In this document: positions 1 through 64,000 of the stretch, one piece after another | Numbering within the stretch: the first letter of the stretch is position 1 | How the letters are laid out: every line of letters begins with the position of its first letter | Assembly: GCA_001875425.1 (NCBI GenBank) | Contig: MIYU01000018.1 | Location: forward strand, 1 to 64,000 | Direction of reading: 5' to 3' | DNA from: Marine Group III euryarchaeote CG-Bathy1 | GTDB taxonomy: Archaea > Thermoplasmatota > Poseidoniia > MGIII > CG-Epi1 | Length of the DNA: 64,000 nucleotides | Program-made: the position numbers and the translations under genes | Notes under the pieces: model-generated | Databases searched by the model: none | Seen by the model: only the letters and a program-made list of their open reading frames with translations | Told to the model about the DNA's origin: nothing

Positions 1-2815
<2,815 letters not shown>

Positions 2816-2977
2816 TTTCGTCCAGGAATTTTCTGCGTATGGTTAGACAGTAATTGGCCAACTTATTGCTACACAGAGGCCTATGTCACTTCCCCGATCT
2901 AAAATCTACAGTCCGGGTGCACGGTTGTATGTTCTTATGTCTATATGAGACACAAGAAGTGCTGCGAGGAGGAGAGG

Positions 2978-2987
2978 CTATTTAAAA
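2978..2987 (-). promoter_or_regulatory. Putative TATA box for 23S rRNA transcription
   Basis: Minus strand reads TTTTAAATAG in the divergent 23S/nfeD intergenic region, upstream of the 23S 5' end. Confidence 0.4.
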
Positions 2988-3518
2988 TTGATTAGAAAAG
3001 ATAAAGATATAATAAAAAGACAAGTTCTTATAAAACCTAGATTTAGTCAAGATGTGGAGTTAAACACTGTGGCAACAGGAATAGCATTAATTGTATTAGG
3101 ATTTTTTCTGCTTTTTGTAGAAGCAACTATGCCTGGATTTCTAATAGCAGTCCCTGCTACAGTTCTACTTGTTTTTGGACTTATATTGATGGTAGATGAG
3201 ACTATAATGGAAGGGCCTGGAGGTGTTGTATTATTATTAGTTGTAGGAATAGCAACACTGGTTGGAACTTTGAAATTTTATCAAAGTTTAGCACCACCTG
3301 TAGATCCTGCCACTGGAGGAATCATTAGTCATATAGGAAAAACGGGGAAAATTGTCAAAGCAGTCAACTCCGATGATTTTTCTGGAAAAGTAAAAATCGG
3401 TGTTGAGAAAGTTAGAGCAATATCCAAAGAAGGAAAAATAAAGGTGGGCACTGAGGTAGAAATAATAGATGCAGAAGGAATTCATGTCACCGTAGTCCCT
3501 ATTAAGGGTAATGAGTAA
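2988..3518 (+). CDS. NfeD-like membrane protein
   Basis: Hydrophobic helices (IALIVLGFFLLFVEATMPGFLI...) followed by an OB-fold-like C-terminus (GKTGKIVKAVNSDDFSGKVKIGVEKVRAISKEGKIKVGTEVEII). Overlaps a downstream SPFH gene, the classic nfeD-stomatin pairing. TTG start uncertain. Confidence 0.8.
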   Translation: MIRKDKDIIKRQVLIKPRFSQDVELNTVATGIALIVLGFFLLFVEATMPGFLIAVPATVLLVFGLILMVDETIMEGPGGVVLLLVVGIATLVGTLKFYQSLAPPVDPATGGIISHIGKTGKIVKAVNSDDFSGKVKIGVEKVRAISKEGKIKVGTEVEIIDAEGIHVTVVPIKGNE

Positions 3519-4641
3519 TAAGAAAATAAGGAGTAATAAAATGTTTGGAGAATTTCTATTTTTAGTAATAATACTCGGAGTAATATCTGCAGTTATACTG
3601 TGGACTACTGTAGTGCAGATTCAGCAATATGAGGCTGGAGTTCTATTAGTTCTCGGAAAATTGAGTAAAACTAGACCTGTTTTACTACCTGGATGGAACT
3701 TAGTAATACCTCTCGTTTCATCTGTAGCTATAGTCGATTTACGTACACAAGTACTAGATGTTCCTAGACAGGAAGTTATTACAAAAGATAACTCGCCAAC
3801 TATGGTTGACGCAGTTGTTTATTACAGAGTGGCTGACCCATTGAAAGCTATTTTGGAGGTGCAGAATTTTAGATCTGCCACTATCCAACTTTCTCAAACT
3901 ACACTTCGTGCAGTTATTGGAGATATGGAGCTTGACCAAGTGTTGTCCAACAGAGATACGATTAATGCACAATTAAGAGATAGATTGGACGTAGAAACTG
4001 ACAGATGGGGAGTTCAAGTTGAATCTGTAGAAATACGAGAAGTGGATCCAGCACCTAATGTTAAGCAAGCAATGGAAGAACAAACGTCTGCAGAGAGAGA
4101 AAGACGTGCCGCCATTCTAAAAGCAGATGGTGTTAAACGCTCTGCTATTTTAGTAGCTGAGGGAGACAAACAATCTCGTATACTTGAAGCGGAAGGTCAG
4201 AGACAGTCAAGAATACTTGAAGCGGAAGGAGAAAGAACGGGAATTATTCTCGAAAAGCAAGGAGAGGCACAAGGTCTGAGAATAACTGCAGTTGGTGCAG
4301 CACCTCTTGATTCAAAGGCACTTACGGTTCTAAGTCTTGAAGCAGTGAAAAAATTAGGAGAAGGTGAATCGACTAAATTTGTAGTACCGTTTGAAATTAG
4401 TAAATTGATGGAAGGCGTTTCAGACTATGTTGGGTTCTCAAGAAATGCCCCTGATAGAGAAATAGCTGAAGCTAAGGATTTAGAAGCTAATGAAATATTA
4501 GGAGCCATACCAACAGCAGAAGAAATGCAAGACACTATGAAAGAGATTAGAGAAGAAGTGGATGCTGCAGCAGCAGCTGTCGAAAGTGGCCGTAAACAAG
4601 TTTACGAAGAGCCTACTGAACTCGAAGAACCAAAAGAATAG
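3511..4641 (+). CDS. SPFH/Band 7 (stomatin/prohibitin family) protein
   Basis: N-terminal TM, QQYEAGVLLVLGKLSKTRPVLLPGWNLVIPLVSSVAIVDLRTQVLDVPRQEVITKDN, Ala/Glu-rich coiled coil. Confidence 0.9.
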   Translation: MSNKKIRSNKMFGEFLFLVIILGVISAVILWTTVVQIQQYEAGVLLVLGKLSKTRPVLLPGWNLVIPLVSSVAIVDLRTQVLDVPRQEVITKDNSPTMVDAVVYYRVADPLKAILEVQNFRSATIQLSQTTLRAVIGDMELDQVLSNRDTINAQLRDRLDVETDRWGVQVESVEIREVDPAPNVKQAMEEQTSAERERRAAILKADGVKRSAILVAEGDKQSRILEAEGQRQSRILEAEGERTGIILEKQGEAQGLRITAVGAAPLDSKALTVLSLEAVKKLGEGESTKFVVPFEISKLMEGVSDYVGFSRNAPDREIAEAKDLEANEILGAIPTAEEMQDTMKEIREEVDAAAAAVESGRKQVYEEPTELEEPKE

Positions 4642-4683
4642 AATTGGTTAACATAATATAAACTGGTAACGTAATAGCTCTGA

Positions 4684-6258
4684 ATGGAAAAGATAGCGTA
4701 CGAAGGTCTAGGGCGTTTGATGATTGTTGATGGCAGTCTTAAAACTCCTTTAATTTTAAATTGTGAAGAAGGTGCTACTCTCTTACCTACGGAATCTATT
4801 GAAAAAAGAAGTTCGATAAAGATAGGAAATAAAGAATATGAAACTCCAGATTTACCATTAGGTGTAGATTCGGAAACTGCCCCGTATCTTTCCACCTCAG
4901 AGAAAATAGCTGTTATAGACTATGCGAGTGTTAGGAGGCCTGAGAAAATTTTGAATGTTATAGAAAATACACGAAATGAGGTTGGATATAATCGCCTTGT
5001 TTACGCACACTCTGTGGAACCGATAGATATGCCTCTTTTGGTATATTTAGGAGTAGATATTTTTGATAATTTAGCATTGTCGTTTAGAACTGCATCCGGT
5101 TTTGCATTAGAAGAGGGTGAATGGGTTAAAGATGATAGTAAAAACCTAGAAAAAAATAATCAAGAAGCGCTATCTACATGGATAAAGAGAATTAGAAGAT
5201 ATTTGAAAGAAGGAAGACTAAGAGAGATGGTAGAAAAAACATCATTGCATAATCCAAGAAATGCGGAGATTTTACGTAAAGCTACACAGATATTGGAACA
5301 TACAGGGGGAGAACCAAGAAACGAAATAAAAGCCAATACTTTCACTTTGAAACATCCATCCATATTGAGTTTTCAAAAAAAGATGGAGAATTTTTTACCG
5401 CCGACAAATGGAATGGTATTACTTCTACTTCCTTGCTCTGCAAAAAAACCATACCATTGGAGTAAAAGTCATAAAAGGTTTAGATCTGTATTGAGTAAAA
5501 TTTCCAATCACCTTATGTTGCATCAAGTGATTGTAACGTCGCCGTTAGGAGTGGTTCCAAGAGAATTGGAATTATTTCCTCCTGCTGCACATTACGATAT
5601 AGCAGTAACTGGAGACTGGGATGAAGATGAAAAAAAGATGTTGAAAAAACAGATTGAAAGATTGAATATTAAAAAAAATTATAGTAATGTAATCATACAT
5701 GCGGGAGAAATTTCAGAATTTTTAGAGCAGACAATGGATGAAATGGGGATAAAGGCGCAAAATACTGGAGCGAAAAGACCTGCAAGTGATGAAGGGCTCA
5801 AAATTCTTAAGGAAATAGTTGAGAAAAATCTAGAGAATGTTGAAAGATTGACATCAAAAGAGAGAAGTAAAGGAGAAGCTCAATGCGTTGCTAAATTCCA
5901 ATTTGGAGATTACGCAGATAAAATAATGAAGAACAAAGTGAATGGAAAATGGCCTAAATTGAGTATTGAAAATGTTGGATCCGTGTCAACTAGAATCGGA
6001 GGTTTTGCATTGAATTGTAAAGGAGCTGAAATGTTGACAAAAGAATGTATAGGAATCGTAGAGGGGGCTGATTTTGAATTAAAAGGAGATATGTTTGCAG
6101 CCGGCGTAATGGGAACTAAAGGAGATTGGAAAGTTGGAGACCAGGTTGCTATTGAGCAAAAAGGAGAGATTACTGGAGTTGGAATTGCATTCATGAATCC
6201 AAAAGAATGCATGGAAATGGAGAATGGACTTGCAGTGGAGGTTAGAAATCGTGCCTAA
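4684..6258 (+). CDS. arcS: Archaeosine synthase subunit alpha (TGT-like with PUA domain)
   Basis: LLPCSAKKPYHWSKSHKRFRSVLSK core motif and PLGVVPRELELFPPAAHYDIAVTGDWDEDE; C-terminal PUA domain; followed by RaSEA-like gene. Confidence 0.88.
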   Translation: MEKIAYEGLGRLMIVDGSLKTPLILNCEEGATLLPTESIEKRSSIKIGNKEYETPDLPLGVDSETAPYLSTSEKIAVIDYASVRRPEKILNVIENTRNEVGYNRLVYAHSVEPIDMPLLVYLGVDIFDNLALSFRTASGFALEEGEWVKDDSKNLEKNNQEALSTWIKRIRRYLKEGRLREMVEKTSLHNPRNAEILRKATQILEHTGGEPRNEIKANTFTLKHPSILSFQKKMENFLPPTNGMVLLLLPCSAKKPYHWSKSHKRFRSVLSKISNHLMLHQVIVTSPLGVVPRELELFPPAAHYDIAVTGDWDEDEKKMLKKQIERLNIKKNYSNVIIHAGEISEFLEQTMDEMGIKAQNTGAKRPASDEGLKILKEIVEKNLENVERLTSKERSKGEAQCVAKFQFGDYADKIMKNKVNGKWPKLSIENVGSVSTRIGGFALNCKGAEMLTKECIGIVEGADFELKGDMFAAGVMGTKGDWKVGDQVAIEQKGEITGVGIAFMNPKECMEMENGLAVEVRNRA

Positions 6259-7291
6259 AGCGAGTAAACAATTATCTGAATTTGTTCAAAGAGTAAAGAA
6301 AGAACCTTTCGAACATGCATTAGATGAGCCTGTAGCCATGTGGACCGAAACGGAAATTTTGAATGGTGAAAAAGTCAAAGCAGCGGTGGCCATTATCAGA
6401 ACCAGAGGGTGTTATTGGTCCATAAAAGAAGGATGTACAATGTGTGGATACTTCAATGATACAGTGCCCGGTGGAGTGGAAACGGAATTTTTAGAGCAAC
6501 AATGGATAGAGATAATTAATCACTTTAGTGATTACAAATATGTAAAAATATATACTTCAGGTTCTTTTCTAGATCCAACAGAAATACCTAAAGATTTTGC
6601 CAATATGATAATGACAGATTTAGTAAATTATGGTGTGGAAAGAGTACTAATTGAATCGTTGCCTGAATTTGTACATGAAAGACATATGCAGTATGATAAA
6701 TCACCAAAGATAGAGGTAGCAATAGGTTTGGAGTCTGCAACCCCTATAGTTTTGGACAAATGTGTAAACAAGAGACTTACGGAAAAGGGATTCAAAAGAG
6801 CTTGTAAAGCAGTACACGAAATTGGTGGAACGGTAAAAGCCTACATATTGTTAAAACCGCCATATCTTAACGAAGGACATGGAATAGAAGATACGATTTA
6901 TTCTGCCAAATTTGCAGCCCCTTATGTTGACAAAATATCGATTAATCCAGTAAATATACAGAAAAATACAGTGGGAGAAAGAATGTGGAGAAATAGAGAA
7001 TGGAGACCTCCATGGTTATGGTCTGTGATCGAGGTGATAGAAAAATGCGAAAAAATAGGCACTAGGATTTATTCAGATCCTACAGGAGGGGGGACTCAAA
7101 GAGGAGCTCATAATTGTGGAAAATGTGATTCGAAAATTCTAGAAAGTTTGAAAGATAATAGAATTACTGGAGCGAAAATCAAAAAACCTAACTGTGAATG
7201 TAGAAAATTATGGAAAAATTTAGTAGAACAAGCAAAATATCGAAGAGATGGTAGTGAACCTGAAGGATACCGTAGAGGTTTTGTAGGATAG
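6251..7291 (+). CDS. Archaeosine biosynthesis radical SAM protein RaSEA
   Basis: IIRTRGCYWSIKEGCTMCGYFND radical SAM-type cysteine cluster, ELP3-like body, C-terminal Cys-rich segment (HNCGKCDS...NCECRK); overlaps arcS stop (GTG at 6251; ORF track offers ATG at 6224). Confidence 0.85.
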   Translation: MPKASKQLSEFVQRVKKEPFEHALDEPVAMWTETEILNGEKVKAAVAIIRTRGCYWSIKEGCTMCGYFNDTVPGGVETEFLEQQWIEIINHFSDYKYVKIYTSGSFLDPTEIPKDFANMIMTDLVNYGVERVLIESLPEFVHERHMQYDKSPKIEVAIGLESATPIVLDKCVNKRLTEKGFKRACKAVHEIGGTVKAYILLKPPYLNEGHGIEDTIYSAKFAAPYVDKISINPVNIQKNTVGERMWRNREWRPPWLWSVIEVIEKCEKIGTRIYSDPTGGGTQRGAHNCGKCDSKILESLKDNRITGAKIKKPNCECRKLWKNLVEQAKYRRDGSEPEGYRRGFVG

Positions 7292-7326
7292 ATTGGATAA
7301 TAAAATAATAAGGAGAGAAAGGAAAC

Positions 7327-7680
7327 GTGAAATACAAACTTGTTGTAGCTATGCGAGGTGATTTGAAACTTTCATCTGGAAAGATGTCTGTACAAGTTAG
7401 TCATGCTGCAGTTTCTTGCTCGTTAAAGGCTAAAAGGAATAATGCTAAAGAGTTTCAGGAATGGTATAGAGAAGGACAAAAAAAAGTGGTTGTTAAAGTA
7501 GATAACAAAGAAAATCTAGAAGATTTGAAAGCAATGGCAGATAGTAAAGGAATTACTAATTGTATGATTACTGATGCTGGATTAACTGAAATTCCACCCA
7601 ATACTACCACTTGTTTAGGCATTGGACCTGTAAAAAATGAAGATGTTGATAAAATAACTGGAAAATTGCCTCTTTTATAA
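7327..7680 (+). CDS. pth2: Peptidyl-tRNA hydrolase, Pth2 family
   Basis: YKLVVAMRGDLKLSSGKMSVQVSHAAV...DAGLTEIPPNTTTCLGIGPV; GTG start. Confidence 0.95.
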   Translation: MKYKLVVAMRGDLKLSSGKMSVQVSHAAVSCSLKAKRNNAKEFQEWYREGQKKVVVKVDNKENLEDLKAMADSKGITNCMITDAGLTEIPPNTTTCLGIGPVKNEDVDKITGKLPLL

Positions 7681-7722
7681 CGTACCAAAATACTTTATTA
7701 GAAGGATTAACAAGTAGTAAAT

Positions 7723-8265
7723 GTGGCATTATTTAGAAAGGGCGAGGATAAGAAACATTTTTCAAGTAAGGCCAGTTTAGCGTTTTACGAAGTAGATGAA
7801 TATCGAAAAAGGCTAAAAAAACAAATTAAAGAAGAAGAGAGTGAAATTATGTATGCGTGCGATATTTGTGGAAAAAAGGCTGGAAGTCCTTGGGCTAAAT
7901 GTAGTAAATGTGGTGGAGACGTGTCTAGAATGGAACAGGCATCTGACGTATCAGACATCATGGATAAAGATGCAATAGATAGTTTTGGAAAAGAAACGGC
8001 TTTTAGTTCACCTCCTCCGACGCCGACACCTAAAAAACGTAAAGGTAAAGGAGGTCTGATAACTGGACTCAATCACGAAGGTGAAGAGGATGAATTGGAC
8101 TTAGAAGATGTATCGATAAGAATGGTTGAAAGTGAAGATCTTATGGATTTCAAAGAATTGATGAAAAAACCTAAGAAAAAAATAATTAAGAAGAGTTCTA
8201 AGAAAATACCAGCGCCTAAAAAGAAAGTTAATGTAAAGAAACGTGCAAAAGGTGTAAAGAAGTAA
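7723..8265 (+). CDS. Zinc-ribbon protein with Lys-rich C-terminal tail
   Basis: CDICGKKAGSPWAKCSKCGG (two CxxC knuckles), basic tail KKKIIKKSSKKIPAPKKKVNVKKRAKGVKK; GTG start. Confidence 0.6.
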   Translation: MALFRKGEDKKHFSSKASLAFYEVDEYRKRLKKQIKEEESEIMYACDICGKKAGSPWAKCSKCGGDVSRMEQASDVSDIMDKDAIDSFGKETAFSSPPPTPTPKKRKGKGGLITGLNHEGEEDELDLEDVSIRMVESEDLMDFKELMKKPKKKIIKKSSKKIPAPKKKVNVKKRAKGVKK

Positions 8266-8269
8266 AAAC

Positions 8270-9121
8270 ATGGAAGATGAAGAAGATAATATTCTACTTT
8301 CGTTATCTAAAGATGTTGTTTCGGCATTTTTAGTTGTAGGATTAGTATTTGTTTTTGGATTTCTATATACTAGTAATTGGCCGCCGATGGTAGTGATAGA
8401 GTCTGGATCTATGCAACATGATGATAATGCAGATTATCAAGAACCCCCATATCACCATATAGGAACAATAGATACTGGAGATTTAGTACTAGTTAAAGAA
8501 GTAGATAATGAAGATATAGTAACGTATCTAGAAGGAAAAAAGACTGGATATGAAAAATATGGAGATTATGGAGATGTTATCATATATTATAAAAATAATT
8601 TAAGAGAACATGAAGGAGTGCCGACCACGCCAGTCATCCACAGAGTAATGTGTTGGATAGATGTTCTTGAAAATGGAACATATTATGTTAAGGAAACTGA
8701 CCGATATTATGAAGACGATTTAGTAATAGAAGAAATTGGGGTCGATTTTGCTAAACATGGGGAAGGTGACTCACATGGTAGACCTGATTTGAAACGCTCT
8801 GGATATTTAACGAAAGGAGACTCTCAATACAACCCGTCTGTAGATCAAAAAAGTCATTTAGATAGTTCTGGAGCGCGTGTAGAACCCATACTACCTGAAG
8901 AAATAATAGGAAAAGCGAAAGGAGAATTGCCCTGGTTTGGATTAATAAAATTAAAGGTGACTCAAGGAGATAATTATGATAAAGCACCAGAAGAATGTAA
9001 AAAAATGCTAATTATCGGCCTACTAGCAATTTTTGTGGGCCCTTACATTGTGTCTAAAGCTTGGGAAAAATACAATATGAACAATAATGGGCGGGGTAAC
9101 ACCAAAAACAGAGAAGAATAA
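8270..9121 (+). CDS. Signal peptidase I (S26B, archaeal/ER type)
   Basis: VVIESGSMQHDD (catalytic Ser), GDLVLVKEV, GDVIIYYKNN, PVIHRVM (catalytic His), TKGDSQYNPSVDQ; N- and C-terminal TMs. Confidence 0.9.
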   Translation: MEDEEDNILLSLSKDVVSAFLVVGLVFVFGFLYTSNWPPMVVIESGSMQHDDNADYQEPPYHHIGTIDTGDLVLVKEVDNEDIVTYLEGKKTGYEKYGDYGDVIIYYKNNLREHEGVPTTPVIHRVMCWIDVLENGTYYVKETDRYYEDDLVIEEIGVDFAKHGEGDSHGRPDLKRSGYLTKGDSQYNPSVDQKSHLDSSGARVEPILPEEIIGKAKGELPWFGLIKLKVTQGDNYDKAPEECKKMLIIGLLAIFVGPYIVSKAWEKYNMNNNGRGNTKNREE

Positions 9122-10679
9122 TCCTTTAACGACGACTTTAACTTACGAAACTATGCCTGAACATAAAGCAGCCAAGCGAGGGATACCCCCTAAAACTGAT
9201 TTTAACGCATGGTACCCCTTCATAGTTGAAGCTGCAGAATTAGTTGATAAGAGATATCCAATAAAAGGAATGGATGTTTGGATGCCTTATGGTTGGAAGG
9301 CAATGAGATTGATTGATGGAATTACACATAGTGAAATGGAGAGAACTGGACATGGAGAAGTGCGATTTCCGTTATTAATCCCTCATGATTTATTGGATAA
9401 AGAAAATGCTTTGGTATCTAAATTAAAAGCTGCGAGAGAAGCAGGTATTGATCCATCTGAGATGAGAATGGATGAAGTGGTAGAAGGATTCAGTAAGGAA
9501 GTGTATTGGGTAAAAAATGCAGGAGAAAACGAGCTCGATGTACCGATGTTTCTAAGACCTACTAGTGAAACTGCGATGTACACTTTATTCCCTCTATGGA
9601 TAAGATCTCATGCTGATTTACCTCTAAAAACGTACCAAGTTGTAAATACTTTTAGATATGAAACAAAGCAAACGCGTTCATTCATAAGAGTAAGAGAAAT
9701 ACACTTTTTTGAGGCACATACAGCCCATGTTGATGAAAATGATGCAACGAAACAGATAGAAGAAGATTTAGAAATTGTTGACAATTTAATGAATGAATTA
9801 GGATTGACTGTTATTAAAACTCGAAGACCTGTATGGGATACATTTCCTGGAGCTTGGTACACCATTGCCATTGATGTGATTATGCCTGATGGTAGAACAT
9901 TGCAGATAGCTTCTTGTCATCACTATCGAGATCAATGGGCGCAGGCGTTTGATGTGAAATATGAAGACATAAATGGAGAACAGCAGTATGTCCATCAAAC
10001 CACATATGGAATGTCTGAACGATTGATGGGTGCTGTTGTAGGAATTCATGGCGATGATAAAGGGGTTGTTTTTCCACCACAAATAGCGCCAACACAGGCA
10101 GTAATAATACCAATTTTAACTAAAGATAGAAAAAATGAAGTTATGGAAATATCTACAGAAATCAAAGATAGACTTTGGAAATCTGGAATTAGAACGGAAA
10201 TGGATGATAGAGATGTGCGACCTGGGCAAAAATATTATGATTGGGAAATCAAAGGCGTGCCCCTCAGAATAGAGATTGGACCTAGAGATTTAGACAATGA
10301 AACAGTAATGCTTGTTTCTAGAGACGGCATTAAAAATTCTACGGCAATTAAAGAAGTGGAAATGGGTGTAAAAAATGGATTGAATGAATTTGCAAGCCGA
10401 ATCAGTAAAATGGCTAGAGAAGTACATGAAAAAACCATAAAGACACTTCCAAAACTGAATAAGGAAGATAGTGGAGAATGGACATTTGCAGAAGCTATAA
10501 AGGAAGGAATTGTCTATGAAATGGCTTTTGATGGTAGTGATGCACAGGCCCAAGTTATCGAGGATATAAGTGGATTAAGTTTCCTTGGAGAAGCTATGGA
10601 AGAATACCGAACAGAGAAGGATTGTGTAATGACAGGTAAGAGTACTAAAAAGAAGATTTATTTAGCTAAAACATACTGA
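9087..10679 (+). CDS. proS: Prolyl-tRNA synthetase
   Basis: FLRPTSETAMYTLFPLWIRSHADLPLKTYQVVNTFRYETKQTRSFIRVREIHFFEAHTAH class II aaRS motifs; true start may be ATG at 9153. Confidence 0.95.
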   Translation: MGGVTPKTEKNNPLTTTLTYETMPEHKAAKRGIPPKTDFNAWYPFIVEAAELVDKRYPIKGMDVWMPYGWKAMRLIDGITHSEMERTGHGEVRFPLLIPHDLLDKENALVSKLKAAREAGIDPSEMRMDEVVEGFSKEVYWVKNAGENELDVPMFLRPTSETAMYTLFPLWIRSHADLPLKTYQVVNTFRYETKQTRSFIRVREIHFFEAHTAHVDENDATKQIEEDLEIVDNLMNELGLTVIKTRRPVWDTFPGAWYTIAIDVIMPDGRTLQIASCHHYRDQWAQAFDVKYEDINGEQQYVHQTTYGMSERLMGAVVGIHGDDKGVVFPPQIAPTQAVIIPILTKDRKNEVMEISTEIKDRLWKSGIRTEMDDRDVRPGQKYYDWEIKGVPLRIEIGPRDLDNETVMLVSRDGIKNSTAIKEVEMGVKNGLNEFASRISKMAREVHEKTIKTLPKLNKEDSGEWTFAEAIKEGIVYEMAFDGSDAQAQVIEDISGLSFLGEAMEEYRTEKDCVMTGKSTKKKIYLAKTY

Positions 10680-10705
10680 AATACGCCTAATAACGAATTT
10701 GAAAG

Positions 10706-10720
10706 TTTTTAAATATATGC
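10706..10720 (+). promoter_or_regulatory. Putative TATA box of pilin gene
   Basis: tttttaaatatatgc about 65 bp upstream of the pilin ATG. Confidence 0.5.
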
Positions 10721-10740
10721 ACTTCTTTGTGATAGACCTG

Positions 10741-10764
10741 CGAAATAGTTCTAGGACTGTTTCG
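10741..10764 (+). promoter_or_regulatory. 5'-UTR stem-loop upstream of pilin ribosome-binding site
   Basis: CGAAATAGT-TCTAGG-ACTGTTTCG: 9-bp stem including one U-G pair, 6-nt loop, followed by GGAGGA and ATG at 10784. Confidence 0.5.
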
Positions 10765-10783
10765 TATATTGGAGGACGCAACC

Positions 10784-11239
10784 ATGAAATATGCAATAAG
10801 AAAAGACGAGGAAGGCGTTTCCCCAGTAATAGCGGTCATTTTAATGGTCGCAATTACCGTTGTCTTGGCAGCTGTGCTCTACGTATGGGCAGCAAGCTTC
10901 CTAGATGGCACGGGGGAAAATGCACCGTTCGGCACTTTCCAAACCAAAGTAGTTGGTGACGACAGAGCCGTACGCGTGATCAAGCTGAGCAGCTCAGCCG
11001 ATGCATGCAGCTTCAGCTGGTACCTAAAGGACCAGATGGGCAACACAGCAGTATTCGGTGACACGTGCGCAGACGAAGGCGAAGAGTCAGAATGTGTAAC
11101 ATTCTATGACAACGACAGCGACGGAGATTTGACCGCAGGAGACCAGTATATGGTAGCTGACGGTTGCTTCGGCGATGATTATTCGTTCGATGTTAAGCAC
11201 GACCCAAGCGGTGACATCATTGGATCCGCGAACTTATAG
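10784..11239 (+). CDS. Archaeal type IV pilin/archaellin-like protein
   Basis: KDEEGVSPVIAVILMVAITVVLAAVLYVWAASF is the archaeal pilin N-terminal class III signal (PF07790-like). Mature region has an acidic DNDSDGDLTAGD loop and four Cys. Confidence 0.9.
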   Translation: MKYAIRKDEEGVSPVIAVILMVAITVVLAAVLYVWAASFLDGTGENAPFGTFQTKVVGDDRAVRVIKLSSSADACSFSWYLKDQMGNTAVFGDTCADEGEESECVTFYDNDSDGDLTAGDQYMVADGCFGDDYSFDVKHDPSGDIIGSANL

Positions 11240-11265
11240 ATTAATTCTGTAAGTTCTGAGCAATT

Positions 11266-11298
11266 AAGTGGTTGAGGGCTTTCGAGCCCCAACCACTT
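11266..11298 (+). terminator. Hairpin with UUCG loop followed by T-tracts
   Basis: AAGTGGTTG(A)GGGCT-TTCG-AGCCCCAACCACTT, 14-bp stem with one bulged A, followed by T8 and T6 runs. Confidence 0.8.
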
Positions 11299-11308
11299 GC
11301 CGGCAAAA

Positions 11309-11344
11309 TTTTATTTTTTTTGATTAATTTTATTTTTTGATTAA
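11309..11344 (+). repeat. Two-copy tandem T-rich repeat
   Basis: ttttattttttttgattaa (11309-11327) directly followed by ttttattttttgattaa (11328-11344). Confidence 0.6.
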
Positions 11345-11389
11345 TTATATAGGTTCAACTTTTAAGCCCTTGTTGAATGGCGAAAGTCC

Positions 11390-11593
11390 ATGAAAATTTA
11401 TGTAAACGAAAATGGTTATGAGCTAGAAGTCGGAGATAAAGTAATACAAGTAAGGCAGAATGGTGAATACATTACTAGCTGGGATGTAGAAGCTCCGTTA
11501 TTCAAATTTACAGATGAAGTGAAGAAGAAACGTAATAGATGGTTTAATCCTTTAGGAAGGAAACCTCCTTGGGAAGAAGATGATGACTGTTGA
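11390..11593 (+). CDS. Small uncharacterised protein (67 aa)
   Basis: TATA-like tract (aattatatagg) upstream; coherent hydrophilic sequence ending EEDDDC. Confidence 0.55.
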   Translation: MKIYVNENGYELEVGDKVIQVRQNGEYITSWDVEAPLFKFTDEVKKKRNRWFNPLGRKPPWEEDDDC

Positions 11594-11610
11594 ATAAGGC
11601 AATGAATTAG

Positions 11611-12099
11611 CTACTGACGGCGTGATAGGCCGATGGCAACTGTAGCTAGAACTACCACAGAGAGCATGCCGAATCCTGGAACCTGTTCACCAGCCCTAAC
11701 GTCGAATAACCCCGCTTCGAATTCAGTACCGTTTAGATAAGCTGTCCAACCTACTGAGTAGGTGCCGTTCTCTAGCTTAACGGTATTCTCACCTTTGAAA
11801 ATAAAGGTTCGACTATCGCCAGCAGTGTTGATTGTTATTGTCTTCTCGGAACCTGGATAATTCTCGTTTGAAATCCACAAAAATTCATCACGAACATCTA
11901 GTTCGATTGTGTAATTGCCCGTTTCATTGGCAACGATAGAGAACTTTACTTCGAATTCACCCCCCTTGTAGAGTGGGGTTTCTACACCGAACCAAGGGGA
12001 GATTACTGCTGCAGTATCGTTCTGAGCTGAAGAGACACCAGCAAACTGTAGTGCAAAGAGAGCTGAAACTAAAAGAACAATCAAAGATTTTGATTTCAT
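11611..12099 (-). CDS. Secreted PGF-CTERM-type protein, predicted archaeosortase substrate
   Basis: Signal peptide MKSKSLIVLLVSALFALQFAGVSSAQ; tripartite C-terminus VPGFGMLSVVVLATVAIGLSRRQ; five N-X-T sequons. Confidence 0.8.
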   Translation of the reverse strand: MKSKSLIVLLVSALFALQFAGVSSAQNDTAAVISPWFGVETPLYKGGEFEVKFSIVANETGNYTIELDVRDEFLWISNENYPGSEKTITINTAGDSRTFIFKGENTVKLENGTYSVGWTAYLNGTEFEAGLFDVRAGEQVPGFGMLSVVVLATVAIGLSRRQ

Positions 12100-12134
12100 A
12101 AGTCAAAGAGAAAAACACTAGTATAATACTGTTT

Positions 12135-15100
12135 TTACTTTCTCAATCTGCGAAGAATGAACATAGACATTACTGAAGCAAAGATTGCTGCGACAACCAG
12201 TTGGGACCAGTTTCTACCAGATTCCTCGACTACGGGAGCGGGTGTTGCAGTAATTGAAAATGTATAATTGTTATTACTTTTATCAGATTCTGTAAATGCG
12301 TTTCCTGGATCTATAGACAATCTGATTTCACTAAATTCAGCTGCTATAGCGATTGTAGTGGAAACTGTACTAAAATTGAAATCATCAAAAGTTGCAGTCT
12401 CGAGTGCGATTGCGGCATCGTTTACATAAAATGCAATTGGAACGTCTAATCTGAGAGAAGTAGACGCGTTATTGAATATCGTAGCAGTGAGTGTTACGTT
12501 TACGAACCCTTCCATATCAATATCAGTCATGTTAACCTGTTCAGGCAACCAAGTAACTTCTGTAATAGAGAAATCGGATATTGGAGGCGGGGAGGCAGTT
12601 ACTCTTAATTCATATTCATAAACACCATGTTCTTGATTTTCAGCAGGAATACCATCCCAAACTATCTCTACTTCTGGGAAGATGAAGGAGCCTGGAGCTA
12701 CTGATAAATCTGGAGTTATTAGAATTTCAACGGCTTCAGTTTGATTAGACATGATGTTAACATGGACTGGATTAATAGTAGAAGACCAGCCAGATTGTGC
12801 TTCATTAGAGAAATAAACATAGATATCATACTCCTCTGAGCTTTCTCCTAAATTCTTCAAATAGAATGTGAAAGAAGCCCCTTCACCAATAAGAGCATAT
12901 GCTTCTAATTCTCCATGAGAAATTTCCAACCCTCTCAATAAAATTGGATCTAAAGATATAGTATTCTGAATAGACCCATCTGCAATAGACAAGTTGATTG
13001 TTTCATCAAGAACGAATATTACGCTTGGAACGTAAGAATGATCTTCTAAGTCTGAAGATATAGTATATTCCCCAGCTGGAAGGATAACGTCTAAAATACC
13101 ATCGGGAGCCAATAAATTTAAGGTGAGTTCTGAGCTTGAAAGCACTATTAGAGATTCACTAAAATTCAGAGGAGTGTTTGTATCTGAATTTAGATATGTG
13201 GCCATGTAATGAATTCCTTGAGATAAGGTGATGTCCACATCATGTGATTGATTTGCAACAATGTTTTCAACAAATACAAAACTATTATCGTTATCACTGA
13301 CGTATGCATATAGTTGCACATTTTGTGGCGATAAAAAGAATTCATAATTTCCTGAACTATCTGGATTAATTGATTGTAAAAGTTTCTCACCTACGTCATC
13401 CCATATTTCGATTGTGGCTTCGGGGAATAGTTCATTTGAATCAGGTATAGCATCGAAATCTCTGTCGTAGAAAAGAGCCCCCCCTATTCTAATTTTCCAA
13501 TCAGCCTCTAATGTAAATTGTTGATTGGATACACCTACTTCTATTTTGAAATTATCATTTAGAGTGTATTTTTGTCCTTCTTTGATATAATCGATATCGA
13601 CGTAATATCGGGCAGGAATTATGTCCTCGAAAGTTGGTAAAGAACCGAATGAATCTGTAAATCCTGTGTAAGTGAAATCCATATAACTATTAGACAAAAC
13701 AACTTCGACATCTGATAAAGGATGTGTAACTCCTTCAGAATCTATGTATGTGAAGGAAATGGATGCTGAAACTCTGTCTGGAATTAAGCGTATATCGAAT
13801 TTACAACCACCATCAGAATAACAATTATCTTCTGAAACGACTAATTCGGATTCGTAAAACTCGTAACCATCTACTTCTAGAGAGACTGTGTAAGTGCCTT
13901 TTGGAATTCCGAAATCATTGTAATCACCTCTAGTTGAAAGAACCATAGTTCCATCAACAGAAGATAGGAATACTTCTACGTCATTATCAAAATCTAAAGA
14001 AAGGCCTGTTGGCTTGGAACGAATTCCTCCGTAAAGGAAAAATTCTTCTTCGAGAATTAAATTGTGCTCTTGAGGATTTTCTATATACATTGTATTCAAG
14101 TATGAATGATGACTGTGAGCGGGTGAGAAAGTAACATAATACATACCTGGCGGCACGTATCCTGAATACCCTTGACCTACAGAACCTATATTGTGAAATG
14201 TGAAAACCGTATCTAAAGAGGATTTACTTCTAAATTCTACATCTCCGACAACTGGGTTTCTAAACTCAGAGGTCTTCCATGCATTACCGTAAATTTGAAC
14301 TAATGTTTCTGTAGTTATAGATCCTAAATCAAAAGTGTCTGTATTCAGATCTATTGTTAAATCGCCCTCTGCACTATATCTAACCCCTTCACCTAAATCT
14401 AAAATTGCTTCATAGGTATAACTATCTGGGAGTATTTCTCCCCCTATCCAACCGTTTGAATCTGTGAATAAAGAGATTGTATTTGAAATTGGATCTGTAA
14501 CCGATGAGAATTTGACTTCCATCCCCTCTAATGGTTGATTATCTCCAATAAATTGCCCTGAGATGTAAGTTGGTATACGGCCAATAAAAACTTCTAGATT
14601 ACTGTTTGGAGTTGTGAATGTGACTGGATCTAGAACCTGATATCCATACTTATCCACTCCAACTGAATAAGACCCGTAAGGTAAAACGAAGTTGAAACCT
14701 TCTCCATCTTCCATATCAGACCATACGGAAACTTTACCATTCTCATTTTCGAATGTGAAAAGACCGGAAGATGGTGGATTGAAAGAGGATAGCTTTTCGA
14801 AAGTTAGGAAATTGAATGATGAAGCAGGATAAAATGGTAAATCGAAATGGTTTTCTGAATTGGTTAAATCATCACCATAAGTAACAGTGATTGTATCTAA
14901 AAGAGCGAATATTTCTTGGGTTTCTGAACCACTATAAACTGAATAAACGTAATATGAATCTGGAGGTAAATATAGACTATAGCGGCCATTACCATCAGAG
15001 TACGCTGTAGTAACGGACTTGGTTGATACTGATTCGAAAAGAAGTACATCTATTACAGTATCTTCACTTGTATCTGAAAGAGATTCATCTGTAGATGAAG

Positions 15101-18100
15101 TAGAATCTAACACCCCGTTACCATTAGAATCTAGATATACATAACCTTCGACAAATACAGCTGATTTTAAATTTATAAAGACGGGAGAATCGTATGTATG
15201 CATATCTACCATCTCTAAGTGAGACCAAACTACATCACCTTCAATGGCTGCGTGTCCGTGACCACTATGATCTATAGTAGAACCGTCTAACGTATCAGAA
15301 GATAATGTGGCCTTTAGATAATATTGCTGTGGAATGACTATATCTGTAAAATAACCGTTAACATCAGTCTTTAACTGAATAATAGAACTACCGTCTACGG
15401 CGTGTAATGCCACGGATGCATCACCTTCAGGTACGCCAGCTAGAAGGACAGAGCCTTCTATTCTTTTACCATGAGAAATTGTTATATTTTCGGGTTCGAA
15501 ATTGTTAGTTAATTGAATATCTAAAGTGTTGTTAATCCAATCAGTAGCCATGTCTTCTGAAAGTAAGCGTAAAGTGTAATTGCCAGGCAATAGGTGATCG
15601 AATTGATAAAGAGAATCGAAATCTGAAACTGTGGTTAAATCATTAGTGTGATCGAGTAAGGAGAAGGTGGCTGATTTTTGTTCGGTTTGCGAATCGAAAG
15701 TAATGGCCCCGAAAATATCTAATGGAGCCCAAGCACCGTCAACGGAATCTAAAGATTGGCCTGCTTTTATGGCAGATTGACCTCTATATGATTGAATGAT
15801 CATTTCATGATTTTGATGATATCCTGTTAAGACATATTCACCTGGAGCTATATTAGAAAAAGAATAATTTCCATTCTCATCAGATAAGACAGAACTTGTT
15901 TCTTCAGTGAAAAGATTCTCTAAAACAACTGTAACATTAGATAAAGATTCATCTTGTTCATCATAAGAAAAATCGGAATTTTCATCCCAGTAAATTTTAC
16001 CAGAAATGCTAGAAGAATCTAAAATAATATCTTTTTCTATAGTCCAGTCACCTTGTCTAGTAGCTTCTGCCTCAGTAATAGAAAGAATAACGTCATCTGA
16101 AAGAATAGTGTTAGAAACTTTGAGAGCTTTTTCCTGTTTGGTATTTGGTTCTCCGAGTGAAACAACTAAATTGATTTCGCCTGCAGGTACGAGAATCGAA
16201 TAGTCGCCTTGACTATCGGTTTGAACTGTAGCGTGTGGTATTCTATATTCATCAAATGCAGTAATTCTTGCACCGGCAATAGGTTCACCTGAAGATGTTT
16301 TAATTGAGCCAGTCACATTAGCACCTTCATAATATTTTAAAATACGAAGACCAGAATTAGATTCCACTAGCTTAAAGTGTGTTAGATTCCATCCTGGAGC
16401 TATTCCGCTGTAACCAGAGATGCTAGGGAACCAACTGTAAGCTTCATTTGCTAAATCTCCCATAACTGCAGGTATACCATCGTCTGCTGAACCGCCGACA
16501 TCTAAACCAGACCAACCAATGAAAGCTCTGTAAAACATTGAATTCAAGAATTTATCTTTGTAAACTAGAGATTCGGAATTAGGTGGAATTTGGAATGAAG
16601 GATCTGCCATAATCCTCTCTTCTACTTCTGGAATTGTTAATCTCTCGCCATCTGGCATATCTATAACGACTTCGATATAATCACTAACATTGTAATCTGC
16701 TAAAGTTATTGGAGCATACAGGATACCGGTATTTTGATAGCTGAATGGCATCATACGACGATCGGCTGCAAAATAACGTATAGAATTACCCGTTTCTTCT
16801 TCAACCTTCCAAAGAACTTCATTAATTTTATCGATAGAGAGACTCATTAGTATCGGTGTGGCTGCTCTTATTGCAGCATTTTCTTTATTGATGTCTTCAT
16901 TTTCAGGAATATACTCTTTGGGATTTGAAATAATGTGTTCTAAAGATGAAATATCAGAATCGGAATAATATGATTGTAAAACTTGTTTTGTACCAATAGA
17001 CATAGATTCAGTGCCGTGTCTATCAACTTCTGCTTCAAGTAACCTGTATAACATTAATGATAAGGCTTCTTTTTCAGATTGTGCGGCGAGGAAATTACCG
17101 GCGATTTGATAACCAAACTGGAAATTATCTGCTACTGTAGGATGTTCAGCAATATCTATTGACCAGAAACCGTAATCCCACCATGCAAGAAAAGCCGGCC
17201 TTTCAGTCGGATCAGTATATGCATCTTGTTCGGAAAGCCATTCTAAACCTTCAATCCAATAATCGGATGGGAAAGAGGCCCCTGTAGTTCCTAAATACCA
17301 TAAATCGTTTGTTGTTTTATTATACATACCAGAAACTCCTTCTGGATATTTACTGTAGTTAACACCACCAGATTGGTAATGATCTGAATCATATTCCCAT
17401 TCATCGGGCCTTAGGAAATCTAATGTTAATAAATCATAAACGCCTACGTCGTGTTCTTTTTTAGTTTCATATGGTATTGCAGCATCATAACCATGGAATG
17501 CATTTGGAAGAATTAAAAATGCAGTTATCATGAAAGCCATAAAAGGTTGTTTCAAGTGGAAGGCTTTTCTGAGACCTCCTAAACGATCGCGGAATTTGAG
17601 TTGGGAATTCCAAGATTCTCGGCCCCAATAGATTCGTAAAGTTTTCAGTGTGTGATCGAAATTAGACCAAGTCACAATAGATGCAGTAATCCATCCAGAA
17701 AGAATAACCATTATTGGTGTTGCATTGAATATAAAACGTACAGCTGATTGAGCCATGAAGATTGAAACTGCTGCCCACGTTATTAGGAAAAAGTGATCTT
17801 TCTTCCAGCTTTTATCGTTAAATAATTTCCAAGATAACCAGAAGAGACCGAAAATGGCTAGCCAGGCTGTAACAATACCAAAAGAGAAGATAAAGTTAGA
17901 AAATGAAGGCGGTTGAGCCTCAGCGATTGTATCGGAAAGATTTGTTCTAATGAAATAACCTTGACCACCTAAGAGTAAGAAACCTAATTCAGTAAATACA
18001 TATTGAAGTAATAAGAAACCGACCAAACCTGCAGTTATGGTTGAAGACCAAACCAATAACCAAGGTAAATCTCGTGTCGGAACAAAAATTAAAGAAGCAC

Positions 18101-19097
18101 CTAAAACACCTAGTAAAATATATGCTGGAGCTTCCCACCAAGTGCTAAGAGAACCCATAGTGTAATAATAGGGAAATGAAAGGATAATTGGTACAGAAAG
18201 TGCAATAATACCGACCATAGCAACCGAGAAACTATCTACCTTTTTTACCGAATTAATTAACATTTGAAGAACTAGATAGATAGCTACGATCGCCATAAGA
18301 TATGGGAACCCCTTCCAAGATAATGCAACAATCAAAAGAGATGTCCCGGCCAACCCTGCATAACCTATCGATAATAGTTCATTTGAAAAGAAAGATGAAA
18401 ATCCTTCTTTAATAGAATCGATATCTTTCCAATTAGAAACCCAACGTTTATCTTCAGAAGAAGATAGTGACTTCATAAAGAAATAGAAACAAATCGTAGT
18501 AAGTAAGATAATGAACGAATCGTGATCAGCTAGAGCTAACGTTGAATGCCCTATATGGCTCGCACTAACTGAGATGAAAAAGGCTGAGAAAAGAGCAGCT
18601 TTGGAGCCGAAATAAGTCCTGCCCATTGCATAGATGGGGAAAACCAATAGAGCACCATATACTGCAGGCATAATCTCAGTAGCCCACCAAATAGCATCAG
18701 CCTGATTACCGACAATTGGGGAAATTAATAATCCTGCGATTACGATTGACCAGTCGAATAAAGGAGGTCTAACATTGTTCGCCCCTAGAGGGTAATTTAA
18801 CATCGGATCGCTGATAAGATGTTTACCTGTTTCGTGAACATAATCTATAACGTGTTTATGATAATACGGATCACTACCTCCAGTAAGTTGAAAGCCATCC
18901 TCGGTTGCTGGTTCTAAATTCCAAGCAGTTCTAAGATACAGCGCGAAAAGAAAAATAGCAATTACAATAGCGACCTTAGACCAATTTATTTGACTGAAAG
19001 ATTGTGTTTGTTTTACAGAAGTGGAGACTGGAGTCTGCTGTGAAGCAAACGGAGTGCTAATACGCTTCTGTTTTTGTCTCCTTCTAGATCTAGCCAT
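12135..19097 (-). CDS. aglB: AglB/STT3 oligosaccharyltransferase with very long C-terminal multi-domain extension
   Basis: N-terminal polytopic region with GGSDPYYH, ADHDSF and WWDYG (FLAWWDYGFWSIDIAEHPT); from ~aa 924 (nt ~16326 downward) repeated carboxypeptidase-regulatory/CnaB-like units, CARDB-like segment, C-terminal TM plus RRLRK. Confidence 0.92.
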   Translation of the reverse strand: MARSRRRQKQKRISTPFASQQTPVSTSVKQTQSFSQINWSKVAIVIAIFLFALYLRTAWNLEPATEDGFQLTGGSDPYYHKHVIDYVHETGKHLISDPMLNYPLGANNVRPPLFDWSIVIAGLLISPIVGNQADAIWWATEIMPAVYGALLVFPIYAMGRTYFGSKAALFSAFFISVSASHIGHSTLALADHDSFIILLTTICFYFFMKSLSSSEDKRWVSNWKDIDSIKEGFSSFFSNELLSIGYAGLAGTSLLIVALSWKGFPYLMAIVAIYLVLQMLINSVKKVDSFSVAMVGIIALSVPIILSFPYYYTMGSLSTWWEAPAYILLGVLGASLIFVPTRDLPWLLVWSSTITAGLVGFLLLQYVFTELGFLLLGGQGYFIRTNLSDTIAEAQPPSFSNFIFSFGIVTAWLAIFGLFWLSWKLFNDKSWKKDHFFLITWAAVSIFMAQSAVRFIFNATPIMVILSGWITASIVTWSNFDHTLKTLRIYWGRESWNSQLKFRDRLGGLRKAFHLKQPFMAFMITAFLILPNAFHGYDAAIPYETKKEHDVGVYDLLTLDFLRPDEWEYDSDHYQSGGVNYSKYPEGVSGMYNKTTNDLWYLGTTGASFPSDYWIEGLEWLSEQDAYTDPTERPAFLAWWDYGFWSIDIAEHPTVADNFQFGYQIAGNFLAAQSEKEALSLMLYRLLEAEVDRHGTESMSIGTKQVLQSYYSDSDISSLEHIISNPKEYIPENEDINKENAAIRAATPILMSLSIDKINEVLWKVEEETGNSIRYFAADRRMMPFSYQNTGILYAPITLADYNVSDYIEVVIDMPDGERLTIPEVEERIMADPSFQIPPNSESLVYKDKFLNSMFYRAFIGWSGLDVGGSADDGIPAVMGDLANEAYSWFPSISGYSGIAPGWNLTHFKLVESNSGLRILKYYEGANVTGSIKTSSGEPIAGARITAFDEYRIPHATVQTDSQGDYSILVPAGEINLVVSLGEPNTKQEKALKVSNTILSDDVILSITEAEATRQGDWTIEKDIILDSSSISGKIYWDENSDFSYDEQDESLSNVTVVLENLFTEETSSVLSDENGNYSFSNIAPGEYVLTGYHQNHEMIIQSYRGQSAIKAGQSLDSVDGAWAPLDIFGAITFDSQTEQKSATFSLLDHTNDLTTVSDFDSLYQFDHLLPGNYTLRLLSEDMATDWINNTLDIQLTNNFEPENITISHGKRIEGSVLLAGVPEGDASVALHAVDGSSIIQLKTDVNGYFTDIVIPQQYYLKATLSSDTLDGSTIDHSGHGHAAIEGDVVWSHLEMVDMHTYDSPVFINLKSAVFVEGYVYLDSNGNGVLDSTSSTDESLSDTSEDTVIDVLLFESVSTKSVTTAYSDGNGRYSLYLPPDSYYVYSVYSGSETQEIFALLDTITVTYGDDLTNSENHFDLPFYPASSFNFLTFEKLSSFNPPSSGLFTFENENGKVSVWSDMEDGEGFNFVLPYGSYSVGVDKYGYQVLDPVTFTTPNSNLEVFIGRIPTYISGQFIGDNQPLEGMEVKFSSVTDPISNTISLFTDSNGWIGGEILPDSYTYEAILDLGEGVRYSAEGDLTIDLNTDTFDLGSITTETLVQIYGNAWKTSEFRNPVVGDVEFRSKSSLDTVFTFHNIGSVGQGYSGYVPPGMYYVTFSPAHSHHSYLNTMYIENPQEHNLILEEEFFLYGGIRSKPTGLSLDFDNDVEVFLSSVDGTMVLSTRGDYNDFGIPKGTYTVSLEVDGYEFYESELVVSEDNCYSDGGCKFDIRLIPDRVSASISFTYIDSEGVTHPLSDVEVVLSNSYMDFTYTGFTDSFGSLPTFEDIIPARYYVDIDYIKEGQKYTLNDNFKIEVGVSNQQFTLEADWKIRIGGALFYDRDFDAIPDSNELFPEATIEIWDDVGEKLLQSINPDSSGNYEFFLSPQNVQLYAYVSDNDNSFVFVENIVANQSHDVDITLSQGIHYMATYLNSDTNTPLNFSESLIVLSSSELTLNLLAPDGILDVILPAGEYTISSDLEDHSYVPSVIFVLDETINLSIADGSIQNTISLDPILLRGLEISHGELEAYALIGEGASFTFYLKNLGESSEEYDIYVYFSNEAQSGWSSTINPVHVNIMSNQTEAVEILITPDLSVAPGSFIFPEVEIVWDGIPAENQEHGVYEYELRVTASPPPISDFSITEVTWLPEQVNMTDIDMEGFVNVTLTATIFNNASTSLRLDVPIAFYVNDAAIALETATFDDFNFSTVSTTIAIAAEFSEIRLSIDPGNAFTESDKSNNNYTFSITATPAPVVEESGRNWSQLVVAAIFASVMSMFILRRLRK

Positions 19098-19148
19098 GGT
19101 TAAATCCTATGAATCCCCTACGCGAAGGAGGTGTCGCCACTCGAGAGG

Positions 19149-19160
19149 TTATATAAAGTA
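19149..19160 (-). promoter_or_regulatory. Putative TATA box of aglB
   Basis: Minus strand TACTTTATATAA upstream of the aglB ATG. Confidence 0.5.
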
Positions 19161-19165
19161 AACTA

Positions 19166-20443
19166 TCACTCGTCAGATGGCGTAATTTGACCGGAAACTG
19201 CACCGAATCCTACACGATAACTATCGTTCTGACACCACCCAGTTATAGAAATAGAATCGTAATCATCTAAGAACGTTCTTTTTTCATTGTTTGATAAATT
19301 GATTGGTTTAGTGCCGTTCCAAGAAAGTTCAAGAAGACTGCCATAACTATCAGAAGAGGGACCACTGATAGTTCCTGACGCTAGTAAATCTCCTGTTCTA
19401 AGATTACAACCATTAACAGTATGATGAGCTAATTGTTGTGTCATACTCCAATAAAGATGTTTAAAGTTGGTATTACAGATAACATCCGTATTATCTGAAT
19501 TGGCTGTTTGTAATGATACTTCTAGATTTATGTCGTAGCTGTTTTTACCAGATGTATTAAGATAGGGTAATGGTTTGGGATCTTGTTTTGGCCCTGAACA
19601 GCGAAATGGTTCTAGTGCTTCGAGAGTGATGACCCAAGGGGAGATAGATGTAGCAAAACTCTTTCCAAGGAAGGGGCCTAATGGTTGATACTCCCATTTC
19701 TGAATATCGCGTGCACTCCAATCATTTACCAAAACTAGGCCGAAAATATGATTTTCTGCTTCTTGAGTTGAAATTGTGTTACCGAGAGTATTGCCTGGGC
19801 CGACTAAAGCACCCATTTCGAGTTCAAAATCAAGTCTGTTTGAGGAACCAAAAGATGGAGTGGAATCTTTAGTCAGCATTTGCCCACTGGGTCTTTTGAT
19901 ATCTGTTCCTGAAACAACTATAGAAGAAGAGCGACCGTGATATGCTACTGGTAAATGAAGCCAATTTGGCATTAGTGCATTTTCTTCACCTCTAAACATC
20001 TTACCTACATTAGTTGCGTGCTCTTTTGATGAATAAAAATCAGTATAATCTCCAACATCGACGGGTAAAACCATTTCGACATCTGAAATATGAAATAAGA
20101 CGTCTCCTCTAATTTTAGAATCTCTAAGCTCTGAATTATCCTCTGAAAAAAGATTACTTAATATTAATCTGGTTTCTTTCCAAGATGCCCTTCCAAGGCT
20201 CATAAAAGCATTTAATGTTGGTTCATCGAAAACGAGTGTATCTTGTAAATTTGAATTTGAGAAAAATCCATTGGAATCTAAAATGGATAAATCAATTACA
20301 AAGTCTCCAATTATGGTACAAACGTGTAAATCGCCACCACTTATTGGACGAAAAACACCGAAAGGTAGATTTTGAATTGGAAAATGAGAATCTGAATTAA
20401 CTTCGATCCAAGATTTCAAATCGGGGTTGTGAGTTTCATCCAT
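19166..20443 (-). CDS. fahA: Fumarylacetoacetase
   Basis: LPVAYHGRSSSIVVSGTDIKRPSGQ, DFELEMGALVGPGN, VLVNDWSARDIQKWEYQPLGPFLGKSFATSISPWV, NLRTGDLLASGTISGP. Confidence 0.97.
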   Translation of the reverse strand: MDETHNPDLKSWIEVNSDSHFPIQNLPFGVFRPISGGDLHVCTIIGDFVIDLSILDSNGFFSNSNLQDTLVFDEPTLNAFMSLGRASWKETRLILSNLFSEDNSELRDSKIRGDVLFHISDVEMVLPVDVGDYTDFYSSKEHATNVGKMFRGEENALMPNWLHLPVAYHGRSSSIVVSGTDIKRPSGQMLTKDSTPSFGSSNRLDFELEMGALVGPGNTLGNTISTQEAENHIFGLVLVNDWSARDIQKWEYQPLGPFLGKSFATSISPWVITLEALEPFRCSGPKQDPKPLPYLNTSGKNSYDINLEVSLQTANSDNTDVICNTNFKHLYWSMTQQLAHHTVNGCNLRTGDLLASGTISGPSSDSYGSLLELSWNGTKPINLSNNEKRTFLDDYDSISITGWCQNDSYRVGFGAVSGQITPSDE

Positions 20444-20444
20444 A

Positions 20445-21365
20445 TTACATCCATCCTAAGTCTTTGAGGTCGTCCCTTGGTTCATTGAATGAACAACTAC
20501 CATAAGAGAGCAACGCCTCCTCTCTTAAATCAACTATCGCATTTACTGGTAAACTATTGTTTTTCCAAGAAAAAGAGGTGTTTTTGAATGCGAAATTATG
20601 AGGATTTTCATCTTCCAATGCTTCGATTAAATTAGTTTCATCTATTATGCCTGTATAAAATAAAAGAGCTGAGCCGAAAACGTTGACAAACCCATGCATT
20701 TTAGTGCCGATTTCTTCATCAAAATGACGGATTGGGTGGTGGAGCCCTGCAGTAAATTTTAGTTTTACATTATTTTTTTTACAGAATGATAACGCTGAAG
20801 CTATTGTTTTAGAAGAGGGGAAAGCCTCTGGAACAATGCCCCCACATCTTAATTTAAGTTGTATATTTTTAATATTTGATGTGGAAATTTGATTAGAGAT
20901 AGTTGAAAAATCTGTAATTATAGGCTCTAAGAAAATTTCGACAGAGTTATCAAGAGATTTGATTGAAGTACTCAAAATGTTTAAAATGTCGTTTAAATTG
21001 TTATTTTGAGTATCTATTTTAGCTTCTAAAGACTTGATTTTACAAACATCACCATATTGATCTTCAAAGGTTTTAATGGTACTTAATTCCTCGTGAAATT
21101 TATTTATATATGTATCGTCTTGAAAATTGCCAGTAAGTAAGACTGAAAGATGGAGAGGCTTTTCAGCTGTAAAATCGGATAAATGAGGTAATAAATTATT
21201 CAATTTTGAGATTGGGCAAATAAAACGATTTAATATCCATGAATCGGAAGAAGAAAAATATAATTTATAATTAGAAATTGCATCGTCAAAGGGCAGTTCA
21301 GAGGGAGGGAACAGACCTGCATAGTCAATTAGAGATTCCATGAAGGAATGAAGGCTATTATTCAT
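20445..21365 (-). CDS. Uncharacterised conserved protein encoded between fahA and hgd
   Basis: SLIDYAGLFPPSELPFDDAISNYKLY...VKLKFTAGLHHPIRHF...MHGFVNVFGSALL; no family name assigned; 1-bp gap to fahA and 9-bp gap to hgd. Confidence 0.8.
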   Translation of the reverse strand: MNNSLHSFMESLIDYAGLFPPSELPFDDAISNYKLYFSSSDSWILNRFICPISKLNNLLPHLSDFTAEKPLHLSVLLTGNFQDDTYINKFHEELSTIKTFEDQYGDVCKIKSLEAKIDTQNNNLNDILNILSTSIKSLDNSVEIFLEPIITDFSTISNQISTSNIKNIQLKLRCGGIVPEAFPSSKTIASALSFCKKNNVKLKFTAGLHHPIRHFDEEIGTKMHGFVNVFGSALLFYTGIIDETNLIEALEDENPHNFAFKNTSFSWKNNSLPVNAIVDLREEALLSYGSCSFNEPRDDLKDLGWM

Positions 21366-21374
21366 TCTATTCAG

Positions 21375-22559
21375 CTACTCACCCAGTGAATCGCTATATT
21401 CATCTCCGGCCAACCACGAAGAACCGTAATTTTCATCCTCTATGACTAAAGAATTCTTAGCGACTAATAATGGATAATAGGTATCCACCATAACTGCCAA
21501 TTCATCTGTCCATTTCTGACCAATAGATGCTTCATATTTACCAGGATGAGGGCCATGTGTTAAACCGTCAGGATGTAAAGTTAGGGATCCGAATTCTACG
21601 CCCTTTCGGGACATAAATTCATCCTTAGCATAATAAATTACCTCATCAGACATGACGTTTGAATGATTATAGGGGGCTGGTATCGAATTTTCATCGAAAT
21701 CGAATGGACGAGGGCAGAACGAACAAACAACAAAATTCAGTCCTTGAAAAGTTTGGTGAACAGGAGGTGGTTCGTGTATACGGCCAACTATTGGTTCGAA
21801 ATCATTTATATTGAAAGCATATGGATAGTAATATCCATCCCAACCAACTACGTCACAAGGATGGTGTCCTAAGGTTACTTCAGTAAGGAGGTCTCTTTGT
21901 TTGACTAATACTTTGTATTCTCCTTTTTCATCATATGTTTTTAATTCCTCAGGAGCTCTGAAATCACGCTCTGAATATGGACTTCGTTCGATTAATTGAC
22001 CATATTCATTTCGATATCTTTTCGGAGTATTAATCTCTCCCGACCCCTCTATAATCAACAGTGAATGTAATTCTGATTTCATATTATATTTGTGTAGAAT
22101 TCCTCTAGGTATGATCAAGTAGTCTCCTTGACCGTAATTTATATCGCCGTATGCCGTTTCCAAAACGCCATTTCCTTTACCAACATAAACAACTTCATCT
22201 GCTTGTGCATTTCTATAATAAAAATCATCATTTTTGTCTGGATGAGATGTGGAAATAATAACATCTTTGTTGAATAAGAGTGGCGTACGGTCGGTTACTG
22301 GACTTCCACCTTTTGGTAATCTTTCAGTGTAGAAATGGCGCATTCTCAGCGCTGCATCTGGATCTTCTTCTAAAGTAAAAGTATCGATTACTTTAGTAGA
22401 TACTACTTCTGTTGGAGGGTGTACATGATATAGGAGAGCTGAAGGGCCGTCGAAACCTTTGTTTCCCTTTAATTCTTCATGATATATGTTTCCTTCTTTA
22501 CTTCTAAAAACGGTATGCCGTTTTCGTGGTATTTTACCTAGTTTGTGATATCTGTGCAT
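21375..22559 (-). CDS. hgd: Homogentisate 1,2-dioxygenase
   Basis: Cupin-type sequence: GDYLIIPRGILHKYN, EPPPVHQTFQGLNFVVCSFCPRPFD, PYNHSNVMSDEVIYYAKDEF, GSLTLHPDGLTHGPHPGKYEAS; next to hpd and fahA. Confidence 0.94.
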   Translation of the reverse strand: MHRYHKLGKIPRKRHTVFRSKEGNIYHEELKGNKGFDGPSALLYHVHPPTEVVSTKVIDTFTLEEDPDAALRMRHFYTERLPKGGSPVTDRTPLLFNKDVIISTSHPDKNDDFYYRNAQADEVVYVGKGNGVLETAYGDINYGQGDYLIIPRGILHKYNMKSELHSLLIIEGSGEINTPKRYRNEYGQLIERSPYSERDFRAPEELKTYDEKGEYKVLVKQRDLLTEVTLGHHPCDVVGWDGYYYPYAFNINDFEPIVGRIHEPPPVHQTFQGLNFVVCSFCPRPFDFDENSIPAPYNHSNVMSDEVIYYAKDEFMSRKGVEFGSLTLHPDGLTHGPHPGKYEASIGQKWTDELAVMVDTYYPLLVAKNSLVIEDENYGSSWLAGDEYSDSLGE

Positions 22560-23647
22560 TATAGATTTCCTCTCTCTGATTGGTGCCTTTCTATAGCTTC
22601 GAAAAGTGCTTTGAAATTTCCGAAACCGAACCCCCTACTTCCTTTTCTTTGAATTATTTCGTAAAAAAGAGTTGGTCTGTCTTGAACCGGTTTTGTAAAT
22701 AGTTGAAGAAGATACCCTTCATCATCTCTATCTACTAAAATTCTTAATTTTTTTAATGTATCAAAATCTTCATCTATTTCACCAACTCTATTTAGGAGAT
22801 TGTCATAATACGTGTCGGGAACTTCTAAAAATTCAACCCCGTTCGCCCTTAATTTAGTGATAGCTCCAATAATATTATCAGTCAAAAGAGCCATGTGTTG
22901 AACTCCGGGGCCGTTATAGAAATCTAAATATTCTTCGATTTGTGATTTTTTCTTCCCTTCTGCTGGTTCATTTAATGGAAATTTAATTCTACCCCTACCA
23001 CCTTCCATTACTTTAGACATAAGAGCTGAATATTCTGTAGAGATGTCATCATCGGTAAAGTGCTGCATCTGTGTAAAACCTAAAACATTGGCATAATAAT
23101 CTGCCCAAACATTCATTTTGCCTAGTTCGACATTGCCGACAATGTGATCTACAAATCTCAAACCGACTGGTTCTTCTTCGATAATATCAGCTCTGTATCC
23201 TGGAAGAAAGGGGCCTGAATAATTAGAAGTAGAAATGAAAGAATGGATAGTATCGCCATATGTACGAATTGAAGCATACCTTATTGTTCCGTGTTCATCA
23301 GAAATATCTTTTGGCTCAGTGACGGATTGAGCACCTCGTGCAACCGTATCGTTGAAGCAAGAATCTACATCATCGACGTGAAAGGAGATATCTTTTGCTC
23401 CATCACCATGATTCTTAAGATGATTATTCATTTCATCATTACCATTAAGAGGTGATGAAAGAACCAACCTTATCTGTCCTTGTTGTAAAACGTATGAGGC
23501 TTTTTCTCTAGTACCTGTTTCTAATCCAGAATAAGCAATTTGTGAATAGCCGTATGCTTTACGGTAATAGTAAGCTGCCTGTTTAGCATTACCTACCCAC
23601 AGCTCAACGTGGTGTATATTCTTCAAAGGAAGGGGGTCATCACTCAT
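22559..23647 (-). CDS. hpd: 4-hydroxyphenylpyruvate dioxygenase
   Basis: HHVELWVGNAKQAAYYYRKAYGY, VDHIVGNVELGKMNVWADYYANVLGF, GPGVQHMALLTDNI, FYEIIQRKGSRGFGFGNFKALFEAIE. Confidence 0.97.
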   Translation of the reverse strand: MSDDPLPLKNIHHVELWVGNAKQAAYYYRKAYGYSQIAYSGLETGTREKASYVLQQGQIRLVLSSPLNGNDEMNNHLKNHGDGAKDISFHVDDVDSCFNDTVARGAQSVTEPKDISDEHGTIRYASIRTYGDTIHSFISTSNYSGPFLPGYRADIIEEEPVGLRFVDHIVGNVELGKMNVWADYYANVLGFTQMQHFTDDDISTEYSALMSKVMEGGRGRIKFPLNEPAEGKKKSQIEEYLDFYNGPGVQHMALLTDNIIGAITKLRANGVEFLEVPDTYYDNLLNRVGEIDEDFDTLKKLRILVDRDDEGYLLQLFTKPVQDRPTLFYEIIQRKGSRGFGFGNFKALFEAIERHQSERGNL

Positions 23648-23693
23648 TGGACAAAATCAATAATGTTTGAGGGTTAATATTGTTATTTGATGC

Positions 23694-25763
23694 CTAAGAA
23701 TCGGCTTGGTAATCAATATTCCAATCTAGATTGTAACTAAAAGAACCTGGAGCTGCGCATGGTCCGCCCGTTGCAGAATTAGCGTGCCTCATACGAACGT
23801 CCCAAGTACCGTTCAATAAATCTTCATACTCAAAAGCAGCATTATTTGCTTCAACTGTTTCTAACACCCCATCCGGATTGATAACGCTAATTTCCATGTA
23901 ACATAGGCCTTGCGTATTGGGAGGATTGGTTTCAACGTTTATACTTGAAAAAATAGCATGATTTTTTATTTCAACTGAAACCACTTCATTGTTGTTGCTT
24001 TGCCCTGAAGCAGTAATGACATCATCTATAGAAACTACTATGAATGTTCGAGCAGATAAGCGAGTTTCGTCCACGACAGTGAGAGATACTGCGTAAACTC
24101 CCCCTGAAACGTATGCATGCGAAACTGAAATGCCTATTGAAACATTACTACCATCACCAAAGTCCCACAAATAATTGATTAAATCTCCTCTTGAATTAGA
24201 AGCTGAAAAAGATAGATTTTCTCCTGCGAGGCCATCATTTGAATCTACCGTGATTACTGCTTCTAAATCTATAGGTTCAGTTCCGAATAATTTTGGACCG
24301 GTGACTTGGAATATAACTAAAGAAACCACTAAGAGTGTAAAAAAGGTAGATGATTTTTCTACTATAATCTCTCTTTCTTTTGCTGAAAGGCCTTTCTTTT
24401 TCCTTTCCATAAGTGCAGAAAGACCATCTCCGAAAATGAAACCGCCATCCAAAGGTATAGCTGGTAAAACGTTTGTCATACCGACCATTAGATTAAGCCA
24501 AAAAATCCAATAAAAACTATTAGCAATTATCCAGAATAAACTGTCTGGAAGAATAGAAGTGAATCCTTCGGGAGTGAATAATGATGTAAAATGATCTGGG
24601 AAAGGTTGTAAATTGGCAAATGGCAAAGTCATGTAAGCCAGAAGACCGGCACCGCCGCCTGAATCGATTGGATGGGCGAGTAAATCGGTGATAACTTCTG
24701 GATTTGTTGTTGCAACGCCTAGAAAACCTTTTCCAGAAATTGAACTATTGTATTGATCCGGATAATATTCTAGAAAATAATCACCTTTATCGGATAGTGT
24801 AGCTGTGAATGATTCTAAAATTCCTTTAGAATAGGCTTCAATTGTAATGTTCTGACCAGCAGTAGTGTTATCCATTATTATTGAAAACGACTCTGCGTCT
24901 GTAACTGTTTGATTATCTATAGAAGTTATCAGCATCCAACTTTCTAAACCGGCGTCATCTGCACTATAATCCTGTACTACGCCACTTATTAGAGCTCCAT
25001 TATCTATTGGCTGTAACGAACCGACCATAACCCAAGAAAATAAAATTGAAAAAATAAGTGCGAGGGCAATATTACTAGATGGACCTGCCGCATAGAGACG
25101 CATTCGTTCTCTTCTGGGCATATTCATCATCTCTTCTTCATCGGGCTCTACAAAGGCACCGATTGGGAATATGAAAAATAGGAGACCAAGTGCTTTTAGT
25201 TTTATTTTAGCGACTCTCCCTAAAATTCCATGTGAGAATTCATGTATTACAACTGCAATTGAAAGAGATAAGACTCCATAACCTATAGGAATAACGGGAT
25301 TTAATCCTGGTAAACCTATTAGCATTTTTGGAGAAACTGCAGCAGATTTTGGTATTTGTGATACTAAAGTTGCTTGCCAAATTAATAAGATAAGCATTAA
25401 GGCCATAATGAAAAAAACAACGACAAGCCCAACGTCGGCAAAAAGGTTCCAAAATTTCTTATATTTTGAAAGTTTTTCTATTATATCTTTACCTCTTTCA
25501 GTTCTCCACATTAAGAATGAATCGCCCCAGATTAGATCTAAATCATATTTTTCTAAGGTACCTGCTTCATGGAGTTTTCTGATAGAGATGACCCATACTA
25601 CTAAAAAAAGTGCAAAAACAGTGAACCCAGAACTAGGATTGAAGCCTCCTAATAATAAAAGAAAAAGGACTAGGAGAATTAATCTCCAATGATTGTTGAA
25701 AACTGTTTCTAAAGTGGAACGATTAGTCTCCTGCAATTCTTCAAACTCTTGGTCTGATGACAC
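23694..25763 (-). CDS. Site-2-protease-like M50 zinc metalloprotease with PDZ and C-terminal PKD domains
   Basis: AVVIHEFSHGILGR (HExxH), NVLPAIPLDGGFIFGDG, multiple TMs; PKD WDFGDGSNVSIGISVSHAYVSGGVYAVSLTVVD. Confidence 0.9.
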   Translation of the reverse strand: MSSDQEFEELQETNRSTLETVFNNHWRLILLVLFLLLLGGFNPSSGFTVFALFLVVWVISIRKLHEAGTLEKYDLDLIWGDSFLMWRTERGKDIIEKLSKYKKFWNLFADVGLVVVFFIMALMLILLIWQATLVSQIPKSAAVSPKMLIGLPGLNPVIPIGYGVLSLSIAVVIHEFSHGILGRVAKIKLKALGLLFFIFPIGAFVEPDEEEMMNMPRRERMRLYAAGPSSNIALALIFSILFSWVMVGSLQPIDNGALISGVVQDYSADDAGLESWMLITSIDNQTVTDAESFSIIMDNTTAGQNITIEAYSKGILESFTATLSDKGDYFLEYYPDQYNSSISGKGFLGVATTNPEVITDLLAHPIDSGGGAGLLAYMTLPFANLQPFPDHFTSLFTPEGFTSILPDSLFWIIANSFYWIFWLNLMVGMTNVLPAIPLDGGFIFGDGLSALMERKKKGLSAKEREIIVEKSSTFFTLLVVSLVIFQVTGPKLFGTEPIDLEAVITVDSNDGLAGENLSFSASNSRGDLINYLWDFGDGSNVSIGISVSHAYVSGGVYAVSLTVVDETRLSARTFIVVSIDDVITASGQSNNNEVVSVEIKNHAIFSSINVETNPPNTQGLCYMEISVINPDGVLETVEANNAAFEYEDLLNGTWDVRMRHANSATGGPCAAPGSFSYNLDWNIDYQADS

Positions 25764-25810
25764 ATGGACGCGACAGGGTGGGTTTATTTGTGCGTATCTA
25801 TACTGAGTTT

Positions 25811-26500
25811 GTGGCCAAAAAGAAGAAAAAGGAAGAACCCGTATTTGAATTTTCAGAATTCAATAAAGAAGAATACATAAAGAATGATTTTAGAGATTCA
25901 AAAGTGGCCTTTGTAGCCATTCCATTTGGTATATTGATAGCTGTAATTACACACTATATGCTCTCTTCTGGAATAAGTACTAGAATAGCGATGATGGTTG
26001 GATTTACTTCACCGATATTGTTGATTAAAATTGTACCTTTTGTAGTTAAAATGGATGAGTTTCCAATAAAAAAAATGTTTGCACCCGCTATAACATCTAT
26101 CTTTACTTGGCTTGGAGCCTTCATATTGCTTTCAAACCCACCATTTTTAGATATCGCTAGCCCTGTAATTGAAGAATTTGAGATATATGAATATGATGGA
26201 AATACATGGAATGAAATGAATAAAGAAAATGATGAATATCTTGTTCCTGAAAATAGTGAATTTACGATTACTGTTTTAGTTTTAGATAATGATGAAGTAG
26301 AAGATGTGCAATTTACAATACATAGTGATAATGGGGAATTCATACCGGTAGAGATGGATGATGAGTTTCCAAATGGATATGAAAATAGATGGCAATATCA
26401 ACATGATGGTTTGAATGCTGGTGAATACACGATAAAAATAACAGCGACAGATGCTGAAGATAATGTAGAAGAAATAACGAAGAAATTTACTGTGTCATAA
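25811..26500 (+). CDS. Membrane protein with extracytoplasmic Ig-like domain
   Basis: Two or three TMs, then Ig-like segment (FTITVLVLDNDEVEDVQFTIHSDNGEF...GEYTIKITATDAEDNVEEITKKF); GTG start chosen before VAKKKKKEEP. Confidence 0.6.
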   Translation: MAKKKKKEEPVFEFSEFNKEEYIKNDFRDSKVAFVAIPFGILIAVITHYMLSSGISTRIAMMVGFTSPILLIKIVPFVVKMDEFPIKKMFAPAITSIFTWLGAFILLSNPPFLDIASPVIEEFEIYEYDGNTWNEMNKENDEYLVPENSEFTITVLVLDNDEVEDVQFTIHSDNGEFIPVEMDDEFPNGYENRWQYQHDGLNAGEYTIKITATDAEDNVEEITKKFTVS

Positions 26501-26514
26501 TACTTAAGAAAATA

Positions 26515-27345
26515 TTAAATTGATGAATTAGCGATTTTCAAAGCGCCAGTAACTCCTGTATAATCGCCTAGTTTTGGAGGAGATATTTGTGGCAAGGGAA
26601 CGAAACAATTTAGAAGTTTGGAAGTTTCTGTTTTAATCATATCGAGTAGTTGTGTTTGTTTCATAACACCCCCACCTATGACAATTATTTCAGGGGATAA
26701 GAGATAGATGATAGAAGAGAGGCCTCTGGCTAGATATTTTGCTTCTAAATTCCAAGCTTCGTGATCTGAAGGCAAATCCTGAGGAGATATTTTCCATCTT
26801 TTTTCAATGGCGGGGCCGCTAGCTAGTCCTTCTAGACAATTGGTATGAATTCGACAGATTCCTTCTTCCTCATCATCAATGATGATGTGGCCCATTTCTG
26901 GGTGTAAATTACCATGCAACGGTTGACCGTTGATTATGGCACCCCCACCTATGCCCGTGCCTACAGTTAGATAGACTAGAGAATTGAATTTTTTTCCTGA
27001 ACCGTATTCGAATTCAGCAATAGCTGAGGCATTTACATCCGTATCTACGGTTATAGGAAATGAATATTGTTGCTTGAAAAATGAAAGAACATTAGCACCT
27101 AACCAATCTTCTTTAGTGTCGGAAAGAATTGTACCGTATTTTTCTGAAGATGAATCTAAACAGACGGGACCGAAGGTGGCAATTCCTAAACTTTTTAATT
27201 CGTAGCTTCTAAAAAAATCGAAGATATCAGATAATGTTTTTTCTGGAGTAGATGTTGGTATTCGTATAGTATCTATAATTGAATTTGGTTTTTCAGCAAT
27301 AGCAGCAATACATTTAGTTCCACCTAATTCGATTCCACCAATCAT
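26515..27345 (-). CDS. ROK family sugar kinase
   Basis: MIGGIELGGTKCIAAIAEKP, VYLTVGTGIGGGAIINGQPLHGNLHPEMGH. Confidence 0.9.
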   Translation of the reverse strand: MIGGIELGGTKCIAAIAEKPNSIIDTIRIPTSTPEKTLSDIFDFFRSYELKSLGIATFGPVCLDSSSEKYGTILSDTKEDWLGANVLSFFKQQYSFPITVDTDVNASAIAEFEYGSGKKFNSLVYLTVGTGIGGGAIINGQPLHGNLHPEMGHIIIDDEEEGICRIHTNCLEGLASGPAIEKRWKISPQDLPSDHEAWNLEAKYLARGLSSIIYLLSPEIIVIGGGVMKQTQLLDMIKTETSKLLNCFVPLPQISPPKLGDYTGVTGALKIANSSI

Positions 27346-28049
27346 TCTAAGAACCTAACTATGAAGAGAGATAGTTCGTATAAAATGATTAATGGTATTG
27401 CCAATAAAAATTGAGATATTACATCAGGAGGTGTGATTAATGCTGAAAACAGAAAGAAAGATACTATCAAATGTGGCCTGTACGATTTTAATGTCTCAAC
27501 CGTAGCCAAATTAGCTTTGACTATTACAAACATAATAAGTGGTAATTGGAACGTTAACCCTAAAGCAAAGGTCAAAATCATAATGAAGGAATAAAATTCA
27601 GATAAACTATACGTAGAATCTATACCGGCGCTAAGGGCATCATTGTGAAGATAATTCAAAACTAGAGGTAGAGTAATGAATAATGCGTAATAGCAACCTG
27701 CAAGAAAAAGTGTTAAAGAAAAAGTAAAGAAAGAACTAAGACGTAGAACGCTCATTTGGAAATTGTCATTGATTGATTTTAATGAAAATAAACCATGAAG
27801 GCCGGTTGTAAAAACGAAGGATATGATGGCAGAGTAACCGGCAAATTTTATTCTGATCATCAGATATTCTGCTGGACGAATATAGATTAGAGTGGCATTA
27901 TCAGGAAGTAAGAGATCTTCTAGAATAGAGAGGATTTTTGAGGAATATTCGAAAGCTAAGATGAAAAAAAGACATGCAAAAAAGATATGAAATAGTAATC
28001 TATTTCTGATTTTAGAAAAGATTCTAGACATATTATTCAAATCAGGCAT
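27342..28049 (-). CDS. tatC: Sec-independent protein translocase TatC
   Basis: Six-TM protein with IRNRLLFHIFFA N-terminus, RPAEYLMIRIKFAGYSAI, LTFQLPLIMFVIVK, SALITPPDVISQFLLAIPLIILYELSLFI. Confidence 0.92.
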   Translation of the reverse strand: MPDLNNMSRIFSKIRNRLLFHIFFACLFFILAFEYSSKILSILEDLLLPDNATLIYIRPAEYLMIRIKFAGYSAIISFVFTTGLHGLFSLKSINDNFQMSVLRLSSFFTFSLTLFLAGCYYALFITLPLVLNYLHNDALSAGIDSTYSLSEFYSFIMILTFALGLTFQLPLIMFVIVKANLATVETLKSYRPHLIVSFFLFSALITPPDVISQFLLAIPLIILYELSLFIVRFLE

Positions 28050-28126
28050 GAGTCTGAAAAAGGATGACAGTAAATGTCTTTTTGTATGCCGAAACAGTCA
28101 TTAATGGCAGGGATAGTAATAGAATA

Positions 28127-28450
28127 ATGCTTAGCACATATGAATTACTAATAATTCTGGCTTTGGTTTTACTCTTTTTTGGAAAAGATAAGATTCCAGA
28201 ACTTTTTAGAGGGGCTGGACAGGCCAAAAAAGCGTTTAATGAAGGGATGAACGAATCGTTGCCTGAAGACTCTAGTGAAGATAAAGTTGAAGGGCCTATG
28301 GAAGAAGATGGTAAAGGTGACATCGATGGTGATGGAATACCAGATTCTGAGGACGAAGAACCGAGAGTATCAGATTCTAAAGATGAAGAAGAACCATCAG
28401 AAGGAGGAGACGATAGCGTACATTCCAACTTCGGGGGCGGCTTCGGATAA
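28127..28450 (+). CDS. tatA: Twin-arginine translocase subunit TatA-like, with acidic tail
   Basis: MLSTYELLIILALVLLFFGKDKIPELFRGAGQAKKAFNEG (FGKxKxPEL...G hallmark); tail DIDGDGIPDSEDEEP. Confidence 0.9.
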   Translation: MLSTYELLIILALVLLFFGKDKIPELFRGAGQAKKAFNEGMNESLPEDSSEDKVEGPMEEDGKGDIDGDGIPDSEDEEPRVSDSKDEEEPSEGGDDSVHSNFGGGFG

Positions 28451-28458
28451 AGAAAGCT

Positions 28459-28899
28459 ATGGCACGTTGGTTATTCAAAACGGAACCGAGTAATTATTCT
28501 TGGGATATGATGGTCAAGGATAGGAATATTCGATGGACAGATATAGGCAATAATTGGGCACTAAAATTTCTTAGACAGTGTGAACCTGGTGATAATGCAT
28601 TCTTCTATCATACTGGCAACGATAGGTGTATCATGGGAATAGTGGAAGTGACTAGTATGCCATACCCCCACTATGAAGCTGGATGCGATTGTGGTGTAGA
28701 TAAGGAAGAAAAGTATGCAGTAGTAGATGTAAAAATTAAAGAGAAGATAAATTCTCCAGTAACTCTTAAAGAGATAAAAGCCGATTCATTCTTCGAAGAT
28801 TTTCACCTTCCTAAATATGGAAGATTGAGTGTTATGCCTGTATCTAAAGAGATTTGGGAGAAATTAATAGAGATGGGCGAAGGAACTACTTCAGTTTGA
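28459..28899 (+). CDS. EVE domain-containing protein
   Basis: ARWLFKTEPSNYSWDMM...RWTDIGNNWALKFLRQCEPGDNAFFYHTGNDRCIMGIVEV. Confidence 0.9.
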   Translation: MARWLFKTEPSNYSWDMMVKDRNIRWTDIGNNWALKFLRQCEPGDNAFFYHTGNDRCIMGIVEVTSMPYPHYEAGCDCGVDKEEKYAVVDVKIKEKINSPVTLKEIKADSFFEDFHLPKYGRLSVMPVSKEIWEKLIEMGEGTTSV

Positions 28900-29457
28900 T
28901 TTAGATGCGATAAATTTGATAGATGCATCGTTAAATTTAGACCTAAAAACAGAAGGATTTGAAATACTTTGAAATTCGTGGCGTGACCCCCCTACTCCCA
29001 TTATAATTAAATCGCCGTAACCGAACATAGAACCTCCAAAGGATTTACGGACTGTGACGCTTTCAACTTTATCTAAATCGAATTCGATGGTTTCTGTGCT
29101 TAAACCACTAGATCTGATTACTAATCTAGAATTTGTTAGAATTATTTCCTTACTTCCTGAATCTAATAGCTGGCTAGAAAGTTTAAACAACATATACAAT
29201 AAGACGAATATGAAATATAGAATGAGTAAAGAAGTGCTAGAAGGTAAAGAACCACTTGGAAGAAAAAAGGAAGGGATAGGTGGGAGATTGCTTAGAAATA
29301 ATGATGAAATTTGAAATAATAATAGTCCTAAAAATAAATAAATGAACATTTCGAGTATCGGGAAGAGCCAGAGAATACGATGTGCGTTTGGTGAATCGAT
29401 AATCTGTTCATTTTTACGTGAATTGCTTTGTATGTATTCAGAAAGATTGGAAGACAT
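28891..29457 (-). CDS. Bacterial-type PH domain membrane protein
   Basis: Two TMs then ILTNSRLVIRSSGLSTETIEFDLDKVESVTVRKSFGGSMFGYGDLIIMGVGGSRHEFQSISNP. Confidence 0.8.
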   Translation of the reverse strand: MSSNLSEYIQSNSRKNEQIIDSPNAHRILWLFPILEMFIYLFLGLLLFQISSLFLSNLPPIPSFFLPSGSLPSSTSLLILYFIFVLLYMLFKLSSQLLDSGSKEIILTNSRLVIRSSGLSTETIEFDLDKVESVTVRKSFGGSMFGYGDLIIMGVGGSRHEFQSISNPSVFRSKFNDASIKFIASKSN

Positions 29458-29458
29458 A

Positions 29459-29803
29459 CTAACCTGGGGGCCAATCTAAATTACGTCCGCCGAGAAGGTG
29501 TAAATGAATATGAAATACTGTTTGACCAGCTGCATCATTGCAATTGAAAACTGTACGATATCCCGATTCGGAAAGATTGTGTTCACCAGCAATCTGTTGT
29601 GCTACCATATGCATTTCGCCAACTAATTCTCGATCTTCTGACTTGAGATCATTGAGCGTTGCTATATGTTTACGTGGAATAACTAGTACGTGTGTCGGTG
29701 CCTGTGGATTGATATCGTTAAATGCTAAAACAGAATCGCTTTCATAAACAATATCGCCAGAGATTTCGCCATTGCTAATTTTGCAGAAAAGACAATCGTT
29801 CAT
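29459..29803 (-). CDS. HIT family protein
   Basis: CLFCKISNGEISGDIVYESDSVLAFNDINPQAPTHVLVIPRKH...GQTVFHIHLHLLGGR. Confidence 0.97.
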   Translation of the reverse strand: MNDCLFCKISNGEISGDIVYESDSVLAFNDINPQAPTHVLVIPRKHIATLNDLKSEDRELVGEMHMVAQQIAGEHNLSESGYRTVFNCNDAAGQTVFHIHLHLLGGRNLDWPPG

Positions 29804-30783
29804 AGAACCTCTGGATTAACACAACTTGGTAAATCGGAATTGTTGATTTTAGCCAATATATTTTCAACAGCTATATTTCCCATTGCAGTCCTGGTATCCA
29901 GTGTTGCACTACCTATGTGCGGAACAATAATTACATTATCGAGATCTGTAAGGCCCGGTTCCATATCTGGTTCATTTTCGAAAACATCGAGTGCAGCTCC
30001 AGTTATTTCTCTATTTGATAAAGCGTTGACTAATGCTTTTTCATCTATTACAGGACCTCTACTAACATTTATCAAATAAGAAGTTGGCTTCATGACTTTC
30101 AGTTCACGTTCACTTATTAAATGATGAGATTTTTCATCGTAAAAGGGGTGTAAAGAAACAAAATCTGATTGTTTAAGAAGTGAATACATATCAGTATATT
30201 TTGCACCGACTTCTGAAGCGAAGGATTTTTCTTCGACATCACTATAAAGAATATTCATTCCGAAGCCTTGCGCCCTTTTTGCCAAAGCGAATCCTATTCT
30301 TCCAAACCCGATAATTCCTAATGTTTTACTATGAACGTCCGAACCCATTAGTAATGTTGGAGACCATGCTTCGTATTTTCCAGAACGCATGAAGTCATCT
30401 GCTTCTACTATTCTACGTGAAATGGCCATTAAGAGCGCCCAAGTCAAATCTGCAGTTGTTTCAGTTAAGACCCCGGGAGTGTTAGTTACTGGTATCTTTT
30501 TTTCAGTAGCCGCTGCAACATCTATGTTGTTAAAACCAACGGCATAATTTGCTATTAATTTTAAATCTGGATTAATATTCATTAAAGAGGAATCTATCGA
30601 GTCCACTAATTGTGATAAAATAATGTCACACCACCCAACTCCGTCTTCTAATTCTTTCCTAGTCAATGGGCGATCTTCCCTGTTAACACGGAGTTCAGAA
30701 ATCTCTTTGGAGAGTTCCAATCTACCCATCACAGTATCGGGCAAAAGTCTTGTTACGAAAACTTTCATGCTTGAACCTCTCAT
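29800..30783 (-). CDS. D-2-hydroxyacid dehydrogenase (glyoxylate/hydroxypyruvate reductase type)
   Basis: KLIANYAVGFNNIDVAAATEKKIPVTNTPGVLTETTADLTWALLM, GIIGFGRIG, LINVSRGPVIDEKALVNAL; start may be ATG at 30768. Confidence 0.93.
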   Translation of the reverse strand: MRGSSMKVFVTRLLPDTVMGRLELSKEISELRVNREDRPLTRKELEDGVGWCDIILSQLVDSIDSSLMNINPDLKLIANYAVGFNNIDVAAATEKKIPVTNTPGVLTETTADLTWALLMAISRRIVEADDFMRSGKYEAWSPTLLMGSDVHSKTLGIIGFGRIGFALAKRAQGFGMNILYSDVEEKSFASEVGAKYTDMYSLLKQSDFVSLHPFYDEKSHHLISERELKVMKPTSYLINVSRGPVIDEKALVNALSNREITGAALDVFENEPDMEPGLTDLDNVIIVPHIGSATLDTRTAMGNIAVENILAKINNSDLPSCVNPEVL

Positions 30784-32099
30784 CAGGGGGTTATAAGTAA
30801 AATTTGCAGGTCCGTAATATTGGTGCCAGTTAGGCCTGGTGAGAAGATGTCGTTCAGTTTCACGAAGAAATTGTAAGAATCGTTATCTTCCAAATGACTG
30901 TTAAAATCCAAACCTAAAGATTTTGCTCTTTCTATTGTACGGCCGTCAGCAAATGCGCCGGCAGCATCGGTAGGACCGTCTTGACCATCTGAGCCGGCAC
31001 TCAATAGTACGACATTATTCAAACCTTGAAGTTCTGAAGCGGCGGCCAAGCTAAGTTCTTGACTACGCCCTCCTAATCCTTTTCCTTTGACGACCACAGT
31101 CGTCTCTCCTGAACCTAAAATACACACCCGTTTTTGGATTCCTTCTTGTATCTTCATTTTGGCTAAATCTGCATATTCAAGACCAACATCTCTAGCTAGT
31201 CCTGAAATGTTAGAAGAATGGACAAAAACATCGTAACCTAATAATTCGGCTTGCTTCTTGGCTGAATCTAACGCATCTTGATTTGATCCTAAGATGAATG
31301 TATCTGTATTATCGCAAGATTTTGGAGTTTCTTCTAATTCACCTAAAGAACCTTGAATTAGGCGATTCATAACAGAATCTGGTACTTTATTTTCAAGAGA
31401 TAAATCATGTATTACTTTGAGTGCATCGCCGAAAGTAGAAGAATCTTGAACAGTGGGACCTGAAGCAATGATATCTAAACTATCACCTAACACGTCTGAA
31501 ATAACTAAAGACAAAATAGTGGCCGGTGAGGCGAGATGGGAAAGTTGCCCTCCTTTAACTGCAGATATGTGTTTTCTAACTGTGTTCAACTGAGTAATGT
31601 CGCCGCCATTTTGGCTGATGAGTTTAATTGTTTGGAGTTTATCTGAAGAAGGTATTCCTTCTGCCGGCATTGATAAAAGCGAAGACCCCCCGCCTGAAAT
31701 TAAAACTAAAATGAGATCATCTTTACTTGAGTTTTTCACCATCTGACAGATTAACTTAGTAGTTTTTTCGGAATTGCTATCCGGTAAGTTGCCATCAGCC
31801 CCCTCTCTTAGAATTATTTTTTCATTAGAATAATTAAAATGATTTAAAATTCCGTTAGGAACGCTAGAGATTCCTTCTGTTATGTGATCACCGATAAGAT
31901 TTTCGATAGATTTGCTGAAATCTACAGAAGCCTTACCGAATGCTACGACTTTTACATTTCTATTGAGAATGTATTTTTTATTGTTGATAATTAGAGAATC
32001 TCCGATTCTTTGTATTTTTTTGTTGATTAAAGATGAAGGCATAGCGGATGAAACTGCAGAATCGAATATTGATGTTGCATCGTTGCGTAAGTCTGTCAT
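30783..32099 (-). CDS. Glycerate kinase, MOFRL family
   Basis: LVLISGGGSSLLSMPAEGI, VISDVLGDSLDIIASGPTVQDSSTF, CILGSGETTVVVKGKGLGGRSQELSLAAA, GSDGQDGPTDAAGAFADG. Confidence 0.95.
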   Translation of the reverse strand: MTDLRNDATSIFDSAVSSAMPSSLINKKIQRIGDSLIINNKKYILNRNVKVVAFGKASVDFSKSIENLIGDHITEGISSVPNGILNHFNYSNEKIILREGADGNLPDSNSEKTTKLICQMVKNSSKDDLILVLISGGGSSLLSMPAEGIPSSDKLQTIKLISQNGGDITQLNTVRKHISAVKGGQLSHLASPATILSLVISDVLGDSLDIIASGPTVQDSSTFGDALKVIHDLSLENKVPDSVMNRLIQGSLGELEETPKSCDNTDTFILGSNQDALDSAKKQAELLGYDVFVHSSNISGLARDVGLEYADLAKMKIQEGIQKRVCILGSGETTVVVKGKGLGGRSQELSLAAASELQGLNNVVLLSAGSDGQDGPTDAAGAFADGRTIERAKSLGLDFNSHLEDNDSYNFFVKLNDIFSPGLTGTNITDLQILLITP

Positions 32100-32125
32100 T
32101 GAGATGGTAATGATTGGGGCTTAAA

Positions 32126-32608
32126 TCAATTTGAGTGTTGTCTTCTAAAATGAGAAACGAGACCCAAAATACTCAAAATACTCAAAAAAGGGAGAGTGGG
32201 AATTGTAGTAGAAGAATTATCTACAGGTTCGGAAGACCCGGCTCCGACTATAATTTTTCCTCTCATTGAATCCATAGAATAATGAGGTTCGCAGATGTAA
32301 AACAAAGTAATATCTGAAGTAGTATGTTCTTCTGGTAAGGTCCAATTATAGGTTCCTGAAATTGGTTCACCAGAGTAGAAGCCACCTTCTAAACGACCCT
32401 CATCTTCTTCGTTTTCTATTTGAGCTACATTGTGAGTATCTGTTGAATTCCATTGAAAGATTATAGTATCTCCTATAGAAATTTCTATATCAGTAGAACC
32501 GTCAGGAGTCTCAAAAGCATAATCTACTACGTAAATTGTGTGGACTTCGGCAGCAAATGAAGGAAGTAAAAAAATCATAACTAACATAGAAAGAAGGGTA
32601 AAACGCAA
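32126..32608 (-). CDS. Secreted, C-terminally anchored cupredoxin
   Basis: Signal peptide; TDTHNV...LFYICEPHYSMDSMRGKIIVG (His-Cys-His-Met ligand pattern); C-terminal hydrophobic helix plus RRQ. TTG start inferred; ORF track extends to 32689. Confidence 0.82.
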   Translation of the reverse strand: MRFTLLSMLVMIFLLPSFAAEVHTIYVVDYAFETPDGSTDIEISIGDTIIFQWNSTDTHNVAQIENEEDEGRLEGGFYSGEPISGTYNWTLPEEHTTSDITLFYICEPHYSMDSMRGKIIVGAGSSEPVDNSSTTIPTLPFLSILSILGLVSHFRRQHSN

Positions 32609-32678
32609 AATGAAACCTCGATATTTTATGAGGAAATGATGTCTATATATGTATTCTTCTACATTGCATATTATGAAA

Positions 32679-33701
32679 GTGCTTGGCAAAGACGTTCATG
32701 CACATCACATACCTTTCATTGTAGCTATGATGGTACTTCTAATCGTAGTCACAGGAGGGTGGGTCAGAATAAGTGATGCTGGTGAAAGTTGCCCCGATTG
32801 GCCTACCTGTTTTGGTGAGCTCGGTTTTAATATTTCCAGTGAAAAACAAATGGAATGGTGGGGTGAAAATCCAGATGAGGCAGATTCTAGGCACGAAAAT
32901 GATCCTACATTTACATACACTACGTATCAAATATTTACAGAATGGTTACATCGATTTTTAGTGGGGATTATAGGAATTATTTTACTATATAGTCAAATCT
33001 TAGTATGGAATAAAAGAGAAGAGATAGGAGATAGACCTTACAAGATACATATGGTGGCGATGCTATTGTTAATATCACAAGCAATTATTGGAATGATAAC
33101 TGTTAGATATGATAATGTTCCTTGGAGTGTGTCGATACATTTAGCTGCTGCTATGTTGTTTATTACAACTTTGTTGTGGTCTGGTATTGTATGGATGAAA
33201 TGTGAAAAGGCGTTACCGAATAATTTTAAGGTAGAAACAAAAGAGACAGTAGGGAAATTGCTTCTAATGATGACAGTAGTCGCTTTGATTATGGGGATGG
33301 TTGGTGGATACATATCCTCTGGAAAATATGCAGATGATTGTAGTACAGGAATAGTGAATGGATGGCCCCTATGTAATGGAGAGATAATACCTGCTCATGA
33401 AAATTTTGGTGCTAATGTTACATTTCTACACAGAATATTGGCTTTAATGACAGGAGGATTGCTATTCTGGGGGGGACAATGGATGAGAGAAAATGATGGG
33501 AAAAATATTCTGACGACGTATGTTGATATAGCTTTAGGATTATTTGTTATGAATATAATAGTTGGAGCGTTGCATTTAGTAATGATGGATGAAAATGGAT
33601 TTCCAGGTTGGTTATCACTGATGCACCTTATACTGGCAACATTGATGTTTATTGCTTTAGCTTTTGCAACAGTAATAGCGCACGAGGCACTGAAAGAATG
33701 A
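32679..33701 (+). CDS. ctaA: Heme A synthase, COX15/CtaA family
   Basis: VTGGWVRISDAGESCPDWPTCFG, TEWLHRFLVGIIGI, VTFLHRILALMTGG; eight predicted TMs. Confidence 0.9.
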   Translation: MLGKDVHAHHIPFIVAMMVLLIVVTGGWVRISDAGESCPDWPTCFGELGFNISSEKQMEWWGENPDEADSRHENDPTFTYTTYQIFTEWLHRFLVGIIGIILLYSQILVWNKREEIGDRPYKIHMVAMLLLISQAIIGMITVRYDNVPWSVSIHLAAAMLFITTLLWSGIVWMKCEKALPNNFKVETKETVGKLLLMMTVVALIMGMVGGYISSGKYADDCSTGIVNGWPLCNGEIIPAHENFGANVTFLHRILALMTGGLLFWGGQWMRENDGKNILTTYVDIALGLFVMNIIVGALHLVMMDENGFPGWLSLMHLILATLMFIALAFATVIAHEALKE

Positions 33702-34609
33702 ATCAAGAGAATGAGATGCCGTCACTATTACTAGTGTATTGGAGACTACTGAAACCTAGAGTTGTTATGCTGCTACAGATAACTGCTGTTTGTGGAGTTG
33801 TGATATATAATTTAATGAATGAAACTGTAACTGACAAAGATGACATTATTAGAATACTTAATCAAAGTTTAGTAGTTCTCATTGGCGGAACTTTAACGGG
33901 AGGAGGTGCAGGTACAATCAATATGTGGTATGAAAGAGATATTGATAATGAGATGGATAGAACAGATAAAAGACCGATACCGATGGGGCACATATCTCCC
34001 GAGCACGCTTTGATGTTCGGTATTTCTTGCGTCTTATTGGGAGCGTTGATACTTTGGAATTACGGATCTTTAGAAGCCAGTATTGTTGCAGTGTTGAGTG
34101 CGATTTTTTATGTTTTGATTTATACAGTATGGTTAAAACCTAGAACTGCGCAGAACATAGTGATAGGGGGTGCTGCCGGCTCAACGCCTCCGTTGATAGG
34201 GTGGGCTGTAGCTGGAGGAAATATAACTGAAACCATCCCGTGGTTGATGTTTGTTATTATTTTTCTTTGGACTCCGCCGCATTTTTGGGCGTTGTCTTTG
34301 CTTAAAGTTGAAGAATATCGAAAAGTTGGTTTACCGATGCTGCCTGTAGTAAAGGGGAAAAAATACACTAGAAATAGTATAGTGGCGTACGCAGCTATTT
34401 TGTTACTATCTAGTTTAGTTTTAGGATATCAGGGGGGATTGGGGCGGATGTATATGGTTGTAGCTACCGTCCTTGGTGGATATTTTTTGTACCTAAGTGA
34501 GATATTGAGAACGGCACCAACCACTGAAAATACTATGCGTGTATTTCGTTATTCGATAAATTACCTAGCTTTGATTTTTTCTACGATTGTTATTGATATA
34601 TACATCTAA
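33698..34609 (+). CDS. ctaB: Protoheme IX farnesyltransferase
   Basis: YWRLLKPRVVMLLQIT, NMWYERDIDNEMDRTDKRPIPMGHISPEHAL, FLWTPPHFWALSLLKVEEYRKVGLPMLPVVKG; ATGA overlap with ctaA. Confidence 0.96.
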   Translation: MNQENEMPSLLLVYWRLLKPRVVMLLQITAVCGVVIYNLMNETVTDKDDIIRILNQSLVVLIGGTLTGGGAGTINMWYERDIDNEMDRTDKRPIPMGHISPEHALMFGISCVLLGALILWNYGSLEASIVAVLSAIFYVLIYTVWLKPRTAQNIVIGGAAGSTPPLIGWAVAGGNITETIPWLMFVIIFLWTPPHFWALSLLKVEEYRKVGLPMLPVVKGKKYTRNSIVAYAAILLLSSLVLGYQGGLGRMYMVVATVLGGYFLYLSEILRTAPTTENTMRVFRYSINYLALIFSTIVIDIYI

Positions 34610-34622
34610 AAGAGACTCCAAT

Positions 34623-34634
34623 ATTATTTTATAT
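34623..34634 (+). promoter_or_regulatory. Putative TATA box of cox operon
   Basis: ttattttatata upstream of coxB ATG at 34698. Confidence 0.35.
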
Positions 34635-34697
34635 ACCAATGTTGATTTTGCTTTAACTGCGCTACAGTGTGTAGTTTTCTTGGAGAAGAACAAACCT

Positions 34698-35336
34698 ATG
34701 TCCGTTCTAAAAGATTCATTGATACCGTACATCCCTCAGGGATGGCAAACTGACTTGTTTGAACCTGTTGTAACTCAATTCCTAATATGGTCGGCAATAG
34801 TTGGAGTATTGGTGCTTGGATGGATGTTTTATGCATTTTTCAGATATACGGATGATGGAGAAATACCAGAAGACGCCCCTCAAGCGGGAGTTTTTCCTGC
34901 AGAAAGAGGAAGTAATCGAGTAGAGCTTATTTGGACTGTAGGGCCATTGATATTGGTTACTTGGTTAACTTATATCTCATTAGCCCCTCTAGATTATTAT
35001 TGGGACATTCCAGATGATGATGACACAATAGTTGTACAAGTTACTGCTCAGCAATGGTTTTGGACTTTTACTTATGAAGATGGAACTTCAACGATAAATG
35101 AATTATATGTTCCAGCAAATACGGAAGTTGTTTTAGAGTTTAAAGCCTTAGATGTAATACATAGTTTTTACATTATAGAATTAGGGGTTAAGGAAGATAT
35201 ACCGCCTAATGTAGACACTGAAGCTTGGTTTGATAGTGGGTTACTTGAACCTGGAAATTATCTTATTCAATGTACAGAATATTGTGGTGAAGATCATTCC
35301 AATATGCTGGCCACTCTGATAGTTGCGGAGGAATAA
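34698..35336 (+). CDS. coxB: Cytochrome c oxidase subunit II with CuA site
   Basis: QQWFWTFTYEDG, DVIHSFYIIELGVKEDIPPNV, CTEYCGEDHSNM CuA ligands. Confidence 0.96.
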   Translation: MSVLKDSLIPYIPQGWQTDLFEPVVTQFLIWSAIVGVLVLGWMFYAFFRYTDDGEIPEDAPQAGVFPAERGSNRVELIWTVGPLILVTWLTYISLAPLDYYWDIPDDDDTIVVQVTAQQWFWTFTYEDGTSTINELYVPANTEVVLEFKALDVIHSFYIIELGVKEDIPPNVDTEAWFDSGLLEPGNYLIQCTEYCGEDHSNMLATLIVAEE

Positions 35337-35340
35337 ACAT

Positions 35341-37581
35341 ATGCAACGAATGAGTGGGAAAATATTTGGCGTTTTGTTTGTTGCGATAATTGCAGTAATT
35401 GCAATGATATCAATTCCTAGTGGCGATTCTCTACCTGGTGGCGTTGATACAAACACAGCAGCAGCAGGATGTTCATGTCATGGTGTTGATCCGACCGCAG
35501 GAGTGATGGTGACAATTGCTTCTCCTGAAAATTTTACAGCTGGTGAATCATATAACATTACAATTTCTATATCTGGCGGACCGAATGATGAGATTACAGA
35601 AGGAATGAATGCAACGGGTGGTTTTAGTTTAAGAGTAAATAGTGGAACACTGGAGAGCAGTGGTAATGATACACAACTATGGGATGATGGTACAGTATCT
35701 CATACAGAAAGTGGTAACGATCAACGAGAGTGGACGGTAGGATGGATAGCTTCTGATGATGATTCTAAAACTGTAACGTTTACTGCTTATGGAAATTCTG
35801 TTAATGGAGATTCGGGAAATGGATTAGGCAATTCTGGAGATTATTGGAATTCTGCATCTAAACAAGTTCCTGGAATAAATGTAATTATTGATGATGGAAA
35901 AATTACATTCGCACAAAAAATAATCTATGCCGTATTACTGTTTGGAGTAACTATTGGTGCAGTTGGTTTTGGATATCGTATTGTGAATACTGAAAAATCT
36001 GTTGAAGAAGTATTTGGAAAATATTGGGATTATACAATGGAATGGATTGTAACTACGGATCACAAAAAGATTGGAATTTTATATTTTGTAACTGGATTTT
36101 TCTTCTTGATAATGGGAGGAATTTTAGCTTTAGCAATGAGAGTCCAATTAATGTATGCAGATAATGACTTTATGACCAATCAAGAATACAATTCTGCATT
36201 CACTATGCATGGAACAACTATGGTATTTCTTTCTGCAATGCCTATGATAGCGGCTTTTGCGAATTATTTAATTCCATTGCAAATTGGAGCGAGAGATTTA
36301 GCATTTCCGAGATTGAATGCTTTGAGTTATTGGTTGCTTCCTGCTGGTGGGATAACGATCTACGCAGGATATTTAGCAGGCGGTGCAGGAGATGTTGGTT
36401 GGACAGGATATGCACCTTATTCTTCTGGAGATGCAGCAACTGCCCCCGGTACTGATCTATGGGTATCTGGTCAGATACTGCTTGGAGCCTCTTCGACTAT
36501 AACTGGAATAAATTTCATGACCACCATTCTACTGATGAGAGCACCTGGCGTCACTTTAATGAGAATGCCGCTGTTTACATGGTCTATAGCCGTTTCAGTC
36601 TTCCTTATGTTATTGGCAATGCCAGTATTCACCGTAGCTCTAATATTATTATTTGCAGACCGAACCTTTGGAACTTTGTACTTTGATGTGGCAGCGGGTG
36701 GAGACCCTATATTATGGCAACATCTTTTCTGGTATTTTGGACATCCAGAAGTTTACATACTTGTGATGCCTGCGTTCGGAATTATATCAGAAGTGGTTGC
36801 TACTTTCTCAAAGAGACCCGTCTACGGATATAATGCAATGGTAATAGCGATTGCTTCCATAGGTATAATTTCATTCATAGTATGGGGACATCATATGTTT
36901 ACATCAGGAGGCGATCCACTATTCCGATTCATTGTAATGTTAACCACCATGTTAGTTGCCATACCGACTGGTGTGAAAATATTCAATTGGTTGGCCACGA
37001 TAACTAGAGGAAAAATAAGTAGGAAAACAGCAATGTTATTCTCACTAGGTGCAATTGCTACATTTACAATAGGGGGGATTACTGGAATTATCTTAGCATC
37101 CATTCCATTAGACTTAGCCCTGCATGATACTTATTTCGTAGTAGCGCACTTTCACTACGTAATTATTGGAGGAATATTGTTTGGATTTTACTCTGGAGTG
37201 TATTATTGGTATCCGAAAGTTACAGGTAGAATGATGAATGAAAAACTGGGTGTTGCGCATTTCGTAACTTCTATGATTTTCTTTAACCTTGCATTTTATC
37301 CAATGCACAATATAGGTTTGATGGGTATGCCTAGAAGATATGCCACATACAGTGAAAGTTTAGGAATAGAAGAATTAAATTATTACGTAAGTATATTTGC
37401 GATTCTATTTGGTTTGAGTCAACTTTTCATAGTAGCTAACATAATTTATTCTTACAAAAAAGGAGAAAAGGCTGGAGATAATCCATGGAATGGTTGGAGT
37501 TTAGAATGGGTAACTTCTTCACCGCCACCTCACAATAGTTTCACAGAAATCCCTACTTTGGAGGTTAAAGAAGATGAGTGA
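35341..37581 (+). CDS. coxA: Cytochrome c oxidase subunit I fused to N-terminal extracytoplasmic CSCH domain
   Basis: COX1 core from EWIVTTDHKKIGILYFVTGFFF; WQHLFWYFGHPEVYILVMPAFG, WGHHMFTSG, HDTYFVVAHFHYVIIGG. Preceded by signal anchor, AAAGCSCHGVDPTAGV domain and an additional TM. Confidence 0.95.
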   Translation: MQRMSGKIFGVLFVAIIAVIAMISIPSGDSLPGGVDTNTAAAGCSCHGVDPTAGVMVTIASPENFTAGESYNITISISGGPNDEITEGMNATGGFSLRVNSGTLESSGNDTQLWDDGTVSHTESGNDQREWTVGWIASDDDSKTVTFTAYGNSVNGDSGNGLGNSGDYWNSASKQVPGINVIIDDGKITFAQKIIYAVLLFGVTIGAVGFGYRIVNTEKSVEEVFGKYWDYTMEWIVTTDHKKIGILYFVTGFFFLIMGGILALAMRVQLMYADNDFMTNQEYNSAFTMHGTTMVFLSAMPMIAAFANYLIPLQIGARDLAFPRLNALSYWLLPAGGITIYAGYLAGGAGDVGWTGYAPYSSGDAATAPGTDLWVSGQILLGASSTITGINFMTTILLMRAPGVTLMRMPLFTWSIAVSVFLMLLAMPVFTVALILLFADRTFGTLYFDVAAGGDPILWQHLFWYFGHPEVYILVMPAFGIISEVVATFSKRPVYGYNAMVIAIASIGIISFIVWGHHMFTSGGDPLFRFIVMLTTMLVAIPTGVKIFNWLATITRGKISRKTAMLFSLGAIATFTIGGITGIILASIPLDLALHDTYFVVAHFHYVIIGGILFGFYSGVYYWYPKVTGRMMNEKLGVAHFVTSMIFFNLAFYPMHNIGLMGMPRRYATYSESLGIEELNYYVSIFAILFGLSQLFIVANIIYSYKKGEKAGDNPWNGWSLEWVTSSPPPHNSFTEIPTLEVKEDE

Positions 37582-38383
37582 AGAACATATCCACACATCG
37601 GCCCCATTTGTTGCTAGTATGGGGAGTATGTTCATATTGATAGGATTGGCTTTAGCAACGAACGGATATCCTGCATTTTGGTTTGTTTGTTTAGCCGGTA
37701 TTGCAATATTGATAGCTGGATTTATTTCGTGGCTATCTGAATATTCGCCACAATATGAAGAGGTTGACATTGAGAGATATCATTCATATTGGGATACAAT
37801 CCCTATACGAAAATTTGGTACGTGGTTGTTCCTGCTTAGTGAAATGATGGTTTTTGGTACCTTATTGAGTACCTATCTTAGATATCGTGCAGCTGCAGGA
37901 GAAGATTGGGCACCGGCTGCTGAACTGATAAGAGAGCACCTAATATTTGGTGTGCTTAACACGTTCGCTCTACTATTGAGTAGTTTGACTGTGGTTCTAG
38001 CACTATATGCTGCAAAAAGAGGAGATACGAAACGAACGACACGTTATTTGATTTGTACTCTTATTTTAGGCACTCTTTTCATAGTTCTAAAACTGTATGA
38101 ATGGTTTGAAATGATGCATCATGACTTTTCACATATAGATCCAAAATATGAACATGGATTCTGGGTAGACACGAGTATGGAAGGGTCTACTTTCTACTTG
38201 ACTACTGGAACGCATGGAGCGCACGTATTTGTTGGTCTAATTGCATTGTGTTACTTAATATATAAATCGAATAAAGGAGGATACACGGAAGAATATCATG
38301 ACACCCTGGAGTACTTCGGTCTCTATTGGCACTATGTCGATATAGTGTGGGTGTTCGTATTTCCATTCTTCTATCTATATTGA
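37574..38383 (+). CDS. coxC: Cytochrome c oxidase subunit III
   Basis: KFGTWLFLLSEMMVFGTLLSTYLRYR, FYLTTGTHGAHVFVGLIAL, YFGLYWHYVDIVWVFVFPFFYLY. Confidence 0.95.
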   Translation: MSEEHIHTSAPFVASMGSMFILIGLALATNGYPAFWFVCLAGIAILIAGFISWLSEYSPQYEEVDIERYHSYWDTIPIRKFGTWLFLLSEMMVFGTLLSTYLRYRAAAGEDWAPAAELIREHLIFGVLNTFALLLSSLTVVLALYAAKRGDTKRTTRYLICTLILGTLFIVLKLYEWFEMMHHDFSHIDPKYEHGFWVDTSMEGSTFYLTTGTHGAHVFVGLIALCYLIYKSNKGGYTEEYHDTLEYFGLYWHYVDIVWVFVFPFFYLY

Positions 38384-38388
38384 TAAAC

Positions 38389-38757
38389 ATGAGTGAAGAA
38401 GAAATTGAAAAAGAAGAGGTTGAGGAAACTACTGAGCCGGTAGAAGAAGAGCATCATGAAGAGCACGGTGTTCCGCTCTTTATCAGAGTGTTTGCTTGGC
38501 TTGTATTTTATACATTAATAGAGGTTGGAGCCATACTACAAGAATTCTCTTTTTGGACGACTATGTTCATACTATTCAGTATAGCATTCGTCAAAGTTTG
38601 GTATATCGCAGCATACTTCATGCACCTTAAATGGGATCCACCATTAGCGAAACATACCAGTGTAGTTCCAGTTCTGTTCTTAGCCATTATGTTTCTAGGT
38701 ATTGGATTAACCAACCCTGGTGCAGTTGACGATTTCAGATCTCTATGTGGTTTCTAA
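38389..38757 (+). CDS. Cytochrome c oxidase subunit IV-like protein
   Basis: Acidic N-terminus then three TMs; FVKVWYIAAYFMHLKWDPP, last gene of cox operon. Confidence 0.85.
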   Translation: MSEEEIEKEEVEETTEPVEEEHHEEHGVPLFIRVFAWLVFYTLIEVGAILQEFSFWTTMFILFSIAFVKVWYIAAYFMHLKWDPPLAKHTSVVPVLFLAIMFLGIGLTNPGAVDDFRSLCGF

Positions 38758-39197
38758 AGAGTGTAAAAATAGAAACCTAAACTTGAAAGTATAAAATAAG
38801 GAACCAATGAGGCTGCGCCTTCATAGTTTTTACTTATTCTTTGACCAAACATCAAGATACAGAGAGAGAAAGAACAGAACATGGCGCCGAGTAGGCCAAC
38901 TGAATGACCATCTCTAAACAGAATCCATAGAATTCCTAATGCAGACAGCCCTCCTCCGAGTATTTCTAAGATAGTTACCACAAACAGACCAATCTGTAAA
39001 CTACTGGCTAAAGGTGTGTTTTCAAATTGTTTAGACATCCAGTCGAGTTCAGAATTCCAATTTAGAATTTTATCTAACCCAGATTGAAGAAAAATAGTTG
39101 CTAGAAAGGTAGAGATTGTCATACGTAAAATATCTAAATAAAGAATATTTTTGTCAAAAAATATTAAACCATCTGAAAGAAATTCAAGCGAAGCCAT
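38754..39197 (-). CDS. DoxX-like membrane protein
   Basis: Four-TM protein with FLQSGLDKILNWNSELDWMSKQFENTPLA...EILGGGLSALGI. Confidence 0.6.
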   Translation of the reverse strand: MASLEFLSDGLIFFDKNILYLDILRMTISTFLATIFLQSGLDKILNWNSELDWMSKQFENTPLASSLQIGLFVVTILEILGGGLSALGILWILFRDGHSVGLLGAMFCSFSLCILMFGQRISKNYEGAASLVPYFILSSLGFYFYTL

Positions 39198-39225
39198 GAA
39201 AGTAAATAAAAAAAGAGATACTTAA

Positions 39226-39843
39226 CTATTCTTGAAGTATGATTTCGATATCGTGAATAAGATAAGCTGGAGACCAATCAACACCTGTAAAGAGTGATCT
39301 TTTTCTTAAATCTTTGTCTAAAATAAAGACAGAGGGGTTGTGTAAAACGCTGTAATTTTCATCAGAATTGGTATTGTTATTCGATTCAGAATTTTGAGGT
39401 ACGACCCAAATGCCAAAATCATCCCAGACGGGTTTCAAAGATGCCCAAGTGCCTGTAAGATGGGTCCAAGTGATATTATTCTGTGAAGTGAAATTAGTGA
39501 GTACTTCTGGTGTATCTCTGAATGGGTCGACAGAAATAGAAATGAGAGAGATGTTAGATTCTAAATCAGGAGTTAACGACATGCTCAGATTTTTGAGTAA
39601 CTGAGTTGTTGGAAGGCAAGTATCACTACAATGAGTGAAAATAAATGATATGATCACAACATTGCCTTGGAAAGAGGTGAGATTAAATGATTCATTATGT
39701 TGATTAGTTAATTGAAAATTTGGAGTTGGGGCTGGTGGGCTTAGCTCGGTACCCCAAAACCCGGAATTTTGACTCTCATCTAAGCAGCCAGACAATATGA
39801 CTAATGATGTGATTAAAAAAATAGATAAATGAGACGTCTGCAC
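39226..39843 (-). CDS. SCO1/SenC family copper chaperone lipoprotein
   Basis: Lipobox-like LVILSGC; FIFTHCSDTCLPTTQLLKNL, SISVDPFRDTPEVL. Confidence 0.93.
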   Translation of the reverse strand: MQTSHLSIFLITSLVILSGCLDESQNSGFWGTELSPPAPTPNFQLTNQHNESFNLTSFQGNVVIISFIFTHCSDTCLPTTQLLKNLSMSLTPDLESNISLISISVDPFRDTPEVLTNFTSQNNITWTHLTGTWASLKPVWDDFGIWVVPQNSESNNNTNSDENYSVLHNPSVFILDKDLRKRSLFTGVDWSPAYLIHDIEIILQE

Positions 39844-39937
39844 AAATAGTGAAATCGGTACTGGTAAAAATGAATTTGCTAATTTGAGCCGAGCGCTATG
39901 CTTTTGTGTTCTTTCTACAATAGGGGATTGGTATAGA

Positions 39938-40924
39938 ATGCACGAAGAGTTCGCTGATGTTGGAGAAGGTGTAAGTGAAGATACTAATGAAGCTAATTCG
40001 GCAGTCAGAATAGAAGGTGGTAATGTTTTTGTAGAATTGGATCCAGATCACCCTGGTTTCAAAGATAAAGAGTATCGTGAACGAAGAAATGAAATTGCTA
40101 AAATTGCAATTGAATGGAATGAAATGTCTATGCAGGAAAGAAGAACTAAGAAAATTCCTGAGGCCCCGTATAGTGATGCCGAACATGACGTTTGGAAAGC
40201 GATTATGGAACGGATGGAGCCTGCCCAAGAAAAATATGCGTGTAAAGAATATTTAGAATATGCACGTAAACTTAAGCTACCGAAGGATAGGATACCTCAA
40301 CTTCAAGAAGTTAGTGAAAAGTTAGAAGACATTACTGGTTTTAGACAAGAACCGGTAGGGGGGCTAGTCCACCCTAAAACATTTCATACTGCATTAGCAA
40401 ATAAAGTCTTTTTGTCTACTCAATACATAAGACATTCATCAAATCCATTCTACACGCCAGAGCCCGATGTTGTACATGAATTGGTAGGGCATACTGCAAT
40501 GCTAGCTGTGGAAAAATGGGCCGAATTAAATATGCTATTTGGAGAAGCAGACATGCGAACTGAGAGTGAAGAAGCAATTAAGAGATTAGGGACAGTTTAC
40601 TGGTTTACAATGGAATTTGGAGTATGTAAAGAAGGAAACGATGTCAAAGCAGTTGGACCTGGATTATTATCTTCTTATGGTGAAATGGAGCATGCATGTA
40701 CAGGTGGTGCGTTTTGTGGTAAAGAAAGTGCTTGTGTGTGTGAACCGAACTTAGAATATCGAAAATATAATTTTGAGGAAATGGAAACCAGACCATATGA
40801 TGTTACAAAATATCAGCCAGTATTGTATTTGGCAGATTCATTTGAACGGATGTATGAAGATATTTCAGAATTTGTTACTATATGGGGAACGGATGAAGAT
40901 CCTAGAAAAGAATTGCATCAATAA
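39938..40924 (+). CDS. Phenylalanine 4-hydroxylase (aromatic amino acid hydroxylase)
   Basis: FYTPEPDVVHELVGHTAMLA iron-binding motif, YWFTMEFGVCKEGNDVKAVGPGLLSSYGEMEHAC. Confidence 0.93.
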   Translation: MHEEFADVGEGVSEDTNEANSAVRIEGGNVFVELDPDHPGFKDKEYRERRNEIAKIAIEWNEMSMQERRTKKIPEAPYSDAEHDVWKAIMERMEPAQEKYACKEYLEYARKLKLPKDRIPQLQEVSEKLEDITGFRQEPVGGLVHPKTFHTALANKVFLSTQYIRHSSNPFYTPEPDVVHELVGHTAMLAVEKWAELNMLFGEADMRTESEEAIKRLGTVYWFTMEFGVCKEGNDVKAVGPGLLSSYGEMEHACTGGAFCGKESACVCEPNLEYRKYNFEEMETRPYDVTKYQPVLYLADSFERMYEDISEFVTIWGTDEDPRKELHQ

Positions 40925-40925
40925 A

Positions 40926-41780
40926 ATGAGAGTTGGAATATTAGTTCTTATTCTTACATTGTGTATACCGTCTTCTAGTCTAGCAGAACCTAGTCCTATG
41001 AGATATGAGTATCAGGACGATCCGATAATTTCTATCAATATGACTTACAATTCTGGACCGGGTGGTGGAGATTCGTTTGAAGGAGAGATAGTTTTAGAGT
41101 TATTCATACAATGGGCACCGATAACTGTAAACAATTTCCTAGAATTGATAAATCAATCTTTTTTTGATGGGATATTTTACCATAGAATAATAGATGATTT
41201 TGTAATACAGAGTGGAGATGATAGTTGTGTAGAAGTGGGAGCATATCCTGTAACAAATCCAGATTGTGGTGAAGGAGGGTCTGAACAAAATATACCTTTT
41301 GAATCGCATGAAAATCTAACACATATAGATGGAGCGATTGGTATGGCGCGAGGAGTAGAAGCCGATTCGGCAACTAGTCAATTCTATATTTGCGATGGAC
41401 CTCAACATGGGCTTGATAATGGAAATCGGACTTTGGAAGATGATCCTGGATATGCAGTCTTTGGTGTTGTACGAGAAGGGATGGAATTGGTACAGATGGC
41501 AGCAGCGGTACCAACTACTAATGATCCAGATGGAGATGGAAGTGCACCAAGAGCTAGTGGTGGCCCAGATAGACCGTTGTATGAAGTTCATATAAATTCA
41601 ATAACGATAATTGGCTTTGTTGGGGATAATATAACTGTAGAAATAGAGGATGAAAAAACGATATCCGCTATATTTATTTTACAGATTACAACGATATCGA
41701 TTGTCACGTGTGTAGCAATATGCGTGCTTCTAAACAAATGGTTTGGAATTAATATAATGCACTATATTATGTATAAGTAA
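40926..41780 (+). CDS. Secreted membrane-anchored cyclophilin-type peptidyl-prolyl isomerase
   Basis: Signal peptide; GEIVLELFIQWAPITVNNFLELINQSFFDGIFYHRIIDDFVIQSGDD...GAIGMARGVEADSATSQFYIC; C-terminal TM. Confidence 0.92.
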   Translation: MRVGILVLILTLCIPSSSLAEPSPMRYEYQDDPIISINMTYNSGPGGGDSFEGEIVLELFIQWAPITVNNFLELINQSFFDGIFYHRIIDDFVIQSGDDSCVEVGAYPVTNPDCGEGGSEQNIPFESHENLTHIDGAIGMARGVEADSATSQFYICDGPQHGLDNGNRTLEDDPGYAVFGVVREGMELVQMAAAVPTTNDPDGDGSAPRASGGPDRPLYEVHINSITIIGFVGDNITVEIEDEKTISAIFILQITTISIVTCVAICVLLNKWFGINIMHYIMYK

Positions 41781-41781
41781 G

Positions 41782-42459
41782 ATGTTAGAATACCTAATCA
41801 AAGCTAATGTGTTGGGAATGATTTTATTTTTTATTCCAGCGTTTTACATATTTATTAGAAATAATACTCCGGTAGAAAATGAACTGGTTGAAAGAAAACT
41901 TTACTTAGCTTGTGGCGCAGGGGCTATCTTTGGCTCTATAGCAGAAGCGATGATTTTGGCAGGGGGGTTGAAAAGTTATAGTGAAAATATTGGTTTCAGT
42001 TCTTTAATTTTTGTGACGCCTTTGATAACGATGACGTTTCTTTACTTAAGTGTTAATTTCAAAACGTTTAGAAAAGATGATTATGCAGGATATTATGCAG
42101 CTGGAGTAGGATTATTCTATGGAGCTTCAAAGGAATTTTGGAACCTGTGGGTATTGGAAACCAATATAGGTGAATTAAGTATTGGAGCCAATCTAGTGGA
42201 TCTTTTGATGGGGACTTCGTTTGTAATTTTACTAGGTGGGTGTGGGTTATGGATGGGGGAAGCTTGTAGAGTTGAAAAGAATAAATTTAGAATGTTTGGA
42301 AGGCTAACTTTAATTTGTATGTTTATGAATTTTTTATTGGTAAGCTCCATAGAAATGACATCTATGTTGATTGACTACATAGCCATAGTTACTGTAGCTG
42401 TTGTGGGAGCATCTCTATTGCATAGAGGTCAAATGAAATTACTAAAAACTAAGAGATAG
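41782..42459 (+). CDS. Uncharacterised polytopic membrane protein
   Basis: About seven hydrophobic helices; AGYYAAGVGLFYGASKEFWNLWVLE. Confidence 0.6.
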   Translation: MLEYLIKANVLGMILFFIPAFYIFIRNNTPVENELVERKLYLACGAGAIFGSIAEAMILAGGLKSYSENIGFSSLIFVTPLITMTFLYLSVNFKTFRKDDYAGYYAAGVGLFYGASKEFWNLWVLETNIGELSIGANLVDLLMGTSFVILLGGCGLWMGEACRVEKNKFRMFGRLTLICMFMNFLLVSSIEMTSMLIDYIAIVTVAVVGASLLHRGQMKLLKTKR

Positions 42460-42577
42460 TTAAATCTTTTACATTATAACTATCGGAGTTTTTGTCAATG
42501 TATTCTATTAAGTCTGAAACGTGTGGAGATTCCAATAATATTTCTCCAGTATCGTGGTCAACAATCCTAAAAGGCAT
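42449..42577 (-). CDS. Possible small protein (42 aa)
   Basis: MPFRIVDHDTGEILLESPHVSDLIEYIDKNSDSYNVKDLTIS; protein-like composition, internal start of the 61-aa ORF. Confidence 0.4.
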   Translation of the reverse strand: MPFRIVDHDTGEILLESPHVSDLIEYIDKNSDSYNVKDLTIS

Positions 42578-42660
42578 TCTTACAGACAGACGACATGTGA
42601 ATATATAGTTTGCGCGAAATTTGGACGAAAGCATTAATTTACCATCACCATTTAGGTAAT

Positions 42661-43539
42661 GTGAAAGTCTACATTGATACTGTTAAAGAAGTTTTGAAAA
42701 GAGGAGTTAGAAAAGAAAATAGAACGGGTGTAGACACTATTTCTGCATTCAATATAAACTACGCAATAGACATGGATGATGGCTTTCCATTGTTAACTAC
42801 TAAAGAGATATCTTGGAAAAATATTGTTGTTGAAAATCTGTGGTTTTTGTCAGGTGACCGTAACATAAGATTACTACAAAAACATGGATGTAAATTTTGG
42901 GACCCTTGGGCAGATGAAGAAGGTTATGTGCCGAGCGCTTATGGGAATTTTTGGAGAGAATATCCAATACATGACGATGGTGAAGTTTCTTTCAATGATC
43001 AAATAAAATATGTAATAGAACAATTGAAAACTAATCCTATGAGTAGGAGAATGGTAGTTAGTGCGTGGGCCCCTGGAAATGCGCAAACAAGTGCCCTACC
43101 TCCTTGTCATTTATTATTCATATTCAATGTTCAAAAAGATGTGAATGGCGAGTCTAGACTGTGTATTCACCTAACTCAAAGAAGTTGTGATGTAGCTTTA
43201 GGCGTGCCTTACAACATAGCTGGATATTCATTTCTTTTGCATCTTTTTTCAAAATTAACTGGAATAAAACCTGGAACCTTTGGACACACGTTGGTCGATG
43301 CCCACATATACACATCTAAGCCCGATGGAAGTATGGCGGAATACGATCATATAGTTGGACTCGAGGAACAAATAAAACGCATTCCTAAAAAATTGCCAAC
43401 CCTAAAAATAGATGATGAAATAAAAACATTGGAAGATGTAATGGAGCTTTTGGAAGCAGACACCGACACATTATTATCTAAATTTAAACTAGAGAACTAT
43501 AAACCAGACCCGGGAATAAAATTCAAGGTTGCTGTATAA
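42661..43539 (+). CDS. thyA: Thymidylate synthase (ThyA type)
   Basis: RTGVDTISAFNINYAIDMDDGFPLLTTKEISWKNIVVENLWFLSGDRN, LPPCHLLFIFNVQ, CIHLTQRSCDVALGVPYNIAGYSFLLHL; GTG start inferred. Confidence 0.96.
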   Translation: MKVYIDTVKEVLKRGVRKENRTGVDTISAFNINYAIDMDDGFPLLTTKEISWKNIVVENLWFLSGDRNIRLLQKHGCKFWDPWADEEGYVPSAYGNFWREYPIHDDGEVSFNDQIKYVIEQLKTNPMSRRMVVSAWAPGNAQTSALPPCHLLFIFNVQKDVNGESRLCIHLTQRSCDVALGVPYNIAGYSFLLHLFSKLTGIKPGTFGHTLVDAHIYTSKPDGSMAEYDHIVGLEEQIKRIPKKLPTLKIDDEIKTLEDVMELLEADTDTLLSKFKLENYKPDPGIKFKVAV

Positions 43540-44009
43540 TGAAGGGAATAATTGTAGCAGTTAATCCAAATAGAGTAATAGGATGTAAAGGAGACATTCC
43601 TTGGCATTATTCAGAGGATTTGAAAAGATTTAAAAAATTAACAATAGGCAACACTGTGATAATGGGAAGAAAAACTTGGGAATCTTTACCAATAAAACCA
43701 CTCCCTGAAAGACGAAACATTGTGATTACAAGTCGAAAGATAGAAGGGGTTGAATGTTTTAAACAGATAAAGAAAGCATTAGCAGGAACGGTGGGCGATG
43801 TGTGGTTCATAGGTGGTGCAGGGATATACGAAGAAGCGTTGAAATATGCAGATAGAATAGATATGACTTTAGTTCCCGACATAGTTAATGAAGATGATGA
43901 ATGTGTATATTTTCCCGAGATACAGAAAGATGAATGGAGAGAGAGTTCGTCGAATAAAAATGAAGAGAATCCTGAATTAATGCAAAAAATATTTATTAGA
44001 ATTACTTAA
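43539..44009 (+). CDS. folA: Dihydrofolate reductase
   Basis: IVAVNPNRVIGCKGDIPWHYSEDLKRFKKLTIGNTVIMGRKTWESLP; TAATG coupling with thyA. Confidence 0.96.
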   Translation: MKGIIVAVNPNRVIGCKGDIPWHYSEDLKRFKKLTIGNTVIMGRKTWESLPIKPLPERRNIVITSRKIEGVECFKQIKKALAGTVGDVWFIGGAGIYEEALKYADRIDMTLVPDIVNEDDECVYFPEIQKDEWRESSSNKNEENPELMQKIFIRIT

Positions 44010-44910
44010 TGTTATCTGGTTTTTTTCTCTTTGTTAAATCAATCAAATCTAAAATATTATTTTGCATTTCAGGCATATAATGAAATAGTGCGACCGCTAA
44101 GAAAATTAAAGCGAAAAGGCTGCCTCCTTTTCCTATCAAAGAATGAGCGTAATAGAAAGTTTCATCCCCCCAAACATGTGAATATGTTAAATAAATTATA
44201 GAAACGTTTCGAACGAGATTTAGAAAATATATTACAGGTACTGTAGCAAGGAATGCGTAGATACGTCGTTTAAAATCAGCTTTTGTACAAAGAACGCCAC
44301 CTACAAAAATAATCATTGATTGTAAAGCTGTACAAGCTAAAATTATATTGACGCTAGGGGCCATTGGATCTTTCCAATCTGCAGAGACGCCGACTGTAAC
44401 TTCTTGATAAGAAGAACCTGGACGATACCACGTAGAACCGGTGCCATAATCAATTGGTTGTAAAGTTACACCGTGATTAAAAACTTCTAAAAGAAATGCT
44501 GAATGATGTGCAACAATATTGATAAACCATCCTGCTAAAAGAGGAACTCTTTCCACGAAAAAATATATTCCACCTGCGACGACAGTCATCGCCCCAAGCC
44601 ATGCTAAGGCAGGGTATGGAGTTTTCCAAGCAATATTGAGATATTCGTGGTAAGCAAGATAACTGAAAAAAGGAAGGCCTAGTAAACAAAGGAATGCATT
44701 TACTGGATCACGTATCATCATATAGTGTTCTATCTGTAAAAACCAAAAGCCGCCCATGAAAAGCCAGCCCACTATATTCAATTCGAAACCTGCTTTTTGT
44801 GGTATAGAAAAATTAGAAAATGTAAATTTATTTGAAGATATTAAATTTCCTAATGCTAATAAAATCAAAGAACCTATGGCAAAAGCTTCTGCGATGATTT
44901 CTAATTTCAT
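44002..44910 (-). CDS. artA: Archaeosortase A-like transpeptidase
   Basis: Polytopic; ILACTALQSMIIFVGGVL (Cys), FLNLVRNVSIIYLTY (Arg), FYYAHSLIGKGGSLFALI (His) exosortase/archaeosortase catalytic triad. Confidence 0.9.
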   Translation of the reverse strand: MKLEIIAEAFAIGSLILLALGNLISSNKFTFSNFSIPQKAGFELNIVGWLFMGGFWFLQIEHYMMIRDPVNAFLCLLGLPFFSYLAYHEYLNIAWKTPYPALAWLGAMTVVAGGIYFFVERVPLLAGWFINIVAHHSAFLLEVFNHGVTLQPIDYGTGSTWYRPGSSYQEVTVGVSADWKDPMAPSVNIILACTALQSMIIFVGGVLCTKADFKRRIYAFLATVPVIYFLNLVRNVSIIYLTYSHVWGDETFYYAHSLIGKGGSLFALIFLAVALFHYMPEMQNNILDLIDLTKRKKPDNIK

Positions 44911-45650
44911 ATTAAAGTGTCCTCGGAATTAGCCCATTCTTTTGCAGCTTGATAAGATTCTGGGCTACCTATATCGAACCAAGAATTATTGTAAACTATA
45001 CCATCCACGTGTTCGTGTTTACAATGGTAGGACATGAACGCCCCCATACTATCTTTTTCAACGCCTAAATCTAAATAATTGAGTAAAGATTGTTGACCGG
45101 ATGATGAAAGAAGCCAAAGAGCTGTTGAGGCGAGAGTGCTAGAAGGGGTTGAAGGTTTTTCTTTTAGATTTGTTATTTTACAGCCATCTAAAGTTACTAT
45201 CCCATAAAGCTTAGCAAGTGAATAATCTTTAACATCGTACAAAGCTAGTGTATCGTTTTGATTGCTTTCATAGTGTCTTACCATTTTACTTAAATCGAAA
45301 TTAGAGACATTGTCACCACCTGCAACAAAAAGTGGACCTTTTGGTTTTTTATTTACAATAATATCTCCAATTGAACTCAACGCTCCTTTTTTTTCAGATT
45401 CATCTAAGGCTTGTTCTTCTATTAATTCTAAACTGAGAGGCCCGTTGTAATTTTTTATAAAATCTTCAAGATGATTGACGAATTTACTATTAGTAGAGAT
45501 AAAGGTTTGAGTTGGGTTTAATGATTCAATCGATTTCAAAACGTAATCTATAATCGTTTGATTGCCTAAAGGTAAAAGTTGTTTTGGTATATCTTGAGTT
45601 ATTGGACCCATGCGCGTTGCAAACCCACCAGCTAAAACGATGACATCCAT
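44907..45650 (-). CDS. Sugar-phosphate nucleotidyltransferase
   Basis: VIVLAGGFATRMGPITQDIPKQLLPLGNQTIIDYVL, FVAGGDNVSNFD. Confidence 0.92.
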   Translation of the reverse strand: MDVIVLAGGFATRMGPITQDIPKQLLPLGNQTIIDYVLKSIESLNPTQTFISTNSKFVNHLEDFIKNYNGPLSLELIEEQALDESEKKGALSSIGDIIVNKKPKGPLFVAGGDNVSNFDLSKMVRHYESNQNDTLALYDVKDYSLAKLYGIVTLDGCKITNLKEKPSTPSSTLASTALWLLSSSGQQSLLNYLDLGVEKDSMGAFMSYHCKHEHVDGIVYNNSWFDIGSPESYQAAKEWANSEDTLI

Positions 45651-45651
45651 C

Positions 45652-46536
45652 TTAAAGATCTATTTTACCACCAGTGAGAAGCATGCCTAGTGTTTCTTCA
45701 GCTATCTTGTCTAGTTTTTTCTGATTGTGTAATTTATTTTCGATCTCTTTACTATGATCTTTCAAAACTTTTCTCGCCTTCTTTCTTTCTAAGAAAGCCT
45801 CCTGACGTTTACCCTTTAATTTTTGACGCATCTCAACGGCTCTTTTATGTTGATGATCTGCTTTTTGTCTTATTTTTAAAAATTCGTGATGTTTTTTATC
45901 CGCTTCGGTTGATAGATGTGTTGCTTCAGTAATCAACTCTTTCATAGAATTATACAATTTCTGATTTTCTTTTGCAAATTTGATAACTTCTTTGTGATGT
46001 TTATCCGCTTGTTTAAATTCAGCATCTATTTTTTCATCTATTTCGCTGATTTCAGCATAAAGAGTTTCTTCCTTTGTGAGTGTTGTTTGAGCGTCGCCCA
46101 AACTTCGTCTAAGTATTGATATTTTTTCAACGAGAACTCTCTCCTTTGATATTTCCATTTCTGTTGTTTCTAATCTATTTTCTAAATTAATTATTTCATT
46201 CATCAAATGTTGAACTGTGTCTCTTGGTGATGTTTTTTCGTTACTTTTATCTTTATTTCGAGATTGTTTTAACGCGATTAATTGCTTAGCTTTATCCTGT
46301 GCTGAAGTTTTCATCTGAATAAATTTCTTTTTTTTATTAACATTTTCGCGCATTTGATCGCGTAATTTGAGAATATCTGCAGTCATTTTGGATCTTTGTT
46401 TATTCAGTGCATCTCTCTCATCGCGCGTTTGTCTGCCTTTTTCATTATATTCGTCCCTTTTGGTTATAAAACCTTGAAATCTTAGCTCTGCTTTTTGAGT
46501 TTCGGATTTCTCTTTCGATGGTTTTTTATGAGGCAT
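45652..46536 (-). CDS. Coiled-coil protein resembling COG1340-type archaeal proteins
   Basis: Continuous Lys/Glu/Gln-rich heptads over 294 aa with no TM. Confidence 0.7.
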   Translation of the reverse strand: MPHKKPSKEKSETQKAELRFQGFITKRDEYNEKGRQTRDERDALNKQRSKMTADILKLRDQMRENVNKKKKFIQMKTSAQDKAKQLIALKQSRNKDKSNEKTSPRDTVQHLMNEIINLENRLETTEMEISKERVLVEKISILRRSLGDAQTTLTKEETLYAEISEIDEKIDAEFKQADKHHKEVIKFAKENQKLYNSMKELITEATHLSTEADKKHHEFLKIRQKADHQHKRAVEMRQKLKGKRQEAFLERKKARKVLKDHSKEIENKLHNQKKLDKIAEETLGMLLTGGKIDL

Positions 46537-46630
46537 TTCTCAACTCCGCTATTTGTAGATTCGAAACGATATCGACTTCTGATTCGGATTTTTTACCTTG
46601 TACGACAATATAAAGATAATGTTTTAGAAT

Positions 46631-47599
46631 TTAGAAGGTATCAAAGGGGTCGACGACGGATTTTATTGAGTCGAATGTAGAGCCTACATCTAATTTCAAA
46701 GGTTCTCCTATGAACTTTTCAGCAAGTGTAATATATTTTTCAGCTATGTCGATACGTATCTTGTCAGTAAGTTTTGGTGCATCTCCATCTCCTGTAAAAC
46801 CTTGATTAGCAAGCCATTCGCGAAGGAATTCTTTATCCAGCTTGATTGGTTCTTTTCCTTGTTCAAAAAGTTCCGGATAGCTTTCGGCAATCCAATAACG
46901 ACTTGAATCTGGTGTGTTGACCTCATCCATTAACATAATTTTTCCATTATAGATGCCGAACTCATACTTTGTATCTACAAAAATCATACCCTTTTCTGCA
47001 GCAAGTTCTACACCTCTGTTGTAAAGTCTGAGAGAATAATTAGCCAATAGTTCATATAAATCTGGATCTATAATTTCGCGCTTAAATAATTCTTCAGGAG
47101 AAACTGATTCGTCGTGTGCACCCTGTTCTGCTTTAGTTGAAGGGGTGATTATTGGTTCATCGAATGCTTGATTTTTAATCATTCCATCAGGAAGTTCATT
47201 ACCACAGAAATTTCGGTCGCCTTTTTCGTATGCAGACCATGCAGAAGTTGAAGTAACGCCTGTCAAATACCCCCTAACAACCATTTCTACAGGAATTGGA
47301 TCGCATTTGCGAACTTCCCATACGTTTGGATGCGGTCGTGATTTTACGTGATTAGCTATGATATCTGCTGTTTCACCAAACCACCAATTAGCGATTTCAA
47401 CTAGGCATTGCCCTTTGAAGGGGATTGTCCCCAATACTCTGTCAAATGCAGAAATTCTATCAGAAGTAACCATCATTATAGTATCGTCTTCACGAATATA
47501 ATTATCTCTAACTTTTCCTTTGTAAAGTTCTCCTTGATTTTGAAAATTAGTACTTTCAAGTGTGTGTTTCAATTGAGAACGAAGTAGTTTTCGGTCCAT
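46631..47599 (-). CDS. purC: Phosphoribosylaminoimidazole-succinocarboxamide synthase
   Basis: ELYKGKVRDNYIREDDTIMMVTSDRISAFDRVLGTIPFKGQCL, EMVVRGYLTGVTSTSAW, GMIFVDTKYEFGI, MLMDEVNTPDSSRYW. Confidence 0.97.
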   Translation of the reverse strand: MDRKLLRSQLKHTLESTNFQNQGELYKGKVRDNYIREDDTIMMVTSDRISAFDRVLGTIPFKGQCLVEIANWWFGETADIIANHVKSRPHPNVWEVRKCDPIPVEMVVRGYLTGVTSTSAWSAYEKGDRNFCGNELPDGMIKNQAFDEPIITPSTKAEQGAHDESVSPEELFKREIIDPDLYELLANYSLRLYNRGVELAAEKGMIFVDTKYEFGIYNGKIMLMDEVNTPDSSRYWIAESYPELFEQGKEPIKLDKEFLREWLANQGFTGDGDAPKLTDKIRIDIAEKYITLAEKFIGEPLKLDVGSTFDSIKSVVDPFDTF

Positions 47600-47699
47600 T
47601 AGATAGTGAGTGGAAGAGGGGCTAAAAGTAATTAGGTATGATTTTCAAGTAAACGATACGCTAATTTAGTCATCTACACCATATAGAAACAGACGAAAT

Positions 47700-48329
47700 A
47701 TGCTCAGTAATTTTAAAGATTTGAGTGACAAGACCCTCATGCCTATTGCAAAAACGGTTGGTAAACTCGGTTTTAGACCTAATCAACTGACGCTTCTTGG
47801 ATTGATTTTAATGGCTGGTTCAGGATATATGATAGCTTATGACAATATATTAGAGGGGATTATTCTCCTTATGTTCGGTGGATTTTGTGATATGATGGAT
47901 GGACTTCTGGCCAGATCTATGGGTATTGAGAGTAAAATGGGTGGTTTCTTGGATGCATTTACAGATAGGTATGCAGATACGTTTGTAATAGGTGGTATGC
48001 TACTTCTTAATGATTTAGAAAATCAAAATCTATATGGTGTTTCTGGACACGCGTGGGCTATCGGAGCATTAACTGGAGCATTATTGACATCATATGCAAG
48101 AGCGGCTGCTGAAAGATCTGGCGTGAGTCAACAGGGAGTTGGAATGATAGAACGGCCTGAACGACTCGTTCTGATAATGATATTCCTCTCTATTGGAGAA
48201 TTTACAGGAATTATGGAAGTGGCCAAGGCTGCTGTATATGTTCTTGCAATCTTAACTATATTAGGACATCTAACTGTTTTGCAGAGATTGGTACATTTCT
48301 TACAAAATTCGGAAAAAAATGAAGAATAA
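47700..48329 (+). CDS. CDP-alcohol phosphatidyltransferase family protein
   Basis: GGFCDMMDGLLARSMGIESKMGGFLDAFTDRYADT matches DG..AR...G...D...D. Confidence 0.93.
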   Translation: MLSNFKDLSDKTLMPIAKTVGKLGFRPNQLTLLGLILMAGSGYMIAYDNILEGIILLMFGGFCDMMDGLLARSMGIESKMGGFLDAFTDRYADTFVIGGMLLLNDLENQNLYGVSGHAWAIGALTGALLTSYARAAAERSGVSQQGVGMIERPERLVLIMIFLSIGEFTGIMEVAKAAVYVLAILTILGHLTVLQRLVHFLQNSEKNEE

Positions 48330-48798
48330 TACATCGCTAAAATGGGAAGAGATAGTAGCTTCTTTCTTCTATCTTGGACGTTCTCCGATTGCACCTGGAA
48401 CTGTGGGTACTTTAGCTGCGATGATTATTCTTATCTACCTAAAAATCGACAATGTAATTCACTTTGCTATGATGATAAGTTTGTGCTACCTAGGTGGCCT
48501 GAAAGCTGCGCCGTGGTGTGAAAAAGAATTTGGAAAAGACCCTTCTGTTTTTGTAATAGATGAAGTTATTGGTTATTGGATTTCAGTACTCATTTTCTGG
48601 ATTGGGATAGAATCGTATTCTGTTCCTTCTTTGATTGTTCTATTTGTCTTATTTAGATTTTTCGATATTGTGAAATTCGGTCCGGTTAAAAAAATGGAAG
48701 AGATTGAAGGTGGACATGGAATATTGCTAGATGATGTAGTAGCAGGAGTATTTGCAGGGATGGTGGCTCTGGTAATATTCTCTACGGGTTTGATTTAA
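48319..48798 (+). CDS. pgpA: Phosphatidylglycerophosphatase A family protein
   Basis: SFFYLGRSPIAPGTVGTLAAM, FVIDEVIGYWISVL, RFFDIVKFGPVKKMEEIEGGHGILLDDVVAGVFAG. Confidence 0.92.
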   Translation: MKNNTSLKWEEIVASFFYLGRSPIAPGTVGTLAAMIILIYLKIDNVIHFAMMISLCYLGGLKAAPWCEKEFGKDPSVFVIDEVIGYWISVLIFWIGIESYSVPSLIVLFVLFRFFDIVKFGPVKKMEEIEGGHGILLDDVVAGVFAGMVALVIFSTGLI

Positions 48799-48801
48799 AA
48801 G

Positions 48802-49224
48802 GTGGATGAATCTCCGATAAATATGACGAATGAACCTATAGATATGTCGAAAATAACTTTCCAATACGGAGGCTTTCTGATAATCTTAGGAGTTTTATGT
48901 TACATAATATCAGACTCAGAGAAAAAGGAAACCGCATTGATACCTGCCATATTTGGAATGATTTTTCTAGTTGGGAATTATATAGCAGAAAATGAAAAAT
49001 GGAAAATGCATGTAATGCACGTGTTAGTTTTGCTAGCTTTAGTGGGAGTTATTTCCGGACTTGTGGATCAAGACGGGATGACTGGCCTGTTGGCCATCCT
49101 AACAGGAGGGGATACTGGACTTGCGAATATAGAAAAAGCGGCAATGTCAATAGCGTCTGCTGTTTACATGTATTTTTGCATTCAATCCTTTAAACAAGCG
49201 AGGCTTTCTAGTAAAGAAGATTAA
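48802..49224 (+). CDS. Uncharacterised four-TM membrane protein
   Basis: Regular hydrophobic helices; GTG start; between pgpA and purS. Confidence 0.6.
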   Translation: MDESPINMTNEPIDMSKITFQYGGFLIILGVLCYIISDSEKKETALIPAIFGMIFLVGNYIAENEKWKMHVMHVLVLLALVGVISGLVDQDGMTGLLAILTGGDTGLANIEKAAMSIASAVYMYFCIQSFKQARLSSKED

Positions 49225-49253
49225 TACCCTATTACAATACAGATACAACAACT

Positions 49254-49499
49254 ATGGTTACTGAGCTTGAGATTAGAGTTGGTTTGAAAGAAGGGGTTGC
49301 AGACCCTGAAGGCGGTAATGTTGAAAAGGCATTAGAATTGTTAGGATTTTCACAGATAGAAGGAGTCAAGTCTGCAAAATGTTATAGAATAACAATGGAT
49401 TGTGATTTGGATACAGCGGAAAAAGAGGCGGAAAAAATGTGTCAGCGCCTTCTAGCGAATCCGGTGGTGCATGATTATTCAATAACGGTGATAAATTAA
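49254..49499 (+). CDS. purS: Phosphoribosylformylglycinamidine synthase, PurS subunit
   Basis: ELEIRVGLKEGVADPEGGNVEKALELLGFSQIEGVKSAKCYRI; next to purL. Confidence 0.95.
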   Translation: MVTELEIRVGLKEGVADPEGGNVEKALELLGFSQIEGVKSAKCYRITMDCDLDTAEKEAEKMCQRLLANPVVHDYSITVIN

Positions 49500-51790
49500 T
49501 GTTTGAATCGTTAGCGGAAAAGGTCTACATTGTAGATGTTGATCAAGATCCTAAAAAAGCATCAAAAGAATTAGGATTGGGTTTGTCTAGTTCGGAAATG
49601 GAAAAGGTATCTGAATATTTTAAGAAAAAGAATAGATTGCCAACAGATATTGAATTACAGGCTATCGATCAAGCTTGGTCTGAACATTGTTGCTATAAAT
49701 CATCAAAAGTAGTACTAGAAGAGACTCTTTTCAATGTTAAAAGTGATAGTAATGTTATTGCTAGAGAAGATGCAGGAGTTATGGAATTTGATGATGAAAA
49801 TTATTATGTTGTAGGTTTGGAATCACATAACCACCCTTCAGCAATCGATCCTTATGGAGGGGCTGCGACTGGAATAGGAGGTATACTGCGTGATGTTGTG
49901 TGTATGGGTGCTCAGCCGATAGCCCTTACTGATTCATTGTTTTTTGGAGATTTGGATATTGATGTGAATGAGTTGCCAGCAGGAGTTAAACATCCTAGAT
50001 ACTTGATGGGAGGTGTTGTTGCTGGAATTAGAGATTATGGAAATAGAGTAGGAATACCAACAGTAGCTGGACAGGTCAATTTTCATCAAGGTTATACTGG
50101 AAATCCATTAGTTGTAGGAGGGTGTATCGGCATTTTACCGAAGAAAGAATTGATACATAGTCGTGTTGGTGGAATTGGAGATATTTTTATTTTAGCCGGA
50201 GGAAGAACTGGTCGTGATGGAATACATGGAGTAACGTTTGCATCTGCTGAATTACATGCAGATTCTGAAGGAGAAGATATTGGTGCAGTTCAATTGGGAG
50301 ATCCTATTACGAAGGAACCGTTGATGCACCTATGTTTAGAATTAAATCGAAAGCAACTTCTTACCGGAATGAAGGACCTTGGTGGTGGTGGTTTGAGTTG
50401 TGTTGTTGGAGAAATGGCATTAGAAGGTGGTTTTGGAGCTACAGTGGAAATGGAAAAAATACCATTGAAAGCCCCAGATTTAGCGCCGTGGGAAATATGG
50501 GTGTCTGAATCGCAAGAACGAATGATGTTTACTGTAACGCCTGAAAACGTCGAGATTGTTCTAGAGCATTGTAAAGATTGGGATGTAGAAGCATCAGTAA
50601 TAGGAAAAGTTATAGAAGATAAAAGAGTGGAAATCAACTATGAAAATAAAAAAATACTAGATTTAGACTTGGAATTTACAACTGCAGGACCGATATATCG
50701 AAGAGAATATAATGAAATAAATAATGATATAGAAATTGAAGAAGAATTGCCGACACCGAAGAAGAAAATTAGTGAAAATATACTAGGCATGTTATCTGAA
50801 ACCAATACAGCATCTAAATCATGGGTAATCAGACAATACGACCACGAGGTAAGGGGGAATACTGTCATCAAACCGCTTCAAGGAAAGATTGGGCACGAAG
50901 GGGCTGGAGATTCAACTGTAATGAAACCTGTAAGAGATAGTTGGAAAGGTTTAGCGATTACAACGGATGTGAATTCGCATCTAATGGAAAAACATGCATA
51001 TCATGGATCGATGGCAGCGGTAGAAGAGATATGTAGGAATCTTGTATCTGTGGGGGCACGCCCGGACTCTTTAGCGGACTGTCTGTGTTTTGGAAATCCG
51101 GAAAAACCGGACAGAATGGGAGAATTTAGAGCAGCTTGTGAAGGTTTAGCTAGAGCGGGGTCTGAATTTGGAATTCCATATGTATCGGGAAATGTTAGTT
51201 TCTATAATGAAACAGCAGAATACGCAGTACCCCCTACGCCTGCATTATTGGGCGTCGGCATTATAGAAGATGTAAGAAAATGTATAACTAGTGATTTGAA
51301 AGCTGAAGGAGAATTGTGGATAATTGGTGAAACTAAACAAGAGATGGGAGGAAGTCTTTACTATAGAGAAAATGGATGGGATAGTGATATTGTACCTCAA
51401 AGTGATGTGAAAAGATTTGTAAAAGATATGAACGCGCTACTTGATTCTATAGAATCTGGAGAAATTGTAGCTTGTCATGATTGTTCAGCAGGTGGAATGG
51501 CTATTGCTGTTGTAGAAATGTGTATAGGAGGGGCAAGAGGAGCTGAGATAACAATACCTACGGAATTAAGAAAAGATGTGGCCTTATTCAGTGAATCTAA
51601 TGGAAGATGGATAGTGCAAGTAGCTCCTGGATTAGAAAAGGAATTCGCTGCACGTTTTGAATGTGCAACTAAAATTGGAATTCCGAGTGAAAAAATAACG
51701 TTTTGTAAAAATGAAGAAAAAAAGGCTGAGCTTACTGTTGCCCAAGTAAGAGAAGCGTGGGAAATGCCCATTTGGAATAGATTAGCTTAA
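49499..51790 (+). CDS. purL: Phosphoribosylformylglycinamidine synthase, PurL subunit
   Basis: DQAWSEHCCYKSSK, GLESHNHPSAIDPYGGAATGIGGILRDVVCMGAQPIALTD, MKDLGGGGLSCVVGEMA, HDCSAGGMAIAVVEM. Confidence 0.97.
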   Translation: MFESLAEKVYIVDVDQDPKKASKELGLGLSSSEMEKVSEYFKKKNRLPTDIELQAIDQAWSEHCCYKSSKVVLEETLFNVKSDSNVIAREDAGVMEFDDENYYVVGLESHNHPSAIDPYGGAATGIGGILRDVVCMGAQPIALTDSLFFGDLDIDVNELPAGVKHPRYLMGGVVAGIRDYGNRVGIPTVAGQVNFHQGYTGNPLVVGGCIGILPKKELIHSRVGGIGDIFILAGGRTGRDGIHGVTFASAELHADSEGEDIGAVQLGDPITKEPLMHLCLELNRKQLLTGMKDLGGGGLSCVVGEMALEGGFGATVEMEKIPLKAPDLAPWEIWVSESQERMMFTVTPENVEIVLEHCKDWDVEASVIGKVIEDKRVEINYENKKILDLDLEFTTAGPIYRREYNEINNDIEIEEELPTPKKKISENILGMLSETNTASKSWVIRQYDHEVRGNTVIKPLQGKIGHEGAGDSTVMKPVRDSWKGLAITTDVNSHLMEKHAYHGSMAAVEEICRNLVSVGARPDSLADCLCFGNPEKPDRMGEFRAACEGLARAGSEFGIPYVSGNVSFYNETAEYAVPPTPALLGVGIIEDVRKCITSDLKAEGELWIIGETKQEMGGSLYYRENGWDSDIVPQSDVKRFVKDMNALLDSIESGEIVACHDCSAGGMAIAVVEMCIGGARGAEITIPTELRKDVALFSESNGRWIVQVAPGLEKEFAARFECATKIGIPSEKITFCKNEEKKAELTVAQVREAWEMPIWNRLA

Positions 51791-51815
51791 AAATAAACCT
51801 GTATCTGGTGACTAG

Positions 51816-53141
51816 ATGTTAGAAGATATTGCAGGCCCTTTGATCATATTGGTCTTCCTAGGGACTTTTGCACTCATATTAGCAGAAGTAACCCATAGAA
51901 CTCTTGTCGCATGGGTTGGAGCTACTATTGTCTGTCTAATTGGTAAAGTTACAGGATCTTTTGATGAAGCGGAATTAGCTCATGCCGTTGACTTCGATGT
52001 TCTTGGCCTATTGTTAGGAATGATGGTCATTGCGAGTAATCTTGAGATGTGTGGATTTTTTGAATATATAGCCATTAAAGGAACTAAAATGGCCAAAGGA
52101 GACCCTTGGAGATTAGTGGTAATTCTTGGAACATTTACAACGGCCATATCATTAGTGATTGACAATGTAACTGCGATAATTATTATCGCCCCTATAACAG
52201 TAAGAATATGCAATAAAATGGAAATAAATCCGATACCTCTTTTGATGTGTGAAGCTATCCTTGCAAATACAGGAGGAGTTGCAACGTTGGTTGGGGATCC
52301 TCCAAATGTAATGATTGCGGCTGAAATGAAATACACATTTATCAGTTTTATGAAACATCTTTTCATAATGTCTTTTATGGCTTGGGTGGCCACCTTAGCA
52401 TACATAAGATGGTACTATAGAGACTGGATAAATGTTAAGCCAAAACATGTAGAAGATATAATGAAAGAAGATGAATGGGCTGCTGTAAAAAATAGAGGTA
52501 TGATGAATAGGACCTTAATCGCCTTAGGAATAACTATTGTTTTCTTCTCTTCTGTTGAAATTTTACATTTACATATACATATTGCAACCATATCATTGAT
52601 GGGTGCAGGATTAACTTTAGCCTTGAATAATCCAGACATAGAGAAAGTTGTTAAACATGTAGAATGGACTGCTCTATTGTTCTTCGTAGGTCTATTTGTA
52701 TTAGTTGGTTCACTAGAAGCAATGGGATATCTGGAAGAATTTGGATTGTGGATATACCGTGTAAGTGGTGAAGGAGAACATCCAATTTTACTAGCTGTAA
52801 TGGTATTATGGGTAGCAGCTATCGCTTCTGCGATAGTAGACAATATACCATTCACAGCAGCAATGATACCTACTTTGAAAGGATTGGCTGTGCATGGAAT
52901 CAATATACATCCATTGATGTGGGCATTAGCGATGGGTGCAGGATTCGGAGGAAATGCAACCCCTATAGGTTCATCTGCAAATGTGGTGACTGTTGCAATA
53001 AGTGAAAGAAGTGGCAAACCGATTAGTGCTGTGGAATGGATGCGTGTAGGACTACCTGTGATGTTGATAACTTGTACCGTTGCAACCGTATTTTTAGTCG
53101 TAGATCTTTACTTTTTAAAGCTATTATATCCATATCCATGA
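51816..53141 (+). CDS. ArsB/NhaD-type ion transporter
   Basis: SLVIDNVTAIIIIAPITVRI, LANTGGVATLVGDPPNVMIA, SAIVDNIPFTAAMIPTLKGL, GAGFGGNATPIGSSANVV. Confidence 0.93.
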   Translation: MLEDIAGPLIILVFLGTFALILAEVTHRTLVAWVGATIVCLIGKVTGSFDEAELAHAVDFDVLGLLLGMMVIASNLEMCGFFEYIAIKGTKMAKGDPWRLVVILGTFTTAISLVIDNVTAIIIIAPITVRICNKMEINPIPLLMCEAILANTGGVATLVGDPPNVMIAAEMKYTFISFMKHLFIMSFMAWVATLAYIRWYYRDWINVKPKHVEDIMKEDEWAAVKNRGMMNRTLIALGITIVFFSSVEILHLHIHIATISLMGAGLTLALNNPDIEKVVKHVEWTALLFFVGLFVLVGSLEAMGYLEEFGLWIYRVSGEGEHPILLAVMVLWVAAIASAIVDNIPFTAAMIPTLKGLAVHGINIHPLMWALAMGAGFGGNATPIGSSANVVTVAISERSGKPISAVEWMRVGLPVMLITCTVATVFLVVDLYFLKLLYPYP

Positions 53142-53800
53142 TGATGAAATCTAAAATTAAAAAAGTTGAAATTTTAGATTTAGGACTGATGGAATATAGT
53201 GAATGTCTAAACAAGATGTATGAGATACGTGATCAAAGAAAAATTGGAAAAGGAAAAGATATACTCATCCTAGTTGAACACCCCCCTGTAGCAACATTAG
53301 GAAGAAGGGGAGAACGGAATGAAATAATAGATGATAAATTACCCGTCTATGAAATTGAAAGAGGTGGTAAATCAACATACCATGCACCGGGACAACTAGT
53401 CCTCTATCCTGTGATGTATATGGGTGAAGGAAATAGAGATGTCAGGGGGTGGGTAAGACATCTGGAAGGATTTGTAATTGATTTATTGAATGATTTTGGA
53501 ATTGAAACTTCTGTAAAACCGGATTTACCTGGTGTTTGGGTAGATAAAACAGATAAAAAAATAGCATCGATAGGGATATCGATTGAAGGGTGGGTTTCTT
53601 TTCATGGCGTATCAATAAATGTAACAATAGATCCTGATGAATTTAACAGAATCAATCCATGTGGTTTAGGTGCTGAAGTAATGACAAATATGCTTCAAGA
53701 AGGTAGTAACTGTTCAATTAAAGATATTAAAAAATGGATTGAACTAAATGCAGATAGAATCCATCCATCAAAAGCTGTGCCGGCACCTAATCGTCTTTAG
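53138..53800 (+). CDS. lipB: Octanoyltransferase LipB
   Basis: EHPPVATLGRRGE, IERGGKSTYHAPGQLVLYPV, KIASIGISIEGWVSFHGVSINV, FNRINPCGL. Confidence 0.93.
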   Translation: MMMKSKIKKVEILDLGLMEYSECLNKMYEIRDQRKIGKGKDILILVEHPPVATLGRRGERNEIIDDKLPVYEIERGGKSTYHAPGQLVLYPVMYMGEGNRDVRGWVRHLEGFVIDLLNDFGIETSVKPDLPGVWVDKTDKKIASIGISIEGWVSFHGVSINVTIDPDEFNRINPCGLGAEVMTNMLQEGSNCSIKDIKKWIELNADRIHPSKAVPAPNRL

Positions 53801-54638
53801 TTTTTTTATTAATTTCTTCGTGAAATTTTTCAATCCAGGCACCTCGTACATCGAGTTCATCGGCGTTTTTAGCTTTCTCGAGAATTTTTTGTAATGTATC
53901 GGTTGTAGCTAACTTATCTAAGTGATCTAAAGTGGAAAGTGAAGTAGGTGTTATTGAAGATAATAGATATGGTGCAAAAAGTGCCCCAATAACTAATGAA
54001 ATAAGATGTGTATCGTGCCCTATATTATCTGTGGAAGAAGCAACGACGAAAGCAGTCTCTGCTCCTGCAAATACGACTGCAGCAATGAAAACAGGAACTC
54101 TATGAAGAAATATGAACCCTAATAACATTGGAATTTCATCTTTTGGATAGAGATAAGCAAAAGCACCCATTATACCGAAAACTGCACCCGATGCACCTAT
54201 GTGATAACTGTCTGCTTCCCCCGTGCCCAAATGTATCGCTGAAAGCCCTGTTAAGAGAGAGCCCAGTATACCGCTAATCAAATATATTTTTACAAATGCA
54301 CGACTACCTACCCGCTCTTCGAAAGGTAGACCCATCAGGATAAGAATTAACATATTCATAAGTAGATGAAGTGGTCCTGAATGGATGAACATTGAACTGA
54401 ACAATGTAAGAATATTTAGATTGAAAGAATACTTTAATGTCAATAAGGGATTGAATCCCAATTCTCTCCAAGTAATATGTCCATCATAATCGAAAATTAA
54501 TACGGCAATCCACCATATAAAAAATATAATAAAATTAGTCATAACCAACGATAAAGATATTGGTATCTTTTGATTATAACAATAAAAAATAGTTGAGAAG
54601 CCTGCTATCATTAAAAAAACGGAAAATATATCCATCAA
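53787..54638 (-). CDS. Rhomboid family intramembrane serine protease
   Basis: LFSSMFIHSGPLHLLMNMLILILMGLPFEERVGSRAFVKIYLISGI, HIGASGAVFGIMGAFAYL (GASG). Confidence 0.93.
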   Translation of the reverse strand: MMDIFSVFLMIAGFSTIFYCYNQKIPISLSLVMTNFIIFFIWWIAVLIFDYDGHITWRELGFNPLLTLKYSFNLNILTLFSSMFIHSGPLHLLMNMLILILMGLPFEERVGSRAFVKIYLISGILGSLLTGLSAIHLGTGEADSYHIGASGAVFGIMGAFAYLYPKDEIPMLLGFIFLHRVPVFIAAVVFAGAETAFVVASSTDNIGHDTHLISLVIGALFAPYLLSSITPTSLSTLDHLDKLATTDTLQKILEKAKNADELDVRGAWIEKFHEEINKKTKDD

Positions 54639-54701
54639 TCAATTAACTCCTAGATAAAGATACAGAGCTAACGCTATACAAAAGAAAGACCGTAGGAGAT
54701 T

Positions 54702-54721
54702 GCTGGGCAGAAATGCCCAGC
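54702..54721 (-). terminator. Stem-loop 3' of giant surface protein gene
   Basis: Perfect 8-bp inverted repeat GCTGGGCA-gaaa-TGCCCAGC, 22 bp past the stop of the minus-strand CDS. Confidence 0.6.
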
Positions 54722-54743
54722 TCTCCATGTTTGTTTGTTTTGC

Positions 54744-57700
54744 TTACTCTTCGTCTCGAGTGTTGATTCTAGCAACACCGAAAGCACTGACAAATCCTGA
54801 GATAATCAGACCTAGCATTCCGATAGCGAACGATGGTGTTGCCATCTTGGCTGCTAGAACAGTTACCTGTCCTGAACCGGAATTGTCACCCCTCTCATCG
54901 AAGAACTCATCATTCATTACATGACCTGCAGCAATGTCCTGAGATTCAAGTACAGGATTGATTACAGCGTACATAGTGATGTCCGCATAATCTCTGGTTG
55001 AACCTGCTGGCATTGTTACTTCGAGCCAGTTGAAGCTAGCCTGATAAGTCATTCCTGAAACTGAGTAAGGTTCCATTCTGTCGATACTTGTTTCGCCTAC
55101 TCTGGTAGTTCTGACCACACCAACACCTGGAATATCACGAGCATCTCCGTCTGGATCAGCTACATAGAAAGTAACCAATACATCGGAAGCGTAGTTTCCG
55201 TGATTAACTGCGTTAGCTGTTATCATTAGAGAGTGTGGTTCGTGACCGAAGGAATCTTCGGAGTGTTTGTGACCGACACCTGCATCGATTACCTGCCATC
55301 TGTTGAATTCTAGGTCTCCCACGATTTCAAACTGTGATGGTGGTATGTAGAACGAAGCTATGTCCGGTTCCGGTAGATCCTGTCCTAGAGCGACTTGGAA
55401 TGCATTAGCATGCAGAGATACTTCGCGACCACCGGCTGGTTCGCCAGTGTCCCAGTCGTATGCTGGAGCCGTTATTTCGAAGTTAGCTGTAGCCATGAAG
55501 ATACCTGACTGATCGCCAATTGGTTGCAAGTTGTATGGCAACCAAGGAGCAGTACAGCCCAAATATGGTGGTGAAACACAGTTGTAGTATTCTGCTGCGT
55601 AACTACCATCCCAAATTCCGTCGTCAGTTCCATCAAAGTCACGTGGCCATAGACATGCTTCCCATGGGAATCCGAAAATCATAGCGAAAGTACCACAATC
55701 GACACCGTTCACCATGTTTGCCCATGCAGAGATACCCCATCCAGAAGTATCGTAGTCAGGGTCACCTGAAACCAATTCTGGGTTGATGAATACTTGATCT
55801 GGATATACACCAGTGTTAGCACTGAAGTACTCTACACTCTGTGTTTCGCCAGGCAAGATTTCATACCTTCTCTGGTCGAAGTCTACCTTCTCGATAAAGA
55901 TACCATATTCTCTGACATTGACTATTTCAATACCACCGATACCAACAGTACCTGAACTACCTTCTACTCTAATTCCAAAGGAGTAGAAATTCTGATACTT
56001 CATACCGCCGAACTCTAAGTTGACCTCGTTTTCATTGTATACTGGATCACTATCCAAGTGTACGTAGACCGGAGTCCAACCACACTTTCCTGCTCCTGCA
56101 GTATAGAATGCATCCATACCAGTCCAATCGTTCTCAACTGTACAGACATCGCCGTATGAAGAGCCTGTCAATGCATCACCTAGTTGACCGTGGTCATCAC
56201 CAGCGCGCATATCGAAACCGTTCATTTCAGTTAGACCGATAGAAGTTGTACCACCAAATAATGTGTTTATGTGGTGAGCCCAGACAGATATTTCTGTATC
56301 CACTGAAACATCAGTATGTAGCCAGAATACAAGATATGAGTCTTCACTCCATAGTGGAACGAATGGTGTTCTCAATTCCTCAGCTTCACCGTTTAGATCC
56401 AAGTAGTTGTACGATTGACCGAATTGGTTCATACAACCAGAATATGTGAAGTCATTCATTGGTCCACAGCCTGTTTCCCAAGCGGAGCTCATAGACATTT
56501 CTGTGTTACAAGTCTGGTCGAAGTTTGGATCTAGTGGTGATAGACAGCCTCCTTGACCGTAATCATACCAGACACCGAAACCTGCATTCATACCTACTAG
56601 AAGCATGTGACTCCATGATTTCTTACCGAATGCATCAGCGAATTGTTCGCCGTTACTATCGAGTAATCTTACACCTATTGTGTACATACCTGGAGTATTC
56701 AATGCATCTGTTTGGAATTGCATTAGACCTGTGTTAAGACCGAAGGCCAAATCAGAAATTGTTTGTGTACTAGACCAAACTGCTTCGCCTCTATCTGTAT
56801 CAATATATGCTTCGACAGTTAGTGCTTCAATTTCGTCACCTATGTCTCCCTCACCAACGTTAGCGAAGGCCGCTGAGATGGTTGCGGATGAACCGACACC
56901 TGCTCTGTATGACATATAGCTATCGACCATTTCTACTGCAGCTCCTCTAGTCAACATCTTAATGTTGTCTATGAACCACCAGTTGTAGTAGTAGAGTCCA
57001 TAGTTCATGTATCTCTCGTATCCTGGGTCGTCGGCATTGTCTCCACCGAACATAAAGGATATGAGTACTTCCTGACCAACATAGTTATTGATTGTAGATT
57101 CTGAGTAATACCAATCATCATTGTCGTAATAACCAGTACCTAGACCTGCGAATGCGTTGGTACCATATGGTAATGGATTGTCGCCACTACCGTCAACAGT
57201 TCCACTGTATCCGTGACCAGCTGTTATAGATAATCTCTCCCATGTATCTCCACCATCGGTACTTATCTCAATAACTCCACCACCGTCACCGGCTGCGAAA
57301 TTGTATTGATGTTCGAAAGTTAAGATAGCGTGGGTCGCACCGGTTAAGTCCATTGGTGCTGAAACTAATCTTACATTATCTGCGCCTGCTCCGTCATCAG
57401 TTAAGAACCAAGACATATCTCCATCACTGGATCTGTATGAGCTAGGTTCGAAAGCTGCTTCTCCTGAAACAGTCTCTGAAGTCCAACCTGTGTTGTAAGT
57501 CATTACTGTTGTTGAAGCTTCAACTACATCTGTAAGGTCGTAAGTGCCTTCCCAGTAACCCCAATAATCGGAACAGAAGGTAACATCATAGGTGCCTCCA
57601 ACGACGTTGAAGTAAACCTCTTGAAGTGTACCAGATGGGAAAGTGCCTGAAGCGACTACGTTACCGGACGAGTCAACAACTTCGACTCCACCAACGAAAC

Positions 57701-60700
57701 CGTAGTAGTTCCAACCATCACCATAACTGTCCATCAATTTAGCTACATATTGGCCTGCGTCCAGTTGAACGTCCTCGAAGGTTCGGCCCCAGTAGTAGTA
57801 GCCCGCCGAAGGTGGACCCCAGCTACAAGATATAGCGTTTCCAAAGTTACTATCTGTTGGATAAGTGAATCCGTGTGGACCACCAATCTGAGAGACGGCG
57901 TTAGCGCCCTGAGAGAATGTCGATTCGCTCTCTTCTTCAGCACCATTCATGGTGTGTACGAAGTAAGAATCGAAAGTCGTATCTGCTCTACTATCGGAAA
58001 GATAGTCATCACAGTCAGCAGCGTCTACTAGACAAGCTTCTGTTCTAGCTATCCAATCACCTGGCATTACAGTCCATGCGTTACTGAATGTTGCTTCTTC
58101 TGCTCTTGCCAAGTCAGGAACGTCCAAACTTATTGGATAACCTGGACTTGCTACAAGTGATGTTGCTACGACTGCGAAGTCGTCAATCATCCACTGAACA
58201 TTGTCACTAACCCAAACGTATTGATCGATACCAGCATAGAATCTGATATGAACAGTCTGACCGAGATAATCACTTAGATCGAAGGTATCTTCAATCCAGA
58301 GACCACCACAGCTGTCGCCACAGTCACCGCTCTGGTGAATGAAAGCATCCGTATCACAAACATTTGGATCTGAACTACCTTGGTAAGCGCCGTTACATTG
58401 ACCGTCGTAGCCACGAACTGGTTCTAATGGAACCCAGTTTGGTGCCTGTGCTACAGTCACTATATCGTAGGAAGCCTCGTAAGGTGCATAATTGTCACCG
58501 CAGAGTCTGAGATCTATTTCTCCACTACCTGAGTAACTGAATGCAGTTTCCATGTAACCGCCGTTGGCACTTGGGAATGATGCTGAAACGATTTCTGCTC
58601 CAGTAGCACTGTCGTAAACAGTTACACTACCTACAGTTGAACCGCCCCACATTGTGTCATCCCAACCATCGCCGTAACTATCCCACATCTTTAGGAGATA
58701 ATCACTTTCGGCTGCAGGTATACCATAATCCATTGAACAGCCAGCGGCTGCACTTGGAACTCCGCGCTGTACACCACCAAATAAGGACACAGGTCCTGCA
58801 CTTGGATCGTCAGTGGTCACTTGTACTTGACCGCCTGCGTATGCGTAAGCGTTGTTGTATGCTCCATTGTACCATGAGAACTGATACTTGTGGTGTATGT
58901 TCATCTTAGGTGATGACATATCAGTCAGTTCGAATGTTCCTGCATTTAGAATATGAGTGCCTGGACCGAATCCGCTACTGCCACCAGCAGATGGACCCCA
59001 TCCAGAAAGAACACTGCCATCATCATCTCTACCTGGATAAGTCCAGCCGTTACCTGCGTTATTAACGTCCCAGCCTTCCCATCCTGTGGTATCGTATTTG
59101 ACGTTCTCATCTACTGTACCTAATGTAAGAGATGCATCAATGTTTGAACCTGATTGATCCATTAAACCGTGGTTTCTTACTGTAGATACGAAGTTCGAAG
59201 TTTCACCAACTAGATATCTTTCAGTATCTGCGTCAATACCTGCCCTCATGTTATTATCATGAGCAGAGTAATCGATAGATATATCATCGAGTAGATAGTA
59301 CTCAGCAAGACGTGGACCTGGACCCCATTGGTTAGTGAATCTCAATTGAGATTCTTCGCCACCAACGAAATCTGAAAGATCCATTGAGACCTGTACATAA
59401 CCATCAGAGCCACACCAACCTATTCCACATGAACCTGATTCACCGACTAGATCCCAAGTTAGACCTCCATCGGTTGTTATCTCAACAAGTGTTGGATTCA
59501 TCTGATTTAGATAAGTTGTGCCGTATGCGTAGTAGCTCTCCCTGTAGGTCAAGGTTGCTTCATAAGCTACATCCAGATTGAAAACTGGAGAAATAACCCA
59601 TGGGAAACCGTGTCCCTGGAATGGTGTATCTTGGCCTTCACCGTGAGCGTTTGCGTGAGTTCCGAAATTGATACAATCCGTACCACTGTATGCGAAACCA
59701 GCACAGCTGAAATCGTTCTGAAGATCTGGATTAGATCTGTATTCCTGAGATCCTAAATCCCAGTCATCTTTACCAGAGTAATCAAAGTTGTAGAACGTAT
59801 CATGTGAAGGTCCTACTGTGTGATAAGAGACTGCGAAGTTGTTGCTTGGATCTTCATCATCAGCTGAATTGCCGTAAATTGCGGTTGCCTTGAAGTAGAA
59901 ATCATCTCCTTCTGCAAGACCGTGGTCTGTTGGCAAGAATGCCGGTAGAGTAAATCCACCCATTCCTCCTTGACCAGATATAGTTCCTGCATTGGAGCTC
60001 AACGTAACAAATGGATCGTCCAATACTTCCTGAGAAATAATTACGTTGTCTAATCTGTACCAACCATTGAAGTCAGCGTCCTGTAAAGCACTCCAACCGA
60101 GTGTCCATTTCATTTGTACTGTAGTACCCGCGTAGGATGTTAAGTCAATTGAAACTGATTCGTATTCGCCTTCAGAAGCGCCTGCATCATTTGGTCCTGG
60201 GCCTGTCCAACCAGCTGCACCAGCGATTGGGCTGTCTGAAATAACTCCAGGATAGCCTCCATCTGGGGCAATTGATGACCAAGTCTCTCCACCATCGTTT
60301 GTTATTTCTAAGTATGCACCATCGTATGTCTCATAGAATTGATATGAGTGATCGAAGGTCATAATTACTTCACCTACTGCATCAGATAAATCTGCTGCTG
60401 GTGACATCAAATAACTTTGTGAAGGTGGTGCTAGACCATATTCTGCTGTGAATGCTCCACCATAGGAACATCCGTCACATTCTATTGAACCTCTCTGTCC
60501 ACCGTCTCCATAGCTGTCACGAATGACCATGCCGTGAGAACCGGCTGGAAGGTCACTTATGTCGTGTGTATTGATATCATAACCACTCTGGAAAGTCTGG
60601 AAACCTGAGAAGTAATAACTACCATCTTCTAAGAGAATATTGTAGCTACCTTCACCATACCAGTAATCCACTTCAGCAGTCAATGTTAGACCTGGAGCAG

Positions 60701-63700
60701 TTCCTGCATAGGTGAATTCGAATGTTCTTTCGTTTGCACCCATTGCATTACATGATGGAATTCCATAGTTGTAATTCGACCAGCAATAATCTAGAACCTC
60801 TCCATCAGATACTGCATATGCACCGATTTCATATTCTACGACTTTGAGTTCCTCGTTTGAGTAATCGCTGTCGCTGAAGTAACCTGTAGATACGAGTACA
60901 CGACTGTCGCTAACTGAAATTGCTCCAGTTACTGAGTGAGCTGCGTCTCCGCCGCTACCACCCCATTCGTGCATTAGACTCCAATCTTCACCGGAATCTG
61001 ATCCTATAGCCATTCTGAATAAGTCACAACTGCCACTGACTCCGTTGTCATCACAAGCGTCATCACCGTATGAAACAGATGAAGTGTATGCTTCTGCTGA
61101 GTAGAGGTAACCATTGTGCGCATCTATAGCTGTAGCACCCCATGTATCACAAGTACCGCACGCGTACGAGTACTCGTGGTAATCTGAATCGATTTCATCA
61201 GTGTAATAGTATCCACTTGCATCTCTGTTGTATGATCGTACTACTACGTAGTCATCATCAGCCATTGAAGCGTGTACATTACCAGCGTCATCCACGACTA
61301 AGTCGCCGAAGGATGTCATAGTAGTTCCAGTAGTATCTGCATTTACGCCGAGTCCTGCAATGTCATCGATAACAGATGTGCCATCGTGTTGTAGGATTTG
61401 GTGTATTGCATTATTACCGCTGTCACCGACGAAAGCTTCTGTGTGGCCTTCATCATATGCATAGTTGATTACGAAGTGTGTTCCGTCATCTACTGAAGTT
61501 CTTGGCATGGTAATATCACACCAAAGCATGTAGAAACCTTCTGAAGCGTTAGATATTCTGAACCAGACCGCACTGTCGTAGTAGTCGATAGTTCCATCGC
61601 CATCTGCGTCAGTTGGGACAGGGTCTCCTAATTCTAAGTATCCCCAGTCGCCGTGATCTTCAATCTTGAACATCCAATCATATCCGTAACTACCCTGGGC
61701 TGAGGTGTAAGCAGATGCCCAAGTTCCACCGTCGCCGCTGTCATCTCTAAAGTGCATGACATAGTCGCCCTGTTGTAGAACTGTGTAGTAGTAATACGAG
61801 TAGAAATCTGCAGAACCATCACCGTTACAATCGAAGTTTCCGTATGGATTGTGTGTGAACCCGTATCTGTATTGTGAGTCGTCCATTGCTGAGATTCCAT
61901 AAGAATCTAATGAACTACCTAGCCAATCATAATTTCCTTGATCTGTAGAACCAGTCAAGTCTGCATTGTAGTAATGCGTAACTTCACTGTAAGTACTGCC
62001 ATCAGAAGTTAGAGTTGTGACGTGGCACATCTCATCTGCATCGTGTTGATAGTGTGAACCTTCTGCTTCATCACCAGTACCACCGTATGTGGTTGTGGTA
62101 GCAGATACGTCCATTAATCCACCAATCGCGAAACTGGTTGGTTGACTCATTTCACTTCCGGAAGTCCATCTGTATAATGTTTCACCAACATAGTCGACTG
62201 CCCAGGTGTAACCGCAGCCTTCAGCTATTCTGGTGTTACCATCGAATAGATTTCCTGAAACATATGTGTCTTTCAAACCTGAATCCATTATAGTTCCACC
62301 CCATCCTGGACCAGCTGCCCAGTGATCGAATTCACCTACGACTGTATCGTGTGACCAGTCATCTGTGCTTGAAACTAATTCAAAGGCTGAGAAAGTACCT
62401 TCATTACCATACCAATCGCTGTCGAATCTCATTGTAACAGGCGGCAAGGTGTCAGCCGCAACTGAGAAATCAACATAACATTCTGAAGACCAACCGGAGT
62501 TCCATGGTGTATCACCACAGCCGGATGCCATTTCATTTCCAGCGCCATCTAGAACGGTTATGGTGTGTCCACCGTCACCGTATGCATCTTCTGCAAGAGC
62601 TCTGAAATCGCCTGGTATTGCTGTTGCTACTGTATGATCAATGGTCAAACATACTTCGTACCACCAGCTATCTCCTGAAGCGGTAACCTCAACAGGTGTT
62701 GCTGTGCTACCGTCAATAGTGAAAGTAAATGATGCTTCTGAACTATAGTCGTAAGGACCGATGTGACCCAATGAATTGCCGTTTGCGTCTGTTGCATCGA
62801 CAGTTCCACCGCCGTCACCGTATGCATCAGTAACAGTTACGAGATACATACCCATTTCAGTATAAGATTCTGAAACGCCGTAGTATATGTCATAATTGTA
62901 TGAACACTGACTGTATCCTGGACCATAATAACCGCCCTTGTAAACCTGAGTTGTTACAGAGTCTGAAGGTAATTCTAGAGTTACTGAGCTGCAAGAAGCC
63001 ATATCCCAATAACAGTCGAATGTTCCATCAGAAGATCCGTATGAACCAGATTCTGGACCAGCAATTAAAGAAGTGTCTGCGTCCATAGGCTCATTCAAAG
63101 CATCTTCGAAAACAGTGTTGTGGAATGTCCCTTCGAGAACTACATTCTCCTCATCGTTCAATCCCATGTTCTTTATTACTCCACCAAATTGAGAATCGAA
63201 ATTTTCTGGAATTTCTGCGCCGCCTATTAGAGTCTGGTCCATGACCAAGTCATGTAGAGCCCATGAAGGTGGTGCGAACATAACAGCGAAATCGCCTCCA
63301 GCTAAGTCGCCGTTACAAGAAGAGCCACAGTTGACTGTTCTGTAATCTAGACCGTTTGAACCGTCACCTTGTGAAAGGCCGATTACTGGGTCATCTTGAC
63401 GAATTGTGCTGCTAGAAGTAGCACCAGCACCCCAGTCAGAATACATGGCAACTATAGTTCCATCTGCAAATAATGCAGCTGAGAATGTAAAGTCCCCATA
63501 CATTTGGCAAGCCGAATATCCGTACATACATTTATCAGTCCACTGTACGAAATATCCATCACCGTGATCTGGGTGAGATGTTTCTGTGTGGTCAATGTAC
63601 GTACCATACGACAAACTACCATCATTATTCGAGTAATAATACCAATCATCGTGCGCTACATCCATCTTCGGAGTTCCTGAATTGGAAGTCGAAGGAGATG

Positions 63701-64000
63701 TGTCGTAATAGCTACAACTTGGAGATCCACCGAAACCTAAACATCCATTATTGTTAACAGATATTGAGTCGTAGTCGGTAAAGTAGTACTTTACACTATA
63801 CGGTAGACTTATCGTTACAGTTCCATCGTCGTAAATATACGAGCTGGTACAGTCGTTGCTGCTATCTGAATCGGACGCTAGAGCGCCACAATCCACAAAA
63901 TAATCGCTATACAGATTTTCATTGCCTGCCTCGTCAGAGTCGGTCCAGGAATAACCCTGTGAATCCGGTCCTCCGGTCGAAGCCTCAGCGTATGAAAATA
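54744..64000 (-). CDS. Giant multidomain surface protein, 5' end beyond window
   Basis: Reading frame remains open past the GTG at 63896 to the window edge (SYAEASTGGPDSQGYSWTDSDEAGNENLYSDYFVDCGALA...). Contains repeated MAM/immune-inhibitor-A-like units (VIEISTDGGDTWERL), CARDB-like segments, D-x-Y-G-D-G motifs and C-terminal TM FAIGMLGLIISGFVSAFGVARINTRDEE. Confidence 0.93.
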   Translation of the reverse strand, partial: FSYAEASTGGPDSQGYSWTDSDEAGNENLYSDYFVDCGALASDSDSSNDCTSSYIYDDGTVTISLPYSVKYYFTDYDSISVNNNGCLGFGGSPSCSYYDTSPSTSNSGTPKMDVAHDDWYYYSNNDGSLSYGTYIDHTETSHPDHGDGYFVQWTDKCMYGYSACQMYGDFTFSAALFADGTIVAMYSDWGAGATSSSTIRQDDPVIGLSQGDGSNGLDYRTVNCGSSCNGDLAGGDFAVMFAPPSWALHDLVMDQTLIGGAEIPENFDSQFGGVIKNMGLNDEENVVLEGTFHNTVFEDALNEPMDADTSLIAGPESGSYGSSDGTFDCYWDMASCSSVTLELPSDSVTTQVYKGGYYGPGYSQCSYNYDIYYGVSESYTEMGMYLVTVTDAYGDGGGTVDATDANGNSLGHIGPYDYSSEASFTFTIDGSTATPVEVTASGDSWWYEVCLTIDHTVATAIPGDFRALAEDAYGDGGHTITVLDGAGNEMASGCGDTPWNSGWSSECYVDFSVAADTLPPVTMRFDSDWYGNEGTFSAFELVSSTDDWSHDTVVGEFDHWAAGPGWGGTIMDSGLKDTYVSGNLFDGNTRIAEGCGYTWAVDYVGETLYRWTSGSEMSQPTSFAIGGLMDVSATTTTYGGTGDEAEGSHYQHDADEMCHVTTLTSDGSTYSEVTHYYNADLTGSTDQGNYDWLGSSLDSYGISAMDDSQYRYGFTHNPYGNFDCNGDGSADFYSYYYYTVLQQGDYVMHFRDDSGDGGTWASAYTSAQGSYGYDWMFKIEDHGDWGYLELGDPVPTDADGDGTIDYYDSAVWFRISNASEGFYMLWCDITMPRTSVDDGTHFVINYAYDEGHTEAFVGDSGNNAIHQILQHDGTSVIDDIAGLGVNADTTGTTMTSFGDLVVDDAGNVHASMADDDYVVVRSYNRDASGYYYTDEIDSDYHEYSYACGTCDTWGATAIDAHNGYLYSAEAYTSSVSYGDDACDDNGVSGSCDLFRMAIGSDSGEDWSLMHEWGGSGGDAAHSVTGAISVSDSRVLVSTGYFSDSDYSNEELKVVEYEIGAYAVSDGEVLDYCWSNYNYGIPSCNAMGANERTFEFTYAGTAPGLTLTAEVDYWYGEGSYNILLEDGSYYFSGFQTFQSGYDINTHDISDLPAGSHGMVIRDSYGDGGQRGSIECDGCSYGGAFTAEYGLAPPSQSYLMSPAADLSDAVGEVIMTFDHSYQFYETYDGAYLEITNDGGETWSSIAPDGGYPGVISDSPIAGAAGWTGPGPNDAGASEGEYESVSIDLTSYAGTTVQMKWTLGWSALQDADFNGWYRLDNVIISQEVLDDPFVTLSSNAGTISGQGGMGGFTLPAFLPTDHGLAEGDDFYFKATAIYGNSADDEDPSNNFAVSYHTVGPSHDTFYNFDYSGKDDWDLGSQEYRSNPDLQNDFSCAGFAYSGTDCINFGTHANAHGEGQDTPFQGHGFPWVISPVFNLDVAYEATLTYRESYYAYGTTYLNQMNPTLVEITTDGGLTWDLVGESGSCGIGWCGSDGYVQVSMDLSDFVGGEESQLRFTNQWGPGPRLAEYYLLDDISIDYSAHDNNMRAGIDADTERYLVGETSNFVSTVRNHGLMDQSGSNIDASLTLGTVDENVKYDTTGWEGWDVNNAGNGWTYPGRDDDGSVLSGWGPSAGGSSGFGPGTHILNAGTFELTDMSSPKMNIHHKYQFSWYNGAYNNAYAYAGGQVQVTTDDPSAGPVSLFGGVQRGVPSAAAGCSMDYGIPAAESDYLLKMWDSYGDGWDDTMWGGSTVGSVTVYDSATGAEIVSASFPSANGGYMETAFSYSGSGEIDLRLCGDNYAPYEASYDIVTVAQAPNWVPLEPVRGYDGQCNGAYQGSSDPNVCDTDAFIHQSGDCGDSCGGLWIEDTFDLSDYLGQTVHIRFYAGIDQYVWVSDNVQWMIDDFAVVATSLVASPGYPISLDVPDLARAEEATFSNAWTVMPGDWIARTEACLVDAADCDDYLSDSRADTTFDSYFVHTMNGAEEESESTFSQGANAVSQIGGPHGFTYPTDSNFGNAISCSWGPPSAGYYYWGRTFEDVQLDAGQYVAKLMDSYGDGWNYYGFVGGVEVVDSSGNVVASGTFPSGTLQEVYFNVVGGTYDVTFCSDYWGYWEGTYDLTDVVEASTTVMTYNTGWTSETVSGEAAFEPSSYRSSDGDMSWFLTDDGAGADNVRLVSAPMDLTGATHAILTFEHQYNFAAGDGGGVIEISTDGGDTWERLSITAGHGYSGTVDGSGDNPLPYGTNAFAGLGTGYYDNDDWYYSESTINNYVGQEVLISFMFGGDNADDPGYERYMNYGLYYYNWWFIDNIKMLTRGAAVEMVDSYMSYRAGVGSSATISAAFANVGEGDIGDEIEALTVEAYIDTDRGEAVWSSTQTISDLAFGLNTGLMQFQTDALNTPGMYTIGVRLLDSNGEQFADAFGKKSWSHMLLVGMNAGFGVWYDYGQGGCLSPLDPNFDQTCNTEMSMSSAWETGCGPMNDFTYSGCMNQFGQSYNYLDLNGEAEELRTPFVPLWSEDSYLVFWLHTDVSVDTEISVWAHHINTLFGGTTSIGLTEMNGFDMRAGDDHGQLGDALTGSSYGDVCTVENDWTGMDAFYTAGAGKCGWTPVYVHLDSDPVYNENEVNLEFGGMKYQNFYSFGIRVEGSSGTVGIGGIEIVNVREYGIFIEKVDFDQRRYEILPGETQSVEYFSANTGVYPDQVFINPELVSGDPDYDTSGWGISAWANMVNGVDCGTFAMIFGFPWEACLWPRDFDGTDDGIWDGSYAAEYYNCVSPPYLGCTAPWLPYNLQPIGDQSGIFMATANFEITAPAYDWDTGEPAGGREVSLHANAFQVALGQDLPEPDIASFYIPPSQFEIVGDLEFNRWQVIDAGVGHKHSEDSFGHEPHSLMITANAVNHGNYASDVLVTFYVADPDGDARDIPGVGVVRTTRVGETSIDRMEPYSVSGMTYQASFNWLEVTMPAGSTRDYADITMYAVINPVLESQDIAAGHVMNDEFFDERGDNSGSGQVTVLAAKMATPSFAIGMLGLIISGFVSAFGVARINTRDEE

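Follow-up and report, generated by a model that had tools for sequence, protein, structure and literature searches.

The common view of the catalytic subunit of protein N-glycosylation is that of an enzyme whose peripheral domains are small. AglB-L from Archaeoglobus fulgidus (AfAglB; PDB 3WAJ, 868 aa) combines an STT3 domain, bearing the DXD and TIXE motifs, with a core that carries WWDYG, and ends after the units CC, IS, and P1 (PMC3703281; PMC8342417). Tandem prealbumin-like beta-sandwich modules are a feature of Gram-positive SpaA/CnaB-type pilins and of the B repeats of SdrD, which are sortase-anchored wall proteins that neither carry an enzyme nor return to the membrane. They also occur in eukaryotic NOMO, a protein with a transmembrane anchor. 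NOMO is part of the BOS/multipass translocon complex, and its prealbumin-like domains, numbered up to 12, lie outside the cytosol (PMC11186639). A search of the open-licence literature yielded no description of an AglB with a long tail.

The window analyzed here, a 64,000-nucleotide stretch of DNA from the Marine Group III euryarchaeote CG-Bathy1, encodes such a protein. The frame is uninterrupted, begins with ATG, and specifies the sole STT3 homologue detected in the source genome, which is 79% complete. Its features are as follows (A1 denotes an alignment of 11 diverse relatives, one row of which lacks the end of the core).

12135..19097 (-): aglB, long-tailed oligosaccharyltransferase of 2320 aa; a single open reading frame, with complete Marine Group III orthologues of 2282–2363 aa
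17283..19097 (-): STT3 membrane domain, aa 1–605; PF02516 (E 4.7e-11) and PDB match to AglB 3waj (E 1.3e-9)
18870..18872 (-): EL1 catalytic Asp, D76, in GGSDPYYH; invariant in A1
18519..18530 (-): EL2 DXD motif, ADHD, aa 190–193; D191 and D193 invariant in A1
17919..17930 (-): EL5 TIXE motif, TIAE, aa 390–393; E393 invariant in A1
16338..17282 (-): AglB core, aa 606–920; PF22627 and PDB match to 3vgp (E 1.3e-10)
17169-17183 (-): WWDYG, aa 639–643, inside the AglB core; invariant in A1
12939..16337 (-): tail of 12 prealbumin/transthyretin-like modules, aa 921–2053; module HMM, CarboxypepD_reg (E 1.6e-34), and AlphaFold
12213..12938 (-): Ig-like and CARDB modules, aa 2054–2295; weak CARDB match, PDB 2l0d (E 8.5e-6), and beta strands
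12153..12209 (-): C-terminal transmembrane helix, aa 2297–2315, followed by basic RRLRK; hydropathy 1.96 and AlphaFold helix at 2298–2319

A phmmer match relates the window protein to AfAglB, with which it shares the STT3 domain, the DXD, TIXE, and WWDYG motifs, and the core; AfAglB, in contrast, lacks both the prealbumin array and the terminal transmembrane helix. The Pfam STT3 match extends over residues 66–468 (PF02516, 43.3 bits; cut-off 24.5), E393 is embedded in the sequence TIAEAQ, and a Pfam match to the AglB core at residues 630–682 fell under the cut-off in one search and over it in another. The STT3 domain, EL1 and EL2 DXD, EL5 TIXE, and the core WWDYG are thus all present, placing the protein in the AglB/STT3 family, and residues 1–920 constitute a complete AglB with intact catalytic motifs. 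The window protein also aligns with TIGR04154, the model for the archaeosortase A system-associated oligosaccharyltransferase, across residues 43–710 (E 8.4e-64), and archaeosortase A is encoded in the same window. It is not a member by that model, however, scoring 216.3 bits against a cut-off of 450, which none of 17 Thermoplasmatota genomes tested passed.

From residue 928 onward, Pfam returns repeated matches to the prealbumin-like families CarboxypepD_reg, SdrD_B, and SpaA, followed by a weak CARDB match at residues 2200–2279. Parsing by eye gave 12 modules of 85–111 aa each, and a repeat HMM likewise located 12 modules between residues 925 and 2049, a count that is not wholly independent because the HMM was seeded from the by-eye parse and iterated on relatives. 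The tail was modeled with AlphaFold in two overlapping halves, and both are strings of beta-sandwiches (residues 905–1605, mean pLDDT 74.9; residues 1505–2320, mean pLDDT 84.6). The second half ends in a helix at residues 2298–2319 that coincides with the hydropathy peak at 2297–2315. The net charge of the tail is approximately -157. The single frame, Pfam domains, HMM modules, and models bear out the sequence-only reading of a giant tail of about 1400 aa behind an AglB portion that ends near residue 920. The layout it described, of repeated modules, CARDB-like domains, and a C-terminal transmembrane segment, also stands, with the correction that this last segment makes the tail a doubly anchored loop. 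Two further proteins with CarboxypepD_reg matches are encoded in the same genome, on contigs C10 and C16; on reading they are transglutaminase-like/Ig surface proteins and were rejected as arrays of the same kind.

The 12 prealbumin-like modules and the single C-terminal transmembrane helix invite comparison with NOMO, the closest analogue that has a name, which differs in having no STT3 fusion. The best PDB match of a tail profile is NOMO2 (9c7v_B, E 2.4e-16), followed by SdrD, a value that sums weak module matches of 12–20 bits each. In 116 genomes of the phylum, all five matches to Pfam NOMO_5th fall inside frames assigned to aglB from their contig, strand, and length, and none is above the cut-off, the window protein itself scoring under it. 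Single-sequence searches found no NOMO, and none was among the best 50 Foldseek matches of the tail models, which favor pilins, a TIE protein, and macroglobulin-type proteins. Orthology to NOMO was therefore not adopted, since the support comes from profiles only, the module similarity is generic, and Foldseek shows no preference for NOMO. Judged by layout and profile, the tail is NOMO-like but would not be a NOMO, and common descent is not demonstrable.

Among complete Marine Group III orthologues the modules match those of the window protein and are constant in number and order; their lengths are near-constant from module 7 on and differ by 10–30 aa in modules 2–6. Identity to the window protein is about 56% over STT3 and core and 24–43% over the modules, with the highest value in module 1 (43%; 24–36% from module 2 onward). 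Comparison of AglB lengths across the clade reveals that the long form is common to the phylum except for a few short-tailed families, so that the rarity implied by the sequence-only reading gives way to an architecture that is the rule in Thermoplasmatota. In most of the phylum complete AglBs measure about 2060–2740 aa, mostly contain 11–12 modules, and end in a transmembrane helix that has a basic tip, the helix being present in nearly all complete long forms. Poseidoniales AglBs carry roughly 350 aa of additional membrane region at the N terminus and have open frames of mostly about 3120–3320 aa where the contig permits. Outside Poseidoniales the tails of complete long forms average 1324 ± 120 aa, and 65 of the 78 such proteins counted (near-duplicate loci included) contain 11–12 modules.

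Short forms of 1122–1430 aa, with two to six modules and no terminal transmembrane helix, occupy two branches (families f5, f16, f29, f34, and f40; and f4, f10, f23, f31, and f39). Because these proteins exist, the long tail would be dispensable for oligosaccharyltransferase function in general. No separate tail gene adjoins a short-tailed aglB at the loci examined. On a tree of STT3 and core, the long forms require three label changes compared with a mean of 15.1 after shuffling. A single gain or lengthening of the tail, early in the history of the phylum, is probable, although on this unrooted tree a single gain and a gain with later losses are indistinguishable.

The tails are rich in potential glycosylation sites. 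In 36 representatives, N-X-S/T occurs 1062 times in the tails against 488 times for the reversed motif, with the forward count higher in 34 of the 36; this comparison ignores shared ancestry, and its Wilcoxon p of 6e-7 overstates independence. The module motif GN[YF][TS] was masked for the count, and because the excess persists, GNYT repeats in the modules were rejected as its source. The ratio is 2.2–2.75 in Poseidoniales, DHVE2, and others and 1.3–1.4 in Marine Group III, Methanomassiliicoccales-like, and some sediment groups; in the window tail it is barely raised (16 against 12). STT3 and core show a smaller excess (193 against 119 reversed). Given the approximately twofold excess over reversed motifs, such tails are probably glycosylated.

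In one family of methanogens, f17, the protein persists although its catalytic motifs are lost. Methyl-coenzyme M reductase, present in all seven genomes tested, identifies these organisms as methanogens, and the family is most likely Methanomethylophilaceae. A profile search of 11 genomes found in each a single AglB homologue, with an open frame of 1831–2002 aa, and no second STT3-like frame of AglB size. The EL2 DXD, TIXE, the conserved Arg, and WWDYG are absent in all 11, and the EL1 Asp is absent in 10, two of which have Glu instead. The AglB core profile matches none of the 11, compared with six of six comparison genomes. The tail and terminal transmembrane helix were read directly in four proteins, and for the other seven the presence of a tail is judged from open-frame length. 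The f17 sequences form one clade with support of 100 in the STT3 and core tree. Since identity persists among the four sequences compared (37–50% in STT3 and core, 30–42% in the tail), the proteins appear to be maintained. From the loss of the motifs, we infer that the f17 homologue is a transferase-inactive pseudoenzyme. Its retention despite loss of the catalytic motifs makes a second, non-catalytic role probable. The sequon excess in f17 is low (59 forward, 40 reversed) and is not diagnostic of lost glycosylation, Marine Group III being equally low.

These observations are best accommodated, with a probability of roughly 0.6, if the window AglB is genuine, represents a vertically inherited long form typical of Thermoplasmatota, and joins an oligosaccharyltransferase core to a doubly membrane-anchored, partly glycosylated surface scaffold or spacer. 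Outside the cell, the 12 prealbumin-like modules and the two of Ig/CARDB type would extend the core, and the chain would be fixed to the membrane twice, by the multi-helix core and by the final helix with its basic tip. The core may glycosylate emerging surface proteins and probably its own tail, and the tail could cover the outer face of the membrane near the enzyme as a scaffold or spacer, a structural or organizing role that would be independent of transferase activity. Among the possibilities raised by the sequence-only reading, that of a protein both glycosyltransferase and structural fits best, favored because the protein persists in f17 after loss of the catalytic motifs and because tail sequons are enriched, although the excess is slight in the window tail itself. 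A further step, to which we give slightly less than even odds, is that the long-tailed AglB of Thermoplasmatota is bifunctional, with an ancient scaffold role that does not depend on glycosylation, and that the f17 protein, probably from Methanomethylophilaceae, has become a pseudo-oligosaccharyltransferase retained solely as a scaffold, anchored in the membrane, of the surface or the translocon. Retention without the catalytic motifs suggests a structural scaffold and is compatible with a translocon or chaperone-like role. In Thermoplasmatota, among them marine plankton and methanogens, a surface module array accounts for over half of this catalytic subunit of N-glycosylation. Comparison of active and pseudoenzyme forms makes the function of the tail testable, and the protein illustrates in archaea, through its layout only, how NOMO-like arrays could have come to adjoin the glycosylation machinery.

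Alternatively, the array could be an acceptor-handling arm that binds translocating polypeptides and guides their sequons to the AglB active site, for which the luminal accessory subunits of eukaryotic oligosaccharyltransferase provide a model. The direct fusion behind the catalytic core, the position outside the membrane, and the superior conservation of module 1 are consistent with this proposal, and recruitment of acceptors, as once suggested for this protein, is conceivable. Such an arm would, however, be useless in f17, whose retention of the protein it does not explain, and from module 2 onward the tail evolves fast, with no obvious conserved binding site. We consider this role unlikely.

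Decidedly unlikely is a processed polyprotein, in which the tail is cleaved off, or an archaeosortase exchanges the C-terminal helix for a lipid, to yield a separate surface protein. The archaeosortase A gene of the window (44002-44910), a PGF-CTERM-like end in the product of the gene adjoining aglB, and the resemblance of the helix and basic tip to a sorting signal point in this direction, as does one Methanomassiliicoccales AglB that ends in PIPGFEAF...MKRRK and weakly matches Loki-CTERM. That Loki-CTERM score is under the cut-off, however, no PGF motif precedes the helix of the window AglB, and the absence of an adjoining tail gene beside the short forms examined also argues against processing.

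The tail could instead be an envelope spacer that enters or crosses an outer layer, such as an S-layer, and sets its distance from the membrane, a role favored by the near-constant tail length and module number across the phylum. The terminal helix, however, should make the chain loop back, and an arch of ~14 modules of 3–4 nm each would, from the known module size, rise at most about 25 nm. Moreover, the Thermoplasmatales, in the same phylum, are reported to be bounded mostly by a single membrane with no S-layer (PMC3750248; PMC5155288). Both the return of the tail to the membrane and the reported lack of an S-layer in many Thermoplasmatales weaken the earlier suggestion that the protein crosses the cell wall or S-layer, and we regard such a role as very unlikely.

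An assembly or frameshift artefact that joins two genes, the main way in which the sequence-only reading could have failed, has practically no chance of being correct because the orthologues are equal in length: one relative (G002) does have a frame break, and in another (G003) the halves sit on separate contigs, but the split in G003 falls at contig ends on both sides, many independent Marine Group III genomes carry full-length frames of 2282–2363 aa, and single-contig genomes elsewhere in the phylum also hold long frames.

The surroundings of the oligosaccharyltransferase gene aglB and two genes further along the window are as follows.

11611-12099, minus strand: gene immediately downstream of aglB, encoding a secreted protein of 162 aa that ends in a PGF-CTERM-like sequence (VPGFGMLSVVVLATVAIGLSRRQ)
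19166-23647, minus strand: upstream of aglB, genes for fumarylacetoacetase and for homogentisate dioxygenase-like and HPD-like proteins
44002-44910, minus strand: archaeosortase A (TIGR04125, 150 bits against a cut-off of 75)
54744-63896, minus strand: 3050-aa protein whose sole match is InhA-like MAM

The 162-aa secreted protein had no match in the Marine Group III loci examined besides this one. The fumarylacetoacetase gene adjoins aglB in 11 loci of that group. Archaeosortase A was matched in all 40 close relatives searched, with scores above the cut-off in 38 of them.

The AglBs of Poseidoniales carry ∼350 additional N-terminal residues with membrane segments (locus L073:294-10043; locus L083, AglB N-terminal ∼400 aa), and a stretch of ∼350 residues without recognised modules separates their module 1 from the remaining modules. 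Some of these N-terminal extensions contain a WWD-like pattern (WYEAG/WYDAG), which is probably due to chance. The EL2 DXD motif appears degenerate in the AglB sequences of families f27, f6 and f43 (L257, L258, L259), although these retain WWDYG and TIXE (or TVAE).

Two near-identical copies of aglB lie on separate contigs, C9 and C30, of the Marine Group III genome G004 (L017, L022) and are perhaps an assembly duplicate. A Marine Group III aglB contig (L140) is found inside a metagenome-assembled genome (MAG) named Flavobacteriaceae bacterium TMED121, probably through a binning error.

Follow-up and report, generated by a model that had tools for sequence, protein, structure and literature searches.

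A Reeler-like CxCH domain fused to cytochrome oxidase subunit I in marine archaea: a candidate heme c carrier

What is the role of an additional domain that precedes, in one continuous reading frame, the complete core of cytochrome oxidase subunit I (COX1)? The question is raised by a gene in the window, a term used here for the whole stretch of 64,000 nucleotides that was analysed from a contig of Marine Group III euryarchaeote CG-Bathy1 (assembly GCA_001875425.1, contig MIYU01000018.1). The original prediction, made from the DNA letters, described about 230 extra residues ahead of COX1, with a CSCH motif and a beta-rich domain on the same side of the membrane as CuA, and proposed that the domain might mediate electron entry, docking or metal delivery. 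The features on which the following argument depends are listed by position in the window.

32126-32689, minus strand: secreted cupredoxin (PF00127, E 9e-6), with a possible role as soluble donor
34587-35336, plus strand: COX2, with CuA ligands H192, C229, C233, H237 and M240 read from the sequence
35327-35331, plus strand: GGAGG, a ribosome-binding-like site read from the sequence, located shortly ahead of the COX2 stop and of the ATG at 35341
35341-37581, plus strand: fused choice-of-anchor V domain-COX1 gene, 746 aa, a frame without a stop
35362-35424, plus strand: N-terminal signal or anchor helix, about residues 8-28 (hydropathy; predicted helix 5-22)
35449-35862, plus strand: choice-of-anchor V domain (NF041895), residues 37-174 (profile match; Reeler-like predicted fold)
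35470-35481, plus strand: CSCH, residues 44-47, proposed heme c attachment site and proximal His (from invariance)
35701-35703, plus strand: His121, proposed distal heme ligand (invariant in relatives and paralogs)
35908-35985, plus strand: second predicted helix in the extension (residues 190-215, approximate)
36067-37401, plus strand: COX1 core, residues 243-687 (PF00115 and TIGR02891 above cut-off)
37574-38383, plus strand: COX3 (PF00510)

Reading frame, predicted topology and fold of the extension

Translation of 35341-37581 yields a 746-aa product in which an anchor helix, CSCH, the beta domain, a further helix and a full COX1 follow one another. Residues 1-234 form the extension ahead of the conserved WIVTTDHK, where COX1 starts, and the originally described N-terminal addition is therefore present in a single frame. 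The core is complete, with Pfam COX1 (PF00115) extending over residues 243-687 at an E of 2e-153 and TIGR02891 (cytochrome c oxidase subunit I) scoring 685.8 bits against a cut-off of 670.75. The COX2 stop codon (35334-35336) lies between the GGAGG and the ATG of the fused gene, and the GGAGG agrees with the ribosome-binding site claimed for this start.

The N-terminal hydrophobic segment of the fused protein is preceded by positive charge. This pattern of helices and charge places the extension domain on the outer side of the membrane and the N-terminus of COX1 on the inner side, an extracytoplasmic placement that is a prediction throughout. The expected position of the domain on the CuA side of the membrane agrees with this predicted topology and with conservation across the family.

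Over residues 37-174 the extension matches the NCBIfam choice-of-anchor V model NF041895 at 89.9 bits, compared with a cut-off of 42. No function or cofactor is assigned to NF041895 in the searchable sources, and no paper naming the NF041895 domain was found in the literature searched. The Pfam Reeler profile (PF02014) remains below its gathering cut-off (16.4 against 21 bits), with a good match at the level of fold. The best PDB structure matches to an AlphaFold2 model of the extension (mean pLDDT 81, pTM 0.63; residues 24-36 and 42-45, around CSCH, at low confidence) are the Reeler domains of F-spondin (3coo, 2zot and 2zou; probability 1.0, E about 1e-5, target TM-score 0.52-0.59). The model of the full-length fused protein is modest (pLDDT 71.7) and was left out of domain placement. 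The extension is thus a choice-of-anchor V (Reeler-like) domain, which the predicted topology locates on the outer face.

The predicted fold resembles the F-spondin Reeler domain, and the profile score falls below cut-off. The profile alignment to Spondin-1 does not extend to CxCH and has no His opposite H121, and both features therefore look family-specific rather than general to Reeler domains. A search of PDB sequences returned Spondin-1 near threshold, a weak match to cytochrome c-553 and nothing else; the cytochrome c-553 match was put down to the Cys-His motif.

Distribution of the domain and of the fusion

The domain is present in 57 of the 58 genomes of the relatives set and, in a wider sample, in 88 of 88 genomes of the class. 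Within the relatives set, 53 same-class genomes bear COX1; in 49 of them its frame measures 718 aa or more, and the domain matches on the N-terminal side in those genomes fall in frames of the same length. Named contigs with the fusion belong to Marine Group II (Candidatus Poseidoniales, Thalassarchaeaceae). In named MAGs and in the single-cell genomes AG-404-A19 and AG-319-P11, the fusion, read from ORF length together with the COX2 and COX3 neighbours, is present mostly in the order COX2-[domain-COX1]-COX3; it also occurs in G080, from another Thermoplasmatota family. Judged from sequence comparison, the domain-COX1 fusion is old, with nearly every Marine Group II (Poseidoniales) COX1 carrying it.

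Recurrence of the architecture, which the original prediction proposed to look for in other genomes, also settles whether two genes were joined by an assembly or binning artefact. The window derives from a draft MAG that is 79% complete with 5% contamination; nevertheless, the same fusion in 49 of 53 COX1-bearing relatives, in single-cell genomes and in another family rules out an assembly join, leaving the artefact scarcely credible and the earlier impression of a genuine frame confirmed.

A domain gene separated from COX1 by a stop, named beforehand as an observation that would speak against the fusion, exists solely in a paralogous oxidase operon, where the domain comes after COX1, and the fusion itself stands. 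In G002 and G014 this operon consists of an unfused COX1 and then a separate domain gene, and in other genomes it contains a fused COX1 together with a separate copy of the domain. Because a separate gene follows COX1, the paralogous operon shows, at the level of gene order, that the domain can be a subunit of its own, which does not undo the fusion.

A second fused COX1 is present in the genome of the window (G000, contig C4; L106, 1-1779, minus strand) and is cut by the contig end. In a tree built with several untrimmed rows, it groups with G014 and not with the window copy. Because of this grouping and the 5% contamination assigned to the assembly, it may be a contaminant and not this organism's. 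No relatives were found in viral and plasmid collections, and control genomes, including Haloferax volcanii, gave no NF041895 match.

Invariant Cys and His, maturation genes and operon context

The CSCH motif lies within AAAGCSCHGVDP (residues 40-51 of the fused protein). C44, C46, H47 and H121 are the only Cys and His of the domain and all are invariant among 43 relatives, with H121 also invariant in an alignment of 15 diverse paralogs. Across 74 copies of the domain the motif is CxCH, and the rare CxxCH and CX4CH forms occur in giant surface proteins. Residues 44-47 differ from the CxxCH required of canonical c-type cytochromes, and CXCH as a heme pattern appeared in the literature searched in one software recipe only. 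The original description of CSCH as resembling a heme c site without being a canonical one is literally true. The heme c reading nonetheless becomes more, not less, likely, because Ccm genes are kept and no CxxCH cytochrome was found in the archaea searched.

CcmC/CcmF is present in 57 of 58 relatives and 88 of 88 class genomes, and CcmE in 44 of the 58. The maturation system in the genome of the window itself comprises CcmC and CcmF, together with a CcmE-like protein that scores slightly below cut-off and contains CPSKY, the CxxxY of System I*. In archaeal CcmE a Cys takes the place of His, with CxxxY marking System I* (PMC3601427). Class I cytochrome c (PF13442) was detected in none of the 58 relatives and in 7 of 14 control genomes; the genome of the window has no match either. 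Codon scans for the CxxCH spacing covered two genomes, this one (79% complete) and G002 (97% complete). The former gave 46 matches compared with 47 in a reversed control, with glutaredoxin-like and Spt4-like genes as the only plausible in-frame cases. G002 gave 85 matches and no secreted candidate; its believable in-frame cases, judged by eye from sequence and not by family search, look like ferredoxins, a glutaredoxin, QueC, GcvT, an alcohol dehydrogenase and zinc-ribbon proteins. For CxCH, the remaining credible in-frame cases in the genome of the window are copies of the domain and the Rieske protein.

Outside the class, the best 11 domain-bearing genomes all harbor Ccm, compared with 40 of 208 in the background (p about 4e-9, kinship ignored), and among COX1-bearing genomes the proportions are 6 of 6 versus 5 of 17 (p 0.005, kinship ignored). 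Weak domain matches occur in genomes without Ccm, and the co-occurrence could instead mirror shared lifestyle or ancestry.

The COX2 of the window retains CuA, with its ligands in CTEYCGEDHSNM plus H192. In a profile search it matched COX2 and cupredoxin-type models and no cytochrome c model, and it lacks the fused class I cytochrome c that defines subunit II of caa3 oxidases. The secreted cupredoxin is a possible soluble electron carrier; its gene adjoins COX15/COX10-like genes. By eye, a Sco/SenC-like secreted protein with CxxxC is encoded near the oxidase genes (39226-39843, minus strand). The ORF at 39884-40924 (plus strand; VHELVGHTAML) looks, again by eye, like an aromatic amino acid hydroxylase, which is unexpected in an archaeon.

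A separate domain gene of 228 aa with CYCH heads a Rieske/cytochrome b operon in the genome of the window, in the order domain gene, small protein, Rieske-type protein, cytochrome b and cytochrome b C-terminal/ferredoxin protein. Four relatives have the domain gene, small protein and Rieske-type protein in the same order. Operons with a choice-of-anchor V head lie at L105 2623-6507 and L044 1450-3480, and the small protein of L044 resembles the DUF7318 family, with a score just below cut-off. By gene order, the operon copy of the domain sits where cytochrome c1 would be expected. Marine Group II is described as having cytochrome b and Rieske proteins and lacking a canonical bc1 (PMC6336850).

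Heme c, rival readings and known systems

With slightly better than even confidence, the extension is regarded as a membrane-tethered electron-transfer domain in subunit I of a CuA oxidase, probably carrying heme c. This reading draws on the four invariant residues being the only Cys and His of the domain, on the presence of Ccm where PF13442 and secreted CxxCH proteins were not found, on the tracking of Ccm by the domain outside the class, on the occurrence of domain copies both in the oxidase and as first gene of the Rieske/cytochrome b operon, and on the CuA kept by COX2. Among the roles proposed originally, electron entry fits the topology, the intact CuA ligands and the conservation, whereas nothing was found that supports metal delivery. 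The Ccm machinery would attach heme c to CxCH via one or both Cys, and H47 (proximal) and H121 (distal) would ligate the heme iron. Electrons would reach the domain from the Rieske/cytochrome b complex, with the neighbouring cupredoxin as a possible intermediate, and pass on to the CuA of COX2, with the copy in the Rieske/cytochrome b operon replacing cytochrome c1/f. In function, the whole would resemble a caa3 oxidase whose 'c' is carried by subunit I. The domain may be the missing cytochrome c of Marine Group II archaea; whether a Reeler-fold heme c domain (CxCH plus distal His), matured by archaeal System I* and serving there as oxidase donor and c1/f equivalent, constitutes a new class of c-type cytochromes is an evenly balanced call.

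Doubt about heme c arises because CxCH is no established heme c motif and E. coli Ccm misfires with altered Cys spacing (PMC3601427), and because copies occur on giant surface proteins with no evident part in electron transfer. Residues 42-45 are modelled at low confidence, and the proximity of H121 to CxCH is presumed. A further reservation is the reach of the CxxCH scan, which took in two genomes, one of them 79% complete. A real though minor possibility is that C44, C46, H47 and H121 bind Cu or Zn, with the ion serving either to carry electrons or to support the structure. Two Cys and two invariant His often act together as metal ligands, and the operon already handles copper, in the CuA of COX2 and the cupredoxin next door; however, an adjacent C-H pair with the first Cys at a spacing of 1, 2 or 4 is odd for a metal site and fits CXnCH variation, and such a site leaves a universal Ccm without a detected CxxCH cytochrome unexplained. 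The retention of Ccm is equally unaccounted for if the domain serves in docking, to the cupredoxin or the Rieske complex, or in structure, with a CxC disulfide and no cofactor. This is unlikely, although the same domain is found on surface proteins and its animal Reeler relatives are, to our knowledge, cofactor-free binding domains: docking does not call for a pair of invariant His next to the sole two Cys, and a CxC disulfide is strained. A thiol-redox or copper-insertion helper for CuA/CuB assembly would be consistent with the resemblance of CxC plus His to thiol-active sites and with fusion to a copper-needing subunit, but is very improbable given that a Sco-like gene, recognized by eye from its sequence, is already in the same cluster (39226-39843) and that another copy of the domain is in the Rieske/cytochrome b operon, for which a copper site is not known.

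With caa3 and qNOR, examples of heme-copper oxidases with an additional outer domain are known already. In caa3 oxidases, subunit II is fused to a CxxCH-bearing class I cytochrome c. The window system resembles them as a CuA oxidase with an extra outer-side domain proposed to feed CuA, and differs in that a Reeler-like CxCH domain is placed on subunit I. In qNOR, a member of the heme-copper superfamily, an N-terminal outer domain derived from the NorC cytochrome, with the heme lost, is fused to the catalytic subunit; the fold of the window domain is unrelated. Cytochromes f and c1 are membrane-tethered c-type cytochromes that partner Rieske and cytochrome b proteins and carry CxxCH. Cytochrome f is also a beta-sandwich, whereas the window domain has CxCH and another fold, and its structure match to cytochrome f (6rqf_C) is weak (target TM 0.32, rank 37). 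Compared with NF041895 elsewhere, the choice-of-anchor V domain is here fused to COX1, and an outer domain with CxCH on subunit I was not described in the literature searched.

For the haloarchaeal bc complex, whose heme c subunit is unidentified, non-standard heme c patterns missed by motif searches have been proposed, in haloarchaea without Ccm (PMC4429474). In contrast, Ccm and NF041895 occur together in the archaea described here, and Haloferax volcanii has no NF041895 match. If the heme c reading is true, the domain would provide one concrete case of such archaeal patterns (PMC4429474), which standard CxxCH searches would overlook, and c-type cytochromes would gain a new fold and the CxCH motif. 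It would also supply the missing cytochrome of Marine Group II, which outnumber all other planktonic archaea in the surface ocean (PMC6461757).

The same domain also begins giant surface proteins (L040, L046, L054, L056 and L109), some of which have CxxCH or CX4CH, with RCC1-like or Ig-like regions behind the domain.
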